From the NCBI RefSeq assembly GCF_014204915.1, contig NZ_JACHMH010000001.1:7713501-7777500 (forward strand): a stretch of 64,000 nt of DNA, written 5' to 3'. The stretch is from Crossiella cryophila (lineage in GTDB: Bacteria > Actinomycetota > Actinomycetes > Mycobacteriales > Pseudonocardiaceae). Within the stretch, counting starts at the first letter, position 1; the number at the start of each line of letters is the position of its first letter. The notes below the pieces were generated by a model. That model searched no databases. It worked only from the letters and a program-made list of their open reading frames with translations, and was not told the origin of the DNA. Shown in pieces: positions 1 to 64,000 of this stretch. The position numbers were made by a program, and so were the translations under genes.

Positions 1-242
1 GCGGGGAGCAGACAGCCGGTCATCAGGCGGATCCGCCTGGTCCGCGCGGCCACCGCGGCCAGGAAGGTGAGCGGATTCGGGCAGTACCCGCCGTAGGGAT
101 GCAGGTAGTGCTCGGTCATCTTGACGTGGCTGAGGCCAGCCTGGTCGGCGAGCGAACTCAGGGTGAGCACGTCGCGGAAGTACTCCTCAGCCGAACGTCG
201 CGCCGGCCTGCAGTCAGGCAGGAACGAGATTCCGTGTTCCAC
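1..242 (-). CDS. Luciferase-like flavin-dependent oxidoreductase, N-terminal part (cut by window edge)
   Basis: Only about the first 80 residues are present and the gene runs off the left edge. The reading GISFLPDC, then SLADQAGLSHVKMTEHY and RIRLMTGCLLP is typical of the first beta-alpha units of luciferase-like (LLM) flavin monooxygenases, in which the TEHY histidine lies near the flavin. I chose the GTG at 242 because GGAGG sits 8 nt upstream; another GTG at 257 overlaps the stop of the preceding protease gene. It is the last visible gene of the leftward azole-peptide operon, so a tailoring oxidation of the peptide is plausible. The substrate cannot be told from this fragment. Confidence 0.75.
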   Translation of the reverse strand, partial: MEHGISFLPDCRPARRSAEEYFRDVLTLSSLADQAGLSHVKMTEHYLHPYGGYCPNPLTFLAAVAARTRRIRLMTGCLLP

Positions 243-256
243 AGGACTGGCCTCCA

Positions 257-1054
257 CTAGATCACCGCGAACAGGAAGAAGACGAGGTGGGCGACGACCA
301 GGGGCAGCAACTCGGGCACCTGCCAGGCGAGCAGGCCGTGCACGACCCCCATCACCAACGCGCCGACCACCGGGAACATCGCCGCCCGCCAGGAGGACAT
401 GAAGAACACCTGCATCCCGACGAAGAGCACGGTCGAGGCGAGGATGGCGACCACCGGACCCGCCGGGCGAAAGGTGTTGAGCAGGATTCCCCTGAACACC
501 ACCTCCTCACAGCCGACCTGGAGGCTGACCACGCAGACCGCCGCGGGCAGGGGCAGCACCTGGAGCGTGGCGAAGTGGTGCCGGAGCCAACCACCCCGGC
601 CCACGGCGAGCCAGCTCTTGACCGTGGCCGGGCCAGACCGCGGCGAGTCCGTCGCGCCGGAGGGGCGGCTCCCCGAGAGCGCCCGCCGCCGGTTCCAGCG
701 CAGGGACGCCTCGATGAGCAGTCGGCAGAGGAAGGAGGCCAGCGCCATCTCGCCGATGCCGAGTAAGGCGCCCAGCACTATCAGGGTCGGTGACACGCTG
801 CCGAGACCGGCTTCGGCCAGCGAGATTCCGGTGACCCCCAGGAGAATGACCACCACGGCGAGATGGCTGACGGCGGCGGCCATCAGCTCCAGCACCCCGC
901 CGACCTCACTCCGGTCGTACCGGCTCACGAAGTTCACCCGCTGCGCGAGCCGCTGGGCGCCGGCGAAGAGCCACTGCTTGCAGTAGCGGTAGTACAGCAC
1001 CACGAATGCCGCTGCCAGCAGGAACTTCCCCAGCCACGGCAATGCGGCGCTCAT
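257..1054 (-). CDS. CPBP-family intramembrane protease, motif 2 degenerate
   Basis: A 265-residue membrane protein with several hydrophobic segments. It keeps the first CPBP/CAAX-protease motif (EEVVFRG, E183-E184-R188) and a third-motif His (H256). In the second motif, normally F-x-x-x-H, it reads FVGMQ, so Gln215 stands where the catalytic His should be. It may therefore be inactive or act as a partner of the intact paralogue just upstream, whose stop overlaps this start as ATGA. CPBP proteins in peptide-bacteriocin clusters serve in leader cleavage or self-immunity; which applies here is inference. Translation from an upstream in-frame ATG at 1741 would pass through a sequence that is not a protein domain, so the ATG at 1054 is preferred. 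Confidence 0.85.
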   Translation of the reverse strand: MSAALPWLGKFLLAAAFVVLYYRYCKQWLFAGAQRLAQRVNFVSRYDRSEVGGVLELMAAAVSHLAVVVILLGVTGISLAEAGLGSVSPTLIVLGALLGIGEMALASFLCRLLIEASLRWNRRRALSGSRPSGATDSPRSGPATVKSWLAVGRGGWLRHHFATLQVLPLPAAVCVVSLQVGCEEVVFRGILLNTFRPAGPVVAILASTVLFVGMQVFFMSSWRAAMFPVVGALVMGVVHGLLAWQVPELLPLVVAHLVFFLFAVI

Positions 1055-1842
1055 CGGAGGACCTGCCGCGTCCGGGGCAGATCCGGCGCCAGCCGCTGGC
1101 ACCGCCAGACGTGCAGGTTGAACAGCGCGTGCGCGAGCGCCGGGGCGAGCACGGCTCCAGTGGTCAGAGCCAGCCCCAGTGCGACCGCGGCCAGCGGGAG
1201 TTTGGCCAGCACCTGGTCCCAGCCGAAGAACACGTGCGTCAGCGCGAACAGCACGGTGACCGCCACGGCGCCCAGCCACTGCGTGCCCTCGGGCAACAAC
1301 TGGGTGAGGCGGATCAGCAGCCCGCGGAAGACGATCTCCTCCAACACCGCCACACCCAGCAGCCAGCCGAGCCCGACCCGATAGTCCTCGGCGCTGGGCG
1401 CGAAGCTGCCGGTGACCTTGAAGATCCCGATCGTGCGGCGCCGGGCCGCCTGATCCCCCAACGGGACCGGCCGGACCCGGTGCACCCCCTCGCCCCCACC
1501 GCGCACGGCCCGTCGGCGTGTGTTCCCGCCACGGCGGCCGGACAGTCCACGCAGGATCGCACCGTCCGCCCAGATCACCGCCACTCCCCCGGCGAGCCCG
1601 AGCGGCACCGCCAGCAGGGTCGCGCCGATGCTGCTGGTCAGGATCCCGGCGGGCCCGAGCAGGAGCAGACCGCAGCCGCAGAGCACGGCCATGGTGACCA
1701 CGTGCGCGGGCAGGAAGCCGACGCCGAAACGTTCCAGCCACCTCGTGCGCAGGTGGGCGGCGAGCGTCAGGCAGCCCATCCCCAACAGGGCTAGCACGGC
1801 GAGGGCATACGCCTGCTGCTCAGGGGTAAGGGTGTGGATCAT
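1051..1842 (-). CDS. CPBP-family intramembrane metalloprotease
   Basis: A 263-residue multi-pass membrane protein with all three CPBP (CAAX protease, PF02517-type) motifs: EEIVFRG (E168, E169, R173), FALTH (H203) and APALAHALFN (H238). Residues about 100-135 are a charged loop between membrane segments. The ATG at 1842 lies inside the 3' end of the YcaO gene (23-nt overlap), so the two are translated from one message. Family members cleave prenylated proteins or bacteriocin leaders, or confer immunity. In a TOMM operon, leader removal or immunity is the natural guess. Confidence 0.88.
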   Translation of the reverse strand: MIHTLTPEQQAYALAVLALLGMGCLTLAAHLRTRWLERFGVGFLPAHVVTMAVLCGCGLLLLGPAGILTSSIGATLLAVPLGLAGGVAVIWADGAILRGLSGRRGGNTRRRAVRGGGEGVHRVRPVPLGDQAARRRTIGIFKVTGSFAPSAEDYRVGLGWLLGVAVLEEIVFRGLLIRLTQLLPEGTQWLGAVAVTVLFALTHVFFGWDQVLAKLPLAAVALGLALTTGAVLAPALAHALFNLHVWRCQRLAPDLPRTRQVLR

Positions 1843-3181
1843 GATGCTGGAACCCCCCGTAGGCGGCGAATCGAGGATGGGCGGCCGCGGGCGCGCCAGG
1901 CAGCGGGAGGCTGAGGGTGTCCGGGGACCAGACCCGGCTGACCCGGAAACCGAGCTGCCGGATGTCCACCGTGGTCAGATCGGCGTGGTAGAGCCGTTTG
2001 CCGCTGTCCCGGAACGCCCGTACCAGCCCGGCCACCTGCGCGCGCACCGGCCGGTCGTCGTCATCGGGGAGGTCGGAGGCGGCCGCCTGCGCGCAATCGG
2101 CGAAGCGGCGCTCGACGGTCTTCGCCGGATCGGCGCCCGCATAGCGGACGACGTTGCTCTCCAGGTCGTAGATCGCGTTCTCGTCGTGCTGGTGGTCATC
2201 CACCGGCCTGCCCTCGGCGGTCACCGCGGAGATCACCGCCAGATGTCCGACGCCGGTGGCCTCCAGCAACGCCTTGTACATCGCCCTACCGAGTCGGCCG
2301 TCGACGCCGAGACCGACCACGATCGCGGGGAAGGCGCCGGGCGCCGCACGCAGCAGGCAGGCCACGACATGTCCGGGCAGGTCGGGACTGGGCAGCAGGT
2401 GGAATTCCGGCTGTCGGGCACCCGCGGGCCAGTAGGTGCCGAGGAGGCGGCGCAGCGCGTGGGTGCGACCGTCACAGGCGATCCGCGTGCTGGGCGTGGC
2501 ACCGTGCCAGTGTCCGATGGCGGCGTCGATCTGCACCGCCTCATGCAGGGCGGACAGCAGGGCCGCACCGCTGGTGGTGTGCGCGGCGGTACCCGTGGTC
2601 ACCGCCGCGTTGAGCCACGGCTCGCCCTCCAGGTCCCTGATGACGTAACCGACCAGGAACAGCTGTGCCGGTACGTGCGTCCGGCCCGGCGCCGACAGTG
2701 AGTCGACCTCGATCCAGCCCAGCGGCGCGTCCGGATCGGGCCGCTGGAACGGGAACCCCGGACGGGCGAGCTGCTCGTCGGTGAACAGCCGCACCGCGTC
2801 GAGGCCGAGCACCGGCAGACCGTCGCGCGCCATTTCCTTGGCCGAACGGAAAACGACCGGGTGCCGCCCGCTGACCGCCGCGACGTATCCCGCGTAGCGC
2901 TCCACGGTCTCGCCCAGGGTTCGGATGTGACTCTCGAAGGGCAGCACGCCGTAGCCGCCGATGTGGTAGCTGCCGGGTTTCGGCGCGGGCTGGTCCCGCA
3001 GCACATGCACGCCGGTGAGGTCTCCGCCGGCGCACATCACGCGCGGCCCGGACCGGGGCCCGTACATGAAGGACATGGCCTGGGTAAGGCCGCAGAGCGA
3101 GCCGTGCATGCGCCGGTGCAACGCCGCGACGCGCTGGCCAGGGTCGACGCCGATGTGCACGTCCGGGATCGTCGGCGGCAT
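1820..3181 (-). CDS. YcaO-domain azoline-forming cyclodehydratase
   Basis: A 453-residue YcaO protein. YcaO enzymes use ATP to activate peptide amides so that Cys, Ser or Thr side chains cyclise to thiazolines or oxazolines. Visible signatures are the Glu-rich nucleotide-binding segments (LGETVERYAGY near residue 95; ALHEAVQIDAAIG in the middle; ENAIYDLESNVVRYA later) and the C-terminal PHPYP, an exact PxPxP tail that marks azoline-forming members rather than thioamide or amidine formers. The start overlaps the stop of the E1-like partner as TGATG, giving a tightly coupled pair. Together with the Cys-rich precursor this is the core of the azole machinery. It would be the TbtG/LazE-type component if the cluster is thiopeptide-like. 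Confidence 0.95.
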   Translation of the reverse strand: MPPTIPDVHIGVDPGQRVAALHRRMHGSLCGLTQAMSFMYGPRSGPRVMCAGGDLTGVHVLRDQPAPKPGSYHIGGYGVLPFESHIRTLGETVERYAGYVAAVSGRHPVVFRSAKEMARDGLPVLGLDAVRLFTDEQLARPGFPFQRPDPDAPLGWIEVDSLSAPGRTHVPAQLFLVGYVIRDLEGEPWLNAAVTTGTAAHTTSGAALLSALHEAVQIDAAIGHWHGATPSTRIACDGRTHALRRLLGTYWPAGARQPEFHLLPSPDLPGHVVACLLRAAPGAFPAIVVGLGVDGRLGRAMYKALLEATGVGHLAVISAVTAEGRPVDDHQHDENAIYDLESNVVRYAGADPAKTVERRFADCAQAAASDLPDDDDRPVRAQVAGLVRAFRDSGKRLYHADLTTVDIRQLGFRVSRVWSPDTLSLPLPGAPAAAHPRFAAYGGFQHHDPHPYP

Positions 3182-4242
3182 CAGGCACCTTCCCCGATCC
3201 AGGCCCTGGCGTCGAAGTAGAGCGAGGCGTCGTCACGTTCGACCACGGGTCCGCAACCGGCGCAGCCGGGCAGCCTGAGCACCTCGTGGTACCCCATCTC
3301 CATCGTCGGCAGGTACACGCTGAGGCATTTCTCGACGGTGAACGTGGTCCCCGTGTGCAGGTAATTCACCGCTTCCAACGCGACGTGCGCCGCGAGCAGG
3401 CCGAGCAGCGGCCCGAACACCGGTGGGCTGCCCAGCCGCACGGACCCTTCGGTGAGCGCGTTCTTGTACCGCTGATAGGCACTGCCCTCCCGCAGGTTCA
3501 TCGAGACCCTGGTCTCGAAGCACTCGAAACAGGCGGACCGGCGAGGCAGGATCGTCGGCCCGATCAACAGGAACGGGCCGTCGACCGCGGAGTGCAGCCA
3601 GGGGAAGCCGACCTCGGCCGAGAGCCGGTTCAGCGCGCGCAGGCGCAGCGGGTTGACCGTGGTCTCCGCGAGCAGGACCAGGTCGCCCTGCCATTGCCGC
3701 GCGGCCTCGGCAGCCTCGGCCAACGCCATCCCGTCGGTGGCCCCTGCGCGTTCCAGGTCCAGCACGGCCTGCCATGCGGGATCCGTGGCGGGGACGATCC
3801 CCGCCTGCTCACCCGCGCCAGCGGGCCCCAGCTCGGCCAGGATCCGCGCACCGAGGTCGTGGTCGCCGACCAGGTGGATCGGCGTGTCCACGGTCGCTCC
3901 CGCCAGGTCCGAGGTGAGCGTGTCCACCCGGTCCAGGTACGCCTCGAGCGCGCTGGCCGACTGTTCCTCGATCAGGTTCAGTTGGTCGAGATGGTCGACC
4001 AGTGCCTCGACCTCGGCCCTGGGCACCCCGGCCTGCTTGGCGATCTCACCCCGTGACCGGGTGCCGTCGAGGCTGGAGACCAGGGTGAACAGGGTGTTCG
4101 ACCCGGCGTGGTCGGTGAGGGTGTACGACTCGGCGTTCCACACCCCGGAACGCAGCTCGACGACATCCGGGCTGTGCCCGATGACCGAGACGGACCTCTT
4201 CAACCGCAGTTGTTTACTCCTGCGCAAGGAAATCTCCCCCAT
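3181..4242 (-). CDS. TOMM E1-like (ocin-ThiF-type) leader-binding partner of YcaO
   Basis: A 353-residue protein. Residues about 12-95 form a winged-helix RiPP recognition element (RRE) that should bind the precursor leader. The rest is a reduced ThiF/E1-like fold. Two CxxC pairs, C238-C241 (CFEC) and C327-C330 (CAGC), fit the structural zinc site of this family (bacteriocin cyclodehydratase domain proteins such as TbtF). It delivers the precursor to YcaO. No strong ribosome-binding site precedes the ATG, and 36 nt separate it from the radical SAM gene, so a downstream start is possible; the first residues are basic and not conserved. Confidence 0.9.
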   Translation of the reverse strand: MGEISLRRSKQLRLKRSVSVIGHSPDVVELRSGVWNAESYTLTDHAGSNTLFTLVSSLDGTRSRGEIAKQAGVPRAEVEALVDHLDQLNLIEEQSASALEAYLDRVDTLTSDLAGATVDTPIHLVGDHDLGARILAELGPAGAGEQAGIVPATDPAWQAVLDLERAGATDGMALAEAAEAARQWQGDLVLLAETTVNPLRLRALNRLSAEVGFPWLHSAVDGPFLLIGPTILPRRSACFECFETRVSMNLREGSAYQRYKNALTEGSVRLGSPPVFGPLLGLLAAHVALEAVNYLHTGTTFTVEKCLSVYLPTMEMGYHEVLRLPGCAGCGPVVERDDASLYFDARAWIGEGA

Positions 4243-4278
4243 TCGGTGTCGGCTCGGCGCCGACGGGCGGTGCTGCGG

Positions 4279-5493
4279 TCAGCCGAAGACAGCGCGTGCG
4301 GTGGTGGCCTGCTTGCCTTCCCGTGGCGCTGCGGCGAACTGCAGGTCGATGAACGCCTCGGCCACCTTCTCCTTGGGCAGCCGCACTCCGCGCTGGTCCC
4401 GCACGAGTCCGGCGACCCCGTCCAGGAAGCTGGTGAGGTGTCGCACAGCGGGTAGTTCCAGCACCTTCTCCAGCGGGACCCCGCCACGCTCCAGCCAGTT
4501 GTCCGCGAGCGCCCCCTCGAAGGTGGTCAGGGACTGGTACATGAGCCTCGGTGCCACCGCGTCGGAGGCGACCGGGTGCCGCTCGGCCACCGCGAAGGGA
4601 TCGCGGTTGTAGGCCGCGAGCCTGCCCCGCGGTGCGGTGCTGAAGGTGCCGTCGAGCAGGGATCCCGCCTCGGAACCGAAGCCGACCCAGTCCATCTCCA
4701 GCCGGAAGTAGGCGAGGTCGCTGTGGCAGCGGAGCCTGCCGAAGTGGCTCATCGCGTACTCGGGAAATCCCGCGCCGGTGAGCAGGCCCCGTCCCAGCCG
4801 GTATGCCTGCTTCTGTTCAGCGCGCAGGATCTGGCTGTCCCCGCGTGCCATCTGGCGCCGCAGCACCGTGCCGACAGCGGGCCGGAACGGGTACAGGGCG
4901 ACGTGGGTGACCGGCAGGCTGAGTGCGGCGGTCACCGAGTGCTCGACCTCGCCGAGGTCCTCGCCGGGAAAGCCGCACATCAGATCGATGTTGAGATCGG
5001 TGAAACCCGCCTCTGCGGCGAGGTGGAAGGCGCGGCGTGCCGACTCGGCCGTGTGCGCGCGGCCGAGGGCTCGGAGTCGTGGGTCATGGAAGGACTGGAC
5101 GCCGCTGCTCATCCGGAAGAAGCCGATGTCGCGGAAGGCCGCCAGTTTCTCCGCGGTGAGGGTCTCCGGGCTGCACTCGATCGTCGACTCACGGAGGTCG
5201 GTTAGGTCCAGCACTTCGTGCAAGGCCGCGCCAATCCGGTGGATCTCCTCGACGGTCAGGATGCTGGCCGTGCCGCCGCCCCAGTAGTGGATGACCGGCT
5301 GGTAGCCCTGGTCCCGCAGTTCGGCGCCCCGCTGCCGGATCTGGCGGCACAACGCGTCCACATAGGACACCCGGTCGGGATCCTTCGCTCTGCGAAGCAG
5401 GTCCGAGGTGGGGATTTCGGTCACCCAGTCGCAGAAGTGGCACTTCGACATGCAGAAAGGCACGTGCACGTACACCAGCAGTGGGCGCGACAT
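4279..5493 (-). CDS. HemN-like radical SAM enzyme (putative class C methyltransferase)
   Basis: A 404-residue radical SAM protein. The cluster-binding CxxxCxxC is C14-C18-C21 (CMSKCHFC), preceded by the YVHVPFC typical of coproporphyrinogen oxidase (HemN/HemW) relatives; GGGT follows near residue 72. HemN-like proteins in azole and thiopeptide clusters (TbtI, NosN) transfer a carbon from SAM to aromatic or thiazole carbons. That makes azole C-methylation the likeliest role, though the family also contains HemW-like chaperones. AGGGG precedes the ATG, which is 3 nt after the SagB-type stop. Confidence 0.88.
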   Translation of the reverse strand: MSRPLLVYVHVPFCMSKCHFCDWVTEIPTSDLLRRAKDPDRVSYVDALCRQIRQRGAELRDQGYQPVIHYWGGGTASILTVEEIHRIGAALHEVLDLTDLRESTIECSPETLTAEKLAAFRDIGFFRMSSGVQSFHDPRLRALGRAHTAESARRAFHLAAEAGFTDLNIDLMCGFPGEDLGEVEHSVTAALSLPVTHVALYPFRPAVGTVLRRQMARGDSQILRAEQKQAYRLGRGLLTGAGFPEYAMSHFGRLRCHSDLAYFRLEMDWVGFGSEAGSLLDGTFSTAPRGRLAAYNRDPFAVAERHPVASDAVAPRLMYQSLTTFEGALADNWLERGGVPLEKVLELPAVRHLTSFLDGVAGLVRDQRGVRLPKEKVAEAFIDLQFAAAPREGKQATTARAVFG

Positions 5494-5496
5494 CGC

Positions 5497-6417
5497 CTAC
5501 CCCTGCCAGCCGAGCACGGAGGTGTGCAGGACGGCGGTCAGCACACCGTCGAGGCCGAGTACCTCGTTCACCTCGTCGTCGTAGAAGCCGGCACAGTCGA
5601 CCGAGCCCAGTCCCAGCGCCGCGACGGTCAGATGCGCGTTCTGCGACATGCCACCGATCTCGTGCAGGACGAACCGCATTCCCCTCGGTCCGTACTTTCG
5701 CATCGTCCGCCACGGCCGGGCCACGTAGCAGAGCACCGCCGCGGCCGAACTGATGGTGATCTGGTCGTCCGGGATGGCGAAGCACCCGGACAACCTGGCC
5801 AGCACACCCGCGTCGCCCACCTGGACGAGACCGTCCAGCCGGGGCGCGTAGCGGTACACCGCCGGGCTGAGGCCGGTGATGTTCAGCGCCGCCACCCACA
5901 GCTCGACCGGGTACAGGCCGCCCGCACTCGGCACCGTGCGGAATCGGTAGGTCACCGTGCCACCGCGCATCAGGTCGACGTCGCCTTCGGCGGTGATCGC
6001 ACCCACGTGGCGCAACAGGGTGGCCAGTTCGGGCAGGCCGACGGGATCCCCGCTGTAGGTACGGGTGCTGCGCCGCCTGGACACGGCCTCCCCCAGCTCA
6101 AGCCGGGTACGGATGTTCGGCGGCAACTGGACGATCTCGTCATCCCGGAGAACCTCGGTGTCCAGTTCGGCCAGGGCGGCTACTGTCGGGTCGGCGAAGT
6201 AGGCGCTCGCGGACAGCGCGGACTCCCGGTCCCACCGCCGCAGCCTGCCACCGACCAGGAACTCCTCGGCCGGGCGCGGCAACCCGTTGGCGGAGAGGTT
6301 CTCGAACCTCAACTGGTGGGTGCGCAGACCGGAGGCGTGTACATCGGGACTGACCGCCCGGTAGCTGGTGCAGGAGATGGCTGCCTGTCTGAGATCACTC
6401 GCGGAAAGTTCGGTCAT
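5497..6417 (-). CDS. SagB/McbC-type FMN-dependent azoline dehydrogenase
   Basis: A 306-residue nitroreductase-fold protein. The segment SRRSTRTYSG and the following SAGGLYPVELWV are signatures of the SagB family, which uses FMN to oxidise azolines to aromatic thiazoles or oxazoles. The C-terminal part (LHEIGGMSQNAHLTVAALGLGS) matches the usual end of the fold. I chose the ATG at 6417 because GGGAG lies just upstream; the 52 codons before it have no family likeness. Its presence predicts that the product carries fully aromatic azoles. Confidence 0.9.
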   Translation of the reverse strand: MTELSASDLRQAAISCTSYRAVSPDVHASGLRTHQLRFENLSANGLPRPAEEFLVGGRLRRWDRESALSASAYFADPTVAALAELDTEVLRDDEIVQLPPNIRTRLELGEAVSRRRSTRTYSGDPVGLPELATLLRHVGAITAEGDVDLMRGGTVTYRFRTVPSAGGLYPVELWVAALNITGLSPAVYRYAPRLDGLVQVGDAGVLARLSGCFAIPDDQITISSAAAVLCYVARPWRTMRKYGPRGMRFVLHEIGGMSQNAHLTVAALGLGSVDCAGFYDDEVNEVLGLDGVLTAVLHTSVLGWQG

Positions 6418-6452
6418 CGGCTTCTCCCGGCGGTGGCAGGTTTCGGGTGGCC

Positions 6453-7001
6453 TCAGTCGTCGACGAGTTCGACCGGCGGCACCCCACGACGGAGGGCGAT
6501 CATCTGGTCCTTGAGTTGTTCCTGGGTCACTGGGCGCGCGTACCGGCCGAGTTTGAAGGTGGCGTGCGCCCACTCGTTGAACTCGATGAGACCGAACCGG
6601 TTTTCCTGTGCGTCGTGCACCGAGGCGCCCATGCCCAACGAGTCGCCCGCCTCCTCGGTGGCGAACGGGCTCTCCTTGAACGACTCCCGGAACTCGGGCC
6701 GGATCTTCTTCGGGATGCTGAGTTCGTAGGGGCCGGCGATCACCGAACCACCCAGGTCGGTCAGCCGCCCCAGCGACTCCTCCAGGCTCTCGACGGCGAA
6801 GTAGACCGTCACGGGCTCGCCGGGGAACCGTTTCTGCGAGACGACCAGCAACACGCCGTCACTGGACACTGGCGCGTGATAAGCGATGGCGTGCGAAAGA
6901 TTCCGCGCCAGCGGCACACCGAGCATCGTTTGATAGAACTCGATTCCCGCTCCGACGTCATCGACGGGAACATTGATAATGGCAGGCTTGAACAGCTCCA
7001 T
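6453..7001 (-). CDS. VOC (glyoxalase/bleomycin-resistance fold) protein
   Basis: A 182-residue vicinal-oxygen-chelate protein: INVPVDDVGAGIEFYQTMLGVPL begins the first beta-alpha-beta-beta-beta unit, and ENRFGLIEFNEWAH closes the second half with the usual metal-ligand Glu region. It is the first gene after the precursor, 96 nt downstream, in the same direction, with GAGGTG before the ATG. VOC proteins either bind and sequester small molecules (resistance) or catalyse metal-dependent chemistry. They are not standard TOMM machinery, so this is an accessory tailoring or self-protection gene of unknown substrate. A longer ORF upstream to 7076 has no family likeness. Confidence 0.85.
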   Translation of the reverse strand: MELFKPAIINVPVDDVGAGIEFYQTMLGVPLARNLSHAIAYHAPVSSDGVLLVVSQKRFPGEPVTVYFAVESLEESLGRLTDLGGSVIAGPYELSIPKKIRPEFRESFKESPFATEEAGDSLGMGASVHDAQENRFGLIEFNEWAHATFKLGRYARPVTQEQLKDQMIALRRGVPPVELVDD

Positions 7002-7097
7002 GGCACCACACCTCGATCGATGAATTCCGGGACCGCTGCCCGCACCGGCGGCCGGGTGGGACACAGACGGCCCCACCCGGGATTCACATCGCCGGCA

Positions 7098-7280
7098 TCA
7101 CGCCGACGCCGCGGTCACCGGCCGCACGATCGAACCGCAGGAGCAGCTCGTGCAACCAGCGCATGAGCAGCATCCGCCGGGGACGAGCATTCCGACGCTC
7201 GCACTCTGGCCGAACGCGGCGAGCGCCGGTTGTGCGGAAACACTCCGGTGCTCGACGAACATCACCGTTTCCAGCTTCAT
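7098..7280 (-). CDS. Azole-modified peptide (TOMM) precursor
   Basis: A 60-residue peptide. Residues 1-36 are a Cys-free leader beginning MKLETVMFVEHRS and ending MLVPGG. The core then reads CCSCAGCTSCSCGS, with Cys at 37, 38, 40, 43, 46 and 48 interspersed with Ser and Thr, followed by a ten-residue tail IVRPVTAASA. The GG before C37 is the natural leader boundary. GAGGTG lies 6 nt before the ATG at 7280, an excellent ribosome-binding site. It is the first gene of the operon that encodes cyclodehydratase, leader-binding partner, dehydrogenase and radical SAM enzyme, so it is the substrate. Longer in-frame readings lack a leader-like start. The core has more Cys than Ser/Thr, so thiazoles should dominate. 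Confidence 0.93.
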   Translation of the reverse strand: MKLETVMFVEHRSVSAQPALAAFGQSASVGMLVPGGCCSCAGCTSCSCGSIVRPVTAASA

Positions 7281-7341
7281 CGATTTCACCTCCTCTGCCT
7301 GAATCGCACCACGGGTGAACAACGGCGACGCTAGCGATCCT

Positions 7342-7371
7342 GGGGCTGCGGCGGATATCCCGCAGAACCCC
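7342..7371 (-). promoter_or_regulatory. Hairpin in the leader of the azole-peptide operon
   Basis: GGGG (7342-7345) plus CTGCGG (7346-7351) pair with CCGCAG (7360-7365) plus CCCC (7368-7371), with a two-base AA bulge and an 8-nt loop. On the minus strand it lies 60-90 nt before the precursor start and after the end of poxB. No T-run follows on that strand, so it is more likely a structured 5' leader than a factor-independent terminator. Confidence 0.35.
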
Positions 7372-7467
7372 AGTAAAAACCAAGGAGTCGCACAGTTGAC
7401 AAAAGCCCGATTCGCGGGGAGAGGAGGACCGGTGCGCCCGCCATGGTCGGCCGCACCGGCGTGAGTT

Positions 7468-9198
7468 TCAGGGACGGGGGATGTTGCGCAGGTTGCTGCG
7501 GGCCAGTTCGATCATCTTGCCCACCCCGCCGTTGAGCACCGTCTTCCCCGCCGCCAGCGCGAACCCGCGCACCATCTCGCCGGTGATCTTCGGCGGCAGG
7601 GACAGCGCGTTGGGGTCGGTGACGAGTTCGACCAGGGCGGGGCCGGGGTGGGTGAAGGCCTCCCGCAACGCCGGCTCGACCTCGGCGGGCTTCTCCGCGC
7701 GGATGGCGTGGATGCCGGCTGCCTTGGCGATCGCGGCGAAGTTGACCTGGCGGTGGTCGGTGCCGTGGTCCGGGAGGCCGTCGACCAGCATCTCCAGTTT
7801 GACCATGCCCAGGCTGGCGTTGTTGAACACCACCACCTTCACCGGGATGTCGGCGCCGGAGAGGGTGAGCAGGTCGCCCAGGAGCATGGACAGGCCGCCG
7901 TCGCCGGAGAGGGCGACCACCTGGCGGTCGGGGTAGGCGAGTTGGGCGCCGATGGCCTGGGGCAGGGCGTTGGCCATGCTGCCGTGGCGGAAGGAGCCGA
8001 TCATGCGGCGGCGGCCGTTGGGGGTGAGGTAGCGGGCGGCCCAGACGTTGTTCATGCCGGTGTCGATGGTGAAGACGGTGTCGGCGGCGGCCACCTCGTC
8101 GAGCACCGCGGCGGCGTACTCGGGGTGGATGGGGGTGCGGTCGGCGATGTCCCTGGTGTAGGCGTCGACGACCTTCTCCAGGCGGTCGGCGTGTTTGCGC
8201 AGCATCTTGTCCAGGTAGGACCGGTCGGTGCGTTGCTTCACCTTGGGCAGCAGGGCCCGCAGGGTTTCCTTGACGCTGCCGTGCACGGCCAGTTCGAGCG
8301 GGGTGCGGCGGCCAAGGCGGGTGAGGTCGTGGTCGACCTGGATGGTGCGGGCCTGGGGCAGGAAGTTGTCATAGGGGAAATCGGTGCCCAGCAGGATGAC
8401 CCGGTCCGCCTGGTGCATGGCCTCGAAGCAGGCGCCGTAGCCGAGCAGGCCGCTCATGCCGACGTCGTAGGGGTTGTCGAACTGGATCCACTCCTTGCCG
8501 CCGAAGGAGTGGCCGACCGGTGCGCCCAGGCGAGCGGCCAGTTCCATCACCTCGGCGTGCGCGCCGCGGGCGCCCGCGCCGACGAACAGCATGACCTTCT
8601 CGGCGCTGTCAAGCAGCTCCGCCAGCTCGTCTACCGTCCGGTCGGTAGGGACCACGGGCGAGGGACGGACCTTGGTCACCGGCGGGGTGGGCGCGGTGGC
8701 CTTGCGGTCGGCCAGGTCGCCGGGGATGGTCAGCACCGACACGCCGCCGCGGCCCAGCGCGGTCTGCATGGCGATGCGCAGCAGGCGGGGCAGCTGCTCG
8801 GGCTGGGAGACGAGTTCGCTGTAGTGGCTGCACTCGGCGAAGAGCTGCTCCGGGTGGGTCTCCTGGAAGAAGCCGGTGCCGATCTGCGCGGCCGGGATGT
8901 GCGAGGCGATGGCCAGCACCGGCGCGCCACTGCGGTGCGCGTCGAACAGGCCGTTGATCAGGTGCAGGTTGCCCGGACCGCTGCTGCCCGCGCAGACCGC
9001 CAACCGACCGGTCAGTTGGGCTTCGGCGGAGGCGGCGAAGGCGGCGGTCTCCTCGTGCCGCACGTGCACCCACTCGATGCCCTCGGTGCGGCGGACCGCG
9101 TCCACGATCGGGTTGAGACTGTCCCCGACGATGCCGTAGATCCGCTGGACCCCGGCCTCGCGCAGCAGGTGTACGAGCTGCTCGGCCACATTCGTCAT
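7468..9198 (-). CDS. poxB: Pyruvate dehydrogenase (quinone) / pyruvate oxidase
   Basis: A 576-residue thiamine-diphosphate enzyme of the acetolactate-synthase superfamily. The N-terminal domain carries the catalytic Glu region (HVRHEETAAFAASAEA). The central FAD domain contains FVGAGARGAHAEV, and the C-terminal domain has the ThDP/Mg motif beginning GDGG and ending NN (SGDGGLSMLLGDLL, VFNNASLGM). PoxB oxidises pyruvate to acetate and CO2 with electrons passed to the quinone pool at the membrane. GGAGG precedes the ATG. It diverges from a LysR gene 90 nt away, its probable regulator, and is not part of the peptide operon downstream. Confidence 0.93.
   Translation of the reverse strand: MTNVAEQLVHLLREAGVQRIYGIVGDSLNPIVDAVRRTEGIEWVHVRHEETAAFAASAEAQLTGRLAVCAGSSGPGNLHLINGLFDAHRSGAPVLAIASHIPAAQIGTGFFQETHPEQLFAECSHYSELVSQPEQLPRLLRIAMQTALGRGGVSVLTIPGDLADRKATAPTPPVTKVRPSPVVPTDRTVDELAELLDSAEKVMLFVGAGARGAHAEVMELAARLGAPVGHSFGGKEWIQFDNPYDVGMSGLLGYGACFEAMHQADRVILLGTDFPYDNFLPQARTIQVDHDLTRLGRRTPLELAVHGSVKETLRALLPKVKQRTDRSYLDKMLRKHADRLEKVVDAYTRDIADRTPIHPEYAAAVLDEVAAADTVFTIDTGMNNVWAARYLTPNGRRRMIGSFRHGSMANALPQAIGAQLAYPDRQVVALSGDGGLSMLLGDLLTLSGADIPVKVVVFNNASLGMVKLEMLVDGLPDHGTDHRQVNFAAIAKAAGIHAIRAEKPAEVEPALREAFTHPGPALVELVTDPNALSLPPKITGEMVRGFALAAGKTVLNGGVGKMIELARSNLRNIPRP
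8631..8648. repeat. 18-bp CTACCGNNCGGNCGGTAG palindrome, site in poxB
   Basis: CTACCGTCCGGTCGGTAG within the poxB coding sequence. One of several near-identical sites in this window. Confidence 0.6.
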
Positions 9199-9288
9199 GT
9201 TGTCCTCCTCCGGCTCTACTTCCCAGCCTGCGCCGGGTTAACCCATGCGTCCAATGCCGGATTTCCGGCCCATCGATACTCTTGACAC
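9199..9288. promoter_or_regulatory. Divergent poxB/LysR control region
   Basis: A 90-nt intergenic stretch with an interrupted palindrome CCGGATTTCCGG (9257-9268). A -10-like GATACT (9275-9280) only 8 nt before the LysR ATG suggests a leaderless LysR transcript. LysR proteins usually bind such shared regions and control both genes. Confidence 0.4.
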
Positions 9289-10200
9289 ATGGATCTGCGG
9301 ACCTTGGCCTGGTTCCGGGAGGTCGCCGAGGGCGCCACGGTCACCGAGACCGCCCGCCGCGCGCACCTGACCCAGCCCGCGCTGTCCAGGGCACTGGCCA
9401 AGCTGGACCAGGAGACCGGTGCCGCCCTGTTCCAGCGGGTGGGCAAGACCCTGGTGCCCACCCCGGCCGGACACCTGTTCAAGACCTGCGTGAGCGAGGT
9501 GCTCGACCGCTACGCCCAGGGCCTGCGCGCGGTGGCCGAACTGACCGACCCCGGCTGCGGCACGGTGCCGCTGACCTTCCTGCACACCCTGGGCACCTGG
9601 CTGGTGCCGCCGCTGCTGAGCCGGTTCCGCGCCGGGTTCCCGGACATCGCCTTCGAGCTGACCCAGCACGGCGAGGCGGGCCTGGCCACCGCCCTGCTCT
9701 CCGGCGCCGCCGACCTGGCGGTCACCAGCGACGATCCCGGCCACCCGCAGCTGCGCTGGCAGCACCTGCTCACCGAACCGCTGTTCCTGGCCGTGCCGCC
9801 GCGCCACCGGCTGGCCAGGCGCTCCCGGGCCCGGCTGGCCGACCTGGCCGAGGAGCCGTTCATCCTGCTCCGCCCGGGTTACGCCTTGCGCGCCACCACC
9901 GAGGACCGCTGCCGCCAGGCCGGGTTCACCCCTCGGGTGGGCTTCGAGGGCGAGGAGGTGGAGACCCTGCGCGGACTGGTCGCCGCCGGACTCGGCGTCG
10001 CACTGCTGCCGCTGCCCGGCGGCGAACCGGCCACCCCGTACCTGCGGCTCACCGATGTGCGGGCCACCAGGGACATCGGGCTGATGTGGCTGGCCGAACG
10101 GGAGCTGCCACCGGCCTCGGCGGAGTTCAGGGCGCACGTGCTCGGCACCGTCGCCGATGGTCTGGACCTCCCCTGGCAACGGGGCAAACCAGCGAGGTAG
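9289..10200 (+). CDS. LysR-family transcriptional regulator
   Basis: A 303-residue LysR regulator. Residues 1-60 form the winged helix-turn-helix (LRTLAWFREVAEGATVTETARRAHLTQPALSRALAKLD); the rest is a periplasmic-binding-like effector domain with two lobes. It is divergent from poxB, the arrangement in which LysR proteins generally activate their neighbour in response to a metabolite. No Shine-Dalgarno sequence is visible, in keeping with a leaderless start. The effector is unknown. Confidence 0.93.
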   Translation: MDLRTLAWFREVAEGATVTETARRAHLTQPALSRALAKLDQETGAALFQRVGKTLVPTPAGHLFKTCVSEVLDRYAQGLRAVAELTDPGCGTVPLTFLHTLGTWLVPPLLSRFRAGFPDIAFELTQHGEAGLATALLSGAADLAVTSDDPGHPQLRWQHLLTEPLFLAVPPRHRLARRSRARLADLAEEPFILLRPGYALRATTEDRCRQAGFTPRVGFEGEEVETLRGLVAAGLGVALLPLPGGEPATPYLRLTDVRATRDIGLMWLAERELPPASAEFRAHVLGTVADGLDLPWQRGKPAR

Positions 10201-10211
10201 GGTCCGCGTCC

Positions 10212-10550
10212 ATGGACGCGACCCCCCTGCCCGATCCCGCGGACTGGCAACGAATCGCCCGCCCGGATCGCCGCCTGTCCATCGCGCTGGCCGCACTGTA
10301 TGAGTATTACCCGACCCTGGACGGCCCGCCCGGCGTCGAGCACGAGTCCTATGTGGATGGTGCGGTGACGCAGCTCGCGCCGCCGTTCCAGGCCGACGCC
10401 GCCCGAGCCGAGGTGGTCGCCGGGGCGATCCGGCACGCGGTCTCCTACCCGACCTGGCAGTCCCTGGTCCGGACCAGCGGCCTGGTCCCACTGGACGCGG
10501 TGCGGCTGATGGTGGCCATGGTCAAGACCGCCGCGGGCGAACGCGGCTGA
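10212..10550 (+). CDS. Small protein of unknown function
   Basis: A 112-residue, soluble, largely helical protein starting 11 nt after the LysR stop. It has no signal peptide, membrane segment or motif that I recognise. The central segment LAALYEYYPTLDGPPGVEHESYVDG is the most distinctive. Codon use matches its neighbours, which supports a real gene. It may be co-transcribed with the LysR gene. I do not assign a function. Confidence 0.6.
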   Translation: MDATPLPDPADWQRIARPDRRLSIALAALYEYYPTLDGPPGVEHESYVDGAVTQLAPPFQADAARAEVVAGAIRHAVSYPTWQSLVRTSGLVPLDAVRLMVAMVKTAAGERG

Positions 10551-10577
10551 AAAATCTTGGCCCGATTTCCGCCGTGG

Positions 10578-10606
10578 TGTCGATCCGGGGCTCCTGGGTT
10601 CGTGTA
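10578..10606 (+). promoter_or_regulatory. Candidate ECF42-type promoter
   Basis: TGTCGA (10578-10583), a 17-nt spacer, then CGTGTA (10601-10606), placed 27 nt before the DGPF gene. ECF42 sigma factors are reported to prefer TGTCGA at -35 with a CGT/CGA-type -10, so this fits autoregulation of the DGPF-sigma pair. Confidence 0.6.
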
Positions 10607-10632
10607 GAGAGCGAACCAAGGAGGAGAAACCC

Positions 10633-10974
10633 ATGGCCCAGTACCTGCTCAGCATCTACCAGCCGGACGGCCCCACCCCGCCGCCGGAGTTCCTCGACCC
10701 GATCATGAAGAAGCTGGACGCGGTCAACGCGGACCTGATCGCCTCGGGCGCGCGGGTCTTCGCCGCCGGGCTGTTCCCGCCCAGCACCGCCACCGTGATC
10801 AGGGCCAGGGACGAGGAGGTGCTGATGACCGACGGCCCGTTCACCGAGGGCAAGGAGCACATCGGCGGCTTCACCGTGATCCAGGCCGAGGACCTGGACG
10901 CGGCCCTGCACTGGGGCACCCGGCTGGCCGAGGCGCTCGGGCTGCCCATCGAGGTGCGGCCCATGTACGAGTGA
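10633..10974 (+). CDS. DGPF-domain (YciI-like) protein, ECF42 partner
   Basis: A 113-residue YCII/DGPF-family protein with the naming motif in [19 protein letters not shown] proteins are small ferredoxin-like folds almost always encoded beside, and controlled by, ECF42 sigma factors; their biochemical role is not settled. GGAGGAG precedes the ATG, and the stop overlaps the sigma factor start as TGATG. The gene lies directly behind a matching ECF42 promoter, so the pair is very probably an autoregulated operon. Confidence 0.92.
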
Positions 10975-12173
10975 TGGACGTCGAAGCGGTCTTCCGCGCC
11001 GAGTACGGGCGCGCGGTGGCGGTGCTGGTCCGCCTGCTCGGCGATATCGATCTCGCCGAGGAGGCGGTCCAGGACGCCTTCGTCACCGCGTTGCGCCGCT
11101 GGCCGACCGAGGGCCTGCCGCCCAGTCCGGCGGGCTGGATCATCACCACCGCCCGCAACCGGGCGATCGACCGGCACCGGCGCGAGTCCGGCCGGGACAG
11201 CCGGGAAGCCGAAGCCGTGCTGGCACACGGCCCCGAGGATCCGGTGGAGGTGGGTGCGGTGCGCGACGACCAGCTGCGGCTGATCTTCACCTGCTGCCAC
11301 CCGGCTCTGGCCCCGGCGGCCAGGGTCGCACTGACCCTGCGACTGCTCGGCGGACTGTCCACTGTGGAAATCGCCAGGGCTTTCCTGGTGCCGGAATCCA
11401 CCATGGCGCAACGCCTTGTGCGGGCCAAGGGCAAGATCAGGGACGCCCGCATCCCGTACCGGGTGCCACGGGAGGCGGATCTGCCGGACCGGCTGCGTTC
11501 GGTGCTGGCCGTGCTGTACCTGATCTGCACCGAGGGCCACACCGCGAGCGCGGGCGAACGCCTGGACCGGCCGGATCTGGGCGCGGAGGCGATCCGGCTG
11601 GGCAGGGTGCTGGCCGGGCTGATGCCGGACGAGCCCGAGGTCTGGGGCCTGCTCGCGCTGATGCTGCTGGTGGAGTCAAGGCGGGCGGCCCGCACCGACG
11701 CGGACGGCGCGCTGATCCCACTGTCCGAACAGGACCGTGCGCGCTGGAACCCCAGTCATGTCAAGGAAGGCCAGGCGATCGTCGAGGCGTGCATCCGCCG
11801 AGGGCAGCCGGGTCCGTACCAGATCCAGGCCGCCATCAACGCCGTGCACGCCGATCCGCCGCCCACCGACTGGCCCACCATCGTCACCCTCTACGACCAG
11901 CTGCTGAGCCTGACCCCCACCCCGATCGTCGTACTCAACCGGGCGGTCGCCGTGGCCGAGGTGGACGGCCCGGCCGCCGCGCTGGCCCTGATCGAGCACC
12001 TGGAGCTGCCCGGCTACCACCTGCTGCCCGCCATCCGCGCCGACCTGCTGCACCGCCTCGGCCGCACCGCCGAGGCCCGCGCCGCCTACGAGGAGGCGAT
12101 CAGCCTCGCGGGCAACGCCACCGAACGGGACTTCCTGCGCCGCCGCCGCGATCAGCATGCGCCGGACTCATAG
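10974..12173 (+). CDS. ECF42-type RNA polymerase sigma factor with C-terminal extension
   Basis: A 399-residue ECF sigma factor. Region 2 ([31 protein letters not shown], about 1-95) and region 4 (about 115-165, with [31 protein letters not shown]) are followed by a long alpha-helical, TPR-like extension of over 200 residues. That extension is the hallmark of ECF42; it replaces an anti-sigma factor and is needed for activity. The ATG at 10974 shares its A with the DGPF stop; a GTG one codon earlier is also possible. The signal that controls it is unknown. Confidence 0.93.
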
Positions 12174-12228
12174 CCCCGAGAGACAACCGGCATTGGACGC
12201 ATGAGCCCAGCTCAACCAAGCTCAGCGC

Positions 12229-12969
12229 ATGAGCATTTCCACCCCTGCCGACCGACTGTTCGGTAGTCGCGTCGTGGTGATCGGCGCCGGTTCCGGCATC
12301 GGCAAGGCCATCGCGCACTCTCTGGCCAAGGCCGGGGCCGACCTGCTGCTGGCCGGCCGCGACCCGGGCGCGCTGGAGCGCACCGCCGTCGAACTGGCCC
12401 CGTACGCCGGCTCGGTGGACACCCAGCCGGTGGACCTGGCCGAGGAGGGTTCGGTCACCGGACTGGCGCTGCGTGCGGGCCGGGTCGACCACGTGATCAG
12501 CACCGCCTCCGCCGCCGCCAACGGACCGGTGTCCACAATGGACTTCACCGCGGTGCGCACCGCACTGGCCGCCAAGGTCATCGGCCCACTGCTGCTCGCC
12601 AAGCACCTGGCCGAGCGGATCGACCCGGCGGGCAGCATGCTGTTCTTCTCCGGCGTGATCGCCTGGCGCCCCGCCCCCGGCCGCAGCGTGATGGCGGCGA
12701 CCAACGGCGCGCTCGCCCACCTGGTCGAGGCCCTCGCCCTGGAACTGGCGCCGGTGCGGGTGAACGCGATCAGCCCCGGCATCGTCGACTCCGGCGCCTG
12801 GGACGCCCTGCCGGACAAGGACGGCTTCCTGGCCGGGGTGGCCGCGAAGAACCCGGCCCGCCGGGTCGGCACTCCGGCGGATCTGGCCGAGGCGGCGTTG
12901 TTCACCTTGACCAACCGCTTCGTCACCGGTTCGGTGGTGCACGTCGACGGCGGCGGCCGTCTGGCCTAG
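12229..12969 (+). CDS. SDR-family protein with altered catalytic residues
   Basis: A 246-residue short-chain dehydrogenase/reductase fold. The NAD(P)-binding GAGSGIGKAIA is intact, as is the NxxSPG-type segment (NAISPGIV) and the C-terminal VVHVDGGG. In the catalytic position where SDRs have YxxxK, this protein reads MAATN, so both the Tyr and the Lys appear replaced. The upstream Ser is also only loosely placed (FFSGVIAW). It may be a non-catalytic cofactor sensor or use different chemistry. It stands alone on the strand after the sigma factor, with no strong ribosome-binding site. Confidence 0.85.
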   Translation: MSISTPADRLFGSRVVVIGAGSGIGKAIAHSLAKAGADLLLAGRDPGALERTAVELAPYAGSVDTQPVDLAEEGSVTGLALRAGRVDHVISTASAAANGPVSTMDFTAVRTALAAKVIGPLLLAKHLAERIDPAGSMLFFSGVIAWRPAPGRSVMAATNGALAHLVEALALELAPVRVNAISPGIVDSGAWDALPDKDGFLAGVAAKNPARRVGTPADLAEAALFTLTNRFVTGSVVHVDGGGRLA

Positions 12970-13034
12970 TCCGCCTCTACAGGCAACCCCGTCGGCGGCT
13001 GGGCCGGACCCGCGCCGCTTCGCATACTCGGGTG

Positions 13035-13556
13035 ATGAGCGCCTGGGAGCTGCGCGTGCGGGCCGGCGGCCACGGCGAGGCCGGCACGCTGGTGGTCGCG
13101 ATGACCGGGCTGGCCGCGCTGGTCGGATTGCTGGCCGCGCTGGCGGTGGTCGGCTACGCGGCGATGAACCAGGACCCCACGCCCTGGGAGTCGGACTCGA
13201 TGTTCGTGGTGGTGCCCATCGCCATCGCCGCGGTGCTGATCCCGTTCGGGCTGTTCCTGCTGCACCACCGGGAAATCCCCGCGCACACCGTGCGGATCAC
13301 CACTGAGAGCGTGCAGACGGTCAGTCGCTCGGGCGAGGACATCCGGCCGCTGACCGAGCTGCGTGCGGTGACCGTGCACCACAGCTTCGTCAGCCACCTG
13401 CCGCGGTGGACCCACCTGGCTCTGCACTTCGAAACCTGCAACGTGCGCACCCGGCAGTTCCCCTACCGCGCCGGCCTGGCCGCCGAGTTGACCGCGGTGC
13501 TCAAGGAATGCCAGGTGACGGTGACTGAAGCCGTCAGTGAGACCAATCCCGGTTGA
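13035..13556 (+). CDS. Two-pass membrane protein of unknown function
   Basis: A 173-residue protein with two hydrophobic segments (about residues 18-42 and 58-78). A cytosolic C-terminal half follows in a PH-like beta pattern (HTVRITTESVQTVSR, LTELRAVTVHH, HLALHFETCNVRTRQFPYR). Such small actinobacterial membrane proteins are common but uncharacterised. A GTG one codon earlier (13032) is an alternative start. I recognise no catalytic motif. Confidence 0.65.
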   Translation: MSAWELRVRAGGHGEAGTLVVAMTGLAALVGLLAALAVVGYAAMNQDPTPWESDSMFVVVPIAIAAVLIPFGLFLLHHREIPAHTVRITTESVQTVSRSGEDIRPLTELRAVTVHHSFVSHLPRWTHLALHFETCNVRTRQFPYRAGLAAELTAVLKECQVTVTEAVSETNPG

Positions 13557-13714
13557 GCCACCCGCCGTCATCCGGTCGAACGACCATACCGTCCACAATG
13601 GACAGTGACCGGAATCGGCAAATTTGCTTTCAGGGCTGGGCTGAATGTGTTCGTTCGGGTAAAAACGACCTCCGCGTGTTTACGCGCCTGTCGCCGGAGC
13701 GCTAGAAAAGTCCT

Positions 13715-14101
13715 ATGTTCGTCGACTTCCAGACCCTCCGGTTCACCAGGGACCACACCTGGGTCCGGCACCGCGGCGACACGCTGCGAGTGGGCTTGAC
13801 CGATGTGCTCACCCGCGGCCTGACCGATCTGGTCGAGGTGGGCCTGCCGCCGCTGGGCGGTGACGTGCACCTGTTGGCCCCGTGCGGATTCCTGGCCACC
13901 CGTACCTGGTTCGGCGACCTGTTCGCGCCGATGTCCGGGCTCGTGGTGGAACGCAACGAACGGCTCTTCGACGATCCAGGCCTGATCGTGCGCGACCCGT
14001 ACGACACCGGCTGGCTCTTCGAGATCCGCACCACCGGCGACCCGTTGCTGGACACCCTCGACGGCGCCGACTACCTCGAACTGGTCAGCCAGGTTCCCTA
14101 G
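13715..14101 (+). CDS. GcvH-like protein lacking the lipoyl lysine
   Basis: A 128-residue homologue of glycine-cleavage H protein: TRDHTWVRHRGDTLRVGLTD, then DLFAPMSGLVVERNERLFDDPGLI and DPYDTGWLFEI match the family along its length. The lipoyl-lysine site, normally ESVKA a few residues before the D-L-Y/F-A-P turn, reads ATRTW, so the modified Lys is a Thr. It cannot carry lipoate in the usual way. No glycine-cleavage T, P or L genes are adjacent. It may be a structural relic or a protein-protein adaptor. Confidence 0.8.
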   Translation: MFVDFQTLRFTRDHTWVRHRGDTLRVGLTDVLTRGLTDLVEVGLPPLGGDVHLLAPCGFLATRTWFGDLFAPMSGLVVERNERLFDDPGLIVRDPYDTGWLFEIRTTGDPLLDTLDGADYLELVSQVP

Positions 14102-14106
14102 GCCGC

Positions 14107-15108
14107 TCAGGCGGTGGCGAGCAGGAACACACCCAGCGAAGGCATCCCCACCACCGCGAGCGCGCCGACCGCCGTGGTGATCCGGTACTGCATGAGCAAC
14201 GCGACGAACTCGCGGATGAACGCGCTCGGCAGGAAGTACAGCGCGGTGCGCGAACCCACCACCCGCATCCGCAGCTTGAGCTGATACGACAGCACCGCGG
14301 TGCGGAAGACGTGGTAGTTGTTGGTCACCGCGACGATCCGCGCCCCCGGCCGCGCCGGGGTCACCAGCGCCGAGCTGAACCGCAGATTCTCCTCGGTGGT
14401 GCGCGCCCGGTCCTCCAGCACGATGTGCTCGGCCGGGACCTCGCGGGCCAGCAGGTAGTCCCGCATCGCGGCCGCCTCGGTGGTGGTCTCCCCCGGCCCC
14501 TGCCCGCCGGAGACCACCAGCACCGGCTCACCCCCGGCCGCGCGATCCCTGCGGTAGAGCGCCAGTCCGCGCTCGATCCTGGCCGCCAGCAGCGGCGGCA
14601 CCCGGTCCCCGATCAGGCCGCTGCCCAGCACCACGATCGCGTCCACCCGACCGCGGCTGCTCAGCGATCCGTACACAATGGAGTAGGCGAGCAGGCTGAC
14701 GAACAGGAACGCGAAGTAGCCGAAGGCCAGGATCACCGCCATCAACACGAGTTGCGCGGGACGTTCCAGCCGCCAGCCGAAGATCACGGTGAACCCGAGC
14801 AGCCCGATCGTCGTCAATCCTGTCAGCAGGGACAGCAGGTTGGCCGGCCGGAAGGACTCGCGGCGTAGCATGATCACTCCGTTGGCGAGGAGCGCGAACG
14901 GCAGCACCAGCCCGATGAGCAGGGCGAGCAGCCCCAGCAGCACCACGATCATGCCGTAGCCGTACTGCCCCAGCTCCCAGGCCGCCCACAGACCACCGAA
15001 GAACAACAGGATGCCGAACCACACCGCGTTGCTCATCCGGCGGGGTTCACGCACCACCCGCACCAGAAAGACGAGGCCCGCGATTCCTGCCAGGATTCCG
15101 AACAGCAC
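14107..15108 (-). CDS. YdcF/DUF218-family membrane protein
   Basis: A 333-residue protein with about five hydrophobic segments at the N-terminus, then a DUF218 (YdcF-like) domain: VDAIVVLGSGLIGDRVPPLLAARIERGLALY, VVSGGQGPGE, MRDYLL, LEDRARTTEENLRFS, VTNNYHVFRT. A final hydrophobic stretch follows. The family binds nucleotides such as SAM and is linked to envelope metabolism. GTG at 15108 is preferred because GAGAGG precedes it; an upstream extension passes through repeat-rich non-coding sequence. It converges closely on the GcvH-like gene. Confidence 0.85.
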   Translation of the reverse strand: MLFGILAGIAGLVFLVRVVREPRRMSNAVWFGILLFFGGLWAAWELGQYGYGMIVVLLGLLALLIGLVLPFALLANGVIMLRRESFRPANLLSLLTGLTTIGLLGFTVIFGWRLERPAQLVLMAVILAFGYFAFLFVSLLAYSIVYGSLSSRGRVDAIVVLGSGLIGDRVPPLLAARIERGLALYRRDRAAGGEPVLVVSGGQGPGETTTEAAAMRDYLLAREVPAEHIVLEDRARTTEENLRFSSALVTPARPGARIVAVTNNYHVFRTAVLSYQLKLRMRVVGSRTALYFLPSAFIREFVALLMQYRITTAVGALAVVGMPSLGVFLLATA

Positions 15109-15170
15109 GTCAGCCCTCTCCAACCCGACCGGCGACCGTCCACAGTGTGCAGTACCGCCGGAGAGCGCGA

Positions 15171-15209
15171 ACACCGGGCCGCCCGCGGTACACATCGGGC
15201 CGCCCGCGG
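15171..15209. repeat. Short direct repeat in divergent spacer
   Basis: CGGGCCGCCCGCGG occurs twice about 20 nt apart (near 15175 and 15196), and a partial third copy (CATCGGCCCCCCG) follows near 15217. It lies between divergent genes, so it could contain regulatory sites, but no promoter is clear. Confidence 0.4.
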
Positions 15210-15361
15210 CCGTCGACATCGGCCCCCCGATGATCCCCGGCGGACCCACTCGCGCGACCCGCCACACCAGGCTGTCGGCCCCTGATCCGTGCCCGGATGC
15301 CCCTGCCGACTTTCGCCGGAGCCCGCCAGCCGCCAAGGTAGTAGCCGGACCAGGAGGCGCG

Positions 15362-16144
15362 GTGGGCACTTACCCCTTCGACAACGCGGTGGACGCCGCG
15401 CGGACCCGGATGGCCGCGCTGGAGGCCACCTACGACACGGTGACCACCCCGCTGCTGGCCGAGCTGGGCGTGGCGCCGGGCTGGCGTTGCTGGGAGGTCG
15501 GCGCCGGCGGTGGTTCGATCGCCCGCTGGCTGGGCGAACGGGTCGGCCCGGACGGTTACGTGCTGGCCACCGACCTCGACACCCGGCTGCTGGAACTGGC
15601 CCCGCCGGTGGAGATCCAGCGGCACGACGTGCTCACCGACCCGTTGCCGCCGGGTGGTTTCGACCTGATCCACTGCCGCCTGGTGCTCATCCACCATCCG
15701 GCGCGGGATGCCGCGGTGGCCAAGCTGACCGCCGCGCTCAACCCCGGCGGGGTGCTGCTGCTGGAGGAGATCCTGCCCAAGGAGCAGCGGGTGCTCAGCA
15801 CCGCGACCTGCCAGCAGGACTCCTTCTGGGCGGTGCAGACCCAGGTGCTGGAGGTGCTCACCAAACTCGGCTCCGACGACCTCGACTGGGCCCTGGGCAT
15901 GGAGAAACTGTTCGTCCACTGTGGACTCGACCAGGTCGCGGCCAGCCGGTCCACGCCGATCTGGGTCGGCGGCGGCGAGGGCAGCAAGCTGCTGCTGGCC
16001 AACGCCTGGGAGCTGCGGGACAAGCTGCGCGCGGCCGGGGTCGGGCCGGGCGAACTGGCCCAGTTCACCCGGCTGCTGCGTGATCCCGGGTTCAGCGTCA
16101 CGGCCTATCCGCTGCTGAGCACCTGGGGCCGGGCCCCGCGCTAG
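15362..16144 (+). CDS. SAM-dependent class I methyltransferase
   Basis: A 260-residue Rossmann-fold methyltransferase. Motif I is EVGAGGGSIARWL, followed by the acidic motif II (LATDLD) and motif IV near FDLIHCRLVLIHHP; NPGGVLLLEE is post-motif II. The GTG at 15362 has AGGAGG just upstream. The substrate is not evident. The TAG stop and the TAG of the convergent TetR gene are the two strands of one CTAG (16141-16144). Confidence 0.88.
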   Translation: MGTYPFDNAVDAARTRMAALEATYDTVTTPLLAELGVAPGWRCWEVGAGGGSIARWLGERVGPDGYVLATDLDTRLLELAPPVEIQRHDVLTDPLPPGGFDLIHCRLVLIHHPARDAAVAKLTAALNPGGVLLLEEILPKEQRVLSTATCQQDSFWAVQTQVLEVLTKLGSDDLDWALGMEKLFVHCGLDQVAASRSTPIWVGGGEGSKLLLANAWELRDKLRAAGVGPGELAQFTRLLRDPGFSVTAYPLLSTWGRAPR

Positions 16145-16695
16145 GCGTCGGGGGCCAGTGCCTTGCAGAGCAACGGGATCAGCCGGGCGCCGGCCTCGCC
16201 GCGGTAGCCCAGCATGGCGTGCCCGGCGATGACCATCGCCTTGACGTCGTGCACGTCCACGTCCGGCCGCACCGCGCCCGCCTGCTGGGCGCGGGCCAGC
16301 AGCACGCCGAGCGCGGCCTTGAACTCGGCGGTGCGCTCGGGTTCGGCGGTCTCGATGTCGAAGCTGCTGCCCGCGAAGGCGTCCATCAGGCCCTGGTCGG
16401 TGCTGTACTCGTGGATGAACCGGGTGAAGTAGCCGTAGAAGGCCGCACCGGGATCGGCCGCGTCGGCCAGCTCCCGCGCGCGGGCGATGAGCTGCTCGAA
16501 CTGGTCGGCCACGATCGCCCGGAACAACGCCTCCTTGGTCGGGAAGTGCCGGTACACCGTGCCCGCGCCCACGCCCGCGCGCCGGGCGATCTCGTCGATC
16601 GGCACCCCGAGGCCCTCGGTCGCGAAGGTCTCGTACGCCACCCGCAACAGGCGTTCCCGATTGCGAACAGCATCCGACCTGGTCTTCTTCAGCAC
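16141..16695 (-). CDS. TetR-family regulator
   Basis: A 184-residue TetR repressor. The N-terminal helix-turn-helix is VPIDEIARRAGVGAGTVYRHFPTKEALF (about 30-58); the remainder is the ligand/dimer domain. GTG at 16695 follows GGGAG; upstream codons read through the operator region. It diverges from the SDR gene at 16783, with a palindrome between them, the standard layout for autorepression and control of the reductase. Confidence 0.9.
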   Translation of the reverse strand: MLKKTRSDAVRNRERLLRVAYETFATEGLGVPIDEIARRAGVGAGTVYRHFPTKEALFRAIVADQFEQLIARARELADAADPGAAFYGYFTRFIHEYSTDQGLMDAFAGSSFDIETAEPERTAEFKAALGVLLARAQQAGAVRPDVDVHDVKAMVIAGHAMLGYRGEAGARLIPLLCKALAPDA

Positions 16696-16727
16696 ACCCT
16701 CTCCCAGCGTTGGACAAACGGGGCGCG

Positions 16728-16753
16728 CGTTCCGTATGTTCGTAAACGGAACG
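16728..16753. promoter_or_regulatory. Palindromic operator for the divergent TetR gene
   Basis: CGTTCCGT (16728-16735) and ACGGAACG (16746-16753) form perfect 8-bp arms around a 10-nt centre, midway between the divergent TetR and SDR genes. Size and position fit a TetR-dimer site. Confidence 0.7.
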
Positions 16754-16782
16754 CACACCCCGGATTATAGGTGGGAGCAGCC

Positions 16783-17697
16783 ATGAGCAAGTGGAGTTCG
16801 GCCGAGGTGCCGAGTCAGTCCGGCCGGGTCGCGATCGTCACCGGCGCCAACACCGGGATCGGCTTCCACACCGCGGCGGTACTGGCCCAGCGCGGGGCGA
16901 CCGTGGTGCTGGCGGTGCGCGATGTGGAGAAGGGCAAGCGGGCCGCGGACCGGATCGCGGCCACCGCGCCCGGCGCGCACCTGGTGGTGCAGCGACTGGA
17001 CCTGACCTCCCTCGACTCGGTGCGCCAGGCCGCCACCGAACTGCGGGACGGCCTTGACCACGTCGACCTGCTGATCAACAACGCCGGGGTGATGTACACG
17101 CCGAAGCTGACCACCCAGGACGGTTTCGAGCTGCAGTTCGGCACCAACCACCTTGGCCACTTCGCCTTCACCGGCCACCTGCTGGACCGCCTGCTGGCCA
17201 CCCCCGGCTCGCGGGTGGTGACCGTGTCCAGCATGGCGCACAACATCCGCGCGAAGATCCACTTCGACGACCTGCAACTGACCCGCTCCTACGACCGGAT
17301 CGGCGCGTACGGCCAGTCCAAGCTGGCGAATCTGATGTTCACCTACGAGCTGCAACGCCGGCTGGCCGCGCGGGGCAGGCCGACGCTGGCGGTGGCCGCG
17401 CACCCTGGCGTCTCGATGACCGAGCTGGTGCGCAACTCCCCGCTGCCGCTGCGAATCGGCTCCAAGCTCCTGGGCGGACTGCTGAGCCAGCCTGCCGACC
17501 AGGGCGCGCTGCCCACGCTGCGCGCGGCGGTGGACCCGGAGGCGCTGGGCGGTCAGTACTACGGCCCGGACGGCTTCCGCGAGCTGCGCGGCGCGCCGGT
17601 GGTGGTGCGCTCCAGCAGGCAGTCCCACGACACTGACCAGCAGGTTCGACTGTGGGCGGAGTCCGAGCGGCTCACCGGTGTGACCTTCCCCGTGTGA
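16783..17697 (+). CDS. SDR oxidoreductase (retinol-dehydrogenase-like)
   Basis: A 304-residue short-chain dehydrogenase. It has the cofactor motif TGANTGIG, NNAG (INNAGVM), the catalytic Ser (TVSSMAH) and YxxxK (AYGQSK). Length and the extra C-terminal part match the retinol-dehydrogenase/WW-oxidoreductase-like branch, which usually prefers NADP(H). ATG at 16783 has GGAG 5 nt upstream; a GTG at 16771 is less likely. It is probably repressed by the divergent TetR protein. Substrate unknown. Confidence 0.9.
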   Translation: MSKWSSAEVPSQSGRVAIVTGANTGIGFHTAAVLAQRGATVVLAVRDVEKGKRAADRIAATAPGAHLVVQRLDLTSLDSVRQAATELRDGLDHVDLLINNAGVMYTPKLTTQDGFELQFGTNHLGHFAFTGHLLDRLLATPGSRVVTVSSMAHNIRAKIHFDDLQLTRSYDRIGAYGQSKLANLMFTYELQRRLAARGRPTLAVAAHPGVSMTELVRNSPLPLRIGSKLLGGLLSQPADQGALPTLRAAVDPEALGGQYYGPDGFRELRGAPVVVRSSRQSHDTDQQVRLWAESERLTGVTFPV

Positions 17698-17767
17698 TCA
17701 CCCGGTTTCACCGGGCCACTCCCAGTGGTATTCGGCAGGCTGAGGCCCATCAACCCTGGGAGGCGGC

Positions 17768-18217
17768 ATGGCCGGAACGATCGTGGTGGGTGTGGACGGC
17801 TCGACCGAGAGCCTGCGTGCGCTCGGCTGGTCCCTGGAAGAGGCCGACCGCAGGGACGCGGACGTGGTCGCGGTGATCGCCTGGGTGCCCAACCCGGTGC
17901 CGTCCTCGGCGACCCCGTTCACCGTGGCCGACCCGGTCGACCTGGGCGTCGACCACGAGAAGCTGCACCGGGAACGCCTGGACGAGGCGATCCTGGAGGT
18001 GACCGGCGGCGGCGCGCATCCGGTGCGCACGGTGGTGCGGCAGGGCTATGCCGGTGACGTGCTGACCGAGGAGGCCGCGCAGGCGGATCTGCTGGTGGTG
18101 GGCAGTCACGGGCACGGCCGGTTGTACAGCGCGGTGCTCGGTTCGATCAGCACCGAGTGCATCCGGAAGGCGACCTGTCCGGTGGTGGTGATCCCGCCGA
18201 AGCTGGTGCCGCGCTAG
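17768..18217 (+). CDS. Universal stress protein (UspA family)
   Basis: A 149-residue single Usp domain. It starts with IVVGVDGSTESLRAL, and the ATP-binding G-2x-G-9x-G(S/T) appears as VGSHGHGRLYSAVLGSIS, followed by CPVVVIPP. Such proteins bind ATP and respond to hypoxia or starvation in actinobacteria. GGGAGG precedes the ATG. The stop overlaps that of the convergent SUFU-domain gene by the 4-nt CTAG. Confidence 0.93.
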   Translation: MAGTIVVGVDGSTESLRALGWSLEEADRRDADVVAVIAWVPNPVPSSATPFTVADPVDLGVDHEKLHRERLDEAILEVTGGGAHPVRTVVRQGYAGDVLTEEAAQADLLVVGSHGHGRLYSAVLGSISTECIRKATCPVVVIPPKLVPR

Positions 18218-18789
18218 CGGATCAGCCCGGTGCGGCGCGGGTCGATCAGGTCGGGCTGGACGCGTTCGAGTTCGGTCTCGAAGGCGGTCCAGCCCTGCTC
18301 TGCCACGAATTCCGCCTCGCCGCGGCTGATCGGGATCAGCCACACCAGCACGATGCCGAACGGCCGTCCGTCCGCGCTGGGCCCGGCCACGGCGAAATCG
18401 TCGTCGTGGTGCACCGGCGCGGCGGCGTAGAAGGCTTCCAGCGCGCTGTCCGGCAGGATCGGGCCGTGCGGACCGAGCACATCGCCGCGCAGCAGCGCCG
18501 ATTCCTCGGCGAGCAGGCCCTCGGCGATCTGCTGGAGCATCGCCGGGAACGGGCCGTCGGCCTGTTCGGAGGGCACCGAGATCAGCAGTTCCTGGTGGAT
18601 GCCCTTGCCGGAGGTCCGGGAGCGCAGGTGCTTGTCGCTGAGGCCGACCGTGGCGAAGGTGGTGACGCCGGGCAGCGCCCCGCCGTCGCACTGGACGATG
18701 GTGAACGGCATCGGCCCGCCGTCCGGGTCGGTGTTCCAGCCGTGCCGGATCGGGCCGAGGCGGCTTTCCAGGTGTGCGATCAGGTTCAT
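18214..18789 (-). CDS. Suppressor-of-fused domain protein
   Basis: A 191-residue SUFU-like protein: GGALPGVTTFATVGLSDK, QELLISVPSE, LLRGDVLGPHGPI and FGIVLVWLIPISRGEAEFV follow the family order. Bacterial SUFU domains are known mainly as immunity proteins of polymorphic toxins or as stand-alone proteins of unknown function. No toxin gene is adjacent here. It lies 14 nt after glyQS in the same direction and may share its transcript. Confidence 0.8.
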   Translation of the reverse strand: MNLIAHLESRLGPIRHGWNTDPDGGPMPFTIVQCDGGALPGVTTFATVGLSDKHLRSRTSGKGIHQELLISVPSEQADGPFPAMLQQIAEGLLAEESALLRGDVLGPHGPILPDSALEAFYAAAPVHHDDDFAVAGPSADGRPFGIVLVWLIPISRGEAEFVAEQGWTAFETELERVQPDLIDPRRTGLIR

Positions 18790-18803
18790 CTTGATCGCAC
18801 AGC

Positions 18804-21713
<2,910 letters not shown>

Positions 21714-21753
21714 CGCCCGAGTCTAGGCTCGGGCCACCGCGGCGACATCCGAT

Positions 21754-22209
21754 TTACAGGTCTCGCCGGTAGCAGCGGGACAGTTCTGAACCGACGTAGA
21801 CGCCGAAGTTCTCGATCGGCCGGTAGCCCTCGCGCTCGTAGAAGCGCATCGCGTCCGGCTGCGCGGTCCCGGTCTCCAGCAACAGGGTGCGCAGTCCGCG
21901 CCGCCTGGCCTCGTTCTCCAGCGCCCGCAGCACCGCCACCGCCACCCCGCTGCCGCGTGCCGACGGCGTCACGTACATCCGCTTGATCTCCACCGAGTCC
22001 GGCCCCAGCAAACGCAGCGCGCCACAGCCGACCGCCTGCCCGTCGGCATCCCTGGCCAGCAGGAACACCTCGATGTCAGCCGCCGAGGGCGGGGTGCCCG
22101 GCTCGTGGTTGTCGATGCCGTAGCGGGCGTCCAGCTCCTCCTGCTGCGCCTTGCGCAACACCGCCCCCTCCGGATCCGCCCAGCTCACCTCGGTCACCTG
22201 GAAGGTCAT
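21754..22209 (-). CDS. GNAT-family N-acetyltransferase
   Basis: A 151-residue GNAT protein. The acetyl-CoA binding motif A is seen in VEIKRMYVTPSARGSGVAVAVL (Q/RxxGxG/A form RGSGVA), and the C-terminal FYEREGYRPI is typical. It starts next to two tandem palindromes and diverges from a TetR gene, its likely repressor. Substrate unknown. Confidence 0.9.
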   Translation of the reverse strand: MTFQVTEVSWADPEGAVLRKAQQEELDARYGIDNHEPGTPPSAADIEVFLLARDADGQAVGCGALRLLGPDSVEIKRMYVTPSARGSGVAVAVLRALENEARRRGLRTLLLETGTAQPDAMRFYEREGYRPIENFGVYVGSELSRCYRRDL

Positions 22210-22226
22210 CAGCCACCCCTCTCGTC

Positions 22227-22255
22227 GTAACAGGCGTTACGGTAACATGCGTTAC
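22227..22255. promoter_or_regulatory. Two tandem 14-bp palindromic operators
   Basis: GTAACAGGCGTTAC (22227-22240) and GTAACATGCGTTAC (22242-22255) share perfect GTAAC/GTTAC arms. They lie 15 nt apart between the divergent GNAT and TetR starts. Paired sites of this spacing fit two TetR dimers on overlapping faces. Confidence 0.75.
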
Positions 22256-22270
22256 GAGAGGTGGTGGCCG

Positions 22271-22870
22271 ATGGCGAGGATCGCGGATCGGGCGGAGCAG
22301 GGCACGCGGATCTCCGCGGCGGTGTGGCGACTGATGGCCGAGGCCGGTCCGCAGGGACTGACCCTGCGGGCGGTGGCCGCGGCGGCGGGCTGCACCACCG
22401 GCCTGGTGCTGCACCGTTTCCCGGACAAGCGGGCGCTGCTGCGCCATGCCAGGGATCTGCTGCACGAGCGCACCGGGGCCGCGATGGACGAGCTGTCCGG
22501 GGCCGGCGGGTCACCGGCGGCGGTGCTGCGAGCGGTGCTGCGGCACGCCGCCTCGGTGGATCCGGCCAAGCAACAGGAGGCCAGGGTGTGGCTGGGCTAC
22601 CTGGCCGCCGCCCTGGGTGATGACGATCTCGCCGAACGGCACCGCAGTGCGAACCGGGCCTTCCTCGGCCGGGTGGACCGGCTGGTTGGCCAGGTCCGTC
22701 CACAGTGGACCAAGGCGCGGCGGGCCACGGTGAGCCTGTCCCTGGTCTCGCTGATCGAGGGCATGAACACCCTGGCGGTGGCCGATCCGGAGACCTACCG
22801 GCCCACCCGGCAGCTCGCGGTGCTGGACTCGACCCTGGCCGCGCTGGACCTCGCCGATCCCCCGGCTTGA
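22271..22870 (+). CDS. TetR-family regulator
   Basis: A 199-residue TetR repressor with helix-turn-helix LTLRAVAAAAGCTTGLVLHRFPDKRALL (about 30-57). ATG at 22271 is favoured because the DNA-binding domain begins right after it. GAGAGG lies about 10 nt upstream, and earlier codons cross the operators. It probably represses itself and the divergent GNAT gene. Confidence 0.88.
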   Translation: MARIADRAEQGTRISAAVWRLMAEAGPQGLTLRAVAAAAGCTTGLVLHRFPDKRALLRHARDLLHERTGAAMDELSGAGGSPAAVLRAVLRHAASVDPAKQQEARVWLGYLAAALGDDDLAERHRSANRAFLGRVDRLVGQVRPQWTKARRATVSLSLVSLIEGMNTLAVADPETYRPTRQLAVLDSTLAALDLADPPA

Positions 22871-22883
22871 GCCCGCGGGCCCA

Positions 22884-23624
22884 TCAGACCATGCCACCGT
22901 TGGCGCGCAACACCTGCGCGTTCACCCAGCGCGCCGGACCGGCCAGGAACGAGACCACCTCGGCGATGTCCTCCGGCGTGCCGATCCGCTCCAGCGGGGC
23001 CATCTTGGCCATCCGGTCGATCAGGTCGGCGTCCTTGCCGTCCAGGAACAACGCGGTCGCGGTCGGGCCGGGGGCCACCGCGTTGACCGTGATGTCCCGG
23101 CCGCGCAGCTCCTTGGCCAGGATCCTGGTCAGCACCTCCACCGCGCCTTTGGAGGCGGTGTAGGCGGCGTAGGTCGGCAGCAGGGTGCCCATCACCGAGG
23201 TGGAGAAGTTGATGATCGCGCCGCCCCGGCGGACCCGGTTGGCGGCCAGCTTGGCCACCACGAACGGGCCTCGGATGTTGGTCCGGTGCAGCCGGTCGAG
23301 CTGGTCCAGGTCCAGGTCGGCCACGGTGGACAGGTGCATGATCCCGGCCGCGTGCACCACCACGTCGACCCCGCCGAATGCCTGCTCGGCCGCGTCGAAC
23401 ACCGCGGTCATCGCCGCCTCGTCGGCCACGTCGGCCTGCACCGCGATGGCCTGCCCGCCTGCCGCGGTGATCTCGCCTACCGCCTGGTCGGCCTCGTCCT
23501 TGTTGCCGCCGTAGACCAGCACCACGGCCTGGCCGTCCGCGGCCAGCCGCTGGGCACTGGCCCGGCCGATGCCGCGCGATCCACCGGTGACGATCGCGAC
23601 CCGCTGCTGCGTGGGAACAGTCAT
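22884..23624 (-). CDS. SDR oxidoreductase (classical)
   Basis: A 246-residue classical short-chain dehydrogenase. TGGSRGIG binds the cofactor, HAAG replaces the usual NNAG, and S-Y-K are in FSTSVMG and YTASK; the end NAQVLRANGGMV is standard. 3-Oxoacyl reductase-like enzymes have this layout. GGGAG precedes the ATG. It diverges from the TetR gene at 23720 with a palindromic region between, suggesting repression by it. Confidence 0.92.
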   Translation of the reverse strand: MTVPTQQRVAIVTGGSRGIGRASAQRLAADGQAVVLVYGGNKDEADQAVGEITAAGGQAIAVQADVADEAAMTAVFDAAEQAFGGVDVVVHAAGIMHLSTVADLDLDQLDRLHRTNIRGPFVVAKLAANRVRRGGAIINFSTSVMGTLLPTYAAYTASKGAVEVLTRILAKELRGRDITVNAVAPGPTATALFLDGKDADLIDRMAKMAPLERIGTPEDIAEVVSFLAGPARWVNAQVLRANGGMV

Positions 23625-23649
23625 CGTTCCACTCCCTAACTGGCGTTTC

Positions 23650-23691
23650 CGTTGCTAACGACATCACCGTATCACTGATATCGAAGCAACG
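23650..23691. promoter_or_regulatory. Nested palindromes between SDR and TetR genes
   Basis: Outer arms CGTTGCT (23650-23656) and AGCAACG (23685-23691) enclose a 9-bp perfect palindrome ATCACTGAT (23671-23679). This is the probable operator of the downstream TetR protein. Confidence 0.6.
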
Positions 23692-23719
23692 CTACTGGAA
23701 CTTTGTTATCGTTGATTCC

Positions 23720-24421
23720 ATGACCGAGAAGAGCGCCGAGGCCACCAGGGACCGCCTGGTGAGAGCGGCTGCCGAGCTACTGGCCGAGGGCGGCCGGGAC
23801 GCGGTGTCCACCCGTGCGGTGAGCGCCGCGGCCGGGGTGCAGGCCCCCACCCTCTACCGACTGTTCGGGGACAAGGACGGCCTCCTGGAGGCGGTGGCCG
23901 CGCACGGCTTCGCCGAGTACCTGACCGACAAGGTCGCCCTCGGCGAGAGCGCGGACCCGGTCGAGGACCTGCGCCGCGGCTGGGACCTGCACGTCCAGTT
24001 CGGCCTCACCCACCCCGCCTTCTACCTGCTCATGTACGGCGATCCGAAGGCGGGCGCCTCCTCCGCGGCAGGCAAGGAGGCGGAGAACAAGCTGCGCCGG
24101 ATCGTGCAGCGCATCGCCGAGGCCGGACAGCTGCGGGTCAGCGTGAGCCGGGGCGCGGAACTCGTGCACGCCACCGGCAAGGGCGTGGTGCTCACCCTGA
24201 TCGGCACCCCGGAGGACGAGCGGGACATGGAGTTCGCCGCCGCCGCCCGCGAGCACGTGATCAGCTCGATCACCACCGGCGGTCAGGCGCTCGGCGACAC
24301 CGACGTGCCCGCCCGCGCCGCCGGGCTGGCCGCCGCGCTGCGCAGCGACCCGGTGGCGGCGCTGTCCGGGACCGAGCAGGCGCTGCTGGTGGAGTGGCTG
24401 GACCGGATCGCGGACGCCTGA
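23720..24421 (+). CDS. TetR-family regulator
   Basis: A 233-residue TetR protein, helix-turn-helix at about 28-55 (VSTRAVSAAAGVQAPTLYRLFGDKDGLLEAV). The larger C-terminal domain contains FGLTHPAFYLLMYGDP, typical of the TetR_C subgroup paired with SDR genes. There is no Shine-Dalgarno site; a -10-like TTATCG about 10 nt before the ATG suggests a short or absent leader. It is expected to control the divergent SDR gene. Confidence 0.9.
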   Translation: MTEKSAEATRDRLVRAAAELLAEGGRDAVSTRAVSAAAGVQAPTLYRLFGDKDGLLEAVAAHGFAEYLTDKVALGESADPVEDLRRGWDLHVQFGLTHPAFYLLMYGDPKAGASSAAGKEAENKLRRIVQRIAEAGQLRVSVSRGAELVHATGKGVVLTLIGTPEDERDMEFAAAAREHVISSITTGGQALGDTDVPARAAGLAAALRSDPVAALSGTEQALLVEWLDRIADA

Positions 24422-24465
24422 AATCCGCTGGCCGCCCCGTTCCGGGCCGCATTACCCTGCACCGG

Positions 24466-24969
24466 GTGGCTGGTGATCGTTTTCCCGTGCTGTGGCTGTG
24501 CGGACCCTCCGGCGTTGGCAAGTCCACGGTGGGCTGGGAGATCCACACCCAGCTGCCGCGGACCGGCTACCTGGACACCGACCAGCTCGGCCTGTGCTCC
24601 CCGGTGCCCGCCGACGATCCGGCCAACCACCGGGTCAAGGCGGCCAACCTGGCCGCGATGTGGTCTGCCTACCGAACGGTCGGTAGGGATGGGCTGATCG
24701 TGTCGGGGATCCTGGAGTCGGCCACCGTCGCCCGCGGCTACACCAGTGCGCTGCCGGGTGCGGCGGTGACGCTGTGCCGGTTGCGGGTGCGTTCCAGGGA
24801 GTTGCGGGACCGGATCCACCGGCGCGGCTGGCTGACCGAACTGGCCGATGCCTCGGTGCGGGCGGCCGAGGCCATGGACCGCGACGACTTCGCCGATGTG
24901 TGCGTGGACACCACCGGGCTGTCCGCGGTGGCGGTGGCCAGGCTGGTGCTGGAGCGGTGGGCGCGGTGA
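24466..24969 (+). CDS. P-loop NTPase / small-molecule kinase-like protein (first of a tandem pair)
   Basis: A 167-residue protein with a Walker A GPSGVGKST near the N-terminus and an acidic Walker B-like YLDTDQLGL. The fold resembles AAA_33/adenylate-kinase-like ATPases that phosphorylate small molecules. Start GTG at 24466 is chosen so that the P-loop strand is complete; there is no strong ribosome site. Its stop overlaps the start of a related P-loop gene (GTGA). The CTACCG...GGTAG palindrome at 24669-24686 lies within the coding sequence. Confidence 0.75.
   Translation: MAGDRFPVLWLCGPSGVGKSTVGWEIHTQLPRTGYLDTDQLGLCSPVPADDPANHRVKAANLAAMWSAYRTVGRDGLIVSGILESATVARGYTSALPGAAVTLCRLRVRSRELRDRIHRRGWLTELADASVRAAEAMDRDDFADVCVDTTGLSAVAVARLVLERWAR
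24669..24686. repeat. 18-bp palindrome, site in a P-loop gene
   Basis: CTACCGAACGGTCGGTAG within the first P-loop gene. Confidence 0.6.
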
Positions 24970-25487
24970 CGGCGTTACTGCTGTGCGGGCCGCGGGCGGT
25001 CGGCAAGTCGGTGGTGGGCTGGCAGGTCTACGCGCACCTGGCCCGCACCGGGGCCGCCGTGGCCTACCTCGACCTGGCCCAGCTCGGCTTCTGCCACACC
25101 GACTCGACCTGGCTGATCGCGCGCAACCTGGCCTCGGCCTGGACGACCTTCCGCGCCAACGGCACCCAGATGCTGGTGCTCTCCGGCGAGGTCAGCGGCC
25201 CGGCCGTGCTCGACTCCTACGCCGAGGCGCTGCCAGGGATCAGGCTGACCGTGTGCGAACTGCGGGCCGGGCGGGAGGCGCTGACCGAACGGATCCTGGC
25301 CCGCGGCCAGGGGCACGGGCCGCCGATCCCCGGTGACGACCTGCGTGGCCGTGATCCGGACGAGCTGCGCCGGATCGCCGCCGAAGCACCGATTCGCCGC
25401 CCGATCTGCGATCTCCGGGTGGACACCGACCACCGGTCCGTCGCCGAGGTGGCCGACCGGGTCCGGCTGGCCTGGCTCAACCCTTGA
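24966..25487 (+). CDS. P-loop NTPase / kinase-like protein (second of a tandem pair)
   Basis: A 173-residue paralogue of the preceding gene. Walker A is GPRAVGKSV, followed by GWQVYAHLARTG and YLDLAQLGFC, the same order as the first protein (GWEIHTQLPRTG, YLDTDQLGLC). The first residue is encoded by a GTG that overlaps the upstream stop. The pair likely arose by duplication and may act as a heterodimer. The P-loop has Val instead of Ser/Thr after GKS. The 3' end overlaps the convergent permease gene by 11 bp. Confidence 0.75.
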   Translation: MTALLLCGPRAVGKSVVGWQVYAHLARTGAAVAYLDLAQLGFCHTDSTWLIARNLASAWTTFRANGTQMLVLSGEVSGPAVLDSYAEALPGIRLTVCELRAGREALTERILARGQGHGPPIPGDDLRGRDPDELRRIAAEAPIRRPICDLRVDTDHRSVAEVADRVRLAWLNP

Positions 25488-26319
25488 CCGCACCCGCGGT
25501 CAAGCCACGCACCAATGCCTTCTGCAGCAACAGGAATCCCAGCACCACCGGGATGCTCACCACCAGCGAGGCGGCCATCACCTGGTTCCAGTACACGCTG
25601 GACTGGGTGGCGTAACCGCGCAATCCCACGGCCAGGGTGCGGGTGTCGGCGGTGGTGAGCACCGAGGCGAAGAGCACCTCGCTCCAGGCGGTCATGAAGC
25701 TGTAGATCGCCACCGCGGCCACCCCGGGCAGCGCGGCGGGCAACACCACCCGGAACAACGCGCCCACCGGTCCACAACCGTCCACAGTGGCCTGTTCGTC
25801 GAGTTCCCTTGGTATCGAGTCGAAGTAGCCGAGCAGCAGGTAGATGGAGAAGGGCAGCGCGAAGGTCAGGTAGGTGATGATCAGCCCGGCCTGACTGCCG
25901 AACAGGCGCAGCCCGGTGACCCGGTCCAGGTTGACGAACAACAGGAACAACGGCAGCAGGAACAGGATGCCGGGAAACATCTGGGTGGACAGCACCGCGG
26001 TGAGGAAGGCGCCGCGGCCACGGAAACGGTAGCGGCTCAACGAGTACGCGGCCAGGATCGCGATCAGCATGGAGCAGGCGGTGGCGCCCAGCGCGACCAC
26101 CGCGCTGTTGAGGAAGTACCGGGCCAGCGGCACCGTGCGCCACATCTCCCGGAACGGCTCCAGGGTGATCGCGCTGGGCCAGGCGGTGAACGGGCCCTGC
26201 ACATCGCGCAACGGCTTCACCGCGGAGGTGATCATCACATACACCGGGGTCAGCGCGAACCCGGTCAGCGCCACGATCACCAGTCGCCGCAGCCAGCGCA
26301 CCACCGCGGACTCACGCAT
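25477..26319 (-). CDS. ABC sugar transporter permease (MalG type)
   Basis: A 280-residue inner-membrane permease with six predicted transmembrane segments. The cytoplasmic EAA-like loop reads ELDEQATVDGCGPVGALFRVVLPAALPG, where the ATPase docks. It overlaps the upstream permease by 8 nt. Permease pair and lipoprotein form one operon; no ATPase gene is present, as is usual for actinobacterial carbohydrate importers that share a common MsiK ATPase. Confidence 0.92.
   Translation of the reverse strand: MRESAVVRWLRRLVIVALTGFALTPVYVMITSAVKPLRDVQGPFTAWPSAITLEPFREMWRTVPLARYFLNSAVVALGATACSMLIAILAAYSLSRYRFRGRGAFLTAVLSTQMFPGILFLLPLFLLFVNLDRVTGLRLFGSQAGLIITYLTFALPFSIYLLLGYFDSIPRELDEQATVDGCGPVGALFRVVLPAALPGVAAVAIYSFMTAWSEVLFASVLTTADTRTLAVGLRGYATQSSVYWNQVMAASLVVSIPVVLGFLLLQKALVRGLTAGAVKG
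25483..25504. terminator. Hairpin at a convergent gene junction
   Basis: CTTGACCGC (25483-25491) pairs perfectly with GCGGTCAAG (25496-25504) around loop ACCC. It spans the overlapping ends of the P-loop gene and the ABC permease. There is no T-run, so termination by it is only a possibility. Confidence 0.4.
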
Positions 26320-27238
26320 ACCGCCGCCTCCGTCCGGTCAGCGCCAGGTAGCCGATCGTCACCACGAGCAGGAAACCCAGCATCAGCATGGACATCGCCG
26401 AGCCGAGGCCGAAGTTCCAGGTGACGAAGGAGGACTGGTAGATGTGCAACGACACCACGTCCGCCTCGGCCGGGGCGGCCGCGCCGAAGAGGGTGAACGG
26501 GGTGGTGAAATCGTTGAAGGACCACAGGAACAGCACCAGCACGAGCACCGTGTTGACCGGCCGCAGCAGTGGCAGCGTCACCGAGCACAGCCTGCGCCAC
26601 GGGCCCGCGCCGTCCAGGTCGGCGGCCTCGTACAGTTCGGTGGGGATGCTCTGCAGTCCGGCGGTGATGGTGAGGAAGGCGAACGGCCAGGTCCGCCACA
26701 CCGCCACCACGACCAGGCTGACGAAGCTGTTCGGGCCGACCAGCCAGAACATCCGCTCCTCGGTGAGGCCGAGCCAGTCCACCAGCACCGTGTTGACCAG
26801 GCCGGTGTCGCGTTGCAGCATGAAGTTCCAGGTGATCACGCTGGAGAACACCGGCAGTGCGAACGGGATCAGCAGCAGCGTGCGCAGCACTCCCCTGCCC
26901 CGGAAGGCTTTCCGCATCGCCACCGCACCCGCGAGGCCGAGCAGGAAAGCCCCGCTCACCGCGAGCAGGCTGAAGGCCAGGGTGATCCCGAAGGAGCGCA
27001 ACAGATCCGCGCCGACCGGTCCGGTCAGGTCGGCGGCCACCCGGTAGTTGTCCAGTCCGGCCGCCGGGGCCCTGGTGACGTCGCGGATGGCGAACTGGTT
27101 GAGCCGCAACAGGCTCATCACCGCACCGGCCAGCATCGGCAGCACGTGCACCAGCAGTTCGACCAGCAACGCGGGCGCCAGCAACAGGTACGGCAGCCAC
27201 CGGACCGCGCGCCGCCGCCCCGGGGTGGGCCCGCTCAT
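26312..27238 (-). CDS. ABC sugar transporter permease (MalF/UgpA type)
   Basis: A 308-residue permease with the MalF-like long periplasmic N-terminal part and an EAA loop ELYEAADLDGAGPWRRLCSVTLPLLRP. It partners the MalG-type protein downstream. The start overlaps the stop of the binding-protein gene (ATGA), so the importer is translated as one coupled unit. Confidence 0.92.
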   Translation of the reverse strand: MSGPTPGRRRAVRWLPYLLLAPALLVELLVHVLPMLAGAVMSLLRLNQFAIRDVTRAPAAGLDNYRVAADLTGPVGADLLRSFGITLAFSLLAVSGAFLLGLAGAVAMRKAFRGRGVLRTLLLIPFALPVFSSVITWNFMLQRDTGLVNTVLVDWLGLTEERMFWLVGPNSFVSLVVVAVWRTWPFAFLTITAGLQSIPTELYEAADLDGAGPWRRLCSVTLPLLRPVNTVLVLVLFLWSFNDFTTPFTLFGAAAPAEADVVSLHIYQSSFVTWNFGLGSAMSMLMLGFLLVVTIGYLALTGRRRRYA

Positions 27239-28542
27239 CCGCCGCCGCGCATCCGCTCGTCGGCCGCGGCCAGCTCGGCCCGGACGTCGGCCACCGTCAC
27301 GGTCCGGCCGCCGGCGATCCTGGCCAGTAGATCCTTGACCGCGGTGCCCACCAGGGTCTCGAACTGGGCTTCCTGGGGGATCATCGGCATGGTCTCGGCG
27401 GTGCCGGCCAACACCTCGCGGAAGGTCCGGACCACCGGTCCCTGGAACCGCGGATCGTCGTAGGCCGCGGTGGCCACCGGCAGCGAGCCGAGGTCGGCGT
27501 TGACCGCGCGCTGGGTGTCCGGACTGGTCATGAACTCGACGAACTTCAGCGCGCCCTCGGCGTTGTCGGTGTCGGTGAACACGCCGAGGTTGATCCCGGC
27601 CACGTGACTGGTGATCCGTTTCCCACCCGGTGGCAACGGATCGGGCACCGGGATCGGCGCGACCCCGTAGTCCTCGGCGGCCATCCCGTTGGCGCGCAGG
27701 CCCATGGTGGCGTGGCTCTGCAACATCACCATCGCGGTCCGGCCGGTGGCGAAGTCCTTGAGCGGCTGGGTGTCGTTCTGGTACTCGGCGTTGCCAGGGT
27801 TGACCACCTTCGCCCCGGCCACCAGATCCAGGTACTGCCCGATACCGGCGGCGAGCTGCGGTGAGTCCAAAGTGGACCGGTCGCCCTCGAACAGGGTGGC
27901 GCCGTGCTGGCGGCCGAAGACGAACGCCAGGTGCGCGTTCGCGGTGTAGCTGGACCCCATGATGCCCAGCCCCCAGCGATCTCGGGCCGGTTCGGTGAGT
28001 CTGCGCGCGGTGTCCAGCAACTCGGCCCAGGTGCCCGGCGGGCTGCTGATCCCGGCCTCGGCAAAGCGTTTCCTGCTGTAGTAGAGGCCGTAGGCCAGGC
28101 CGTACAACGGAACCGCGGCCGGTGGTTGCCCGGCCGCGCCGGTGGAGGTCAGCGTGCTGGGCAGGAACCGGTCCCGGCCGCCGACCTTGGCCAGCGCGGA
28201 CTCGTCGAACGGTCGCAGCGCGCCGCTGGCCTGCAGCGAGGCCGACCAGGTGTTGCCGATGTTGAGCACATCCGGCCCCTGTCCGCTGGAGGCCGCGGCC
28301 AGGATCCGGTTGAGCAGGTCCGACCAGGGGATCACCTCCAGCTCGACCTCGATCCCGGTGCGCCGGGTGAACTCGGCCAGTCGCGGGCTGAGGATCTCCC
28401 GGTCCCGGTCCAGGCTGGCCGACTGGTTGCTGGCCCAGTAGGTGAGCGTGCCGGTGCCACCGCGGTCCTCGGCCGGGTCACAGCCGGAAAGGCCGATGGC
28501 GAACAGGATCAACCCGACCATGGCGAGTCCGGGTAACCGCAT
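27235..28542 (-). CDS. Extracellular sugar-binding lipoprotein of an ABC importer
   Basis: A 435-residue family 1 solute-binding protein. The signal sequence MRLPGLAMVGLILFAIGLSGC ends in a lipobox (LSGC), so the mature protein is anchored by an acylated Cys. The body (TLTYWAS, QGPDVLNIGNTW, YGLYYSRKRFAEAG) is typical. ATG at 28542 has GAGGAG upstream; an ATG four codons earlier is less likely. The sugar is not determined by sequence; the neighbouring LacI regulator and cellulase make an oligosaccharide plausible. Confidence 0.92.
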   Translation of the reverse strand: MRLPGLAMVGLILFAIGLSGCDPAEDRGGTGTLTYWASNQSASLDRDREILSPRLAEFTRRTGIEVELEVIPWSDLLNRILAAASSGQGPDVLNIGNTWSASLQASGALRPFDESALAKVGGRDRFLPSTLTSTGAAGQPPAAVPLYGLAYGLYYSRKRFAEAGISSPPGTWAELLDTARRLTEPARDRWGLGIMGSSYTANAHLAFVFGRQHGATLFEGDRSTLDSPQLAAGIGQYLDLVAGAKVVNPGNAEYQNDTQPLKDFATGRTAMVMLQSHATMGLRANGMAAEDYGVAPIPVPDPLPPGGKRITSHVAGINLGVFTDTDNAEGALKFVEFMTSPDTQRAVNADLGSLPVATAAYDDPRFQGPVVRTFREVLAGTAETMPMIPQEAQFETLVGTAVKDLLARIAGGRTVTVADVRAELAAADERMRGGG

Positions 28543-28575
28543 GACGCTCCTCATCTGACCGTGGCGGCGGCAGCG

Positions 28576-28591
28576 TGGAATGCGCTCTCCA
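28576..28591. promoter_or_regulatory. Possible LacI-type operator before the importer
   Basis: TGGAATGCGCTCTCCA is an imperfect palindrome (6 of 8 positions) between the importer and the divergent LacI gene. It resembles, but does not match, the 14-bp CebR-type box found before the cellulase. Confidence 0.3.
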
Positions 28592-28714
28592 GGATGCCGC
28601 GATCGCCACGGATCAGCGCCCTGCGGAGGTCGGGTCCTGGCCGGTTTCAGCCGTTCGGCCGCGTTGCCCGGGTTAGGCTGATCAGCCGGGACGTGGACGG
28701 ATAGGGTGGTGGGC

Positions 28715-29740
28715 GTGATCCGAGACGAGGCACGGCCGACGCTGGAGGATGTCGCCGCGCACGCGGGCGTCTCCCGGTCCACCGCGTCCAGGGCGCTCAA
28801 CGAGGAGAGCTACGTCAGCGCCCGGTCCAGGGAGAAGGTGCTCAACTCCGCCCGCGAGCTGGGCTACTCGCCCAACCAGGCGGCCCGCTCACTGGTCACC
28901 CGCCGCACCAACGCGGTCGCCCTGGTGCTCTCCGAGCCGGAGACCAAGGTCCTGGAGGACCCCTACTTCGCCGAGATCGTCCGCGGCGCCTTCCGCGAGC
29001 TGTCCGCGCTGGGCAGTCAGATGCTCATGATGCTGGTGGACAGCAAGGAAGACATACCCGGCACGGTGCGCTTCCTGGACGGCGGACACGTGGACGGCGC
29101 GCTGATCTTCGCCTCGCACCAGGCCGACCAGCTGCCTGCCGCACTGCGCTCGCTGCGGCTGCCGATGGTCTTCGGCGGCGGCAGGCCGGGCGGGACCATC
29201 CGCGGCCTGCACCTGGTGGACTTCGACAACACCGGCGGCGCGAAGCTCGCCGTGGAACACCTGCAGTCGTTGGGGCGCAAGCGGATCGGCACCGTCTCCG
29301 GCCCACTGGACCAGCGCTCGGCAGTGGACCGCCGGATCGGCTGGCAGCAGACCCTGGGCCTGTCCGAGCGCACCGCGGCCCGGCTGTCCGAGGAGGGCGA
29401 CTTCACCCCCGAGGGCGGCGAACAGGCCATGCGCAGACTGCTGACCAGGGTGCCGAACCTGGACGCGGTCTTCGTGGCCAACGACCCCATGGCCGCGGGC
29501 GCCCTGCGCGCGCTGCAGAACGCCGGTCGACGGGTGCCCGAGGACGTGGCGCTGGTCGGCTTCGACGACCACCCCGGCCTGGCCGAGGCGACCAACCCGC
29601 CACTGACCACCGTGCACCAGGACCCGCGCGAGCAGATCCGGCAGATGATGGCCACCCTGCACCAGCTCATCGACGGCGACGCCCCGGCACCCCGCCGCCG
29701 GGTACTGCCGGTCCGCCTGGTCCGCCGCGCCTCAGCCTGA
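28715..29740 (+). CDS. LacI-family transcriptional regulator
   Basis: A 341-residue LacI/GalR protein. The N-terminal helix-turn-helix and hinge are PTLEDVAAHAGVSRSTASRALNEESYVSARSR; the rest is a two-lobe periplasmic-binding-like effector domain. GTG at 28715 follows GGTGG; GTG at 28706 is an alternative. It diverges from a sugar importer and lies upstream of a GH6 cellulase that has a perfect CebR-type operator, so a cello-oligosaccharide-responsive role is a reasonable inference. The last codons are the first unit of a minisatellite. Confidence 0.9.
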   Translation: MIRDEARPTLEDVAAHAGVSRSTASRALNEESYVSARSREKVLNSARELGYSPNQAARSLVTRRTNAVALVLSEPETKVLEDPYFAEIVRGAFRELSALGSQMLMMLVDSKEDIPGTVRFLDGGHVDGALIFASHQADQLPAALRSLRLPMVFGGGRPGGTIRGLHLVDFDNTGGAKLAVEHLQSLGRKRIGTVSGPLDQRSAVDRRIGWQQTLGLSERTAARLSEEGDFTPEGGEQAMRRLLTRVPNLDAVFVANDPMAAGALRALQNAGRRVPEDVALVGFDDHPGLAEATNPPLTTVHQDPREQIRQMMATLHQLIDGDAPAPRRRVLPVRLVRRASA

Positions 29741-29960
29741 CGGCCACCACCACCGCCGCGCCTCAGCCCGACCGCCGCCGTCGCCACCACGCCTCAACCC
29801 GACCACCGCCGCCACCGCCGCGCCTCAGCCTGATCGCCGCCACCACCGCCACGTCGCCGCCGTCGCCGCCGCGCCTCAGCCCGACCGCCGCCACCACCTT
29901 CGCACCTCAGCCTGATCGCCATCGCTGCCACGCCTCAGCCTGACCACGGCCGCCACCGCC
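29726..29960. repeat. Degenerate minisatellite derived from the LacI gene end
   Basis: About seven imperfect units begin with CGCCTCAGCCYGA and continue with a CCGCCACCACC-type tail. The unit length varies from about 28 to 48 nt. The first unit contains the stop of the LacI gene, so the array seems to have grown from that 3' end. The 29741-30163 interval holds no gene that I can support. Confidence 0.7.
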
Positions 29961-30007
29961 GCACCGCCACCACCCACCACCGCCCCACCGCTCAGCCGCT
30001 CAGCTGA

Positions 30008-31162
<1,155 letters not shown>

Positions 31163-31187
31163 TCACCGAACCGGCCACCGGCTGACC

Positions 31188-31226
31188 CCCGGCCTGGGGC
31201 AGGCACCCCGCCTGCCCCAGGCCGGG
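31188..31226. terminator. Strong bidirectional hairpin terminator
   Basis: A perfect 17-bp GC-rich stem (31188-31204 with 31210-31226) closes a 5-nt ACCCC loop, between the convergent cellulase and aldo/keto reductase genes. Confidence 0.85.
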
Positions 31227-31233
31227 CCCCGCG

Positions 31234-32229
31234 TCAGTTCCCGCCGAGCAACCGCTCGATCTCGGCCAGTTCGGCATCCGCGAAGTCCAGGTTCCCGGTA
31301 GCCGCGACATTGTCGGTGAGCTGCTTGACACTGCTGGCCCCGATCAACGCCGAGGTGACCCGCTCCCCACGCAACACCCACGCCAGCGCGAGCTGAGCCA
31401 ACGTCTGCCCACGCTGCCGGGCGACCTCATTGAGCCCACGGGTCAACGTGAGCTGCTGCTCGGTGATCCGCTCCGCGTCGAGAAACGGACTGGCCCCCGC
31501 CGCCCGCGAGTCAGCCGGAATCCCATCCAGATACCGATCAGTCAGCAACCCCTGCGCCAGTGGCGAGAACGCGATCGACCCCGCCCCCACCTCATCCAGC
31601 ACATCCTGCAGCCCATCCTCGATCCACCGATTGACCATCGAGTACGAAGGCTGATGAATCAGCAACGGCGTCCCCAGCTCCGCCAACACCCCCGCGGCCT
31701 CCCGGGTCTGCTCCGGCGAGTAGTTGGAAACCCCCGCGTAAAGCGCCTTCCCCTGCCGCACCAAGGAATCCAACGCCCCCATGGTCTCCTCGATGGGAGT
31801 ATCCGGATCCGGCCGGTGATGGTAGAAGACATCCACATAGTCCAACCCAAGCCGCCGCAAACTGGCGTCCAAAGAGGACACCAGATACTTACGCGACCCC
31901 CACTCCCCGTACGGCCCCGGGTGCATCAGGTACCCAGCCTTGGTCGAGACGATCAACTCATCCCGATACGGCCGCAAGTCAGCAGAGAACAGTCGCCCGA
32001 AGTTCTCCTCCGCAGCCCCCGGCGGCGGCCCATAGTTGTTGGCCAGGTCAAAGTGCGTGACCCCCAGATCAAAAGCGGCCCGCACAATGTCCCGCTGAGT
32101 CTCCAGATCCTTGGCGTGCCCAAAGTTGTGCCACAACCCCAAGGAGATCGCGGGCAACTTCAGTCCGCTGCGACCACACCGTCGATAAGGCATGGCGTCA
32201 TAACGCACATCAGCGGCGAGGTAGGTCAT
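31234..32229 (-). CDS. Aldo/keto reductase (L-glyceraldehyde-3-phosphate reductase type)
   Basis: A 331-residue TIM-barrel aldo/keto reductase of the YghZ/Kv-beta-like branch. MPYRRCGRSGLKLPAISLGLWHNFG opens the barrel; FDLANNYGPPPG holds the catalytic D and Y; VSTKAGY and FYHHRPDP supply the Lys and His. Members reduce methylglyoxal or L-glyceraldehyde 3-phosphate with NADPH. AGGAG precedes the ATG. The plus strand here is C/A-rich, unlike the region after 33.3 kb. Confidence 0.92.
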   Translation of the reverse strand: MTYLAADVRYDAMPYRRCGRSGLKLPAISLGLWHNFGHAKDLETQRDIVRAAFDLGVTHFDLANNYGPPPGAAEENFGRLFSADLRPYRDELIVSTKAGYLMHPGPYGEWGSRKYLVSSLDASLRRLGLDYVDVFYHHRPDPDTPIEETMGALDSLVRQGKALYAGVSNYSPEQTREAAGVLAELGTPLLIHQPSYSMVNRWIEDGLQDVLDEVGAGSIAFSPLAQGLLTDRYLDGIPADSRAAGASPFLDAERITEQQLTLTRGLNEVARQRGQTLAQLALAWVLRGERVTSALIGASSVKQLTDNVAATGNLDFADAELAEIERLLGGN

Positions 32230-32713
32230 CGTGCTCCTTGCTACCAGTCGGGCGCATCCAGGAGATCGTAACCACCCAACAGCTCAAACCCGCCCCACCA
32301 GCACCAAAGGCCCCCGTCACCTCCAGCAAGGCCCTCTCCTCCCAGCCTCAACACGGCTTCCCCGCGGCAACCCCAGCGAGTCCATCCCCGGGCAGTGAGG
32401 TTCTCCCCCATCTCACTCGCCGCAACCGAAAACTCTTCCCCCGCAAGCTCCTCGAAGAGTTCGACCGGGCTCGGGTGCACCTGTCGGAGATTCAGCTGAG
32501 TCGGATCAATCGCCGCCGAAACCGATGCCGCACCGTCGCGCCTGCATGCGCGTCCCCCGCCACGCCCCCACCAACAGCTCGCTCTCCCCGACCACCGGCT
32601 TGCTGAGCCGATGTTCGCCATCCCGACTGACCGCCACCGCCCTGCCCACGTCCATACCCCGCACGCCAAACCTGGCTCTGGCCACGCCGGGCGTGCGATC
32701 CCGCCGCTGGTCG

Positions 32714-32959
32714 TCACCGAGCACCCGCCCCGCCGGCCCGGGTCGCGACCAGTTCACTGAAGGGCTCCGCCCGCGACGCGGCCGACACCCACGGCACCCG
32801 CCACGCCTTCGCCACTCGCGACGCCCCTGGCGCGAACACCACGAGCACGGATGCGGGCACTCCGGACTTGTTCGCGAATCCATGCACCCAGCCCTCCGGC
32901 ACATGGAGACCGTCTCCCGCACCAGCGTCAACGAACCGCTCACCGTTGACAGCGGTCAC
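32714..32959 (-). pseudogene. Truncated cupin-domain remnant
   Basis: The minus-strand reading VNGERFVDAGAGDGLHVPEGWVHGFANKSG, then ASVLVVFAPGASR, is the second half of a cupin barrel: G-D-x-x-H-V-P-x-G-x-x-H and the F-x-P-G end. The first cupin motif is missing, and the C-terminal 30 residues are unlike the family. Upstream sequence is low-complexity. I read it as a broken gene. Confidence 0.65.
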
Positions 32960-33140
32960 CCATCCCGGAGGGCCGGTGGAACGACCCGGACAAGGTCAAC
33001 TGGAAACGCGACCCGCCCCGCCCGCGACGCGACCCGGTTTCCCTGCGGCACGACCCGGTTCCGCTGTGCGTCGGCTCCCGGCACGCGTCGCGCCGGTGCC
33101 TTCACTTCCGGTTCCCCGGGCAGCTCCGCACGCCGAGCTT

Positions 33141-33230
33141 GCTTCCGCTCCCCAGACCGCTTCCGCTCCCAGGCCCGCTTCCGCTCCCCGACCCGCTGCG
33201 GTTCCCGGGCTCACTTCCGTTCCCGGTTCC
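33141..33230. repeat. 18-bp tandem repeat
   Basis: Five units of 18 bp, consensus near GCTTCCGCTCCCCGACCC, start at 33141, 33159, 33177, 33195 and 33213, with increasing divergence rightward and partial copies on both sides. The plus-strand reading would be Pro/Leu-rich; it is not a recognisable protein. Confidence 0.75.
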
Positions 33231-33604
33231 TTGGCGTTCCCATTCTTCAGCTGCACCGGCGTCCCTGCTCCTCGATGCCTGGCTGCCTGGCTGTCCGGTT
33301 GGGCGGGGCGGGTTGGGACCTGGGGGTGTCCTGCGCCGCCCTCCGCTTTGTACTGCGGTAACGAAATGACCATGGGGCTGAGTTCCCCGAGGCGTTCACT
33401 ATTACGGGGATTCCAGGTTCACCCTTGCTAGCGATACGCGAAGCCGGGGTTCGTTACTCAGTGCGACTTGTGGAGTTCGGGGTTCAGCTGCGAAGCGGGT
33501 TGGGGGCGCTTCGCGGGGGTTGCCGGGGCGAGGGGGCGGGTGGGTGGACTGGGCGTGAGTTGAACATAGCGGGGAAGTTGTTGGTGTGGGGGTGGTTGTC
33601 CACA

Positions 33605-33641
33605 GGGTGGGGTCAGGGGGTTTGGGGGGTGGGGTAGGGGG
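33605..33641 (+). other. G-run cluster (potential G-quadruplex) at an operon end
   Basis: Six runs of three to six G separated by one to four nt occupy 33605-33641 on the plus strand, spanning the 3' end of the SDR gene. This meets simple G4 criteria for the non-coding strand. Confidence 0.45.
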
Positions 33642-34524
33642 CGTTGGTCAGGTTCTCTGAGTGGGTCCAGAGGGTGGTGGCTGCTTCGGGGGTGAAGCCT
33701 TTGGCTCGGAGGGGTTCTTGGGTTACCTGGGTTTTGCGGAGGGTTTTGCCTGGGGAGAGCATTTGGCCTGCGGGGGCTTCGGGGGCCGTTGCGGCGTAGT
33801 TGATGGGGAGGGCGGCTTGGGTTGCCGGGCGGCCGAGTAGGCCGGCGATGCTGCCGGTGAGGCGGCTGAGGATGGGGCCGGGGGCGCTGCTGATCATGGG
33901 GGTTCGGGCGATGCCGGGGTGGGTGAGCATGCTTTGGACCGGGGAGTTTGTCGCGCGGAGGCGACGGTCCAGCTCGGTGGCGAACAGGACGTTGGCGAGT
34001 TTGGAGTTGGAGTAGGCGCGGCCTGAGTTGTAGCCGCGGGTGAGGTGGAGGTTGTCGAAGTCGAAGTGGCCGAGTTTGTACATGAAGGAGGCGACCGTGA
34101 CGACTCGTGGGTCTTTGCCGTTGGCCAGGTTGGGGAGCAGCAGGGCGGTCAGCAGGAAGTGGCCCAGGTGGTTGGTGGCCAGGTGGAGTTCGTGGCCTTG
34201 GGCCGAGACCGCGTGTGGCTGGTTGCCGATGCCGGCGTTGTTGATCAGGACGTCCACCTGGTCGCCTCGGGACTCCAGGTCAGCGGCGAAGGAGCTGACC
34301 GAGTCCAGGTCGGAGGTGTCCAGTTTGTGGATGGCCAGGTCGGCGCCGGGGAATTGGGGGCGCAGGGCTTCCGCTTTGGCGATGTTGCGGACGGCCATGA
34401 TCACTCGGGCGCCGCGGGCGGAGAGGGCGTGGGCGACGGCCAGGCCGAGGCCGCTGGTGGCACCGGTGATCACTGCCGTGCGGCCGGTCTGGTCGGGCAT
34501 GTTGGCGAGGGTCCAGGTCCGCAC
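33613..34524 (-). CDS. SDR oxidoreductase at the end of the NRPS operon
   Basis: A 303-residue short-chain dehydrogenase. It has TGATSGLG, NNAG (INNAGIG), Ser in TVASFMY and YxxxK (AYSNSK), with the longer C-terminal part of retinol-dehydrogenase-like members. The GTG at 34524 has AGGAGG 5 nt upstream and starts 12 nt after the ACT gene stop, so it is the last gene of the oxygenase-ACT-SDR run. Oxidation of a hydroxylated side chain or reduction of a carbonyl would fit. The coding strand is unusually C-rich with CCC codons. Confidence 0.85.
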   Translation of the reverse strand: MRTWTLANMPDQTGRTAVITGATSGLGLAVAHALSARGARVIMAVRNIAKAEALRPQFPGADLAIHKLDTSDLDSVSSFAADLESRGDQVDVLINNAGIGNQPHAVSAQGHELHLATNHLGHFLLTALLLPNLANGKDPRVVTVASFMYKLGHFDFDNLHLTRGYNSGRAYSNSKLANVLFATELDRRLRATNSPVQSMLTHPGIARTPMISSAPGPILSRLTGSIAGLLGRPATQAALPINYAATAPEAPAGQMLSPGKTLRKTQVTQEPLRAKGFTPEAATTLWTHSENLTNAPYPTPQTP

Positions 34525-34536
34525 TGCTACCTCCTG

Positions 34537-35052
34537 CTAACCGGATTTGCTATCCGCCTGCACCGTAGCATAAGCGGATGAGTCATCCGTTAGTAGGACG
34601 CCGGCGACAGCGATCTCCAGAGCCTCGCGCAGGGCTCTGATGGCGGGGGCGGCCTGGTGGTCGGGGCACAGCACCGCCAGGCGGTTGCCGGTGGCGGACA
34701 TGAAGTCCAGGGTGACGCCGATCCTGGTCAGGGCCTCGCAGAAGATCGGGCGGATGGCGGGATCCGAGCGCAGGCCGGAGCCGGTGACCGCGACCTCGGC
34801 GATGTCGCTGTCCAGGGTGAGGTGGGTGAAGCCGAGGTGGGGTCGGGCCGCTTGGAGGGCCGCGGCTAGGCGGGGGCCGGCGGTTCTGGGGACTATCGCG
34901 GCCCAACCGTCCGGTCGGTAGGTAATGGCGTGGACGGGGACCTGGTGGTTCGCGATCTCGCGGAGCAGGGGGGCCAGGTGGATCTGGCCGGTGATGGTGA
35001 TCTTGGCGTGGGTGTGGGAACTGTGGATGCGGTGCAGGACTGCCTGTTCCAT
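34537..35052 (-). CDS. Stand-alone aspartokinase-type ACT domain protein
   Basis: A 171-residue protein that resembles the regulatory C-terminus (beta subunit) of aspartate kinase: THAKITITGQIHLAPLLREIANHQVPVH matches the first ACT repeat, and IAEVAVTGSGLRSDPAIRPIFCEAL with IRALREALEI the second. The kinase domain is absent. GGAGG precedes the ATG at 35052. Aspartokinase begins the route to aspartate semialdehyde, the precursor of diaminobutyrate. Encoded beside an NRPS with a diaminobutyrate aminotransferase, it may relax feedback control or sense the pathway amino acid. Confidence 0.8.
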   Translation of the reverse strand: MEQAVLHRIHSSHTHAKITITGQIHLAPLLREIANHQVPVHAITYRPDGWAAIVPRTAGPRLAAALQAARPHLGFTHLTLDSDIAEVAVTGSGLRSDPAIRPIFCEALTRIGVTLDFMSATGNRLAVLCPDHQAAPAIRALREALEIAVAGVLLTDDSSAYATVQADSKSG

Positions 35053-35112
35053 GGCCCCTCCGATGGGCCAGGCGTGGGCTCCGCCGCCGAAGCCCACGCC
35101 TGGGGTCCGCTC

Positions 35113-36099
35113 TCAGCCGTACAGCACCTGGCCGTCGCCGATCCGGTGCACCCGGGACCGTCGCAGGTCCTGGGTGGCGAAGGTTCGTTGCAGCCAGCGG
35201 TCCTGGCCGTCGTAGCGCGGGGTGAACCCGGTGCGGCCGTGGACGGTGACCCGATTGTCCACAATGGCCAGATCGCCGGGCACCAGGTAGTGGGTCAACG
35301 CGTTGGTGGCGAACAGGTTCTGCAGTTCGGCCATGGCGGTGCGGGCGGACTCGGTCAGCGGGGTGGTGGCCGCGAAGTCGACCAGGACGTCCGGGTCGTC
35401 GGGGGCGCCGGTGAGCACCGCGTGCGGTTCGGTCTCACCGGCCGGCAGGCCGAAGGACGGGGGCGGGGCGGTGACGAATTCCCGGCGGAACAGCACTTCC
35501 CGGCTCTGGTCGCTCAGCAGGTCGTGCACCTGGCGGATGGACGCGGTGCGCAGGCCCGCCTCACGGTCGTGGTCGGCACGCAGGCACAGCAGCAGCACGT
35601 AGTCCGGCCGGTTGTCGTGGAAGGCGTTCTCGTTGTGGAAGGACAGCAGCACCGAGCCCTCGTTGCCCTGGAAGTCCTCGCTGCCGGGCACCGGCACCAC
35701 GTTGTGCACCAGGGCGCCGGACTTCTCCGGGCGGAAGGCGATCACGTCGCCGAGCAGGTGGGTGACCATCATCAGTGTGGCGGCCGGGATGGTGGCGGCG
35801 CGTTGCACGGATCCGCTCTGCGCCGGGGTTTCCGGCACCAGGGACTCGTCCACCGGGAGGCCGCGGATCACCAGCGCGCCACTGGGTCCGGAGTCCCGCC
35901 GGTAGGCGGACAGGGCGCGACGCAAGGAGATCGGCAGCTCGTGCGCGCGTTCCGCGGCCGCACGCACCCAGCCGCGGTCGTCGATGCGTCCGTCCTCAGT
36001 GGACAGTAAGGTGCTCGCGACCTCCTCGACGGCGAGTGCGTTGGCGCGGTTGAGGGTCACTACGCCCGCGGGCGCGTCGACCTCGAGGACCATCGACAT
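35113..36099 (-). CDS. VioC/clavaminate-synthase-like Fe(II)/2-oxoglutarate oxygenase
   Basis: A 328-residue non-heme iron oxygenase. The facial triad is H155-N-E157 (FHNENAFH) with distal H287 (NRVTVHGR); Arg301 or Arg305 should bind 2-oxoglutarate. An HxE rather than HxD triad is the mark of the VioC/AsnO/OrfP group, which hydroxylates the beta or gamma carbon of free Arg, Asn or ureido-type amino acids. The ATG shares its A with the NRPS stop (TGATG). It probably makes a beta-hydroxy amino acid for the peptide; substrate unproven. Confidence 0.88.
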   Translation of the reverse strand: MSMVLEVDAPAGVVTLNRANALAVEEVASTLLSTEDGRIDDRGWVRAAAERAHELPISLRRALSAYRRDSGPSGALVIRGLPVDESLVPETPAQSGSVQRAATIPAATLMMVTHLLGDVIAFRPEKSGALVHNVVPVPGSEDFQGNEGSVLLSFHNENAFHDNRPDYVLLLCLRADHDREAGLRTASIRQVHDLLSDQSREVLFRREFVTAPPPSFGLPAGETEPHAVLTGAPDDPDVLVDFAATTPLTESARTAMAELQNLFATNALTHYLVPGDLAIVDNRVTVHGRTGFTPRYDGQDRWLQRTFATQDLRRSRVHRIGDGQVLYG

Positions 36100-39000
36100 C
36101 AGTTCACATCCTTCTGCGCGTCTTCGGGGGTTGCCATCAGGCGGGTCAGCACCCGCGCCACCTCGCCGACCTGCGGCGCCCGCAGGACGCCGAGGTGGTT
36201 GCCGCCGACCCGGTGCACGTCCAGCCCACCGGTGGCCAGTTCGGCCCAGCGCTGGGTGTAATCGACGAAGTTCACGCCGACCGCGACCTCGTGCTCACCC
36301 GCGGCCAGTTCGTCCCCGGCGATCAGGTGCAGTGGCCCGGGGTAGGGCTCGTGCCGGTAGTCCAGGCGGGTTTGCAGCAGCTCGCGCCACACCCGCACCC
36401 TGGACGGCCAGAACTCGTCGCCCGGCACCGGGGGGTCGATCCGGCCGTCGTCGACGATCAGCTCCAGCACCGCCACGGCCTGTTCCTGGAGTGCGGGCAC
36501 CTGTTCGGCGGAGGCGGTGGCCAGTTCGGCCAACAGGTGTTCGGCTCGGCGGAAGCGGGCCATGAACTCGTGCATGTTGGCGCGTTCGTAGCTGTCCAGC
36601 GCGGGGTCGAGCAGCATGAAGGTGACCTGCTCGCCCTCGGCACGCAGCCTGCGGGCCATCTCGGTGGTGATCTGGCTGCCACCGCACCAACCGAGCAGTC
36701 GGTAGGGACCGCTGGGTTGCAGGCGACGGAGCTGGGCGAGGTTCAGCTCGGCGATGTGGTGCACGCTCTCCGGCGCCGGGCAGCGGCGACTCAGGCCGGG
36801 CCACTCGAAGGCGGCGACCGGCTGGTCGGGGTCGAGGTGTTCGGCGAGCTGGGCGAACCAGTGCGCGCTGCCGGGGTGCACGCAGAACAGGGGCGCTCTG
36901 CTACCGCCTCGGCGCAGCCACACCACCGCGTCCAGGCTGTCCACTTCGGACTGTTCGGCGCTGTTGTCGCCGAGCACCCGGGCGAGTTCGGCGATGGTGC
37001 GGTGCTCGTAGAAGTCCCGGAAGGACAGTCGGATGCCGTGTTCCTCGCGGAGTTTCACGATGATCCGCATGACGCTGAGCGAGTGGCCGCCGAGTTCGGT
37101 GAAGCTGTCGTGCACGCCGACCCGGCCACGCTTGAGCGCCTCGGCCCAGGCGCGGGCCAGGATGTTCTCCACCGCGGTGCGCGGCGCCTGGAACCGAGCA
37201 CTGACCTTGGCCAGTTCGGGTTTCGGGAGGCGGGCGGTGTCGACCTTGCCGTTGCTGGTCAGCGGCAGCTCGTCGAGTTCGAGGAAGGCCTGGGGCACCA
37301 GGTAGTCGGGCAGGATCTCGGCCAGCTTCGCCGGCAGGGCGGCGATGTCCAGGGTGCTGTCCTCGGCTGGGACCAGGTAGGCGATGAGTTCCTTGTCGCC
37401 GGAGGGCGCGGTGTGCACGCGCACGATGACGTCCTGCAGCGGGACCTGGCGGTGCAGGGCGGCCTCGATCTCGCCGAGTTCGATCCGGTAGCCGCGGATC
37501 TTGACCTGGTGGTCGACCCGGCCGGCGAACTCCAGCACGCCGTCGGCGCGGTAGCGGGCCAGGTCGCCGGTGCGGTACAGCCGCGCACCCGGTTGTGCGG
37601 CAAAGGGATCCGGGATGAACCGGGCGGCGGTCAGCTCGGGTCGTTCGACGTAGCCACGGGCGAGCTGGGCGCCGCCGATGTACAGCTCCCCCGCCACGCC
37701 GACCGGCACCAGCTCCAGGTTGGCGTCCAGCACCCGCATCACCGTGTTGGCGATGGGCTTGCCGATGGGCAGCACGCCGGGTTCCAGGCCGTTGGCCGGG
37801 GCTTCCAGCCAGGAGCAGCCGACGGTGGTCTCGGTGGGGCCGTACTCGTTGTCCACCACGGTGTCCGGGGCGTGCCGCGCCCAGCTGGACACCATGTCCC
37901 GCACCAGTTCCTCACCACCGGCGATGATCCGGCCGGTGGCCCGGCGGGCTGCCTCGGGGGTGAGTGACTGGTTGAGCACGGCCAGGTGCGAGGGGGTCAG
38001 CTTGAGCAGACCGAACTCGCCCGCCTCCAGTGCGGCGACCAGGGCGTCGATGCCCGGGGTGCCGTCGTCGGCGGTGATGGTGACCGGCTGGCCGGTGAGC
38101 AGCGCGGGGAAGATCGAGGTGACCGGCAGGTCGAAGGCGACCGAGGAGTACAGCGGGGATCCCTTGCCGCGCAACGGGGTGTACGCGCCCAGGCACCACA
38201 GCACGTAGTTGACCAGGTTGCGGTGCTCGATCATGACGCCCTTGGGCGTGCCGGTGGAGCCGGAGGTGTAGATGATGTAGGCCAGCGAGTCCGGTGTGGA
38301 CGTCCGTCCGAGGTCCACTGTGGACACATGATCCAAGTCGGTCTCGTCGAGCAGGACGAGTCGCCTGCCGGGCAGCAGGTGTGCGGTGGCGGTTTCGGCG
38401 AGCACGACCTCGGCGTGGGTCTCGGCGAGCAGGTCGGTGAGGCGCTGGGCCGGGTGGGTGGGGTCGAGCGGCAGGTAGGCCGCACCCGCCTTGAGCACGC
38501 CGAGCAGGGCGGCGACCAGGTCCGGTCCGCGGCGGAGCAGGATGCCGACCCTGGACTCCTGGCCGACGCCGAGGGAGCGCAGGTGGTGCGCGATCCGGTT
38601 GGCGCGGGCGTTGAGCGCGGAATAGTCCACAGTGGACCCGTCGGCGCAGCGCAGGGCGGTCGCGTCCGGGGTCCGGCCGACCTGCTGCTCGAACAGTTCG
38701 TGCAGGCACAGTTCCGGATACTCGGCCTCCTCGCCATGGGCGAAGGAGAGCAGCCGGGCGGTTTCCACCTCGTCCAGGCCGTTGTCCCTGGCGTTGCCGC
38801 CGGGGTCGGCGGCCATGAGTTCCAGGATCCGCCGGTACAGCCGGGCCAGGCGTTCGCCGTTGGCGCGGCTGATCCGCTCCGGCCGGGCGGCCAGGAACAG
38901 CGCGCCGGGGAAGGTCCAGACGTCCAGGGCGAACTCGTTGGGGCTGACGTCGACCACGCCGGCGGACTCGATCCGGCGCGCGTCCAGCACGTGGAAGTCC

Positions 39001-42000
39001 AGGTAGGTGAACGCGGTCTCGACCAGGGAGGCACCGCCGCCCCATTCGCGCTGCATCTCCGGCAGCGGGAACCGGCGGTGCGGCCAGACCGCGACCTCCT
39101 CGGCGAAGACCTGGCGCACCAGGTCGAGCCAGGTGGAGCCGGCCAGCTCGACGCCGACCGGGACGGTGTTGAGGTGCATGCCGCGCACGGTCTCGCCGCC
39201 GCTGGTCTCCAGCCGTCCGTTGCACACCAGGCCGGTGTGGAACCGGGTGGAGCCGCTGAGCACGCTGAGTGCCTTGAGATGCGCGGTGAACAGCACGCTC
39301 TTGAGCGAGACGCCCGCGACCACGGCCAAGGCGCGCAGACCGGGTTCGAGGTCGGCGATCGGGACGCCGATCTTGTACGCGGTCTCGTCGCCGCCGGGTT
39401 CGGCCGACCAGCCCTCGGGCAGTTCGACCCGGTCGAACCGGCCGAGGCGGTCCCGCCAGAACTCGCGGTCGTCATTCTCCTTGAGGGAGCGTTGTTCCAG
39501 GGCGATGTAGTCGGCGAACCGGACACTGTGGACGATCGGCACGGCGGGTTCGCGGCCCGCACGCAGGGCGCGGTAGTCGGCCATCAGTTCGGTGATCAGC
39601 GAGTGGTGGCTCCAGCCGTCCAGGATGGCGTGGCACTCGATGAAGGAGAACGTCCAGCGGTCCGTCGCGGTCTGGTGGGCGTGGAAACGCAGCATCGGCG
39701 CGGTGCCGACGTCGAAGGGCGTGGCGCGGGTGTCAGTGATGAAGCGCTGGATCTCGGCGTCCGGATCGGTGCTGTCCCGCAGGTCGTGGTAGCCGACCTC
39801 GATCGCGCCAGCCGGGTGCACGAGCTGGAGTGGTTCGCTGAACCCGTTGAGGTCGAAGGAGGTGCGCAGGATCTCGTGCCGCTGTCCCAGCAGGGCCGCG
39901 GCCTGACGCAGTGCGGTCAGGTCGAGCGGGCCGTCGTCGTTGATCGGCAGCAGGGTGATGTTGTGGTACGGGCTTTCCTCGCTGTCGGCGATCATCTGGT
40001 AGACCATCGCGGCCTGCACCATGGACATCGGGTAGGCGTCCACCAGTCCGGCGGGCAGCGCGGCCCGGTCCGCGGGATCGAGCAGCGCGAAGGCCTCGAC
40101 CCTGCGCTCCTCGGCGTTGTCCACTGTGGACTGGTCGCGGGTCTCGCTGAAGCGGGCGAGTTCCTCGACACTCTGGTGCAGCAGCAGGTTCTGCACGGAC
40201 AGGTCGATGCCGCGCGGGCGCAGTGCGCCGACCACCCGGATGGCGCGGATGGAATCGCCGCCCAGGGTGAAGAAGTTGTCCCGCACGCCGACCGTGGGCA
40301 CCCCCAGCACCTCGGCCCAGGTCTCGGCGATGATCTGTTCGACCGGGTTGCGCGGGGCGAGCTGATCGGCGGTGTGCTGGGCGCGGTGGGCGTCCGGATC
40401 GGGCAGCGCGGCGTGGTCGATCTTGCCGTTCACGGTGAGCGGGAAGGCGTCCACGGGCACGAACAGGGCGGGCACCATGTAGGCGGGCAGGGTCCGGCCG
40501 AGGTGTTCGCGCAGGTCGGCAAGCTCGGCCGGGGCGCCGGTGAAGTAGGCGACCAGGCGGGACTGGTGGGCCAGCACGACGGCCTTGTCCACGGCGGGGT
40601 GGGTGGTGAGGGCGGCTTCGATCTCGCCGGGTTCGATGCGGTGGCCGCGGATCTTGACCTGGTTGTCGGCGCGGCCGAGGAACTCCAGGTCGCCGTCGGC
40701 CCGGTAGCGAGCCAGGTCGCCGGTGCGGTACATGCGGGTGCCGGGGCTGGTGGCGTAGGGGTCGGGGCCGAAGCGGTCGGCGGTGAGAGCGGGTCGGCCG
40801 AGGTAGCCGCGGGCCAGGCCGGGGCCGGAGACATAGACCTGGCCGGGCACGCCGATCGGGACCGGGTTCAGTTCCGGGTCCAGCACGTACAGCCGGAGGT
40901 CGCGCAGGGCGCCGCCGACCGGGCTGCGCTGGTCGCCGTCCAGGTCTTGCCTACTGACCGGACGGTAGGTGACGTGCACGGTGGTCTCGGTGATCCCGTA
41001 CATGTTGACCAGTTCGGGCCGCTGGTCGCCGAAGCGGTCGAACCAGGGCGCGAGTTCGGTGACGTCCAGGGCCTCGCCGCCGAAGACCACGGTGCGCAGG
41101 GACAGCGCGTCGGCGGACAGGTCGGCCTGGGTGACCGCCTCGATCAGGCCGCGGAAGGCCGATGGGGTCTGGTTGAGCACCGTGACCCGCTCGCTGACCA
41201 GCAGGTCGAGGAAGTCCTGCGGGGACCGGGAGATCTCATACGGCACGACCACCGCGGTGCCGCCGTGCAGCAGGGAGCCCCAGAGTTCCCAGACGGAGAA
41301 GTCGAAGGCGTAGGAGTGGAACAGGGTCCAGACGTCGGTGGGGCCGAAGCCGAAGTCGGGTTCGCAGGCGCGCAGCAGGCGCAGCACGTTGGCGTGGGTG
41401 ACCTGGACACCCTTGGGTTTGCCGGTGGAGCCGGAGGTGTAGATGACGTAGGCCAGGTTGTCCGGCGCGACCAGGGGTTCGGGGTCGGTGTCCGGGCGGC
41501 CGGGGTGGTCGACGGGGAGGCTGTCGACGCCGGGCAGCGGGGTGCCGGTGATCGCGAGGGCGACCTCGGCGTCCTCCAGCAGGTAAGCCAACCGATCGGT
41601 AGGGGCGGCCGGGTCCAGGGGCAGGTAGCCGGCACCGGACTTGAGCACGCCGAGCAGGGCAACGACCAGGTCAGGGCCGCGGTCCAGGCAGACGCCGACC
41701 AGGTGGTCGGGACCGGCGCCGCGGGCGCGCAGCTCGTGCGCGAGGCGGTTGGCGCGGGTGTTCAGTTCGGTGTAGGTGAGGCTCTCGCCCTGGTGGCGGA
41801 CCGCGATCGCCTCGGGGGCGCGGCGGACCTGGGCCTGGAACACCTCGGGCAGGGACGCGGTGGCCGGGAAGTGGCGGCCGGAGCCGCTCCACTTGCCGAG
41901 CAGCTGGTCACGTTCGGGCTGGGTGAGCAGTTCCAGCGTTGCCACCCGACCGGTCGGTAGGGCGACGATGCTGGTCAGCAGCCGGGTGAAGTGGCCGATC

Positions 42001-43325
42001 AGGCGCTGGATGGTGGCGGTGTCGAACAGCGCGGTGGCGTATTCGAGCTGGCCGGTCAGGGAGCCGTCGGGGTGGGTGGCCATGGCCAGGCCGAGGTCGA
42101 ACTTGGCCGCGTTCCACTCCACCGGCTCCTGCTCGGCACGCAGGCAGCCCAGCTCGGTGGGCTGCTGGCTGGTGAGCTGGAAGACGACCTGGAACAGCGG
42201 GTTGCGGGACGGATCGCGTTCGGGCGCCAGTTCCTCGACGATGCGCTCGAACGGGGTGTGCTGGTGGGCGTATGCCTCCAGCGCGGTCTCGCGGACCCTG
42301 GCGAGCAGGTCCAGGAAGCTCGGGTCGCCCGCGAGGTCGGTGCGCAGCACGACGGTGTTCACGAACAGGCCGAGCAGGTTCTGCGTCTCCTCGCGGTCGC
42401 GGCCGCCGACCGGGCTGCCCACCACCACGTCGTGCTGACCGGCGTAGCGGCCGAGCAGCAGCTGGAAGGCGGCCAGCAGCACCATGAACGGGGTCGCGCC
42501 CTGCGCTCGGCCGAGGGCGAACAGTGGTTCGGCCAGAGTCGCGGGCAGGGTGAAGGTCTCGCTGGCGCCGCGCGGGTCCCGGATCGGGCCTCTCGACCGG
42601 TCGGTAGGCAGCGCGAGCGGGGTGAGACCGTTCAGGGTCCTGCGCCAGTGCGCGAGCTGTTCGGTGAGCTTCGGGCCGGCGAGCTGCTCGCGCTGCCAGG
42701 CGGCGTAATCGGCGTACTGCACCGGGACCGGCGGCAGCGGCGAGGGCATGGCCGCGGCGAAGGTGGCGTAGAGGCTGTCCAGCTCGGCCAGCAGCACCGA
42801 CTCGGACCAGCCGTCGGCGGCGATGTGGTGGGTGGTGATCAGCAGGATCTGGTCCTCGGCGGTGAGCCGGATGAACAGGGCCCGGATCGGGTGTTCGGTG
42901 GCCAGGTCCAGCGGGCGCTGCCCGTCGGCGTCGATCAGCCTGGCGATCCGGGCGGCCGAGTTGGCGCCGCGCAGGTCGGCCTCGCGCCAGGCGATCGGCG
43001 TGGGTGGGTCGATCAGCTGGACCGGTTCGCCGTCCACTGTGGAGTACCGGGTGCGCAGGATCTCGTGCCTGGCCACGATCTCGTCCAGGGCGGCGCGCAG
43101 CGCGGGCACGTTGAGGTGTCCGCGCAGGCGCAGGCGCAGTGGCATCAGGTACTCGGTGCCGCCGGGCTGGATCTGGTCCAGCACCCACAGCCGCCGCTGG
43201 GCGAACGACAGCGGCAGCGCGCCATCCCTGGCGACCGGGGTGATCCCGGCTTCCGGTGCGGCGGGGCTGAGGCCGCGCAGTCTGCGCTGCAGCAGTTCCG
43301 CGCGGGAGATTGAGCTGGTGCTCAT
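36099..43325 (-). CDS. NRPS, two modules plus cysteine-type thioesterase (C-A-T-C-A-T-TE)
   Basis: A 2408-residue synthetase. C1 (about 35-470, HHIAADG at 166-172); A1 (about 490-985) with specificity residues read as DFWNVGMVHK, one conservative change from the Thr code; carrier Ser 1025 (LGGDS). C2 (about 1095-1530, HAILDG) is of a different lineage from C1; A2 (about 1545-2040) reads DLTKIGEVGK, closest to Asn. A second carrier (LGGHS) precedes the thioesterase (about 2160-2400). Its nucleophile motif is GWCGG: Cys2214 replaces Ser, with D2240 and H2377 completing a triad; the codon is TGC at 36684-36686. AGGAAGG precedes the ATG. As the only TE in the cluster it should release the peptide. 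Confidence 0.95.
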   Translation of the reverse strand: MSTSSISRAELLQRRLRGLSPAAPEAGITPVARDGALPLSFAQRRLWVLDQIQPGGTEYLMPLRLRLRGHLNVPALRAALDEIVARHEILRTRYSTVDGEPVQLIDPPTPIAWREADLRGANSAARIARLIDADGQRPLDLATEHPIRALFIRLTAEDQILLITTHHIAADGWSESVLLAELDSLYATFAAAMPSPLPPVPVQYADYAAWQREQLAGPKLTEQLAHWRRTLNGLTPLALPTDRSRGPIRDPRGASETFTLPATLAEPLFALGRAQGATPFMVLLAAFQLLLGRYAGQHDVVVGSPVGGRDREETQNLLGLFVNTVVLRTDLAGDPSFLDLLARVRETALEAYAHQHTPFERIVEELAPERDPSRNPLFQVVFQLTSQQPTELGCLRAEQEPVEWNAAKFDLGLAMATHPDGSLTGQLEYATALFDTATIQRLIGHFTRLLTSIVALPTGRVATLELLTQPERDQLLGKWSGSGRHFPATASLPEVFQAQVRRAPEAIAVRHQGESLTYTELNTRANRLAHELRARGAGPDHLVGVCLDRGPDLVVALLGVLKSGAGYLPLDPAAPTDRLAYLLEDAEVALAITGTPLPGVDSLPVDHPGRPDTDPEPLVAPDNLAYVIYTSGSTGKPKGVQVTHANVLRLLRACEPDFGFGPTDVWTLFHSYAFDFSVWELWGSLLHGGTAVVVPYEISRSPQDFLDLLVSERVTVLNQTPSAFRGLIEAVTQADLSADALSLRTVVFGGEALDVTELAPWFDRFGDQRPELVNMYGITETTVHVTYRPVSRQDLDGDQRSPVGGALRDLRLYVLDPELNPVPIGVPGQVYVSGPGLARGYLGRPALTADRFGPDPYATSPGTRMYRTGDLARYRADGDLEFLGRADNQVKIRGHRIEPGEIEAALTTHPAVDKAVVLAHQSRLVAYFTGAPAELADLREHLGRTLPAYMVPALFVPVDAFPLTVNGKIDHAALPDPDAHRAQHTADQLAPRNPVEQIIAETWAEVLGVPTVGVRDNFFTLGGDSIRAIRVVGALRPRGIDLSVQNLLLHQSVEELARFSETRDQSTVDNAEERRVEAFALLDPADRAALPAGLVDAYPMSMVQAAMVYQMIADSEESPYHNITLLPINDDGPLDLTALRQAAALLGQRHEILRTSFDLNGFSEPLQLVHPAGAIEVGYHDLRDSTDPDAEIQRFITDTRATPFDVGTAPMLRFHAHQTATDRWTFSFIECHAILDGWSHHSLITELMADYRALRAGREPAVPIVHSVRFADYIALEQRSLKENDDREFWRDRLGRFDRVELPEGWSAEPGGDETAYKIGVPIADLEPGLRALAVVAGVSLKSVLFTAHLKALSVLSGSTRFHTGLVCNGRLETSGGETVRGMHLNTVPVGVELAGSTWLDLVRQVFAEEVAVWPHRRFPLPEMQREWGGGASLVETAFTYLDFHVLDARRIESAGVVDVSPNEFALDVWTFPGALFLAARPERISRANGERLARLYRRILELMAADPGGNARDNGLDEVETARLLSFAHGEEAEYPELCLHELFEQQVGRTPDATALRCADGSTVDYSALNARANRIAHHLRSLGVGQESRVGILLRRGPDLVAALLGVLKAGAAYLPLDPTHPAQRLTDLLAETHAEVVLAETATAHLLPGRRLVLLDETDLDHVSTVDLGRTSTPDSLAYIIYTSGSTGTPKGVMIEHRNLVNYVLWCLGAYTPLRGKGSPLYSSVAFDLPVTSIFPALLTGQPVTITADDGTPGIDALVAALEAGEFGLLKLTPSHLAVLNQSLTPEAARRATGRIIAGGEELVRDMVSSWARHAPDTVVDNEYGPTETTVGCSWLEAPANGLEPGVLPIGKPIANTVMRVLDANLELVPVGVAGELYIGGAQLARGYVERPELTAARFIPDPFAAQPGARLYRTGDLARYRADGVLEFAGRVDHQVKIRGYRIELGEIEAALHRQVPLQDVIVRVHTAPSGDKELIAYLVPAEDSTLDIAALPAKLAEILPDYLVPQAFLELDELPLTSNGKVDTARLPKPELAKVSARFQAPRTAVENILARAWAEALKRGRVGVHDSFTELGGHSLSVMRIIVKLREEHGIRLSFRDFYEHRTIAELARVLGDNSAEQSEVDSLDAVVWLRRGGSRAPLFCVHPGSAHWFAQLAEHLDPDQPVAAFEWPGLSRRCPAPESVHHIAELNLAQLRRLQPSGPYRLLGWCGGSQITTEMARRLRAEGEQVTFMLLDPALDSYERANMHEFMARFRRAEHLLAELATASAEQVPALQEQAVAVLELIVDDGRIDPPVPGDEFWPSRVRVWRELLQTRLDYRHEPYPGPLHLIAGDELAAGEHEVAVGVNFVDYTQRWAELATGGLDVHRVGGNHLGVLRAPQVGEVARVLTRLMATPEDAQKDVN
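40951..40968. repeat. 18-bp palindrome, site in NRPS
   Basis: CTACTGACCGGACGGTAG within the two-module NRPS gene; related sites at 41943-41960 and 42590-42607. Confidence 0.55.
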
Positions 43326-43490
43326 CGTTCGCCTTCCTGTCTCCGGGTCGGCCGATCAGTGGACAGCCTGCCGAGCGGAGGGGGTGGTGGAGCAGAGTCA
43401 GCGTGGTACCTCTGTCGGCAACCGGGACTGCCTGCGTGGTTGCCGGTCCTTCTCTGTGTCCTGCTCTGGACGCCGAGAACCATCGGGCGT
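43326..43490. promoter_or_regulatory. Divergent promoter region, NRPS versus exporter
   Basis: 165 nt separate the leftward NRPS from the rightward exporter. It must hold both start signals unless the NRPS is read from upstream genes. No convincing -35/-10 pair or operator palindrome was found. Confidence 0.4.
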
Positions 43491-44729
43491 ATGAGCGAAG
43501 AGGTGCCGCCGCTGCGGCGTAACCGGGACTTCCTGCTGTTGTGGTCGGGTTCGGCGGTGTCCAGCCTCGGCGCGAACGCCTCCAGCGTGGCCTATCCGCT
43601 GCTGGTGCTGGCGCTGACCGGTTCGCCGGTGGACGCCGGGGTGAGCGGGTTCATCGCGCTGCTGCCGCAACTGGTGTTCCAGGTGCCTGCCGGGGCGCTG
43701 GTCGATCGGTGGAACCGCAAGCGGGTGATGATCTGGTGCGACATCCTGCGCGCACTGGCCATCGGCACCCTGGCGGTGGCGCTGGTGAGTGATTCGCTGA
43801 CGTTGCCGCACATCCTGGCGGTCGGGTTCACCGAGGGGGTGCTGACCGTGACGTTCAAGATCGCGGCGGCGGCCGCGGTGCCGAATGTGGTGCATCCGAG
43901 TCATCTGACCTTCGCGTTGTCCCGCAACGAGGCCAGGGAGCGGGGCGCGGCGATGCTGGGTCAGCCGCTGGGCGGGGCGTTGTTCGGGCTGGGCCGGGCG
44001 GTGCCGTTCCTGTTCGACGCGGTGACCTACCTGGTGTCGCTGGCCTCGTTGTTGTTGATCCGCACCGATTTCCAGGCCGAGCGCAAGCCGCGCAAGCTGG
44101 AGCTGGGCGCCGGGATCGCCTGGTTGTGGCGGCAGCCGTTCCTGCGGATGACCACGTTCCTGGTGGCAGGCAGCAACTTCCTGTTCCGCGCGCTGTTCCT
44201 GGTGGTGATCGTGATCGCCGCGGACTACGGCGCCTCGCCGACGCTGGTGGGCGTGATGTTCGGACTGGCCGCGGTTGGCGGGGTGCTGGGTTCGCTGGCC
44301 GCGCCCGCGCTGGAGCGCAGGCTGTCGATGAAGGTGGTGGTGGTCGCGGCGAACTGGGCCTGGGGCCTGCTGGTGCCGATGGTGTTGCTGGTGCCCAATC
44401 CCTATGTGCTGGGCGCGGTGTACGCGTTGATGTGCTTTGTCGGTCCGGTGTGGAATGTGGCGATCTCGGCCTATCAGATCGCGGTGACGCCGGATCACAT
44501 CCAGGGCCGGGTGCTGGGGGCGGCGGGGATGATCGCGTTCGGCGCGGTGCCGTTGGGGTCGTTGCTGGGTGGGTTCGCGCTGGAGTGGATCGGGGCGCGG
44601 GCGACGGTGTGGGCGTTGGCGGTGTGGATGATCGGGCTGGCGATCGTGGCCACGGTGAGTCCGGCGGTGCGTAACGCGCCGAGTCTGGATTCGGCACGGC
44701 CGGCGCGGGAGTCGGTCGCGGTCCGCTGA
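43491..44729 (+). CDS. MFS transporter (EntS-like exporter)
   Basis: A 412-residue major facilitator of the MFS_3/EntS branch with twelve predicted membrane segments. FLLLWSGSAVSSLGANASSVAYPLLVLALTG is segment 1, and DRWNRKRVM is the conserved loop between segments 2 and 3. It is the only rightward gene inside the leftward NRPS array, so it interrupts the operon. Export of the peptide, hence self-protection, is the likely role. No clear Shine-Dalgarno site. Confidence 0.9.
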   Translation: MSEEVPPLRRNRDFLLLWSGSAVSSLGANASSVAYPLLVLALTGSPVDAGVSGFIALLPQLVFQVPAGALVDRWNRKRVMIWCDILRALAIGTLAVALVSDSLTLPHILAVGFTEGVLTVTFKIAAAAAVPNVVHPSHLTFALSRNEARERGAAMLGQPLGGALFGLGRAVPFLFDAVTYLVSLASLLLIRTDFQAERKPRKLELGAGIAWLWRQPFLRMTTFLVAGSNFLFRALFLVVIVIAADYGASPTLVGVMFGLAAVGGVLGSLAAPALERRLSMKVVVVAANWAWGLLVPMVLLVPNPYVLGAVYALMCFVGPVWNVAISAYQIAVTPDHIQGRVLGAAGMIAFGAVPLGSLLGGFALEWIGARATVWALAVWMIGLAIVATVSPAVRNAPSLDSARPARESVAVR

Positions 44730-44739
44730 GCGCGAAGTC

Positions 44740-44775
44740 AAAACCCCCGCCCCGAGCTTCCGGGGCGGGGGTTTT
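44740..44775. terminator. Bidirectional rho-independent terminator
   Basis: A perfect 15-bp stem (44740-44754 with 44761-44775), AAAACCCCCGCCCCG against its complement, closes an AGCTTC loop. It lies between the convergent exporter and LanB-like gene and gives a T-run on each strand. Confidence 0.95.
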
Positions 44776-44784
44776 GTGTTGTGT

Positions 44785-47025
44785 TCAGCGAGGATCGGCC
44801 ACCGCGACGAAGCGGAGTTCGGCGGTGTGCGGTTCGCGGTTGTGGTCGGGCAGCCAGGCCTGGTCCGGGGTGGGCAGCATCTCGGTGATGGTGAGCTGCC
44901 CGGCCGGGTCCTTGCGGGCCAGCCGGCGGACGGCCTTGGCCAGGATGTTGAGGTAGACGGGGCTGTCGAAGTCGACGTAGAACGGGCGGGGTTCGGCCGG
45001 GGAGGTGACGAAGACGAAGCGGGGCAGGGTGTTCGCCTCGCGCCATTGGCGGAGGCGGACGAAGCGGCGGGGTTCGGACCTCTCCTCGGCCGCGGTGACC
45101 TCGGCGGCGGGGAAGCGCCAGGTCTCGCGGGTGACGACCAGGGTGTCGACGGTGATCCGCGGGGTGTGCGGGGCTTCCGGGACCAGGCGGAACAGGTCCA
45201 TGGCCAGGGTGGTCAGGACGTGGCCGAAGACGTCGATCACCGGGAACCGGGTGCCGTCGGGCAGCACGGCCCGCAGGGTGTCGTGCCGTTCGACCTGGAT
45301 GTCGGCGCTGGCGTGGGTGTGTGGGCGGGATGGGTCGGCGGTGTGGTCGACCAGGGCGACGTAGTGGTCCTCGGGGCGGATCAGGGTGTGCCGGATCCTG
45401 GCGGAGAGTCGGGAGCGGTGTTCCTTGGGCAGCAAGGGAAGCAGGCGGGGCCCGGGGTGGTCGCGAGTGGTGCCGGCGAGCAGTTCGGACTGGTCCGGGT
45501 GCTGGTTGACGAACAGGGAGGCGCCCAGGGTGTTGGTGGCGATGTGCAGTTCGCCGAGCACCAGGTGGTCCTCGGTGAGCAGGATGTCGGGGCTGAGGTA
45601 GCGGGCCGCGGTCCAGCCGGGGGCGCGGTTGCCGAAGGCCACCGACACCCGGTGTTCGATGTCCTTTGTGGACCGTGCGACCCGGTTGCCGCTGCCCGGG
45701 TTGAGGATGATGGCCCAGCGGCGCTGGAACTCCTTCTGCAACTCGGTCGCGTCCTCGGCCGCCGCGCCGTGCAGGATGGGCATGCAGGCGAACCAGAACT
45801 CGGCCAGGTTGACCGGGCCGTCGGCGGCCAGGCGGTCGAAGACCTCCTCGGCGCGTTGCAGGACCCGGTCGGCGAGGTTGGCGGTGAGCCAGGTGGCGCT
45901 GGTCAGGAACAGGGACAGCGGGGCCAGTGCGTCCAGGACCCGGTGTCCCGCGGTGGCGGTGGCGCTGCGCCGGCAGTCGGAGTAGACCAGTGCCCGGCAG
46001 GGCGCGGTGCTCGCGGACTTCTCGCGGACCGCGGCGGTGTCGGTGAGGGCGACGAAGTCCTGTTCCAGTTTGGTGAACGCGGCGGCCAGGGTGTCCGCGT
46101 CGGTGGCGGCGGCGACCTCGGCTCGGCCACGTTCCAGGGTGTCCAGGGCGACGATCGCCTGGGCCCGTTGGGGTTCGTCCTCCACTGTGGACAGCCAGGT
46201 GCGCAGCCAGCGTTCCGGGTGGGCGTCGGCGGGGATCTCCAGGCGCCACACCAGCCAGCGGCGGCCGACCAGGTCCGCGAGCAGCGCGGGCACGTCCAGG
46301 TCGGGGTTGGCCTGTGCCAGGTGGTGGGCGGAGCGGGTGCCGTCGCACTGGGTCAGCAGGCGATGCTGGTCCGGGGTGATCGGCTGCGGTGGGCGGCTGG
46401 GGATGGTGACCGCGTCCGGTCCGATGTGGACGAACGGGACGCGGCGGGGCGCGATCCACTGGCGCAGGCCGGGTTCCAGGGTGCGGGCGAGGGTGTCGAT
46501 GGCCCAGCTGGCGAAGTAGACGTTGGTCTCCGCGATCAGCGATTCGCCGGGCTCGACGGTGACGCCGGTCTGGGTGAGGTCCCAGCGGCCCCAGCCGACC
46601 GGGCCGAAGAAGCCGATGGTGTCGTTCTTGACGCAGAACCGTTGCCAGTAGTGGGCGATGAGTTCCTCGCGCTGGCGGGGCATGCTGGTGCGGCCGGCCG
46701 CGGTGGGGGTCCAGTCCAGGAAGGGTTTGATGCCGGTGGTGAGCACCGGGCGGTTCTGCCAGGCGACCGCGGCCCGGAAGTCGGGCCGGGCCGCGATGTC
46801 CTGGAGGTCCAGCGCGGTCTGCACCGCGGCTTCCTGGTAGGTCTCCTCGAATCCGGTCCAGTCCACTCCGGTGAGCCGGTCGTCCCGGTCGAACTTGTCC
46901 GCGGCCTGGGCCAGGCCGGCGGGTGCGAGCCGGAGCACCCCGTTGGCGGGGAAACCGGGGCCGCGCAACGCGAACTGGTCCCACAGTCGCCAGGTCTGGT
47001 CCAGGCGCACCTCGTCCGCACCCAT
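44785..47025 (-). CDS. LanB-like protein (lantibiotic dehydratase N-domain), copy 2
   Basis: A 746-residue protein of the Lant_dehydr_N family, the part of class I lanthipeptide dehydratases that uses aminoacyl-tRNA. Family landmarks are WRLWDQFALRGPGFP at the N-terminus, a mid-protein LVYSDCRRSATAT and near the end PRFVFVTSPAEPRPFYVDFDSP. The region that normally reads R-x-T-P-F-G is KNDTIGFFGPVGWGRW. There is no SpaB_C elimination domain, so it is the size of glutamylation-only LanB or PEARL proteins. ATG is 5 nt after the carrier-protein stop. It is a close paralogue of the gene at 49635; nucleotide identity is high around 46600-46750. Confidence 0.85.
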   Translation of the reverse strand: MGADEVRLDQTWRLWDQFALRGPGFPANGVLRLAPAGLAQAADKFDRDDRLTGVDWTGFEETYQEAAVQTALDLQDIAARPDFRAAVAWQNRPVLTTGIKPFLDWTPTAAGRTSMPRQREELIAHYWQRFCVKNDTIGFFGPVGWGRWDLTQTGVTVEPGESLIAETNVYFASWAIDTLARTLEPGLRQWIAPRRVPFVHIGPDAVTIPSRPPQPITPDQHRLLTQCDGTRSAHHLAQANPDLDVPALLADLVGRRWLVWRLEIPADAHPERWLRTWLSTVEDEPQRAQAIVALDTLERGRAEVAAATDADTLAAAFTKLEQDFVALTDTAAVREKSASTAPCRALVYSDCRRSATATAGHRVLDALAPLSLFLTSATWLTANLADRVLQRAEEVFDRLAADGPVNLAEFWFACMPILHGAAAEDATELQKEFQRRWAIILNPGSGNRVARSTKDIEHRVSVAFGNRAPGWTAARYLSPDILLTEDHLVLGELHIATNTLGASLFVNQHPDQSELLAGTTRDHPGPRLLPLLPKEHRSRLSARIRHTLIRPEDHYVALVDHTADPSRPHTHASADIQVERHDTLRAVLPDGTRFPVIDVFGHVLTTLAMDLFRLVPEAPHTPRITVDTLVVTRETWRFPAAEVTAAEERSEPRRFVRLRQWREANTLPRFVFVTSPAEPRPFYVDFDSPVYLNILAKAVRRLARKDPAGQLTITEMLPTPDQAWLPDHNREPHTAELRFVAVADPR

Positions 47026-47030
47026 CGGTC

Positions 47031-47279
47031 TCACCCCTGTGCCGGTTCGAGGTCCAGCACGCCGGCCAGGTCGATCGGCGAGGGGTAGGCGAAGACCAGC
47101 GCCACCGGCACCTCGGCGCCGAGGGCGTCGCGCAGGCGGGCGGTGATCTGGAAGGCGGCCAGGGAGTCGCCGCCCGCCTCGAAGAAGTCGCTGGCGGTGT
47201 CCAGGTGATCGTCGCCGAGCGTCTCGCGGTAGATCGCGGCGATCAGTTCGGGCACGTCCACCTTGAGGTCGTTGGTCAT
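47031..47279 (-). CDS. Free-standing peptidyl/acyl carrier protein
   Basis: An 82-residue PCP-type carrier. The phosphopantetheine Ser is in FFEAGGDSLAAF (about residue 39), followed by VALVFAYPSPIDLAGVL, the usual helix III region. ATGA overlap with the PLP enzyme upstream and a 5-nt gap to the LanB-like gene downstream place it in a coupled unit with a free adenylation domain. It should carry an amino acid activated in trans. Confidence 0.93.
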   Translation of the reverse strand: MTNDLKVDVPELIAAIYRETLGDDHLDTASDFFEAGGDSLAAFQITARLRDALGAEVPVALVFAYPSPIDLAGVLDLEPAQG

Positions 47280-48181
47280 GGCTGTCCTTTCGCTGTGGTG
47301 TTTCCGCCGGAGACGATCGCGACGGCGGTGCCGGTCCACCCGGCGCGCAGTGCGCCCGCGAGGGCCACCGCGCCGCTGGGTTCGGCGTTGACCCCGTTGC
47401 GCCGCAACAGGTCGAGTGCGTGGCGGACGGCCTCGTCGGACACGCCGATGAGGTCGTCCACCCGGTGCTGGATGATCGGGAACGGCACCTCGCCGGGACG
47501 TTGGCCACGCAGGCCGTCGGCGATGGTGTCCGGTGGCGGCAGTTCGACCGGGCCGCCCGCGGCGAGTGAGCGCGCGTACCGGCGGCAGGCCGTGGGTTCC
47601 ACGCCGATCACCCGGATGTCCTTGCCCAGTGCGGCCAGGCAGGTGCCTGCCAGGAGGCCGCCACCGCCGGTGGGGACGAAGATCGTGTCGGTGTCGGGTG
47701 CGTCGGCGAGGACTTCCAGGGCGACCGTGCCCGCGCCCGCGACCACCAGGTCGTGGTCGGAGGAGGGCAGCAGGAACGCGCCGATGTTGGCGGCCAGTTC
47801 GCGGGCGTGTCGTTCGCGGTCGGCCACTCCCCCTGGCACGGCGACGATGTCGGCGCCGAGTTCCCGGATCCGGGCGGCCTTGACCGGGCTGGCTCCGGCG
47901 GCCATCACGACGGTGACGGCGACGCCGAGCCGGGCGCCCAGGGTGGCCACCGCGATGCCGTGGTTGCCGGAGGATCCGGCGACGACCGCGCTGACCCCGT
48001 TGCCCAGCAAGGCGTTGGCCGCGCCGCGGAGTTTGAAGGAGCCGCTGCGCTGGCGGTGTTCGGCCTTGAGCCGCAGGCCGGGCAGGCAGGGCAGCAGTGG
48101 GGTGTGCCGGATCTGGGTGGCGATCCGGTCCGCGGCGGCGGCGACGTCGGCGTGGCCGAGTTGCAGGGCGGGGGTGGTCAT
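47276..48181 (-). CDS. PLP enzyme, serine/threonine dehydratase-like (fold type II)
   Basis: A 301-residue fold-type II PLP protein. The Schiff-base Lys is K50 in SGSFKLRGAAN; AGSSGNHGIAVA binds the substrate carboxylate, and PTGGGGLLAG binds the cofactor phosphate. Family members deaminate Ser or Thr to keto acids; some relatives racemise Ser or do beta-replacement. Its coupling by ATGA to the adenylation domain and the carrier protein suggests it makes or removes an unusual precursor. A housekeeping ilvA role is unlikely in this setting. Confidence 0.88.
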   Translation of the reverse strand: MTTPALQLGHADVAAAADRIATQIRHTPLLPCLPGLRLKAEHRQRSGSFKLRGAANALLGNGVSAVVAGSSGNHGIAVATLGARLGVAVTVVMAAGASPVKAARIRELGADIVAVPGGVADRERHARELAANIGAFLLPSSDHDLVVAGAGTVALEVLADAPDTDTIFVPTGGGGLLAGTCLAALGKDIRVIGVEPTACRRYARSLAAGGPVELPPPDTIADGLRGQRPGEVPFPIIQHRVDDLIGVSDEAVRHALDLLRRNGVNAEPSGAVALAGALRAGWTGTAVAIVSGGNTTAKGQP

Positions 48182-49638
48182 CGGGCCAGTGCCTTGCGGT
48201 CGGTCTTTCCGGTGCTGGTGGTGGGCAGGCGGTCGATGCGGGCGAACCGGCGCGGCATCAGGTGCGGCGGCAGGGTTTTCCCGAGGTGGGCGCGCAGGTC
48301 GGCGTCGGTGATGTCGGCGAGGTCGCCGGTGAGGTGGGCGATCAGGTGCACGCGGCCGCGGTCGTCGGTGGCGGCGGTGATCACCGCGCCGGTGACCGCG
48401 GCATGGGTCAGCAGGGCGGACTCGACCTCGGCCGGGTCGACCCGGTAGCCGCGGATCTTGATCTGCCGGTCCACCCGGCCCAGGTATTCCAGGATGCCGC
48501 CCTCGGTGCGGCGGGCCAGATCGCCGGTGCGGTACATGCGGGAGCCGGGTTCGCCGAACGGGTCCGGGCGGAAGCGGTCCGCGGTGAGCCCTGGGCGATC
48601 CGCGTAACCCCTTGCCACGCCAAGGCCGCCGAGGTGGATCTCGCCGATGGTGTTGGGCGGCACCGGGTTGCCTTGATCATCGAGGAGGTGGGCGGTGACG
48701 CCGTCGACCGGGACGCCGATGTGGTCGGCGCTGAGGTCCGGGACGACGGGGACGCGGTGGCGGGTGGAGGTCATGGTGCACTCGGTCGGGCCGTACTGGT
48801 TGACCAGGCTGCCCGCGATCAGGTCCCGGCCGCCCGCGGCGAGGAACGGGCGCAGGGATTCCCCGCTGGCCACCACCAGGCGCAACCGGCGCAGGTCGGC
48901 GGCGATCTCCCGGTGCTGAGCCAGGAAGGTCAGGAAGGACGGGGTCACGCTGAGCACGGTGTCGACCTCGTAGCGCCGGATCACCTCGGCGAACTCGTTG
49001 GCGCGCAACAGGGACTCCCGCGGTGCGAGGACCAGTCGGCCGCCGGCGAGCAGTGGCGCGAAGATGTCCCGGATGGAGGCGTCGTAACCCAGCGGGGCCA
49101 GTTGCACGGCGGTGGTGTGCGGGCCGAGGTCGTAGTCCTTGGCCAGGAATCGCAGGTAGGAGTCCAGGCCACGGCGTTCGATGAGCACCGCGTTGGGGGT
49201 GCCGGTGGAGCCGGAGGTGTGGCTGACGTAGGCCAGCGACCGGGGTGACACGGCGGGCAGCGGTGCGATGGCCGGGGTGAGCCGGTCCAGCAGGGTGGTG
49301 CGGCCGGGGAAGGGCAGCTCGACCTGACTGGTGGTCAGCAGATGCCTGGTGTGTCCACTGTGGAGCATGGCGGCCAGGCGCTGGGGTGGCTGGTCGATGT
49401 CCAGGGTGAGGAACGCGCCGCCGGCGTGCAGCACGGCGGCCATCGCGACCACCGCGTCCACTCCCCTGGGCACGGCGATGGCGCAGACCTGTTCCGGGCG
49501 CAGCCCTTCGACCACCAGGCATTGGGCCAGTCGGAGGATCCGGTTGCGCAGTTCGCCATAGGACACGGTGCGGTCCGGGGTGATGATCGCGGGGGTGTGC
49601 GGTGGGTTGGCCAGCAGCTCGTCCACGAAACCGGTCAT
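48178..49638 (-). CDS. Free-standing adenylation domain
   Basis: A 486-residue A domain with all core motifs: YVSHTSGSTGTPNAV (A3), NQYGPTE (A5), YRTGDLARR (A7), GRVDRQIKIRGYRVDP (A8) and STGKTDRKAL with the catalytic Lys (A10). The A3 loop ends PNAV rather than PKGV. Specificity residues read approximately DARSVSQMT; Asp235 indicates an alpha-amino acid, but I match no known code. It overlaps the LanB-like stop and the PLP-enzyme start (ATGA at both). Probably loads the free carrier at 47031-47279. Confidence 0.92.
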   Translation of the reverse strand: MTGFVDELLANPPHTPAIITPDRTVSYGELRNRILRLAQCLVVEGLRPEQVCAIAVPRGVDAVVAMAAVLHAGGAFLTLDIDQPPQRLAAMLHSGHTRHLLTTSQVELPFPGRTTLLDRLTPAIAPLPAVSPRSLAYVSHTSGSTGTPNAVLIERRGLDSYLRFLAKDYDLGPHTTAVQLAPLGYDASIRDIFAPLLAGGRLVLAPRESLLRANEFAEVIRRYEVDTVLSVTPSFLTFLAQHREIAADLRRLRLVVASGESLRPFLAAGGRDLIAGSLVNQYGPTECTMTSTRHRVPVVPDLSADHIGVPVDGVTAHLLDDQGNPVPPNTIGEIHLGGLGVARGYADRPGLTADRFRPDPFGEPGSRMYRTGDLARRTEGGILEYLGRVDRQIKIRGYRVDPAEVESALLTHAAVTGAVITAATDDRGRVHLIAHLTGDLADITDADLRAHLGKTLPPHLMPRRFARIDRLPTTSTGKTDRKALAR

Positions 49639-51938
49639 GAGGCACCGCCGGTCTGGTCGACCGCGACGAAGCGGAGTTCGGAGGTGTAGCGCTGACCCTG
49701 GTCGTCGGTGAGCCAGGCCTGTTCCGGGTTGGGCAGCATCTCGCTGACCGTGATCCGGCCGTCCGGGTCGGTGCGGGCGAGGCGGCGGGCGGCCTTGGCC
49801 AGGATGTTGACGTAGACCGGGCTGTCGAAGTCGACGTAGAACGGCCGGGGTTCGGTGGGCGAGGTGACGAAGACGTACCGGGGCAGGTCCAGTTCCTCCC
49901 GCCACTGCCGGGCCTTGACGAACCGGCGGGCCTCGCTCTTCTCCGCGGTGAACTCCAGCTTCGCGGCGACGAACCGCCAGGTCTCGCGGGCGATGATCAT
50001 CCGGTCGACGGTGATCCGCGGCGAGTGCTCGGCGTTGGTGCGCAGGGAGAAGCGGTCCATGACCCGGTTGGTGAGCGCGTTGCCGAAGACGTCCAGGAGC
50101 GGGAACTCGGCGCCGTCGGGCAGGATGGCGAGCAGGCGGCCGTCCCGGTCGAGGACCTCGATGTCGGCGCTGTTGAGGGCGCGCGGGTTGTGCGGGTCGG
50201 CGGTGTAGTCGACCATGCCGGCGAAGTAGTCCTCGGGACGCACCAGGGCCGGGCGGCTGCGGGTGGACCAGCGTGGCGGCTGTTCCTTGGGCAGCATGGG
50301 CATCAGCCGCGGGCCGGGGAAGTCCATTGTGGTCTCGGCGAGCAGCTCGGCCATGTCCGGGTGCTGCATGGCGAACAGGGAGGCGCCGACGGTGTTCATG
50401 GCCACGTGCAGTTCGCCGAGCACCAGCTCGAACTCGCCGCGGGCCACCGCGTCGGCGTCCTCGGCCAGGATCAGCACGTCCGGACTCACGTATCGGGCAA
50501 TATTCCAGGCATCGCCTGGTTCGCCGAAGGCCGCCTCCACCTGGTCTTTCAGGTCCACTGAGGACAGTCGGATCCGGCGGGCGCCGTCGGGGGCGTTGAT
50601 GATCCGGGTCCAGCGCTCGCGCAGTTCGGCCTGGATGCGGTCGATCTCGGCGGTGGAGTCGGGGTGTGGCACGGGCAGGCATTCGAACCAGAGCGCGCCC
50701 AGGTCGACCCGGCCGTGCTTGGCGAGCAGCTTCTCGTAGGCGGTGCGGATGCGGGCGGTCATCGACTCGGCGAACCGGTTGGTCAGCCAGCGGGCCGCGG
50801 TCAGGCACAGGGCCAGTGGGGTGAGTTCGGCCAGCACGGCCGAGCCCAGGGTGGCGGTGGCCGAGCGGCGGCAGTCGGAGTAGACCAGTGAGCGGCAGGG
50901 CGCGGTGCGGCTGTTCTTGGCCCGGACCGCGGCGGACTCGGTGAGCGCGGCGAAGTCCTGTTCCAGCGCGGCCATCGCCGCGGACAGCGCGTCCGCGTCA
51001 CCATAGGCGTGGTGGATGCGTTGTTTGGCCTGTTCCAGCACGGCGAGCTTGGCCAGGGCGCGGTCGCGGACCGCCGGGTCGCCGACTCGCTCCATTGTGG
51101 ACCGCAGATGCTGCTCGGGGTGTGCGGTGGTGGGGACCTCCAGGCGCCACACCGCCCAGCGCCGCTTGGTCAGGTCCTCGATCCCGGCCAGCACCTCGTC
51201 CTCGGTGCGGCCGAGCTGGGCGGCCAGGTCGACCGGGGAGCGGGTGCCGTCGCAGCGGGACAGGAGTTCGCGCTGGTCCGGGGTGATCGGCTGGGGCGGG
51301 CGGCCGGGCAGGTGCACGGTGTCGGCGGTGATCCGGACGAAGGACACCCGGCGCGGCGGGGTCCAGCGGCGCAGGGCGGGGTCCTCGCCGAGCACGCGGG
51401 CGAGGGTGTCGATGGCCCAGCTGGAGAAGTACACGGTGGACTCGGCGATCAGGCCCTCGCCCGGGTCGACCGTCACGCCTTCCCGCGCCAGGTCCCAGCG
51501 GCCCCAGCCGACCGGGCCGAAGAAGCCGATGGTGTCGTTCTTGACGCAGAACCGCTGCCAGTAGTGCGCCACCAGTTCCTCCCGCTGGCGGGGCATGCTG
51601 CTGCGCCCGGCCGCGGTGGGGGTCCAGTCCAGGAAGGGCTTGATGCCGGTGCCCAGTACGGTGCGGTTCTGCCAGGCCACCGCGGCACGGAAGTCGGGCC
51701 GGGCCGCGATGTCCTGGAGTTCCAGGGCGGTCGCTACCGCGGCCGTGCCGAACTCCTCCTCGAACGCGGTCCAGTCCACACCGGACAGTGGGGTGCCGCG
51801 GTCGAACTTGTCCGCGGCCGCGGCCAGGCCGTCCGGGGCCAGCCGGAGCACCCCGGCGGCGGGGAAGCCGGGGCCGCGCAGGGAGAACTGGGACCACAGC
51901 CGCCAGCCGCCAGTGGGGAGGAAGACGTTGTCGGACAT
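49635..51938 (-). CDS. LanB-like protein (lantibiotic dehydratase N-domain), copy 1
   Basis: A 767-residue paralogue of the gene at 44785, with the same landmarks: WRLWSQFSLRGPGFP, KNDTIGFFGPVGWGRW, QPITPDQRELLSRCDGTRS, LVYSDCRRSATAT and PRYVFVTSPTEPRPFYVDF. It likewise lacks an elimination domain. In lanthipeptide systems the domain transfers Glu from tRNA-Glu to Ser/Thr; in PEARLs it adds an amino acid from tRNA to a peptide C-terminus. ATG at 51938 is chosen over an earlier in-frame start at 51974 that would overlap the carbamoyltransferase. No lanthipeptide precursor or LanC cyclase is nearby. Confidence 0.85.
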   Translation of the reverse strand: MSDNVFLPTGGWRLWSQFSLRGPGFPAAGVLRLAPDGLAAAADKFDRGTPLSGVDWTAFEEEFGTAAVATALELQDIAARPDFRAAVAWQNRTVLGTGIKPFLDWTPTAAGRSSMPRQREELVAHYWQRFCVKNDTIGFFGPVGWGRWDLAREGVTVDPGEGLIAESTVYFSSWAIDTLARVLGEDPALRRWTPPRRVSFVRITADTVHLPGRPPQPITPDQRELLSRCDGTRSPVDLAAQLGRTEDEVLAGIEDLTKRRWAVWRLEVPTTAHPEQHLRSTMERVGDPAVRDRALAKLAVLEQAKQRIHHAYGDADALSAAMAALEQDFAALTESAAVRAKNSRTAPCRSLVYSDCRRSATATLGSAVLAELTPLALCLTAARWLTNRFAESMTARIRTAYEKLLAKHGRVDLGALWFECLPVPHPDSTAEIDRIQAELRERWTRIINAPDGARRIRLSSVDLKDQVEAAFGEPGDAWNIARYVSPDVLILAEDADAVARGEFELVLGELHVAMNTVGASLFAMQHPDMAELLAETTMDFPGPRLMPMLPKEQPPRWSTRSRPALVRPEDYFAGMVDYTADPHNPRALNSADIEVLDRDGRLLAILPDGAEFPLLDVFGNALTNRVMDRFSLRTNAEHSPRITVDRMIIARETWRFVAAKLEFTAEKSEARRFVKARQWREELDLPRYVFVTSPTEPRPFYVDFDSPVYVNILAKAARRLARTDPDGRITVSEMLPNPEQAWLTDDQGQRYTSELRFVAVDQTGGAS

Positions 51939-51958
51939 CGCGACGGACACCTTTCGGA

Positions 51959-52879
51959 TCAGGCCGTGCACCATTCCAGGACGGCACGTGCGCTGTGGTA
52001 CTTGTTCTCCGCCTGCGTGAACGCGATGCTGGCCGGCCCGTCGAGCACCTCGGCGGTGACCTCCTCGCCGCGGTGCGCGGGCAGGTCGTGCATGAACACC
52101 GCGCCGGGGCAGGCCGCCAGCAGCGCACTGTCCACCTGGAACGGTGCGAAGATCTCCCGCCAGTCCGGGTCGGGTTTGCTGGTGCCGGTGGTCTGCCAGC
52201 GGGTGGTGTAGACGACGTCGACCTCGGGCAGGTCGGCCAGGTCGTGCCGCTGTTCGATCCGGGCGCCGCCGCGCTTGGCGCTGATCTCGCCGCGTTCGAC
52301 GAAACCGACCGGCACGCCGTAGCCGGGTGGCGTGCGCAGGTGCAGTTCGGTGCCGGGGAAGCGGGGCAGGGCCAGGGACAGCGCGGTCGCGGTGTTGTTG
52401 CCCTCCCCCACGTACAGCACCCGCAGCCCGTCGACCCGGCCGAAGTGGCGGGTCAGCGTGGTGAGGTCGGTGAGCGCCTGGGTCGGGTGTTCCTCCGCGG
52501 TCATCGCGTTGATCACCGCCATCCGGCGCTGGGCGGCGTAGGCGCGGAGTTCCCGTTCCGGCCCTGCGGTGCGGGCGACCAGGACGTCGAGCATGCCGGA
52601 GAGCACGGCGCCGGTGTCCTCGACGGACTCGCCGGTGTTCTCCTGGAGGTCGCCGGGGCCGTAGGTGATCAGCTGGGCGCCCAGGCGCAGCGCGCCGGCG
52701 GAGAAGGCGGTGCGGGTGCGGGTGGAGGTGCGGCGGAACAGCACCGCGACCACCTGATCCCGCAACGGTTTCGTGCCTTCGAGCGCTCCCGCGGAATATT
52801 CGGCGCCGCGGTGGACCAGCCAGCGCAGGTCCTCATCGGACAGATCGTCGATGGAGATCAGGTGTCGTCGGTCGGACAT
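51959..52879 (-). CDS. Ornithine/aspartate carbamoyltransferase family enzyme, atypical
   Basis: A 306-residue carbamoyltransferase. The carbamoyl-phosphate motif STRTR (52-56) and HPTQ (131-134) are intact. The ornithine-binding signatures differ: HCLP is HDLP (264-267), so the conserved Cys is Asp, and the SMG loop is replaced by VVYTTRWQTTG (222-232), closer to aspartate carbamoyltransferase. It likely carbamoylates an amine other than ornithine. Adjacent to a diaminobutyrate aminotransferase, a carbamoyl-diaminobutyrate product is the natural hypothesis. GGAG lies before the ATG. Confidence 0.88.
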   Translation of the reverse strand: MSDRRHLISIDDLSDEDLRWLVHRGAEYSAGALEGTKPLRDQVVAVLFRRTSTRTRTAFSAGALRLGAQLITYGPGDLQENTGESVEDTGAVLSGMLDVLVARTAGPERELRAYAAQRRMAVINAMTAEEHPTQALTDLTTLTRHFGRVDGLRVLYVGEGNNTATALSLALPRFPGTELHLRTPPGYGVPVGFVERGEISAKRGGARIEQRHDLADLPEVDVVYTTRWQTTGTSKPDPDWREIFAPFQVDSALLAACPGAVFMHDLPAHRGEEVTAEVLDGPASIAFTQAENKYHSARAVLEWCTA

Positions 52880-52889
52880 GGTCGTCTCC

Positions 52890-54185
52890 TCACCGGTTCC
52901 GGGTGCTGTGCAGGGCGTCGCGGAGCACGTCGAGGCCGCGGTCGAGCCGGGCGATGTCGATGGTCAGCGGCGGCAGCACCTTGATCACCTCGTCGTGGCG
53001 GCCGCACAGCTCCACGATCAGGCCGTGCTCGAAGGCGTGCCGCTGCACCAGGTCCGCGCGCTCGGGCCCACCGGCGCCGGCGAGGTCGATGCCCAGGGCC
53101 ATGCCGCGGCCGCGGGTGACGATGGCCGGGTCGAGGAGTTCGGTGCGGAAGCGGTCCAGGCGGCGGGATGCCACGGCCAGGTCGGTGTGGAACTTGGTCT
53201 GCCGCCACAGGTCCAGCGCGGCGGTGGCGGCGACGAAGGCGAGCTGGTTGCCACGGAAGGTGCCGGTGTGCTCGCCCGGTTCCCACACGTCCAGGTCGCG
53301 GCGGAACAGGGTCAGCGAGAGCGGGAGGCCGTAGCCGCCGATGGACTTGGACACGGTGACCATGTCCGGCACCACGCCCGCGTGCTCGAAGCAGAAGAAG
53401 GTGCCGGTGCGGCCGCAACCGGCCTGGATCTCGTCGAAGATCAGCAGGATGCCGTGCCGTTCGGTGAGCGCGCGCAGTGAGCGCAGCCAGTCCGGGGAGG
53501 CCGGGTAGATGCCGCCCTCCATCTGCATGGGTTCCACGATCACCGCGGCCGGGATCTCGAAGCCGGAGGACGGGTCGGCGAGCAGGCGTTCCAGGTAGCC
53601 GACCGAGTCGAATGTCCCCTGTGGACTGTCCTCATAGGGCACGAAGGTGACGTCGGAGGGCCCGATCCCGCCCGCCCGGCGGGCCCGGCGGCTGCCGGTG
53701 ACGGCCAGGGAGCCGCGGGACATGCCGTGGTAGGCGCCGGTGAAGGCGACCACGCCGGTGCGGCCGGTGGCCTTGCGGGCCAGTTTGAGCGCGGCCTCGA
53801 CCGCGTCGGTGCCGGTGGGCCCGCAGAACTGGATCTTGTAGTCCAGGTCGCGTGGTCGCAGCACGACCTCGGCGAAGGTGTTGAGGAACTCGCGCTTGGC
53901 CACGGTGTGCATGTCCAGGCCGTGCACGATGCCGTCGGCTGCCAGGTACTCGGTGAGGCGGCGCTTGATGAAGTCGTTGTTGTGCCCGTAGTTCAGGGTG
54001 CCCGCGCCACAGAAGAAGTCGATGAAGACCCGGCCGTCCTCGCCGTGCAGTTCGGCGCCCTTGGCGCGGTGGAAGACGATCGGGAACTTCCGGCAGTAGC
54101 TGCGCACCTCGGATTCGAGGTCCTGGAACACCGAGAAGTCGGTGGCCGCGGTGTGCGTGCCGGGGTGATGCGCGGTGACGGTCAT
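52890..54185 (-). CDS. Diaminobutyrate--2-oxoglutarate aminotransferase (EctB-like)
   Basis: A 431-residue class III PLP aminotransferase. FFCGAGTLNYGHN, CGPTGTDAVEAALKLARKATGR, FDEIQAGCGRTGTFF and the Lys in TVSKSIGGYGLPL match EctB/DABA aminotransferases that convert aspartate semialdehyde to L-2,4-diaminobutyrate. No ectA or ectC is present, so ectoine is not the goal. The gene follows the large NRPS by 26 nt with AGAGGA before the ATG, indicating supply of diaminobutyrate to the peptide. Confidence 0.92.
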   Translation of the reverse strand: MTVTAHHPGTHTAATDFSVFQDLESEVRSYCRKFPIVFHRAKGAELHGEDGRVFIDFFCGAGTLNYGHNNDFIKRRLTEYLAADGIVHGLDMHTVAKREFLNTFAEVVLRPRDLDYKIQFCGPTGTDAVEAALKLARKATGRTGVVAFTGAYHGMSRGSLAVTGSRRARRAGGIGPSDVTFVPYEDSPQGTFDSVGYLERLLADPSSGFEIPAAVIVEPMQMEGGIYPASPDWLRSLRALTERHGILLIFDEIQAGCGRTGTFFCFEHAGVVPDMVTVSKSIGGYGLPLSLTLFRRDLDVWEPGEHTGTFRGNQLAFVAATAALDLWRQTKFHTDLAVASRRLDRFRTELLDPAIVTRGRGMALGIDLAGAGGPERADLVQRHAFEHGLIVELCGRHDEVIKVLPPLTIDIARLDRGLDVLRDALHSTRNR

Positions 54186-54211
54186 CGTGGGGTCCTCTCG
54201 GGTGGTGGCGG

Positions 54212-57200
54212 TCAGCGCTCGCCGGGTTCGGCCAGCAGAGCGGCGACTTCTTCGTCGGAGAGCTGGTCGATCTCCGCCTCGATGGCCTGCAGCACCGCCT
54301 CGGCCAGGGTGGCGACGGTGGTGGCCTCGAACAGGCGGCGCAGCGGCAGATCGATGCCGAAGACCACGTTCAGCCGGGCCAGCACGCGGGTGGCGAGCAG
54401 GGAGTGCGCGCCGAGGGCGAACACGTCGTCCTCGACCCCGATCCGGCTCAGTCCCAGCACCTCGCCCCAGATCCCGGACACGATGTGCTCGGTCGGGGTT
54501 CTGGGCGCCAGGTAGGGGCTTTCGAGGTCGGGGCGGTCGATCTCGGGCTGCGGCAACGCCTTGCGGTCGACCTTCTTGCTCGGGGTGAGCGGCAGTTCGG
54601 GCAGGAACGTCCACAGGCCGGGCATCATGTACTCGGGCAGTCGTTCCGCGGCGAACGTACGCAGGTCGGTGATCTCCGGGGTCCGGTCCTGCGGGACCAG
54701 GTAGGCGACCAGTCGCCGGTCGCCGGGTTGCACGTCCCTGGCCACCACGACCGCGGCGCGGACCGCCGGGTGCTGGGCGAGCACGGCTTCGATCTCGCCG
54801 AGTTCGATCCGGAAGCCGCGGAGTTTGACCTGCTGGTCGATCCGGCCGAGGAACTCGATGGTGCCGTCGGGCAGGTAGCGCACCAGGTCGCCGGTGCGGT
54901 ACAGGCGGGCGCCGGGTTCCGCGCCGAACGGGTCGGGGACGAACTTCTCCGCGGTCAGCTCGGGTCGCCGGTGGTAGCCGCGGGCCAGCCGGATACCGCC
55001 GAGCAGCAGTTCTCCTGGGACGCCAACGGGTACCGGGTCGCCGTGTCTGTCCACAATGTACGCTCGGGTGCCGGGCACCGGGCGGCCGATGGGCAGGGCG
55101 GCTTCGGCGCGGGCCTCGTCCGGCACGGTGGCGATGGGGTGCAGCAGGCAGGTGACGGTGGCCTCGGTGGGGCCGTAGTTGCACAGGAACCGGCCGGGCA
55201 GACCGGTCGCGGCCCACTGGCGGGCGTCCTCGACGGTGACCACGTCGCTGCCCACGTTCATCAGCCGCAGACCGTGCAGGCGTGGGTCACCGGGCTGGAG
55301 GGTGCGGAGGACCTCGCGGTAGTAGGCGGGGGTGATCTCCATGATGGTGATGCCGTGTTCGTGGATCCGGTCGGGCAGTTCGGCCGGGCTCCAGAACAGC
55401 GGGTCGGCCACCACGATGCTCGCGCCGACCAGCAGGGTGGCCGCGATCTGGTCCATGGCCACGTCGAAGGTGAGCGCGGACAGCAGTACCACCCGATCGG
55501 TCGGTCGGATGTCGTACTGCTGGGCGATGATCCGGCAGTGGTGGGCGTAGGAGCCGTGTTCGATCAGCACGCCCTTGGGCCGGCCGGTGGAACCCGAGGT
55601 GAAGATCATGTAGGCCAGGTGCGCCGGGGTGGCCAGGGGTTCGGGGTTGTCCGCCGGACGCTGGGTGATGGCTTGGGCTTCGCGGTCGAGCCGAACGACC
55701 GGTCGGTCGGTGGTGAAGTGCCGGTCGCCGGTGGTGATCACCAGGTGTGCGGTGGCGTCGGCGAGCATGAAGGTGAGCCGGTCGGCCGGGTGGTCGGGGT
55801 CGATCGGGACGTAGGCACCGCCGACCTTGAGCACGGCGAGCAGGGAGATCACCGCGTCCAGGCCGCGGTCCAGGCAGACCGCGACGATGGTCTCCGGGCC
55901 GACGCCGTGCGCACACAGGTGGTGGGCGAGTTGGTTGGCGCGGGCGTTGAGTTGGGCGTAGCTGAGTCGTTCGGGGCCGAAGGACACCGCTTCGGCCTCG
56001 GGGTGCTGGGCCACGCGCTGCTCGAACAGGGCGGGCACGCAGGCCGGGACTTCCTCGGGGCCGGGCGGGTTCCACTCGTGCCGGAGCTGGTGCTGCTCGG
56101 ATTCGGTGAGCATGACCAGGGAGTCCAGGGGCAGGGCCGGGTTGGTGACGGCGTGGTGGAGCAGTCCCAGGTAGTGCCCGGCCATCCGCTGGATGGTGGA
56201 CTCGTCGAACAGCGCGGTGGCGTACTCGAACAGTCCGGTGAGGCTGCCGTCGGCCCGCCGACCGAGGGACAGGGTGAGGTCGAACTTGGCGGTGTGCCAG
56301 GGGGCGCGCACGCGTTCGACGGTCAGGCCGGACAGGCGGAGCGGGGTGCGCTGGGCCTGTTGCAGCTCGAACATGACCTGGAACAGCGGGTTGCGGGAGA
56401 GGTCGCGTTCGGGCTGGAGTTCGTCCACCAGGCGCTCGAACGGGAGGTCCTGGTGAGCGAACGCACCGATCACGTGCTCGCGGACCTGGTCGATCAGCGC
56501 GCCGAAGCTGGGCACACGGGTGAGGGATTCGCGCAGCACCACGGTGTTGAGGAAGGCGCCGAGCATGTCCTCGACCTCGGCCCTGGTGCGCCCGGCGACC
56601 GGGGTGCCGACCGCGACGTCGGACTGGCCGGTGTGCCGGGCCAGCAGCACGTGGAAGGCGGCCAGCAGCACCATGAACGGGGTGGCGCCGTGTGTGCGGG
56701 CCAGGGTGTCGACCTCGGTGGTGGTGTCCGCGGGGATCTCGATGGCCAGCAGGTCGCCGCGACTGTCCCTTGTAGATGGACGCGGGCGGTCGCCGGGGAG
56801 TTCGAGCTGGGGCAGGTGGGCGAGGCGGTCGCGCCAGTAGGTCAGGTGGCGTTCGGGTTCGGGTCCGGTGGACCAGTTGTGTTGCCAGGCGGCGAAGTCC
56901 GCGTACTGGACCGCGGGTGCGGCTGGCGGGTTGCCGCCGGTGGTGCGGGATTCGTAGTAGTGGCCGAGGTCGCGGGTGAGCACGTCGATGGACCAGGCGT
57001 CGACCGCGATGTGGTGGGCGGTGAGCGCGATCAGGTGCTCGTCCGGGCGGATGCGGATCAGCAGGGCCCGGAACGGGATCTCCTGGTCCAGGGCGAACGG
57101 CCGGGCGGTGTCGGCGTGCACCAGGGTTTCGGCCTGGGTGACGGCTTCCTGGTAGGGCAGCGTGGTCAGGTCGATCGGGTGCAGGTCGAGGCTGGTGGCC

Positions 57201-60200
57201 GGGTCGATGAGCTGGATCGGATCGCCCAGCGGGGCCAGGTAGCGGGTGCGCAGGATCTCGTGCCGCGCCACCACGTCGTCCAGGGCACCGCTGAACGCGG
57301 CCAGGTCCAGGGGGCCGCGCAGGCGCAGGACCAGGGGCACCAGGTATTCGGCGCTACCGGGTTCGAGCTGGTCGAGGAACCACATCCGGCGCTGGGCGGA
57401 GGACGGCGGCAGGTCGACGTCACGGGGCACCCGGACGATCGGGTCGGCTCGTTTGTCCGATGTGGACACCAGGTCGGCGAGGGCTTCGACGGTGCGGCGG
57501 GTGAAGACCTCGGCGACCGGGATGTCCACGCCGAAGGCGGTGCGCAGCCGGAAGACCAGGCGGGTGGCGAGCAGGGAGTGCCCGCCCATGGCGAAGAAGT
57601 CGTCGGTCGCGCCGACCCTGGTGGTGCCGAGCAGTTCGGCGAACTGGGCGGCGATGGTGGTTTCGGCCGGGGTGCGGGGTTCGACGTGGTCGGTGCTGGT
57701 GTCCAGGCCGTCGAGGCCGGGCAGGGCGGCGCGGTCGATCTTGCCGCTGGCGGTGAGCGGGAGTGCGTCCAGGAAGCGCAGGACGGCGGGGATCATGGCT
57801 TCGGGCAGTCGATCCGCGAGGTGCGCGCGGATTGCGGCCGGGTCGGTCTCGGTGCCGACCAGGTGGGCGACCAGGCGCTGGTCCTCGCCGATGGCGTAGA
57901 CCTCGACCGCGGCGGCGGTGATCGCGGGGTGTTCGCACAGCGCGATCTCGATCTCGCCGGGTTCGATCCGGACGCCCCGCAGTTTGACCTGGCGGTCCAG
58001 GCGGCCCAGGTATTCCAGGACGCCGTCCGCACGCCACCGCGCCAGGTCGCCGGTGCGGTAGAGGCGTTCGCCGGGTTCGACCGGGAACGGGTTGGGCACG
58101 AAGCGTTCCGCGGTGAGGTCGCCGCGGCCGTGGTAGCCGCGGGCCAGGTTGACCCCGGCCACGCAGAGTTCGCCGGGCACGCCGATCGGGGCGAGCTGGT
58201 TGTCCCGGTCGAGGACCAGGATCCGGGTGTTGTCCAGTGGGCGGCCGATGGCGACGATCTCGTTGGGTTCCTCGCCGGTGTACTGCCAGGCGGTGACGTC
58301 GATGGCGCATTCGGTGGGGCCGTAGGTGTTGGTGAGCCGGACCGGGACCTGGCGGAGCAGCTCGTCGCACAGGTCGGCGGGCAGGGGTTCGCCCGCGCAG
58401 AACACCAGGCGCAGCGCGGTGCAGTCGGCCAGACCTGGTTGCTGGACCAGGATTCTCAGCACCGAGGGCACCAACTGGAGCACGGTGATCCGGTGTTCGA
58501 TCATCGCGGCGACCATGGCGGCCGGGTCGCGGGGCACGCCGTCGGCGGCGACCACCACGGTGCCGCCGGCGACCAATGGAGCCAGGAACTCCCACATCGA
58601 GGCGTCGAAGCTGACCGTGGTCTTCTGCAGCACCCGGTCGGCCGGGCCGAGGCCGTGTTCGCGCACGGTCCACAGCACCCGGTTGCGGATGGCCTCGTGG
58701 CTGATCACCACGCCCTTGGGCTTGCCGGTGGAGCCGGAGGTGTAGATGACGTAGGCGGCACCGGCCGGGTCCAGTGTGGACAGTGGCTCCGTGCTGGGGT
58801 CCGGACCCGGTTCGTCCAGCAGTAACAGGGGGATCGGGGTTTCGGGGAGTTCGTCGCGGATCCAGGACTGGCTGATCAGGACCTGGGCGCCGCTGTCCCG
58901 GAGCACGTGTTCGCGACGTTGCGCCGGGTGGGCCGGGTCGATCGGGACGTAGGTGGCACCGGCCTTGAGCACACCGAGCACGGCGGTGACCAGGTCGGCT
59001 TCGCGGCGCAACGCGACCGCCACCGGGGTTTCCGGTCCGACGCCGAGGGTGCGCAGCTGCCGGGCCAGGCGGTCGGCGCGGGCGTGCAGTTCGGCGTAGG
59101 TCAGGGTGGTGTCGCCGAAGATCACCGCGGTGGCGTCCGGGGTGCGGTGGGCCTGTTCGGTGACCAGGTCGGGCAGGGTTGCCGCGGGGCGCTGGGTCCA
59201 GGCGTCGGTCCAGCCGGTGGTGAGGCGGGAACGTTCGCTGTCGTCGAGGACATCGGCCTGGTGCAGCGGGCGGTCGGGGTCGGCCAGCACGGCGGCGAGC
59301 AGACGGCCGTAGTGCCCGGCCAGACGTTCCACTGTGGACTCGTCGAACAACGCGGTGGCGTACTCGAAGCCGCAGCGCAGCGAACCGTCGGCGCGGTGCA
59401 GTACGGAGAGCATCAGGTCGAACTTGGCGATGGGCCAGCTGATGCCGATCTGCTCGACCCCGAGTCCGGGCAGGGTGAACGGGGCCGGATTGTCCGGGCG
59501 GACCTCGAACATCACCTGGAACAGCGGATTGCGGGACGGGTCGCGCTCGGGGGCGAGTTCGGCCACGATCCGCTCGAACGGGATGTCGGCGTGCGCGTAG
59601 GCCTCCAGGGCGGTGTCGCGGACCCTGGTGAGCAGGTCGGTAAAGCTTGGGTTGCCGCTGAGGTCGCCGCGCAGCACCAGGGTGTTGGCGAAGAAGCCGA
59701 GCAGCTCGTCCAGTTCGGGGCGGCCGCGACCGGCGACCGCGGTGCCGACCGGGATGTCCTGACCGCCGCCGTGCCGGGCGAGCAGGGCCTGGAAAGCGGC
59801 CAGCAGCACCATGAACGGGGTCGCACCGTGCTGCCGGGCCAGGGTTTCCACCGCACGGCCGAGGTCGGCGGGCAGTTCGACGGCCAGCCGGTCACCACGC
59901 CAGTCGCGCACCCGGGGGCGGCGCCGGTCGGTTGGCAGGTCCACAGTGGACAGGTTCGCCAGGGTCTCGCGCCAGTGGTCCAGGCGGGCGGCGAACTCCG
60001 GGGTGTCCGCGGTGGTCCGCTGCCAGGTGGCGTAGTCCGCGTACTGCACCGTGGGCGCGGGCGGCGGGGTGTCGCCGTCGCGGCGGGCGGTGTAGAGGCG
60101 GTTGAGGTCGGTGGCCAGGACCTCGGCGGACCAGCCGTCGGAGCTGATGTGGTGCAGGGTCAGCAGGAACAGGTGGTCGGTGGCGGTGACCCGGATCAGG

Positions 60201-63200
60201 GTGGCACGGGCCGGGAGCTGGGTGGCCAGGTCGAAGGGCTGCCGCAGGTCGGCGTGCACCAGGTCCAGGGGGTCGCCGTCAGTGGTCAGGGTGGTGAACG
60301 GGATCCGCCCGGCCGGGTCGATGAGTTGGGCCGGTTCGCCGTCCTGTTCGGTATAGCGGGTGCGTAGGATCGCGTGCCGGTCGGCCAGATCCCGCACCGC
60401 GTCACGCAGCGCGGGTTCGTCGAGTTCGCCGGTCAGGCGCAGGGCGAACGGGACCAGGTAGTCGGTGCCGCCGGGGGCGAGCCGGTCCAGGAACCACAGG
60501 CGCTGCTGGGCGAAGGACAGCGGCAGCGGGCCGTCGTGGAAGACCGGGGTGATCGGCAGTTGGCCGGGTCCGGCGGCGGTGATCACCTCGGCCAGGCGGG
60601 CCACGGTGCGCGCGGTGAAGACCTCGGCCAGGGGCAGTTCGACGTCGAGCTGGGCGCGCAGCCGGGCGGCGATCCTGGTGGCGAGCAGGGAGTTGCCGCC
60701 GAGGGTGAAGAAGTCCTCGTGCACGCCGACCTGTGGCAGTTCGAGGAGTTCGGCCCAGACCGCGGCCACCGCGTGCTCGACCGGGGTGCGCGGGGCGACG
60801 TGCTCGACCGTGCTGGACTGGCGGTGTGCGGCCGGGTCGGGCAGGGCCTTGCGATCGACCTTGCCGCTGGCGGTCTTGGGCAGCACCGGCAGCACCACGT
60901 ATTGGGCCGGCACCAGGTGTTCGGGCAGGCGCTGCCCCAGTTCGGCCCGCAGACCGGTGACGTCGATGTCCACTGTGGACGCCAGGTAGGCGACCAGGTT
61001 GCCGCGATGGGCCAGTACGGCGGCCTCGCGGATGTCCGGGTGCGCGGTCAGCGCGGCCTCGACCTCGCCGGGCTCGATCCGGAAGCCGCGGATCTTGATC
61101 TGGGTGTCCACTCTGGACACGAACTCCAGCTCACCGTCGGCCCGGTGCCGGACCAGGTCGCCGCTGCGGTACAGCCGGGCGCCAGGGGTGAACGGGTCGG
61201 GCACGAACTTGGCCGCGGTGAGCGCGCTCTGGCCGTGGTAGCCGCGGGCGACCTGGTCGCCGCCGATGTAGACCTCTCCCACCGCGCCCGGCAGCACCGG
61301 CCGCAGCTCGGCGTCCAGGACGTACATGGTGGTGTTGGCGATCGGCGCGCCGATGGGCAGCGATCCGGGATCGAGTTCACCGGCCCGGCGGATGAGCACC
61401 GAGCAACCCACGGTGGTCTCGGTGGGGCCGTACTCGTTGAACACCACGGTGTCCGGGGCGTGCCGCCGCCACGGGTCCAGCAGCGCGCCGGTGAGCAGCT
61501 CGCCACCGGCGACCACGTGCGGGGCGCCGGTGCGCAGGGCGTGCGGGGAGAGTTCCTGGCCGAGCACACCGACGTGCGTTGGGGTGAGCTTGAGCAGGTC
61601 GAAGGTGTTGTGCTCCAAGGCATCCACCAGCGCGTCGAGCCCGGCGGAGCCGTCGTCGGCGGTGAGGGTGACCGGGACGCCGGTGAGCAGTGCGGGGTAG
61701 AGCGAGGTCACCGGCAGATCGAAGGCGACCGAGGAGTAAAGCGCGGTGCCGTGGGTGTGGCTGCCGTAGGCGGTGGCCGCCCAGCTCACGTAGTTGACCA
61801 GGTTGCGGTGGGTGATGGTGACGCCCTTGGGCTTCCCGGTGGAGCCGGAGGTGAAGATCACGTAGGCGGCGTTGTCCGGGTGGGCGAGCTGGATCGGAGG
61901 TTCCGCGGCGAGGCCGCTTTCGGGGCTGATCTCGTTGACCAGCAACGCCGCCCCGGCCTCGGTGAGCAGATCCGATCGCCGGGCGGCCGGGTCCGCCGGG
62001 TTGAGCGGTAGATAGGCCGCGCCCGCCTTCAACACCCCGAGCAGCGCCACCACCAGATCGAAGCCGCGCGGCAGGCATACCCCGACCAGTGACTCCGGCC
62101 CGATCCCCTTGCCCCGCAACACGTGTGCGAAACCGTTGGCGCGCTGATCCAGTTCGCGGAAGCTCAGTTCGCCATCCGGACCGCGCAGGGCGACCGCGTC
62201 CGGGGTGCGCGCGGCCTGGGCCGCTAACAGCTCGTGCAGGCAGCCGCCGGGCAACGCGGTTGCGGTGTCGTTGTACTTGGCGATCAGATCGCGGTGGTCC
62301 TCGGCGGAGATGAGTTCGATCTCGGCAACCGGAGTGTCCGGTGTGGACAGTGCGGTGCGCAGCAGCTGTTGGTAGCCCTCGGCGATCCGGCGCACGGTGT
62401 TCTCGTCGAACAACGCGGTGGCGTACTGGAGTCGCGCGGCCAGGGTGCCGTCGGCGCGGATGTCCAGGTCCAGCAACAGGTCGAAGGGCGTGCCCAGCAG
62501 CGGGGTTGGCACCAGTTCGGTGTCCAGGCCGGGCAGGGTGATCGGCTCGGCCACCGCGTTGCGCAGTGAGAAGGAGACCTGGAACAGCGGGTTGCGGGAC
62601 AGGTCCCGCTCCGGGGCCAGCTCCGCCACGATCCGCTCGAACGGCACATCGGCGTGCGAGAACGCGGCCAGCGCGGTGGCCCGCACCCGGTCCACCAGCT
62701 CCCCGAAGGCGGGCCGGCCGGAGACGTCGCCGCGCAGCACCAGGGTGTTGGCGAACAGGCCGATCAGCGGTTCCGCCTCGGTGCGGGTGCGCCCGGCGAC
62801 CGGGGTGCCCACGGCGAGGTCGGTCTGCCCGGTGTAGCGGGCCAGCAGCGCCTCGAAGGCGGCCAGCAGCACCATGAACCGGGTGGCGCGGCGGCTCCTG
62901 GCGTAGGCGTCGACCTGGGCTACCAGCTCGGGTGGCAGCTGGAACCGGACCACGTCGCCCGCCCCGTCCCAGACGGTGGGGCGCGGCCGGTCGGTGGGCA
63001 GTTCGAGGGGGGTCAGGCCGGCCAGGCCGGTGCGCCAGAAGTCAAGCTGCTTGCCCAGTCGCTCGCCGGTGAGGCGTTCGCGCTGCCAATCAGCGAAGTC
63101 CGCGTACTGCAAGGACAACTCGGGCAGTGCGGCCGCGGGTCCGCCGGTGCGCTCGTGGTACCCGGCGGCCAGCTCACGGGCCAGCACACCCCAGGACCAG

Positions 63201-63613
63201 CCGTCGAAGGCGATGTGGTGCACCACGAACAGCAGCAGGTGCTCGTCCTCGGCCAGTCGCACCAGGGTCAGCCGCAGGGGCGGCGCGGTGCTCAGGTCGA
63301 TCGGGCGACGTAGTTCCAGCTCGACCAGCTCGGCCAGCCGGGTTTCCACCTCCGGCGACCCGCTGAGGTCGTGCGGGCTGGGCGCACAGTCCACTTCGGA
63401 CTCCACGATCTGCCCGGCCGCCGTGTACCGGGTGCGCAGGATCTCGTGCCGCGCGATGATCCCGTGGAACGCCCCGGTCAGCGCGGACACGTCCAGCTCG
63501 CCGTGCACCCGCAGCGCCAATGGCAGCAGGTAGTCCGGCGCGCCGGGACGGAGCTGGTCGAGGAACAACAGCCGTTGCTGTGCGAACGACGTCACCCTGG
63601 CACCGCTGTCCAC
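54212..63613 (-). CDS. NRPS, three modules (C-A-T-C-A-T-C-A-T)
   Basis: A 3133-residue synthetase. C1 (about 5-440, HHIAFDG 132-138) starts the protein without a loading module; A1 (about 455-945) reads DLTKVGEVGK, near Asn/Asp codes; carrier S975. C2 (about 1025-1460, HHISSDG) and A2 (about 1480-1975), read roughly as DAWQFATIDK, share eight of ten positions with a Gln code. C3 is followed by A3, about DVDEMVNVTK, with acidic D239 and E278 suggesting a cationic side chain. The last carrier Ser is 3071 (LGAHS, Ala for the second Gly). It has no epimerase, methyltransferase or TE, so it should pass its chain to the NRPS at 36099. GTG at 63613 follows GGAGGTG. Confidence 0.95.
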   Translation of the reverse strand: MDSGARVTSFAQQRLLFLDQLRPGAPDYLLPLALRVHGELDVSALTGAFHGIIARHEILRTRYTAAGQIVESEVDCAPSPHDLSGSPEVETRLAELVELELRRPIDLSTAPPLRLTLVRLAEDEHLLLFVVHHIAFDGWSWGVLARELAAGYHERTGGPAAALPELSLQYADFADWQRERLTGERLGKQLDFWRTGLAGLTPLELPTDRPRPTVWDGAGDVVRFQLPPELVAQVDAYARSRRATRFMVLLAAFEALLARYTGQTDLAVGTPVAGRTRTEAEPLIGLFANTLVLRGDVSGRPAFGELVDRVRATALAAFSHADVPFERIVAELAPERDLSRNPLFQVSFSLRNAVAEPITLPGLDTELVPTPLLGTPFDLLLDLDIRADGTLAARLQYATALFDENTVRRIAEGYQQLLRTALSTPDTPVAEIELISAEDHRDLIAKYNDTATALPGGCLHELLAAQAARTPDAVALRGPDGELSFRELDQRANGFAHVLRGKGIGPESLVGVCLPRGFDLVVALLGVLKAGAAYLPLNPADPAARRSDLLTEAGAALLVNEISPESGLAAEPPIQLAHPDNAAYVIFTSGSTGKPKGVTITHRNLVNYVSWAATAYGSHTHGTALYSSVAFDLPVTSLYPALLTGVPVTLTADDGSAGLDALVDALEHNTFDLLKLTPTHVGVLGQELSPHALRTGAPHVVAGGELLTGALLDPWRRHAPDTVVFNEYGPTETTVGCSVLIRRAGELDPGSLPIGAPIANTTMYVLDAELRPVLPGAVGEVYIGGDQVARGYHGQSALTAAKFVPDPFTPGARLYRSGDLVRHRADGELEFVSRVDTQIKIRGFRIEPGEVEAALTAHPDIREAAVLAHRGNLVAYLASTVDIDVTGLRAELGQRLPEHLVPAQYVVLPVLPKTASGKVDRKALPDPAAHRQSSTVEHVAPRTPVEHAVAAVWAELLELPQVGVHEDFFTLGGNSLLATRIAARLRAQLDVELPLAEVFTARTVARLAEVITAAGPGQLPITPVFHDGPLPLSFAQQRLWFLDRLAPGGTDYLVPFALRLTGELDEPALRDAVRDLADRHAILRTRYTEQDGEPAQLIDPAGRIPFTTLTTDGDPLDLVHADLRQPFDLATQLPARATLIRVTATDHLFLLTLHHISSDGWSAEVLATDLNRLYTARRDGDTPPPAPTVQYADYATWQRTTADTPEFAARLDHWRETLANLSTVDLPTDRRRPRVRDWRGDRLAVELPADLGRAVETLARQHGATPFMVLLAAFQALLARHGGGQDIPVGTAVAGRGRPELDELLGFFANTLVLRGDLSGNPSFTDLLTRVRDTALEAYAHADIPFERIVAELAPERDPSRNPLFQVMFEVRPDNPAPFTLPGLGVEQIGISWPIAKFDLMLSVLHRADGSLRCGFEYATALFDESTVERLAGHYGRLLAAVLADPDRPLHQADVLDDSERSRLTTGWTDAWTQRPAATLPDLVTEQAHRTPDATAVIFGDTTLTYAELHARADRLARQLRTLGVGPETPVAVALRREADLVTAVLGVLKAGATYVPIDPAHPAQRREHVLRDSGAQVLISQSWIRDELPETPIPLLLLDEPGPDPSTEPLSTLDPAGAAYVIYTSGSTGKPKGVVISHEAIRNRVLWTVREHGLGPADRVLQKTTVSFDASMWEFLAPLVAGGTVVVAADGVPRDPAAMVAAMIEHRITVLQLVPSVLRILVQQPGLADCTALRLVFCAGEPLPADLCDELLRQVPVRLTNTYGPTECAIDVTAWQYTGEEPNEIVAIGRPLDNTRILVLDRDNQLAPIGVPGELCVAGVNLARGYHGRGDLTAERFVPNPFPVEPGERLYRTGDLARWRADGVLEYLGRLDRQVKLRGVRIEPGEIEIALCEHPAITAAAVEVYAIGEDQRLVAHLVGTETDPAAIRAHLADRLPEAMIPAVLRFLDALPLTASGKIDRAALPGLDGLDTSTDHVEPRTPAETTIAAQFAELLGTTRVGATDDFFAMGGHSLLATRLVFRLRTAFGVDIPVAEVFTRRTVEALADLVSTSDKRADPIVRVPRDVDLPPSSAQRRMWFLDQLEPGSAEYLVPLVLRLRGPLDLAAFSGALDDVVARHEILRTRYLAPLGDPIQLIDPATSLDLHPIDLTTLPYQEAVTQAETLVHADTARPFALDQEIPFRALLIRIRPDEHLIALTAHHIAVDAWSIDVLTRDLGHYYESRTTGGNPPAAPAVQYADFAAWQHNWSTGPEPERHLTYWRDRLAHLPQLELPGDRPRPSTRDSRGDLLAIEIPADTTTEVDTLARTHGATPFMVLLAAFHVLLARHTGQSDVAVGTPVAGRTRAEVEDMLGAFLNTVVLRESLTRVPSFGALIDQVREHVIGAFAHQDLPFERLVDELQPERDLSRNPLFQVMFELQQAQRTPLRLSGLTVERVRAPWHTAKFDLTLSLGRRADGSLTGLFEYATALFDESTIQRMAGHYLGLLHHAVTNPALPLDSLVMLTESEQHQLRHEWNPPGPEEVPACVPALFEQRVAQHPEAEAVSFGPERLSYAQLNARANQLAHHLCAHGVGPETIVAVCLDRGLDAVISLLAVLKVGGAYVPIDPDHPADRLTFMLADATAHLVITTGDRHFTTDRPVVRLDREAQAITQRPADNPEPLATPAHLAYMIFTSGSTGRPKGVLIEHGSYAHHCRIIAQQYDIRPTDRVVLLSALTFDVAMDQIAATLLVGASIVVADPLFWSPAELPDRIHEHGITIMEITPAYYREVLRTLQPGDPRLHGLRLMNVGSDVVTVEDARQWAATGLPGRFLCNYGPTEATVTCLLHPIATVPDEARAEAALPIGRPVPGTRAYIVDRHGDPVPVGVPGELLLGGIRLARGYHRRPELTAEKFVPDPFGAEPGARLYRTGDLVRYLPDGTIEFLGRIDQQVKLRGFRIELGEIEAVLAQHPAVRAAVVVARDVQPGDRRLVAYLVPQDRTPEITDLRTFAAERLPEYMMPGLWTFLPELPLTPSKKVDRKALPQPEIDRPDLESPYLAPRTPTEHIVSGIWGEVLGLSRIGVEDDVFALGAHSLLATRVLARLNVVFGIDLPLRRLFEATTVATLAEAVLQAIEAEIDQLSDEEVAALLAEPGER

Positions 63614-63790
63614 CGGTCACCTCCACCTGCTTGGCCCTGGTCCACCGAAGATTGCGGCCGGCACCCCCTGCCACGCCAGGGAAGGAACAGCAGCGCTCGA
63701 CCGCCACTGCCGGTGCGCGTTTGTCCCTATGGCCCACCACCGGTGCCGGGGGACGCTCGGCGGGCCAGTACACCGACCCGGGAGGACGGC
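63614..63790. promoter_or_regulatory. Divergent promoter region of the NRPS cluster
   Basis: 177 nt between the leftward NRPS and the rightward MbtH-like gene, presumably the main promoter of the cluster. I see no clear hexamers or operator palindrome. Confidence 0.4.
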
Positions 63791-64000
63791 ATGACCGAGG
63801 AGAACGACGAGGCCGTGTACCGCGTCGTGCGCAACGACGAGGAGCAGTACTCGATCTGGCGGGCCGACCGGGAACTGCCGCTCGGCTGGCACGCCGAGGG
63901 CACCGAGGGTTCCCGGCAGGACTGCCTGGACCACATCGGCCGGGTGTGGACCGACATGCGCCCGCTGAGCCTGCGCCGCCGCATGGAACAGGTGAGCTGA
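63791..64000 (+). CDS. MbtH-like NRPS accessory protein
   Basis: A 69-residue MbtH family protein with the signature NDEEQYSIWRADRELPLGWH, then the CLDHIGRVWTDMRPLSLR end. These small proteins bind and stabilise adenylation domains. GGAGG precedes the ATG. It ends exactly at the window edge (TGA at 63998-64000) and diverges from the large NRPS it probably serves. The cluster may continue to the right. Confidence 0.96.
   Translation: MTEENDEAVYRVVRNDEEQYSIWRADRELPLGWHAEGTEGSRQDCLDHIGRVWTDMRPLSLRRRMEQVS

Follow-up and report, generated by a model that had tools for sequence, protein, structure and literature searches.

The broad idea of a PEARL acting in an NRPS pathway is known. SnaE, the LanB-like enzyme of the threopeptin (sna) pathway, stands alone in an NRPS-PKS cluster without a precursor or an elimination domain, and deletion showed it to be needed for the addition of threonine (Yu and van der Donk 2024, PMC11212132). 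According to the same paper, some two thousand NRPS/PKS clusters contain genes with this annotation. The RiPP PEARLs TglB, BhaB and AmmB and those of the lymphostin type likewise consist of PF04738 alone but extend a carrier peptide, and the contact residues of BhaBCTrp and TglB have been published (PMC11962472, PMC12945691). Class I lantibiotic dehydratases share the Lant_dehydr_N family and the tRNA-contact residues with the enzymes described here. On the nonribosomal side, δ- and β-carboxyl linkages exist in ACV and microcystin (PMC7147772, PMC2174460). An earlier note on the DNA described here had put forward two LanB-like genes in an NRPS operon as its best candidate for an undescribed system, a claim that is too wide given the publication of SnaE in 2024. 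What is new is the combination of paired PEARL-type enzymes with an acid-type stand-alone adenylation (A) domain and a peptidyl carrier protein (PCP) in a conserved cassette, on which we found no paper in the open-access literature searched.

Organization of the locus

The window, a stretch of 64,000 nucleotides with a G+C content of 70.7%, comes from the 10.06 Mb, single-contig genome of Crossiella cryophila. It contains an NRPS operon on the minus strand, transcribed in the order NRPS 1, diaminobutyrate transaminase, ornithine-carbamoyltransferase (OTC)-like enzyme, LanB-A, A domain, PLP enzyme, PCP and LanB-B; NRPS 2 follows LanB-B, separated from it by an MFS gene on the opposite strand (Table 1). 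The two LanB-like open reading frames named in the earlier note are confirmed and their products are 61% identical over residues 11-761. The coupling to NRPS parts described there is equally borne out, as the cassette itself carries an A domain and a PCP and is flanked by NRPS genes on both sides. An alternative ATG start at 51974, further upstream, would extend LanB-A to 779 residues, and this numbering is used below. Neighboring cassette genes overlap by 4 bases, except at one junction where 5 bases separate them, leaving no space for a precursor gene between LanB-A and LanB-B. Neither a LanC nor a LanM-like protein is found among those window proteins that were annotated, a part of the total, whereas a LanM-like gene is present in 22 related loci.

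Table 1. Features of the NRPS operon and its surroundings in window coordinates
Feature	Position	Strand	Basis
TauD-type dioxygenase (GntD/VioC-like)	35113..36093	-	PF02668; NCBIfam below cut-off
NRPS 2, two C-A-T modules and thioesterase; codes DFWNVGMVH / DLTKIGEVG	36099..43325	-	Pfam
MFS transporter	43491..44729	+	PF07690
LanB-like paralogue B (LanB-B), PEARL-type by sequence, 746 aa	44785..47025	-	PF04738 only; same ten sites as LanB-A
Stand-alone peptidyl carrier protein	47031..47279	-	PF00550
PLP enzyme, fold type II, serine/threonine dehydratase or racemase-like	47276..48181	-	PF00291; PRK08246 best NCBIfam match, below cut-off
Stand-alone NRPS adenylation domain, code DARSVSQMT, Arg239	48178..49638	-	PF00501; TIGR01733 above cut-off
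LanB-like paralogue A (LanB-A), PEARL-type by sequence, 767 aa	49635..51938	-	PF04738 only; ten PEARL sites
Ornithine-carbamoyltransferase-like enzyme	51959..52879	-	PF02729, PF00185; NCBIfam matches below cut-offs
Diaminobutyrate-2-oxoglutarate transaminase	52890..54185	-	TIGR02407, PRK09264 above cut-off
NRPS 1, three C-A-T modules, C domain first; codes DLTKVGEVG / DAWQVATID / DVDEMGNVT	54212..63595	-	Pfam
MbtH-like protein, ends at window edge	63791..64000	+	PF03621

The cluster probably extends past the right edge of the window. Just beyond it lie an SbnA-like (PALP) and an SbnB-like (OCD-family) gene (contig 7777506-7779523; L283:507-2524), which would presumably provide diaminopropionate, and LuxR-type regulators are found farther out. 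At the other end, window positions 257-6417 hold a RiPP-like locus with YcaO, radical SAM and nitroreductase genes and two CAAX-type proteases.

The NRPS codes suggest, in order, Asn-like, Gln-like, a residue without assignment, Thr and Asn-like. The second C domain of NRPS 2 has ECHAILDGWS (residue ~1230) in place of HHxxxDG and directly follows the Thr-type A domain. This order recurs with an ECHAILDGWS-type C domain in one other locus (L078), and a similar motif, TDCHVVLDGWS, is present in another (L075). The domain may be of the dehydrating (modified amino acid) type.

Distribution of the cassette

A scan of species genomes located 128 stretches encoding relatives, and the best 80 of these, representing 65 loci, were kept. 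The order LanB, A domain, PLP enzyme, PCP, LanB is uninterrupted in 39 of the 65 loci, so the gene set that the earlier note had thought worth looking for elsewhere is not a chance assembly. The remaining 26 comprise three LanB-PLP-LanB loci, three without a called PCP and 20 with other or partial arrangements, many of them cut by contig ends. Most relatives among the best 80 of 128 stretches are from Streptomyces; the LanB-A copy of Crossiella sp. S99.2 is 96% identical to ours. In two of the three LanB-PLP-LanB loci, both from Amycolatopsis, the same A domain (63% identical) is located elsewhere on the contig beside another NRPS gene, where it adjoins an 81-aa gene recognized by Pfam as a carrier in one of the two genomes. 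One copy of the cassette resides on a plasmid, with NRPS, P450 and transporter genes upstream.

The LanB-like proteins of at least 690 residues fall into two clades, with 53 upstream and 51 downstream members including the two from the window, and three more unassigned. The split has a support of 0.999 in one FastTree run, and the LanB pair therefore represents an old duplication.

Recurrent neighbors in the related loci of the best 80 stretches are LanM-like proteins (22), PPTases (21) and S51 peptidases (20), many in Streptomyces and some in other genera. One LanM-like protein beside the cassette, for which Pfam matches were obtained (L037:2727-5825), contains DUF4135 and LANC_like. DxHxxN and VDxE-type motifs are present in all 22 LanM-like neighbors, and the CHG zinc motif that we searched for in none of the 22.

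Residue pattern of the LanB-like pair

PF04738 (Lant_dehydr_N) is the sole Pfam match of the two LanB-like proteins (E values of 6.6e-33 and 1.1e-54), and no NCBIfam model matches either of them at E 0.001. The PF14028 elimination domain is absent from all seven cassette-region proteins by Pfam, which agrees with the domain content given in the earlier note. A sequence search for relatives of solved structure returned nothing of weight. Residues ~196-250 of the LanB-A profile bear a weak likeness to PqqD (PDB 5sxy, E 0.28), too weak to count alone; this stretch may correspond to the RRE-like portion of LanB proteins.

PEARL sites were taken from the published BhaBCTrp and TglB positions and placed by alignment and spacing; lymphostin-like PEARLs served as stand-ins for BhaB and TglB in the residue comparison, which these two enzymes enter by their published sites. 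Ten sites could be placed in LanB-A: R33, Y138, R141, D499, E521, H523, R663, R710, E766 and R768. All ten are kept in both window paralogues, which at the sequence level supports the earlier suggestion that these relatives of LanB are of the tRNA-using type and coupled to a carrier of the NRPS; a loss of all tRNA- and adenylate-binding residues, which would have spoken against it, is not what we find. Among 104 cassette-clade LanBs of at least 690 residues from the best 80 of 128 stretches, both window copies counted, Y138, R141, D499, E521, H523 and R663 are each invariant, R710 is found in 103, E766 and R768 in 102, and R33 in 98, the other six having gaps. This retention of the ten sites in both clades makes it highly improbable that one paralogue alone is catalytic and the other a partner binding the PCP or the tRNA, even if such a division of labor would suit the separation of the two clades, their pairing in 39 of 65 loci, and the presence of clade-specific Arg and Glu sites.

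The comparison covered eight of the published ATP-site residues of BhaBCTrp and three of the published contacts to the tRNA 3'-CCA end. Among the former, Arg34, Asp558, Glu575, His577, Arg715, Glu813 and Arg815 are matched in our proteins and Lys763 is replaced by Arg710. Among the latter, Tyr205 and Arg208 correspond to Tyr138 and Arg141, and Gln201 is replaced by Leu134. The lost Gln contact, the Lys-to-Arg exchange and the otherwise well kept ATP site could point to ATP-grasp-like amide ligases that have abandoned tRNA for free amino acids or amines. We regard this as improbable, with the CCA contacts Tyr138 and Arg141 present in 104 of 104 proteins.

We used two yardsticks to read the pattern: four PF04738-only proteins from one Salinispora locus, which is putatively lymphostin-like by its gene context, and a pair of LanBs from the C. 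cryophila genome that contain both PF04738 and PF14028. The lymphostin-like proteins differ at position 521 in two of four cases and have Lys at position 710 in all four. The two true LanBs have Gly and Ser at position 523, Pro at 663 and Asn at 710, and one of them differs at 521. They share R33, Y138, R141, D499, E766 and R768 and, in one case, E521 with our pair. With these six or seven shared, only three or four of the ten sites discriminate. Lys also occupies position 710 in the eleven other LanB-like proteins compared, whose surroundings are of the NRPS, PKS or a similar kind, and Arg in this position is peculiar to the cassette clade within that comparison. The pair resembles RiPP PEARLs in its domain content and in most ATP and tRNA-CCA sites, and differs from them in having Arg for Lys763 and a PCP in place of the carrier peptide.

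Because the three or four discriminating sites fit PEARLs, ATP-dependent carboxylate activation is the likelier chemistry, and on this residue pattern the LanB-like pair very probably has PEARL-type activity. Of the two chemistries offered in the earlier note, peptide extension of the PEARL kind fits the data, and glutamylation of Ser/Thr does not. We had also considered that the two proteins are split halves of a class I lantibiotic dehydratase, which would transfer Glu from Glu-tRNA to Ser or Thr on the carrier and leave elimination to the PLP enzyme or a LanM-like protein. PF04738 is indeed the glutamylation domain family, the tRNA-contact residues are common to LanB proteins, and LanM-like neighbors occur in the 22 loci mentioned above. 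R663, K/R710 and His523 are however present here and absent from the two true LanBs of the same genome, PF14028 is missing from the cassette region, and the code of the stand-alone A domain differs from the Ser/Thr type. We consider a split dehydratase quite improbable and rejected it, since the few discriminating sites speak against it.

The stand-alone A domain and its partners

Arg239 of the stand-alone A domain is found in all 54 relatives from the best 80 of 128 stretches, the window's own copies excluded, and 49 of them have the same DARSVSQMT code as the window protein. None of 50 modular A domains from the same loci, four of them from the window, contains Arg239. It is equally absent from 46 distinct A domains taken from this genome together with its relatives, from 38 of the own genome and from 26 of relatives, sets that overlap, hold a few fragments and are biased toward high-scoring domains. 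The code columns were checked against DFWNVGMVH from one modular A domain, which we take to be a Thr-type code.

Arg239 is seen in A domains with side-chain loading of aminoadipate, Asp or Glu. In this residue our A domain would resemble the side-chain-activating domains for Asp/Glu in microcystin synthesis and those of ACV synthetase; it differs from them in being stand-alone and placed beside PEARLs. Codes of side-chain-activating A domains are not printed in the literature searched, including passages from PMC7147772, PMC11253843, PMC6562525, PMC2174460 and PMC3640908. The partners of the A domain are similarly well conserved: SFKxRGA and SSGN motifs are present in 55 of 56 members of the PLP enzyme cluster and a GGxS-type site in 52 of 52 members of the PCP cluster, two in each case being the window's own copies.

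A proposed route from side-chain loading to tRNA-dependent extension

The sequence family, the residue pattern, the conserved cassette, the odd A-domain pocket and the co-occurrence of these genes were computed directly; from them we infer the carboxylate substrate, the use of tRNA, the order of steps, the amino acid identities and the roles of each paralogue and the PLP enzyme. We give the following model for the cassette an even chance of being correct. The stand-alone A domain would activate an acidic, Asp-like amino acid by its side-chain carboxyl and load it onto the stand-alone PCP. Loading via the side chain would leave the α-carboxylate free, and one or both LanB-like enzymes may phosphorylate this group with ATP. 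The amine of an aminoacyl-tRNA would then attack the activated carboxylate, such that the starter grows in a direction closed to thioester chemistry. The first C domain of NRPS 1 would accept the side-chain acyl group, and the fact that NRPS 1 opens with a C domain fits a starter delivered by the stand-alone PCP. The acidic amino acid may be supplied, or its configuration determined, by the PLP enzyme.

If this is true, a single carrier protein would bring together the tRNA chemistry of the ribosome and the thioester chemistry of NRPS. An Arg239-type loading A domain beside a LanB-like gene would then predict branched or bidirectional peptides in clusters annotated with a 'lantibiotic dehydratase', and two-step aminoacyl-tRNA extension on a PCP might serve as a tool.

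Like sna, the locus has stand-alone LanB-like enzymes in an NRPS cluster. The sna pathway, compared here by the description of SnaE, combines one PEARL with a ureido-forming C domain (EHHxxHDG), whereas our cassette has two paralogues with a stand-alone A domain, PCP and PLP enzyme. A ureido route as in sna was rejected, since EHHxxHDG is found in 0 of 55 C motifs from the window and the cassette loci. It is possible, if rather unlikely, that the PEARL-type ligases act on another free carboxylate, whether on the peptide after its release, on a modified side chain or on a free diacid, and that the A domain and PCP perform a separate step. SnaE, whose carboxylate substrate arises through ureido formation and which may work on free molecules, provides a precedent (PMC11212132). 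In our loci, the missing EHHxxHDG motif speaks against this reading, as does the position of the A domain and PCP between the two LanBs in the 39 uninterrupted loci of the best 80 stretches and their retention on the same contig in two of the loci where they lie elsewhere.

A second glycyl-tRNA synthetase, of the fused α-β type, is encoded in the window (18804-21713), the dimeric type being located at 2.75 Mb. The fused enzyme is also present in a sister genome (G583), but in two others (G584, G586) the stretch fetched contains the genes from either side of it and not the enzyme itself. Both of these genomes have NRPS genes of matching size, and G586 also has the cassette. We therefore do not tie this synthetase to the cluster and rejected it as a dedicated aminoacyl-tRNA synthetase.

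LanB-like genes near other NRPS

For the model of side-chain loading followed by PEARL extension, we asked which partners accompany LanB-like genes more widely. Sampling drew on Streptomyces and the family around it, on the phylum as a whole and on the order of Crossiella, and a hand-picked part of the genes was given context, mostly of 20 kb and of 32 kb for three plasmids, with ten cassette loci added. Clustering of the LanBs at 52% identity yielded 32 groups, reported here as raw counts. Within the fetched stretch, 12 groups have an Arg239 A domain as a partner, one a VinN-like A domain and two a ureido-type C domain; 17 of the 32 have none of these three. Arg239 is found in 26 of 133 A domains of the surveyed stretches, those of the cassette counted. 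One locus (L076) combines a 35%-identical LanB with a methylaspartate mutase, an ACP and an A domain with the code EVRHTALLA (Glu235/Arg239).

We tentatively propose as a rule that PEARLs of NRPS pathways are accompanied by loading that keeps an α-carboxylate of the starter unit free, a state reached independently through Arg239 A domains with side-chain activation, VinN-like A domains or ureido-forming C domains. The cassette would then represent a two-PEARL, tRNA-dependent 'reverse arm' on a PCP, in an assembly line that could grow in both directions, with thioesters serving one arm and aminoacyl-tRNA the other. The survey supports the rule of a carboxylate-freeing partner but does not prove it, and the 17 groups stand against it; they also favor the alternative of another free carboxylate.

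VinN-type loading of 3-methylaspartate in macrolactams similarly places an aspartate-type unit on a stand-alone carrier, with an A domain of a different type, and the vicenistatin pathway is not known to include a LanB. A VinN-like A domain accompanies one group of LanB-like genes (L127-L130, L248, L249), with the motif in four of six loci. Its best PDB match is 3wvn, which we take, like 3wv4, to be VinN. No modular NRPS was seen in the fetched stretches of this group, and one member (L127) has a gene of ACP size along with PALP and OCD-family genes resembling SbnA and SbnB.

Tandem LanB-like pairs are found beside NRPS modules in seven further loci (L215-L218 and L231, also L221 and L237), with the code DAPHVGGFA in five of the seven and Arg239 in none. 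In six others (L223, L226, L228-L230, L232), a single protein of ~1,840-2,030 residues combines a LanB-like domain with A and C domains.

Follow-up and report, generated by a model that had tools for sequence, protein, structure and literature searches.

The 64,000-nucleotide stretch of DNA analysed here (the window) comes from a high-GC actinobacterial genome and encodes two NRPS proteins together with two LanB-like proteins. On the minus strand, a single operon runs in the order NRPS1, diaminobutyrate aminotransferase, OTC-like carbamoyltransferase, LanB2, stand-alone adenylation (A) domain, PLP enzyme, stand-alone carrier protein and LanB1. Downstream of LanB1 lies a convergent MFS gene, followed by NRPS2 and a VioC/GntD-like hydroxylase. 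The features are as follows:

35113..36099, minus strand: Fe(II)/2OG beta-hydroxylase of the VioC/GntD/clavaminate synthase group (NCBIfam GntD, 5e-66, below cut-off)
36099..43325, minus strand: NRPS2, C-A-T-C-A-T-TE, second C domain with the odd motif ECHAILDG (Pfam; motifs)
43491..44729, plus strand: MFS exporter (MFS_1, 7.6e-30)
44785..47025, minus strand: LanB1, PEARL-like Lant_dehydr_N protein, 746 aa (Pfam PF04738, 6.6e-33; PEARL residues kept in its clade)
47031..47279, minus strand: stand-alone peptidyl carrier protein, 82 aa (Pfam PP-binding, 4.4e-14; GGDSL; conserved in 55 aligned cassette matches)
47276..48181, minus strand: PLP enzyme of the Ser/Thr dehydratase - Ser/Asp racemase group, 301 aa (PALP, 4.7e-67)
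48178..49638, minus strand: stand-alone NRPS adenylation domain, 486 aa, code DARSVSQMT (TIGR01733, 2e-105, above cut-off; code mapping)
49635..51938, minus strand: LanB2, PEARL-like Lant_dehydr_N protein, 767 aa
51959..52879, minus strand: OTC-like carbamoyltransferase, accessory (OTCace_N/OTCace)
52890..54185, minus strand: diaminobutyrate aminotransferase (EctB-like), accessory (TIGR02407, 572 bits, above the cut-off of 552.2)
54212..63613, minus strand: NRPS1, C-A-T three times, initial C domain of a cassette-associated clade (Pfam; C-domain tree; codes)
63791..64000, plus strand: A-domain partner that we take to be of the MbtH-like family (read from the DNA; similar proteins occur near the cassette in other loci)

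The original prediction, made from the sequence of this locus, described two stand-alone LanB-like paralogues within an NRPS operon, and profile searches agreed. The two proteins, 60% identical sisters of 746 (LanB1) and 767 residues (LanB2), give scores of 114.2 and 186.1 bits against PF04738 (Lant_dehydr_N), for which the Pfam gathering cut-off is 28 bits. The predicted lack of an elimination domain also held: PF14028 was absent from both LanBs and from the cluster, matches in the genome lying ~0.3 and 1.3 Mb away, and none was found near the cassette in those of seven genomes where coordinates permit a check. Similarly, no lanthipeptide precursor or LanC was found among the annotated genes and gaps from NRPS1 to LanB1. 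All intergenic gaps over this interval are at most 26 bp, leaving no room in the operon for a RiPP-type scaffold peptide gene, which could be encoded at a distance. Tight coupling to NRPS parts was evident both from synteny with the stand-alone A domain and carrier and from 4-bp overlaps at LanB2/A, A/PLP and PLP/carrier. Both LanBs thus carry the glutamylation-like domain without the elimination domain, the composition by which PEARLs are recognised. Their fold is common to TbtB and NisB, and no PDB sequence matched them. TbtB, MadB and GodF glutamylate Ser/Thr residues of ribosomal peptides. The nearest named relative, Crossiella S99.2, encodes LanB2 and LanB1 with 96% and 95% identity, and Crossiella CA-258035 with 87% and 84%.

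We then compared the LanBs with BhaB7, whose ATP site comprises D558, E575, E813 and R815 and whose contacts to the tRNA 3'-CCA end include Y205 and R208, as well as R197, Q201 and R429; PEARLs use the E-x-R pair for carboxylate phosphorylation (PMC12945691, PMC11962472). By motif and spacing only, D487, E509, E754 and R756 are the counterparts of the four ATP-site residues. The original prediction had named loss of all tRNA- and adenylate-binding residues as a ground for rejecting it. Among 117 sequences, PEARL-type residues were kept in both LanB clades: Y126, R129, D487, E509, H511 and R651 are invariant, and R21, E754 and R756 are kept wherever the alignment reaches. Seven distant relatives, with ~32-43% identity, retain the same residues. 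Position 756 is V in the genome's two canonical LanBs (L001 and L002) and in MadB, MibB and NisB where these align to L002, so that, unlike in the cassette LanBs, the R of the E-x-R pair is missing from all five canonical LanBs examined. Because D487 is common to canonical LanBs and E509 is shared by one of the two canonical LanBs, it is R756 (and H511) that carries the assignment to PEARLs. The Y126-x2-R129 pair is invariant in the LanB clades, yet is also found in L002. The same comparison by motif and spacing gave no clear match for Arg197, Gln201 or Lys763 of BhaB7 and no assigned counterpart for its Arg429, and K715 is replaced by S, A or N in five of the seven distant relatives. The LanBs probably obtain amino acids from transfer RNA.

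TglB, AmmB2 and BhaB7 resemble the LanBs in consisting of the glutamylation-like domain alone and, by motif, in the E-x-R pair, the acidic positions and the CCA-reading Tyr/Arg. These three enzymes extend a ribosomal scaffold peptide (PMC12945691, PMC11962472), whereas here none fits in the operon and the sole small carrier is the PCP.

Among the 117 sequences, LanB1 and LanB2 formed two clades (support 0.946), the exceptions being L060 and L069, whose LanBs both fall on the LanB1 side. The split points to a duplication that predates these species, and each copy has stayed intact. Association with carriers is broad in this LanB branch: six of the seven distant relatives (L106, L107, L108, L109, L110 and L112) have a carrier protein or NRPS domains directly beside the LanB, and the seventh (L111) has a C-domain protein there. 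PKS, Hpg-type or SbnA/OCD genes lie near the LanB in several of these loci. The neighbours of the LanB and carrier in L106 are genes for an HPPD-like protein, an FMN dehydrogenase and an aminotransferase, a set that we take to resemble the one for 4-hydroxyphenylglycine supply.

The survey for the same gene set elsewhere, proposed with the original prediction, revealed a conserved unit that the prediction had missed. Scanning one genome per species yielded 245 confirmed relatives, and the best 80 of these gave 66 actinobacterial loci (codon-bias gene calls in the loci contain antisense errors, and such calls were left out). The full order LanB2-A-PLP-carrier-LanB1 was present in 46 of the 66. 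Three loci, all from Amycolatopsis, have LanB2-PLP-LanB1 with neither A domain nor carrier between the LanBs, and the remaining 17 are cut by contig ends or otherwise arranged, including that of Actinomadura (L060) with A-carrier-LanB only. The Amycolatopsis genomes do not lack the cassette A domain, as we had considered: an ortholog, 62-64% identical, is encoded beside an NRPS gene, and the maps of L088 and L092 place it directly downstream of that gene, ~20 kb from the LanBs if on the same contig. The OTC-like gene and the aminotransferase (>50% identity) were found in few of the 66 loci (12 and 8, respectively) and are therefore considered accessory. A LanB1-like match at E <= 1e-60 occurred in 10 of 394 genomes drawn from the class, the genome studied here included.

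The stand-alone A domain has a nearly constant specificity pocket. When codes were mapped by core motifs, 54 of 56 cassette A domains showed DARS[V/A/C]SQMT, the other two being DARSLSHMT and DGRSLSHIT. The same mapping returned standard codes for the window's NRPS modules, presumably of the Asn and Thr types, which supports its use; two mappings disagree on the last letter of the first A domain of NRPS1 (C or G) and on the third (DVDEVTNVT or DVDENGNVT), making both of these codes less certain. We know of no characterised match to the cassette code, but arginine at position 239 suggests a substrate with an acidic side chain, for which aminoadipate codes are the one precedent known to us. In the L060 cluster, where the A code has G at position 236, there are genes for subunits resembling methylaspartate mutase (scores below curated cut-offs) and for an asparagine synthetase A that scores above cut-off. 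These genes fit a methyl-Asp version and could equally serve that cluster's Asn-type NRPS modules. We also considered whether the cassette A domain stands in for one missing from an NRPS module. This was rejected, as all five modules of NRPS1 and NRPS2 are complete C-A-T units with their own A and T, and the extra A domain and carrier are not needed for gap-filling. The PLP enzyme has threonine deaminase, serine racemase and aspartate racemase as relatives in the PDB. Its PLP lysine and SSGNH motif are invariant in 56 aligned matches, and all 55 matches aligned at the position of serine racemase D216, a metal ligand, have arginine there.

NRPS1 opens with a C domain, and we asked how such domains are related across clusters. 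In a tree of 73 C domains recovered by script (some loci were missed), a single clade with support 1.0 comprised one first C domain from each of 19 clusters, that of the window included; of these clusters, L056 shows part of the cassette only, and the C domain of L051 is first by order and not labelled as such. Their module-1 codes differ: 12 are DADN-type, five DPLQ-type, one (the window) DLTK-type and one DAEE-type. Another 17 gene-initial C domains fall outside the clade, from second NRPS genes, Amycolatopsis, L071 and the L060/L089 cluster; those of Amycolatopsis that come first lie in a sister clade (support 0.939) and further out. Given one clade of first C domains despite the differing module-1 codes, the simplest reading is a constant donor, which would be what the cassette makes on its carrier. 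The pattern would equally fit a block that was inherited as a whole.

From the conserved cassette and its residues, the fold, the near-constant A code and the common first-C clade, we infer a loading step, the use of tRNA, a site of attack, the added amino acids, an order of events and a role for the PLP enzyme. The A domain would charge the stand-alone carrier with a single, fixed amino acid whose side chain is probably acidic, and the PLP enzyme would supply or racemise an amino acid. Using ATP, LanB1 and LanB2 would each activate a free carboxylate of the carrier-held unit by phosphorylation, couple it to the amine of an aminoacyl-tRNA and then hydrolyse off the tRNA. Since the alpha-carboxyl is tied up in the thioester, attack would most simply occur at the side-chain carboxylate, and the first C domain of NRPS1 would take the finished unit as its donor. 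That the LanBs are tRNA-dependent ligases acting at the loading stage seems to us fairly probable. The full model, in which the five genes form a loading unit with two PEARL-type ligases, is put forward more tentatively, and its most specific form, in which the two ligases build a branch stepwise on the side chain of the held amino acid and the branched unit primes the assembly line, is possible but doubtful. In that form, the carrier protein would replace the ribosomal scaffold peptide of PEARL pathways. Against the model, the acidic-substrate reading draws on the single residue R239, the first C domains of Amycolatopsis lie outside the clade of 19, and a LanM-like gene found near the cassette in 21 loci falls outside its account.

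Several other functions could be envisioned for the LanBs. They might add amino acids from tRNA to the NRPS peptide, at a free carboxylate such as the C terminus after release by the TE, with the A domain, carrier and PLP enzyme serving a separate starter. The closest characterised LanB-like case, SnaE, acts late, its authors leave undecided whether its intermediates are T-domain-bound or free (PMC11212132), and the cluster around the 36% identical relative in L110 contains EHHMIHDG, the motif of ureido formation. However, L110 was the only fetched locus examined in which the EHHxxHDG (Curea) motif occurred, the window lacks it, the LanB genes interleave with those for the A domain, PLP enzyme and carrier in 46 of the 66 loci, and genes overlap in the window; we regard late extension as unlikely. 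Chemistry at the N terminus or the thioester, by which the LanBs would replace NRPS modules, appears somewhat less likely still. Here, the carrier-bound amine would attack the tRNA ester, giving N-terminal growth with the same polarity as LanB glutamylation, or the tRNA-borne amine would attack the thioester. Precedents exist in PacB, described as adding alanine in an NRPS pathway, and in the L/F-transferase-like enzyme of livipeptin biosynthesis, for which a transfer of Leu/Phe from tRNA onto the Arg of an A-PCP-R NRPS has been proposed (PMC10548850). Neither reaction needs ATP, yet the E-x-R pair and acidic residues are kept throughout.

Classic LanB chemistry, as carried out by NisB and MibB when they glutamylate Ser/Thr of ribosomal peptides (PMC12945691), would here act on carrier- or NRPS-bound Ser/Thr and, with elimination, give a dehydro amino acid. 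The shared fold, a PLP enzyme from a dehydratase group and the Thr-type code in NRPS2 are in its favour, but with no elimination domain in the cluster or near the cassette where this could be checked, and with R756 missing from every canonical LanB seen, we consider it improbable. Finally, the LanBs might have lost tRNA chemistry and serve as a scaffold or for carrier docking, in line with the lack of a PDB sequence match; the retention of active-site residues in both clades makes this highly improbable. We therefore favour tRNA-dependent ligation at the loading stage. Of the two substrates originally proposed, a carrier-bound amino acid or an NRPS peptide, the former is the best reading, because the PEARL-type ATP- and tRNA-site residues are kept and the synteny with the A domain and carrier is conserved. 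The likely role in NRPS loading and the distinction between PEARL chemistry and glutamylation had been overlooked.

The proposal that the enzyme class constitutes an undescribed system did not stand. Yu and van der Donk (2024) described SnaE, a PEARL-like ligase of the threopeptin pathway, and showed its role in an NRPS cluster by heterologous expression and deletion; they counted about 2,000 NRPS/PKS clusters with LanB-like genes (PMC11212132). Encoded in the sna NRPS-PKS cluster of Stackebrandtia nassauensis, SnaE is likewise described as a stand-alone Lant_dehydr_N protein, with no precursor peptide or elimination domain and an expected PEARL mechanism; it is a single LanB that acts once a Curea C domain has reversed the chain (PMC11212132). 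By that description, the cassette differs in having two LanBs interleaved with an A domain, a PLP enzyme and a carrier, and in lacking the Curea motif. Coupling of tRNA to NRPS is not new either, with precedents in other enzyme families (PacB and livipeptin). Livipeptin formation in Streptomyces involves an L/F-transferase-like, tRNA-utilizing enzyme and an A-PCP-R (C-minus) NRPS and is RNase-sensitive; here too, an amide would be made on an A-PCP unit with an amino acid drawn from tRNA (PMC10548850). As described, that system differs in using one A-PCP-R protein and no LanB. Its L/F-transferase-like enzyme is of a family not known to be related to the LanBs.

The arrangement of the cassette itself looks new, as we did not find it described in the literature searched, which consisted mostly of papers outside subscription. 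Among LanB-like enzymes of NRPS/PKS clusters, SnaE is the only one with a worked-out role in the literature we found. The near-constant A code, constant gene order and related first C domains define a substrate that could be reconstituted, namely one amino acid on one 82-aa carrier. Reconstitution would show whether PEARL-type ligases act directly on NRPS carriers, and would enable prediction, and perhaps editing, of starter residues in a widespread family of uncharacterised peptides.

Further features of the locus fall outside this argument. The second C domain of NRPS2 (39638, minus strand), which precedes the last module, has ECH-A-[IV]-LDG instead of HHxxxDG, as do C domains of the related clusters L091 and L092. 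Directly beyond the right end of the window lie SbnA- and SbnB-type genes for 2,3-diaminopropionate (locus L090; TIGR03945 and TIGR03944, both above cut-off), so that diaminopropionate may be used by the cluster in addition to diaminobutyrate. A free-standing aspartate-kinase-like ACT regulatory domain encoded next to the hydroxylase gene (34537-35097, minus strand), with similar genes in L008 and L012, is possibly tied to diaminobutyrate supply.

The window also encodes a fused alpha-beta type glycyl-tRNA synthetase (18804-21713, minus strand), and the genome has a dimeric GlyRS at ~2.75 Mb. The fused enzyme as a dedicated supplier of Gly-tRNA found no support: its type occurs in three of nine checked cassette genomes, and those relatives that allowed a judgement showed no link between GlyRS and cassette. 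G401, a close relative within Crossiella, has the alpha-beta enzyme on a different contig (C41) from the locus, and in G402 it lies ~90 kb from the locus if contig C14 is the locus contig (we infer the correspondence in both genomes).

The LanM-like genes found, by similarity, near the cassette in 21 loci include those of L040, where Pfam (run on this locus alone) identified DUF4135 and LANC_like, and of L086 from S. griseofuscus, where it lies between the NRPS and the cassette. In 15 Streptomyces loci, a small conserved peptide is encoded near this gene. The five sequences inspected have a GG site and one Cys, and the peptide may be a lanthipeptide precursor.
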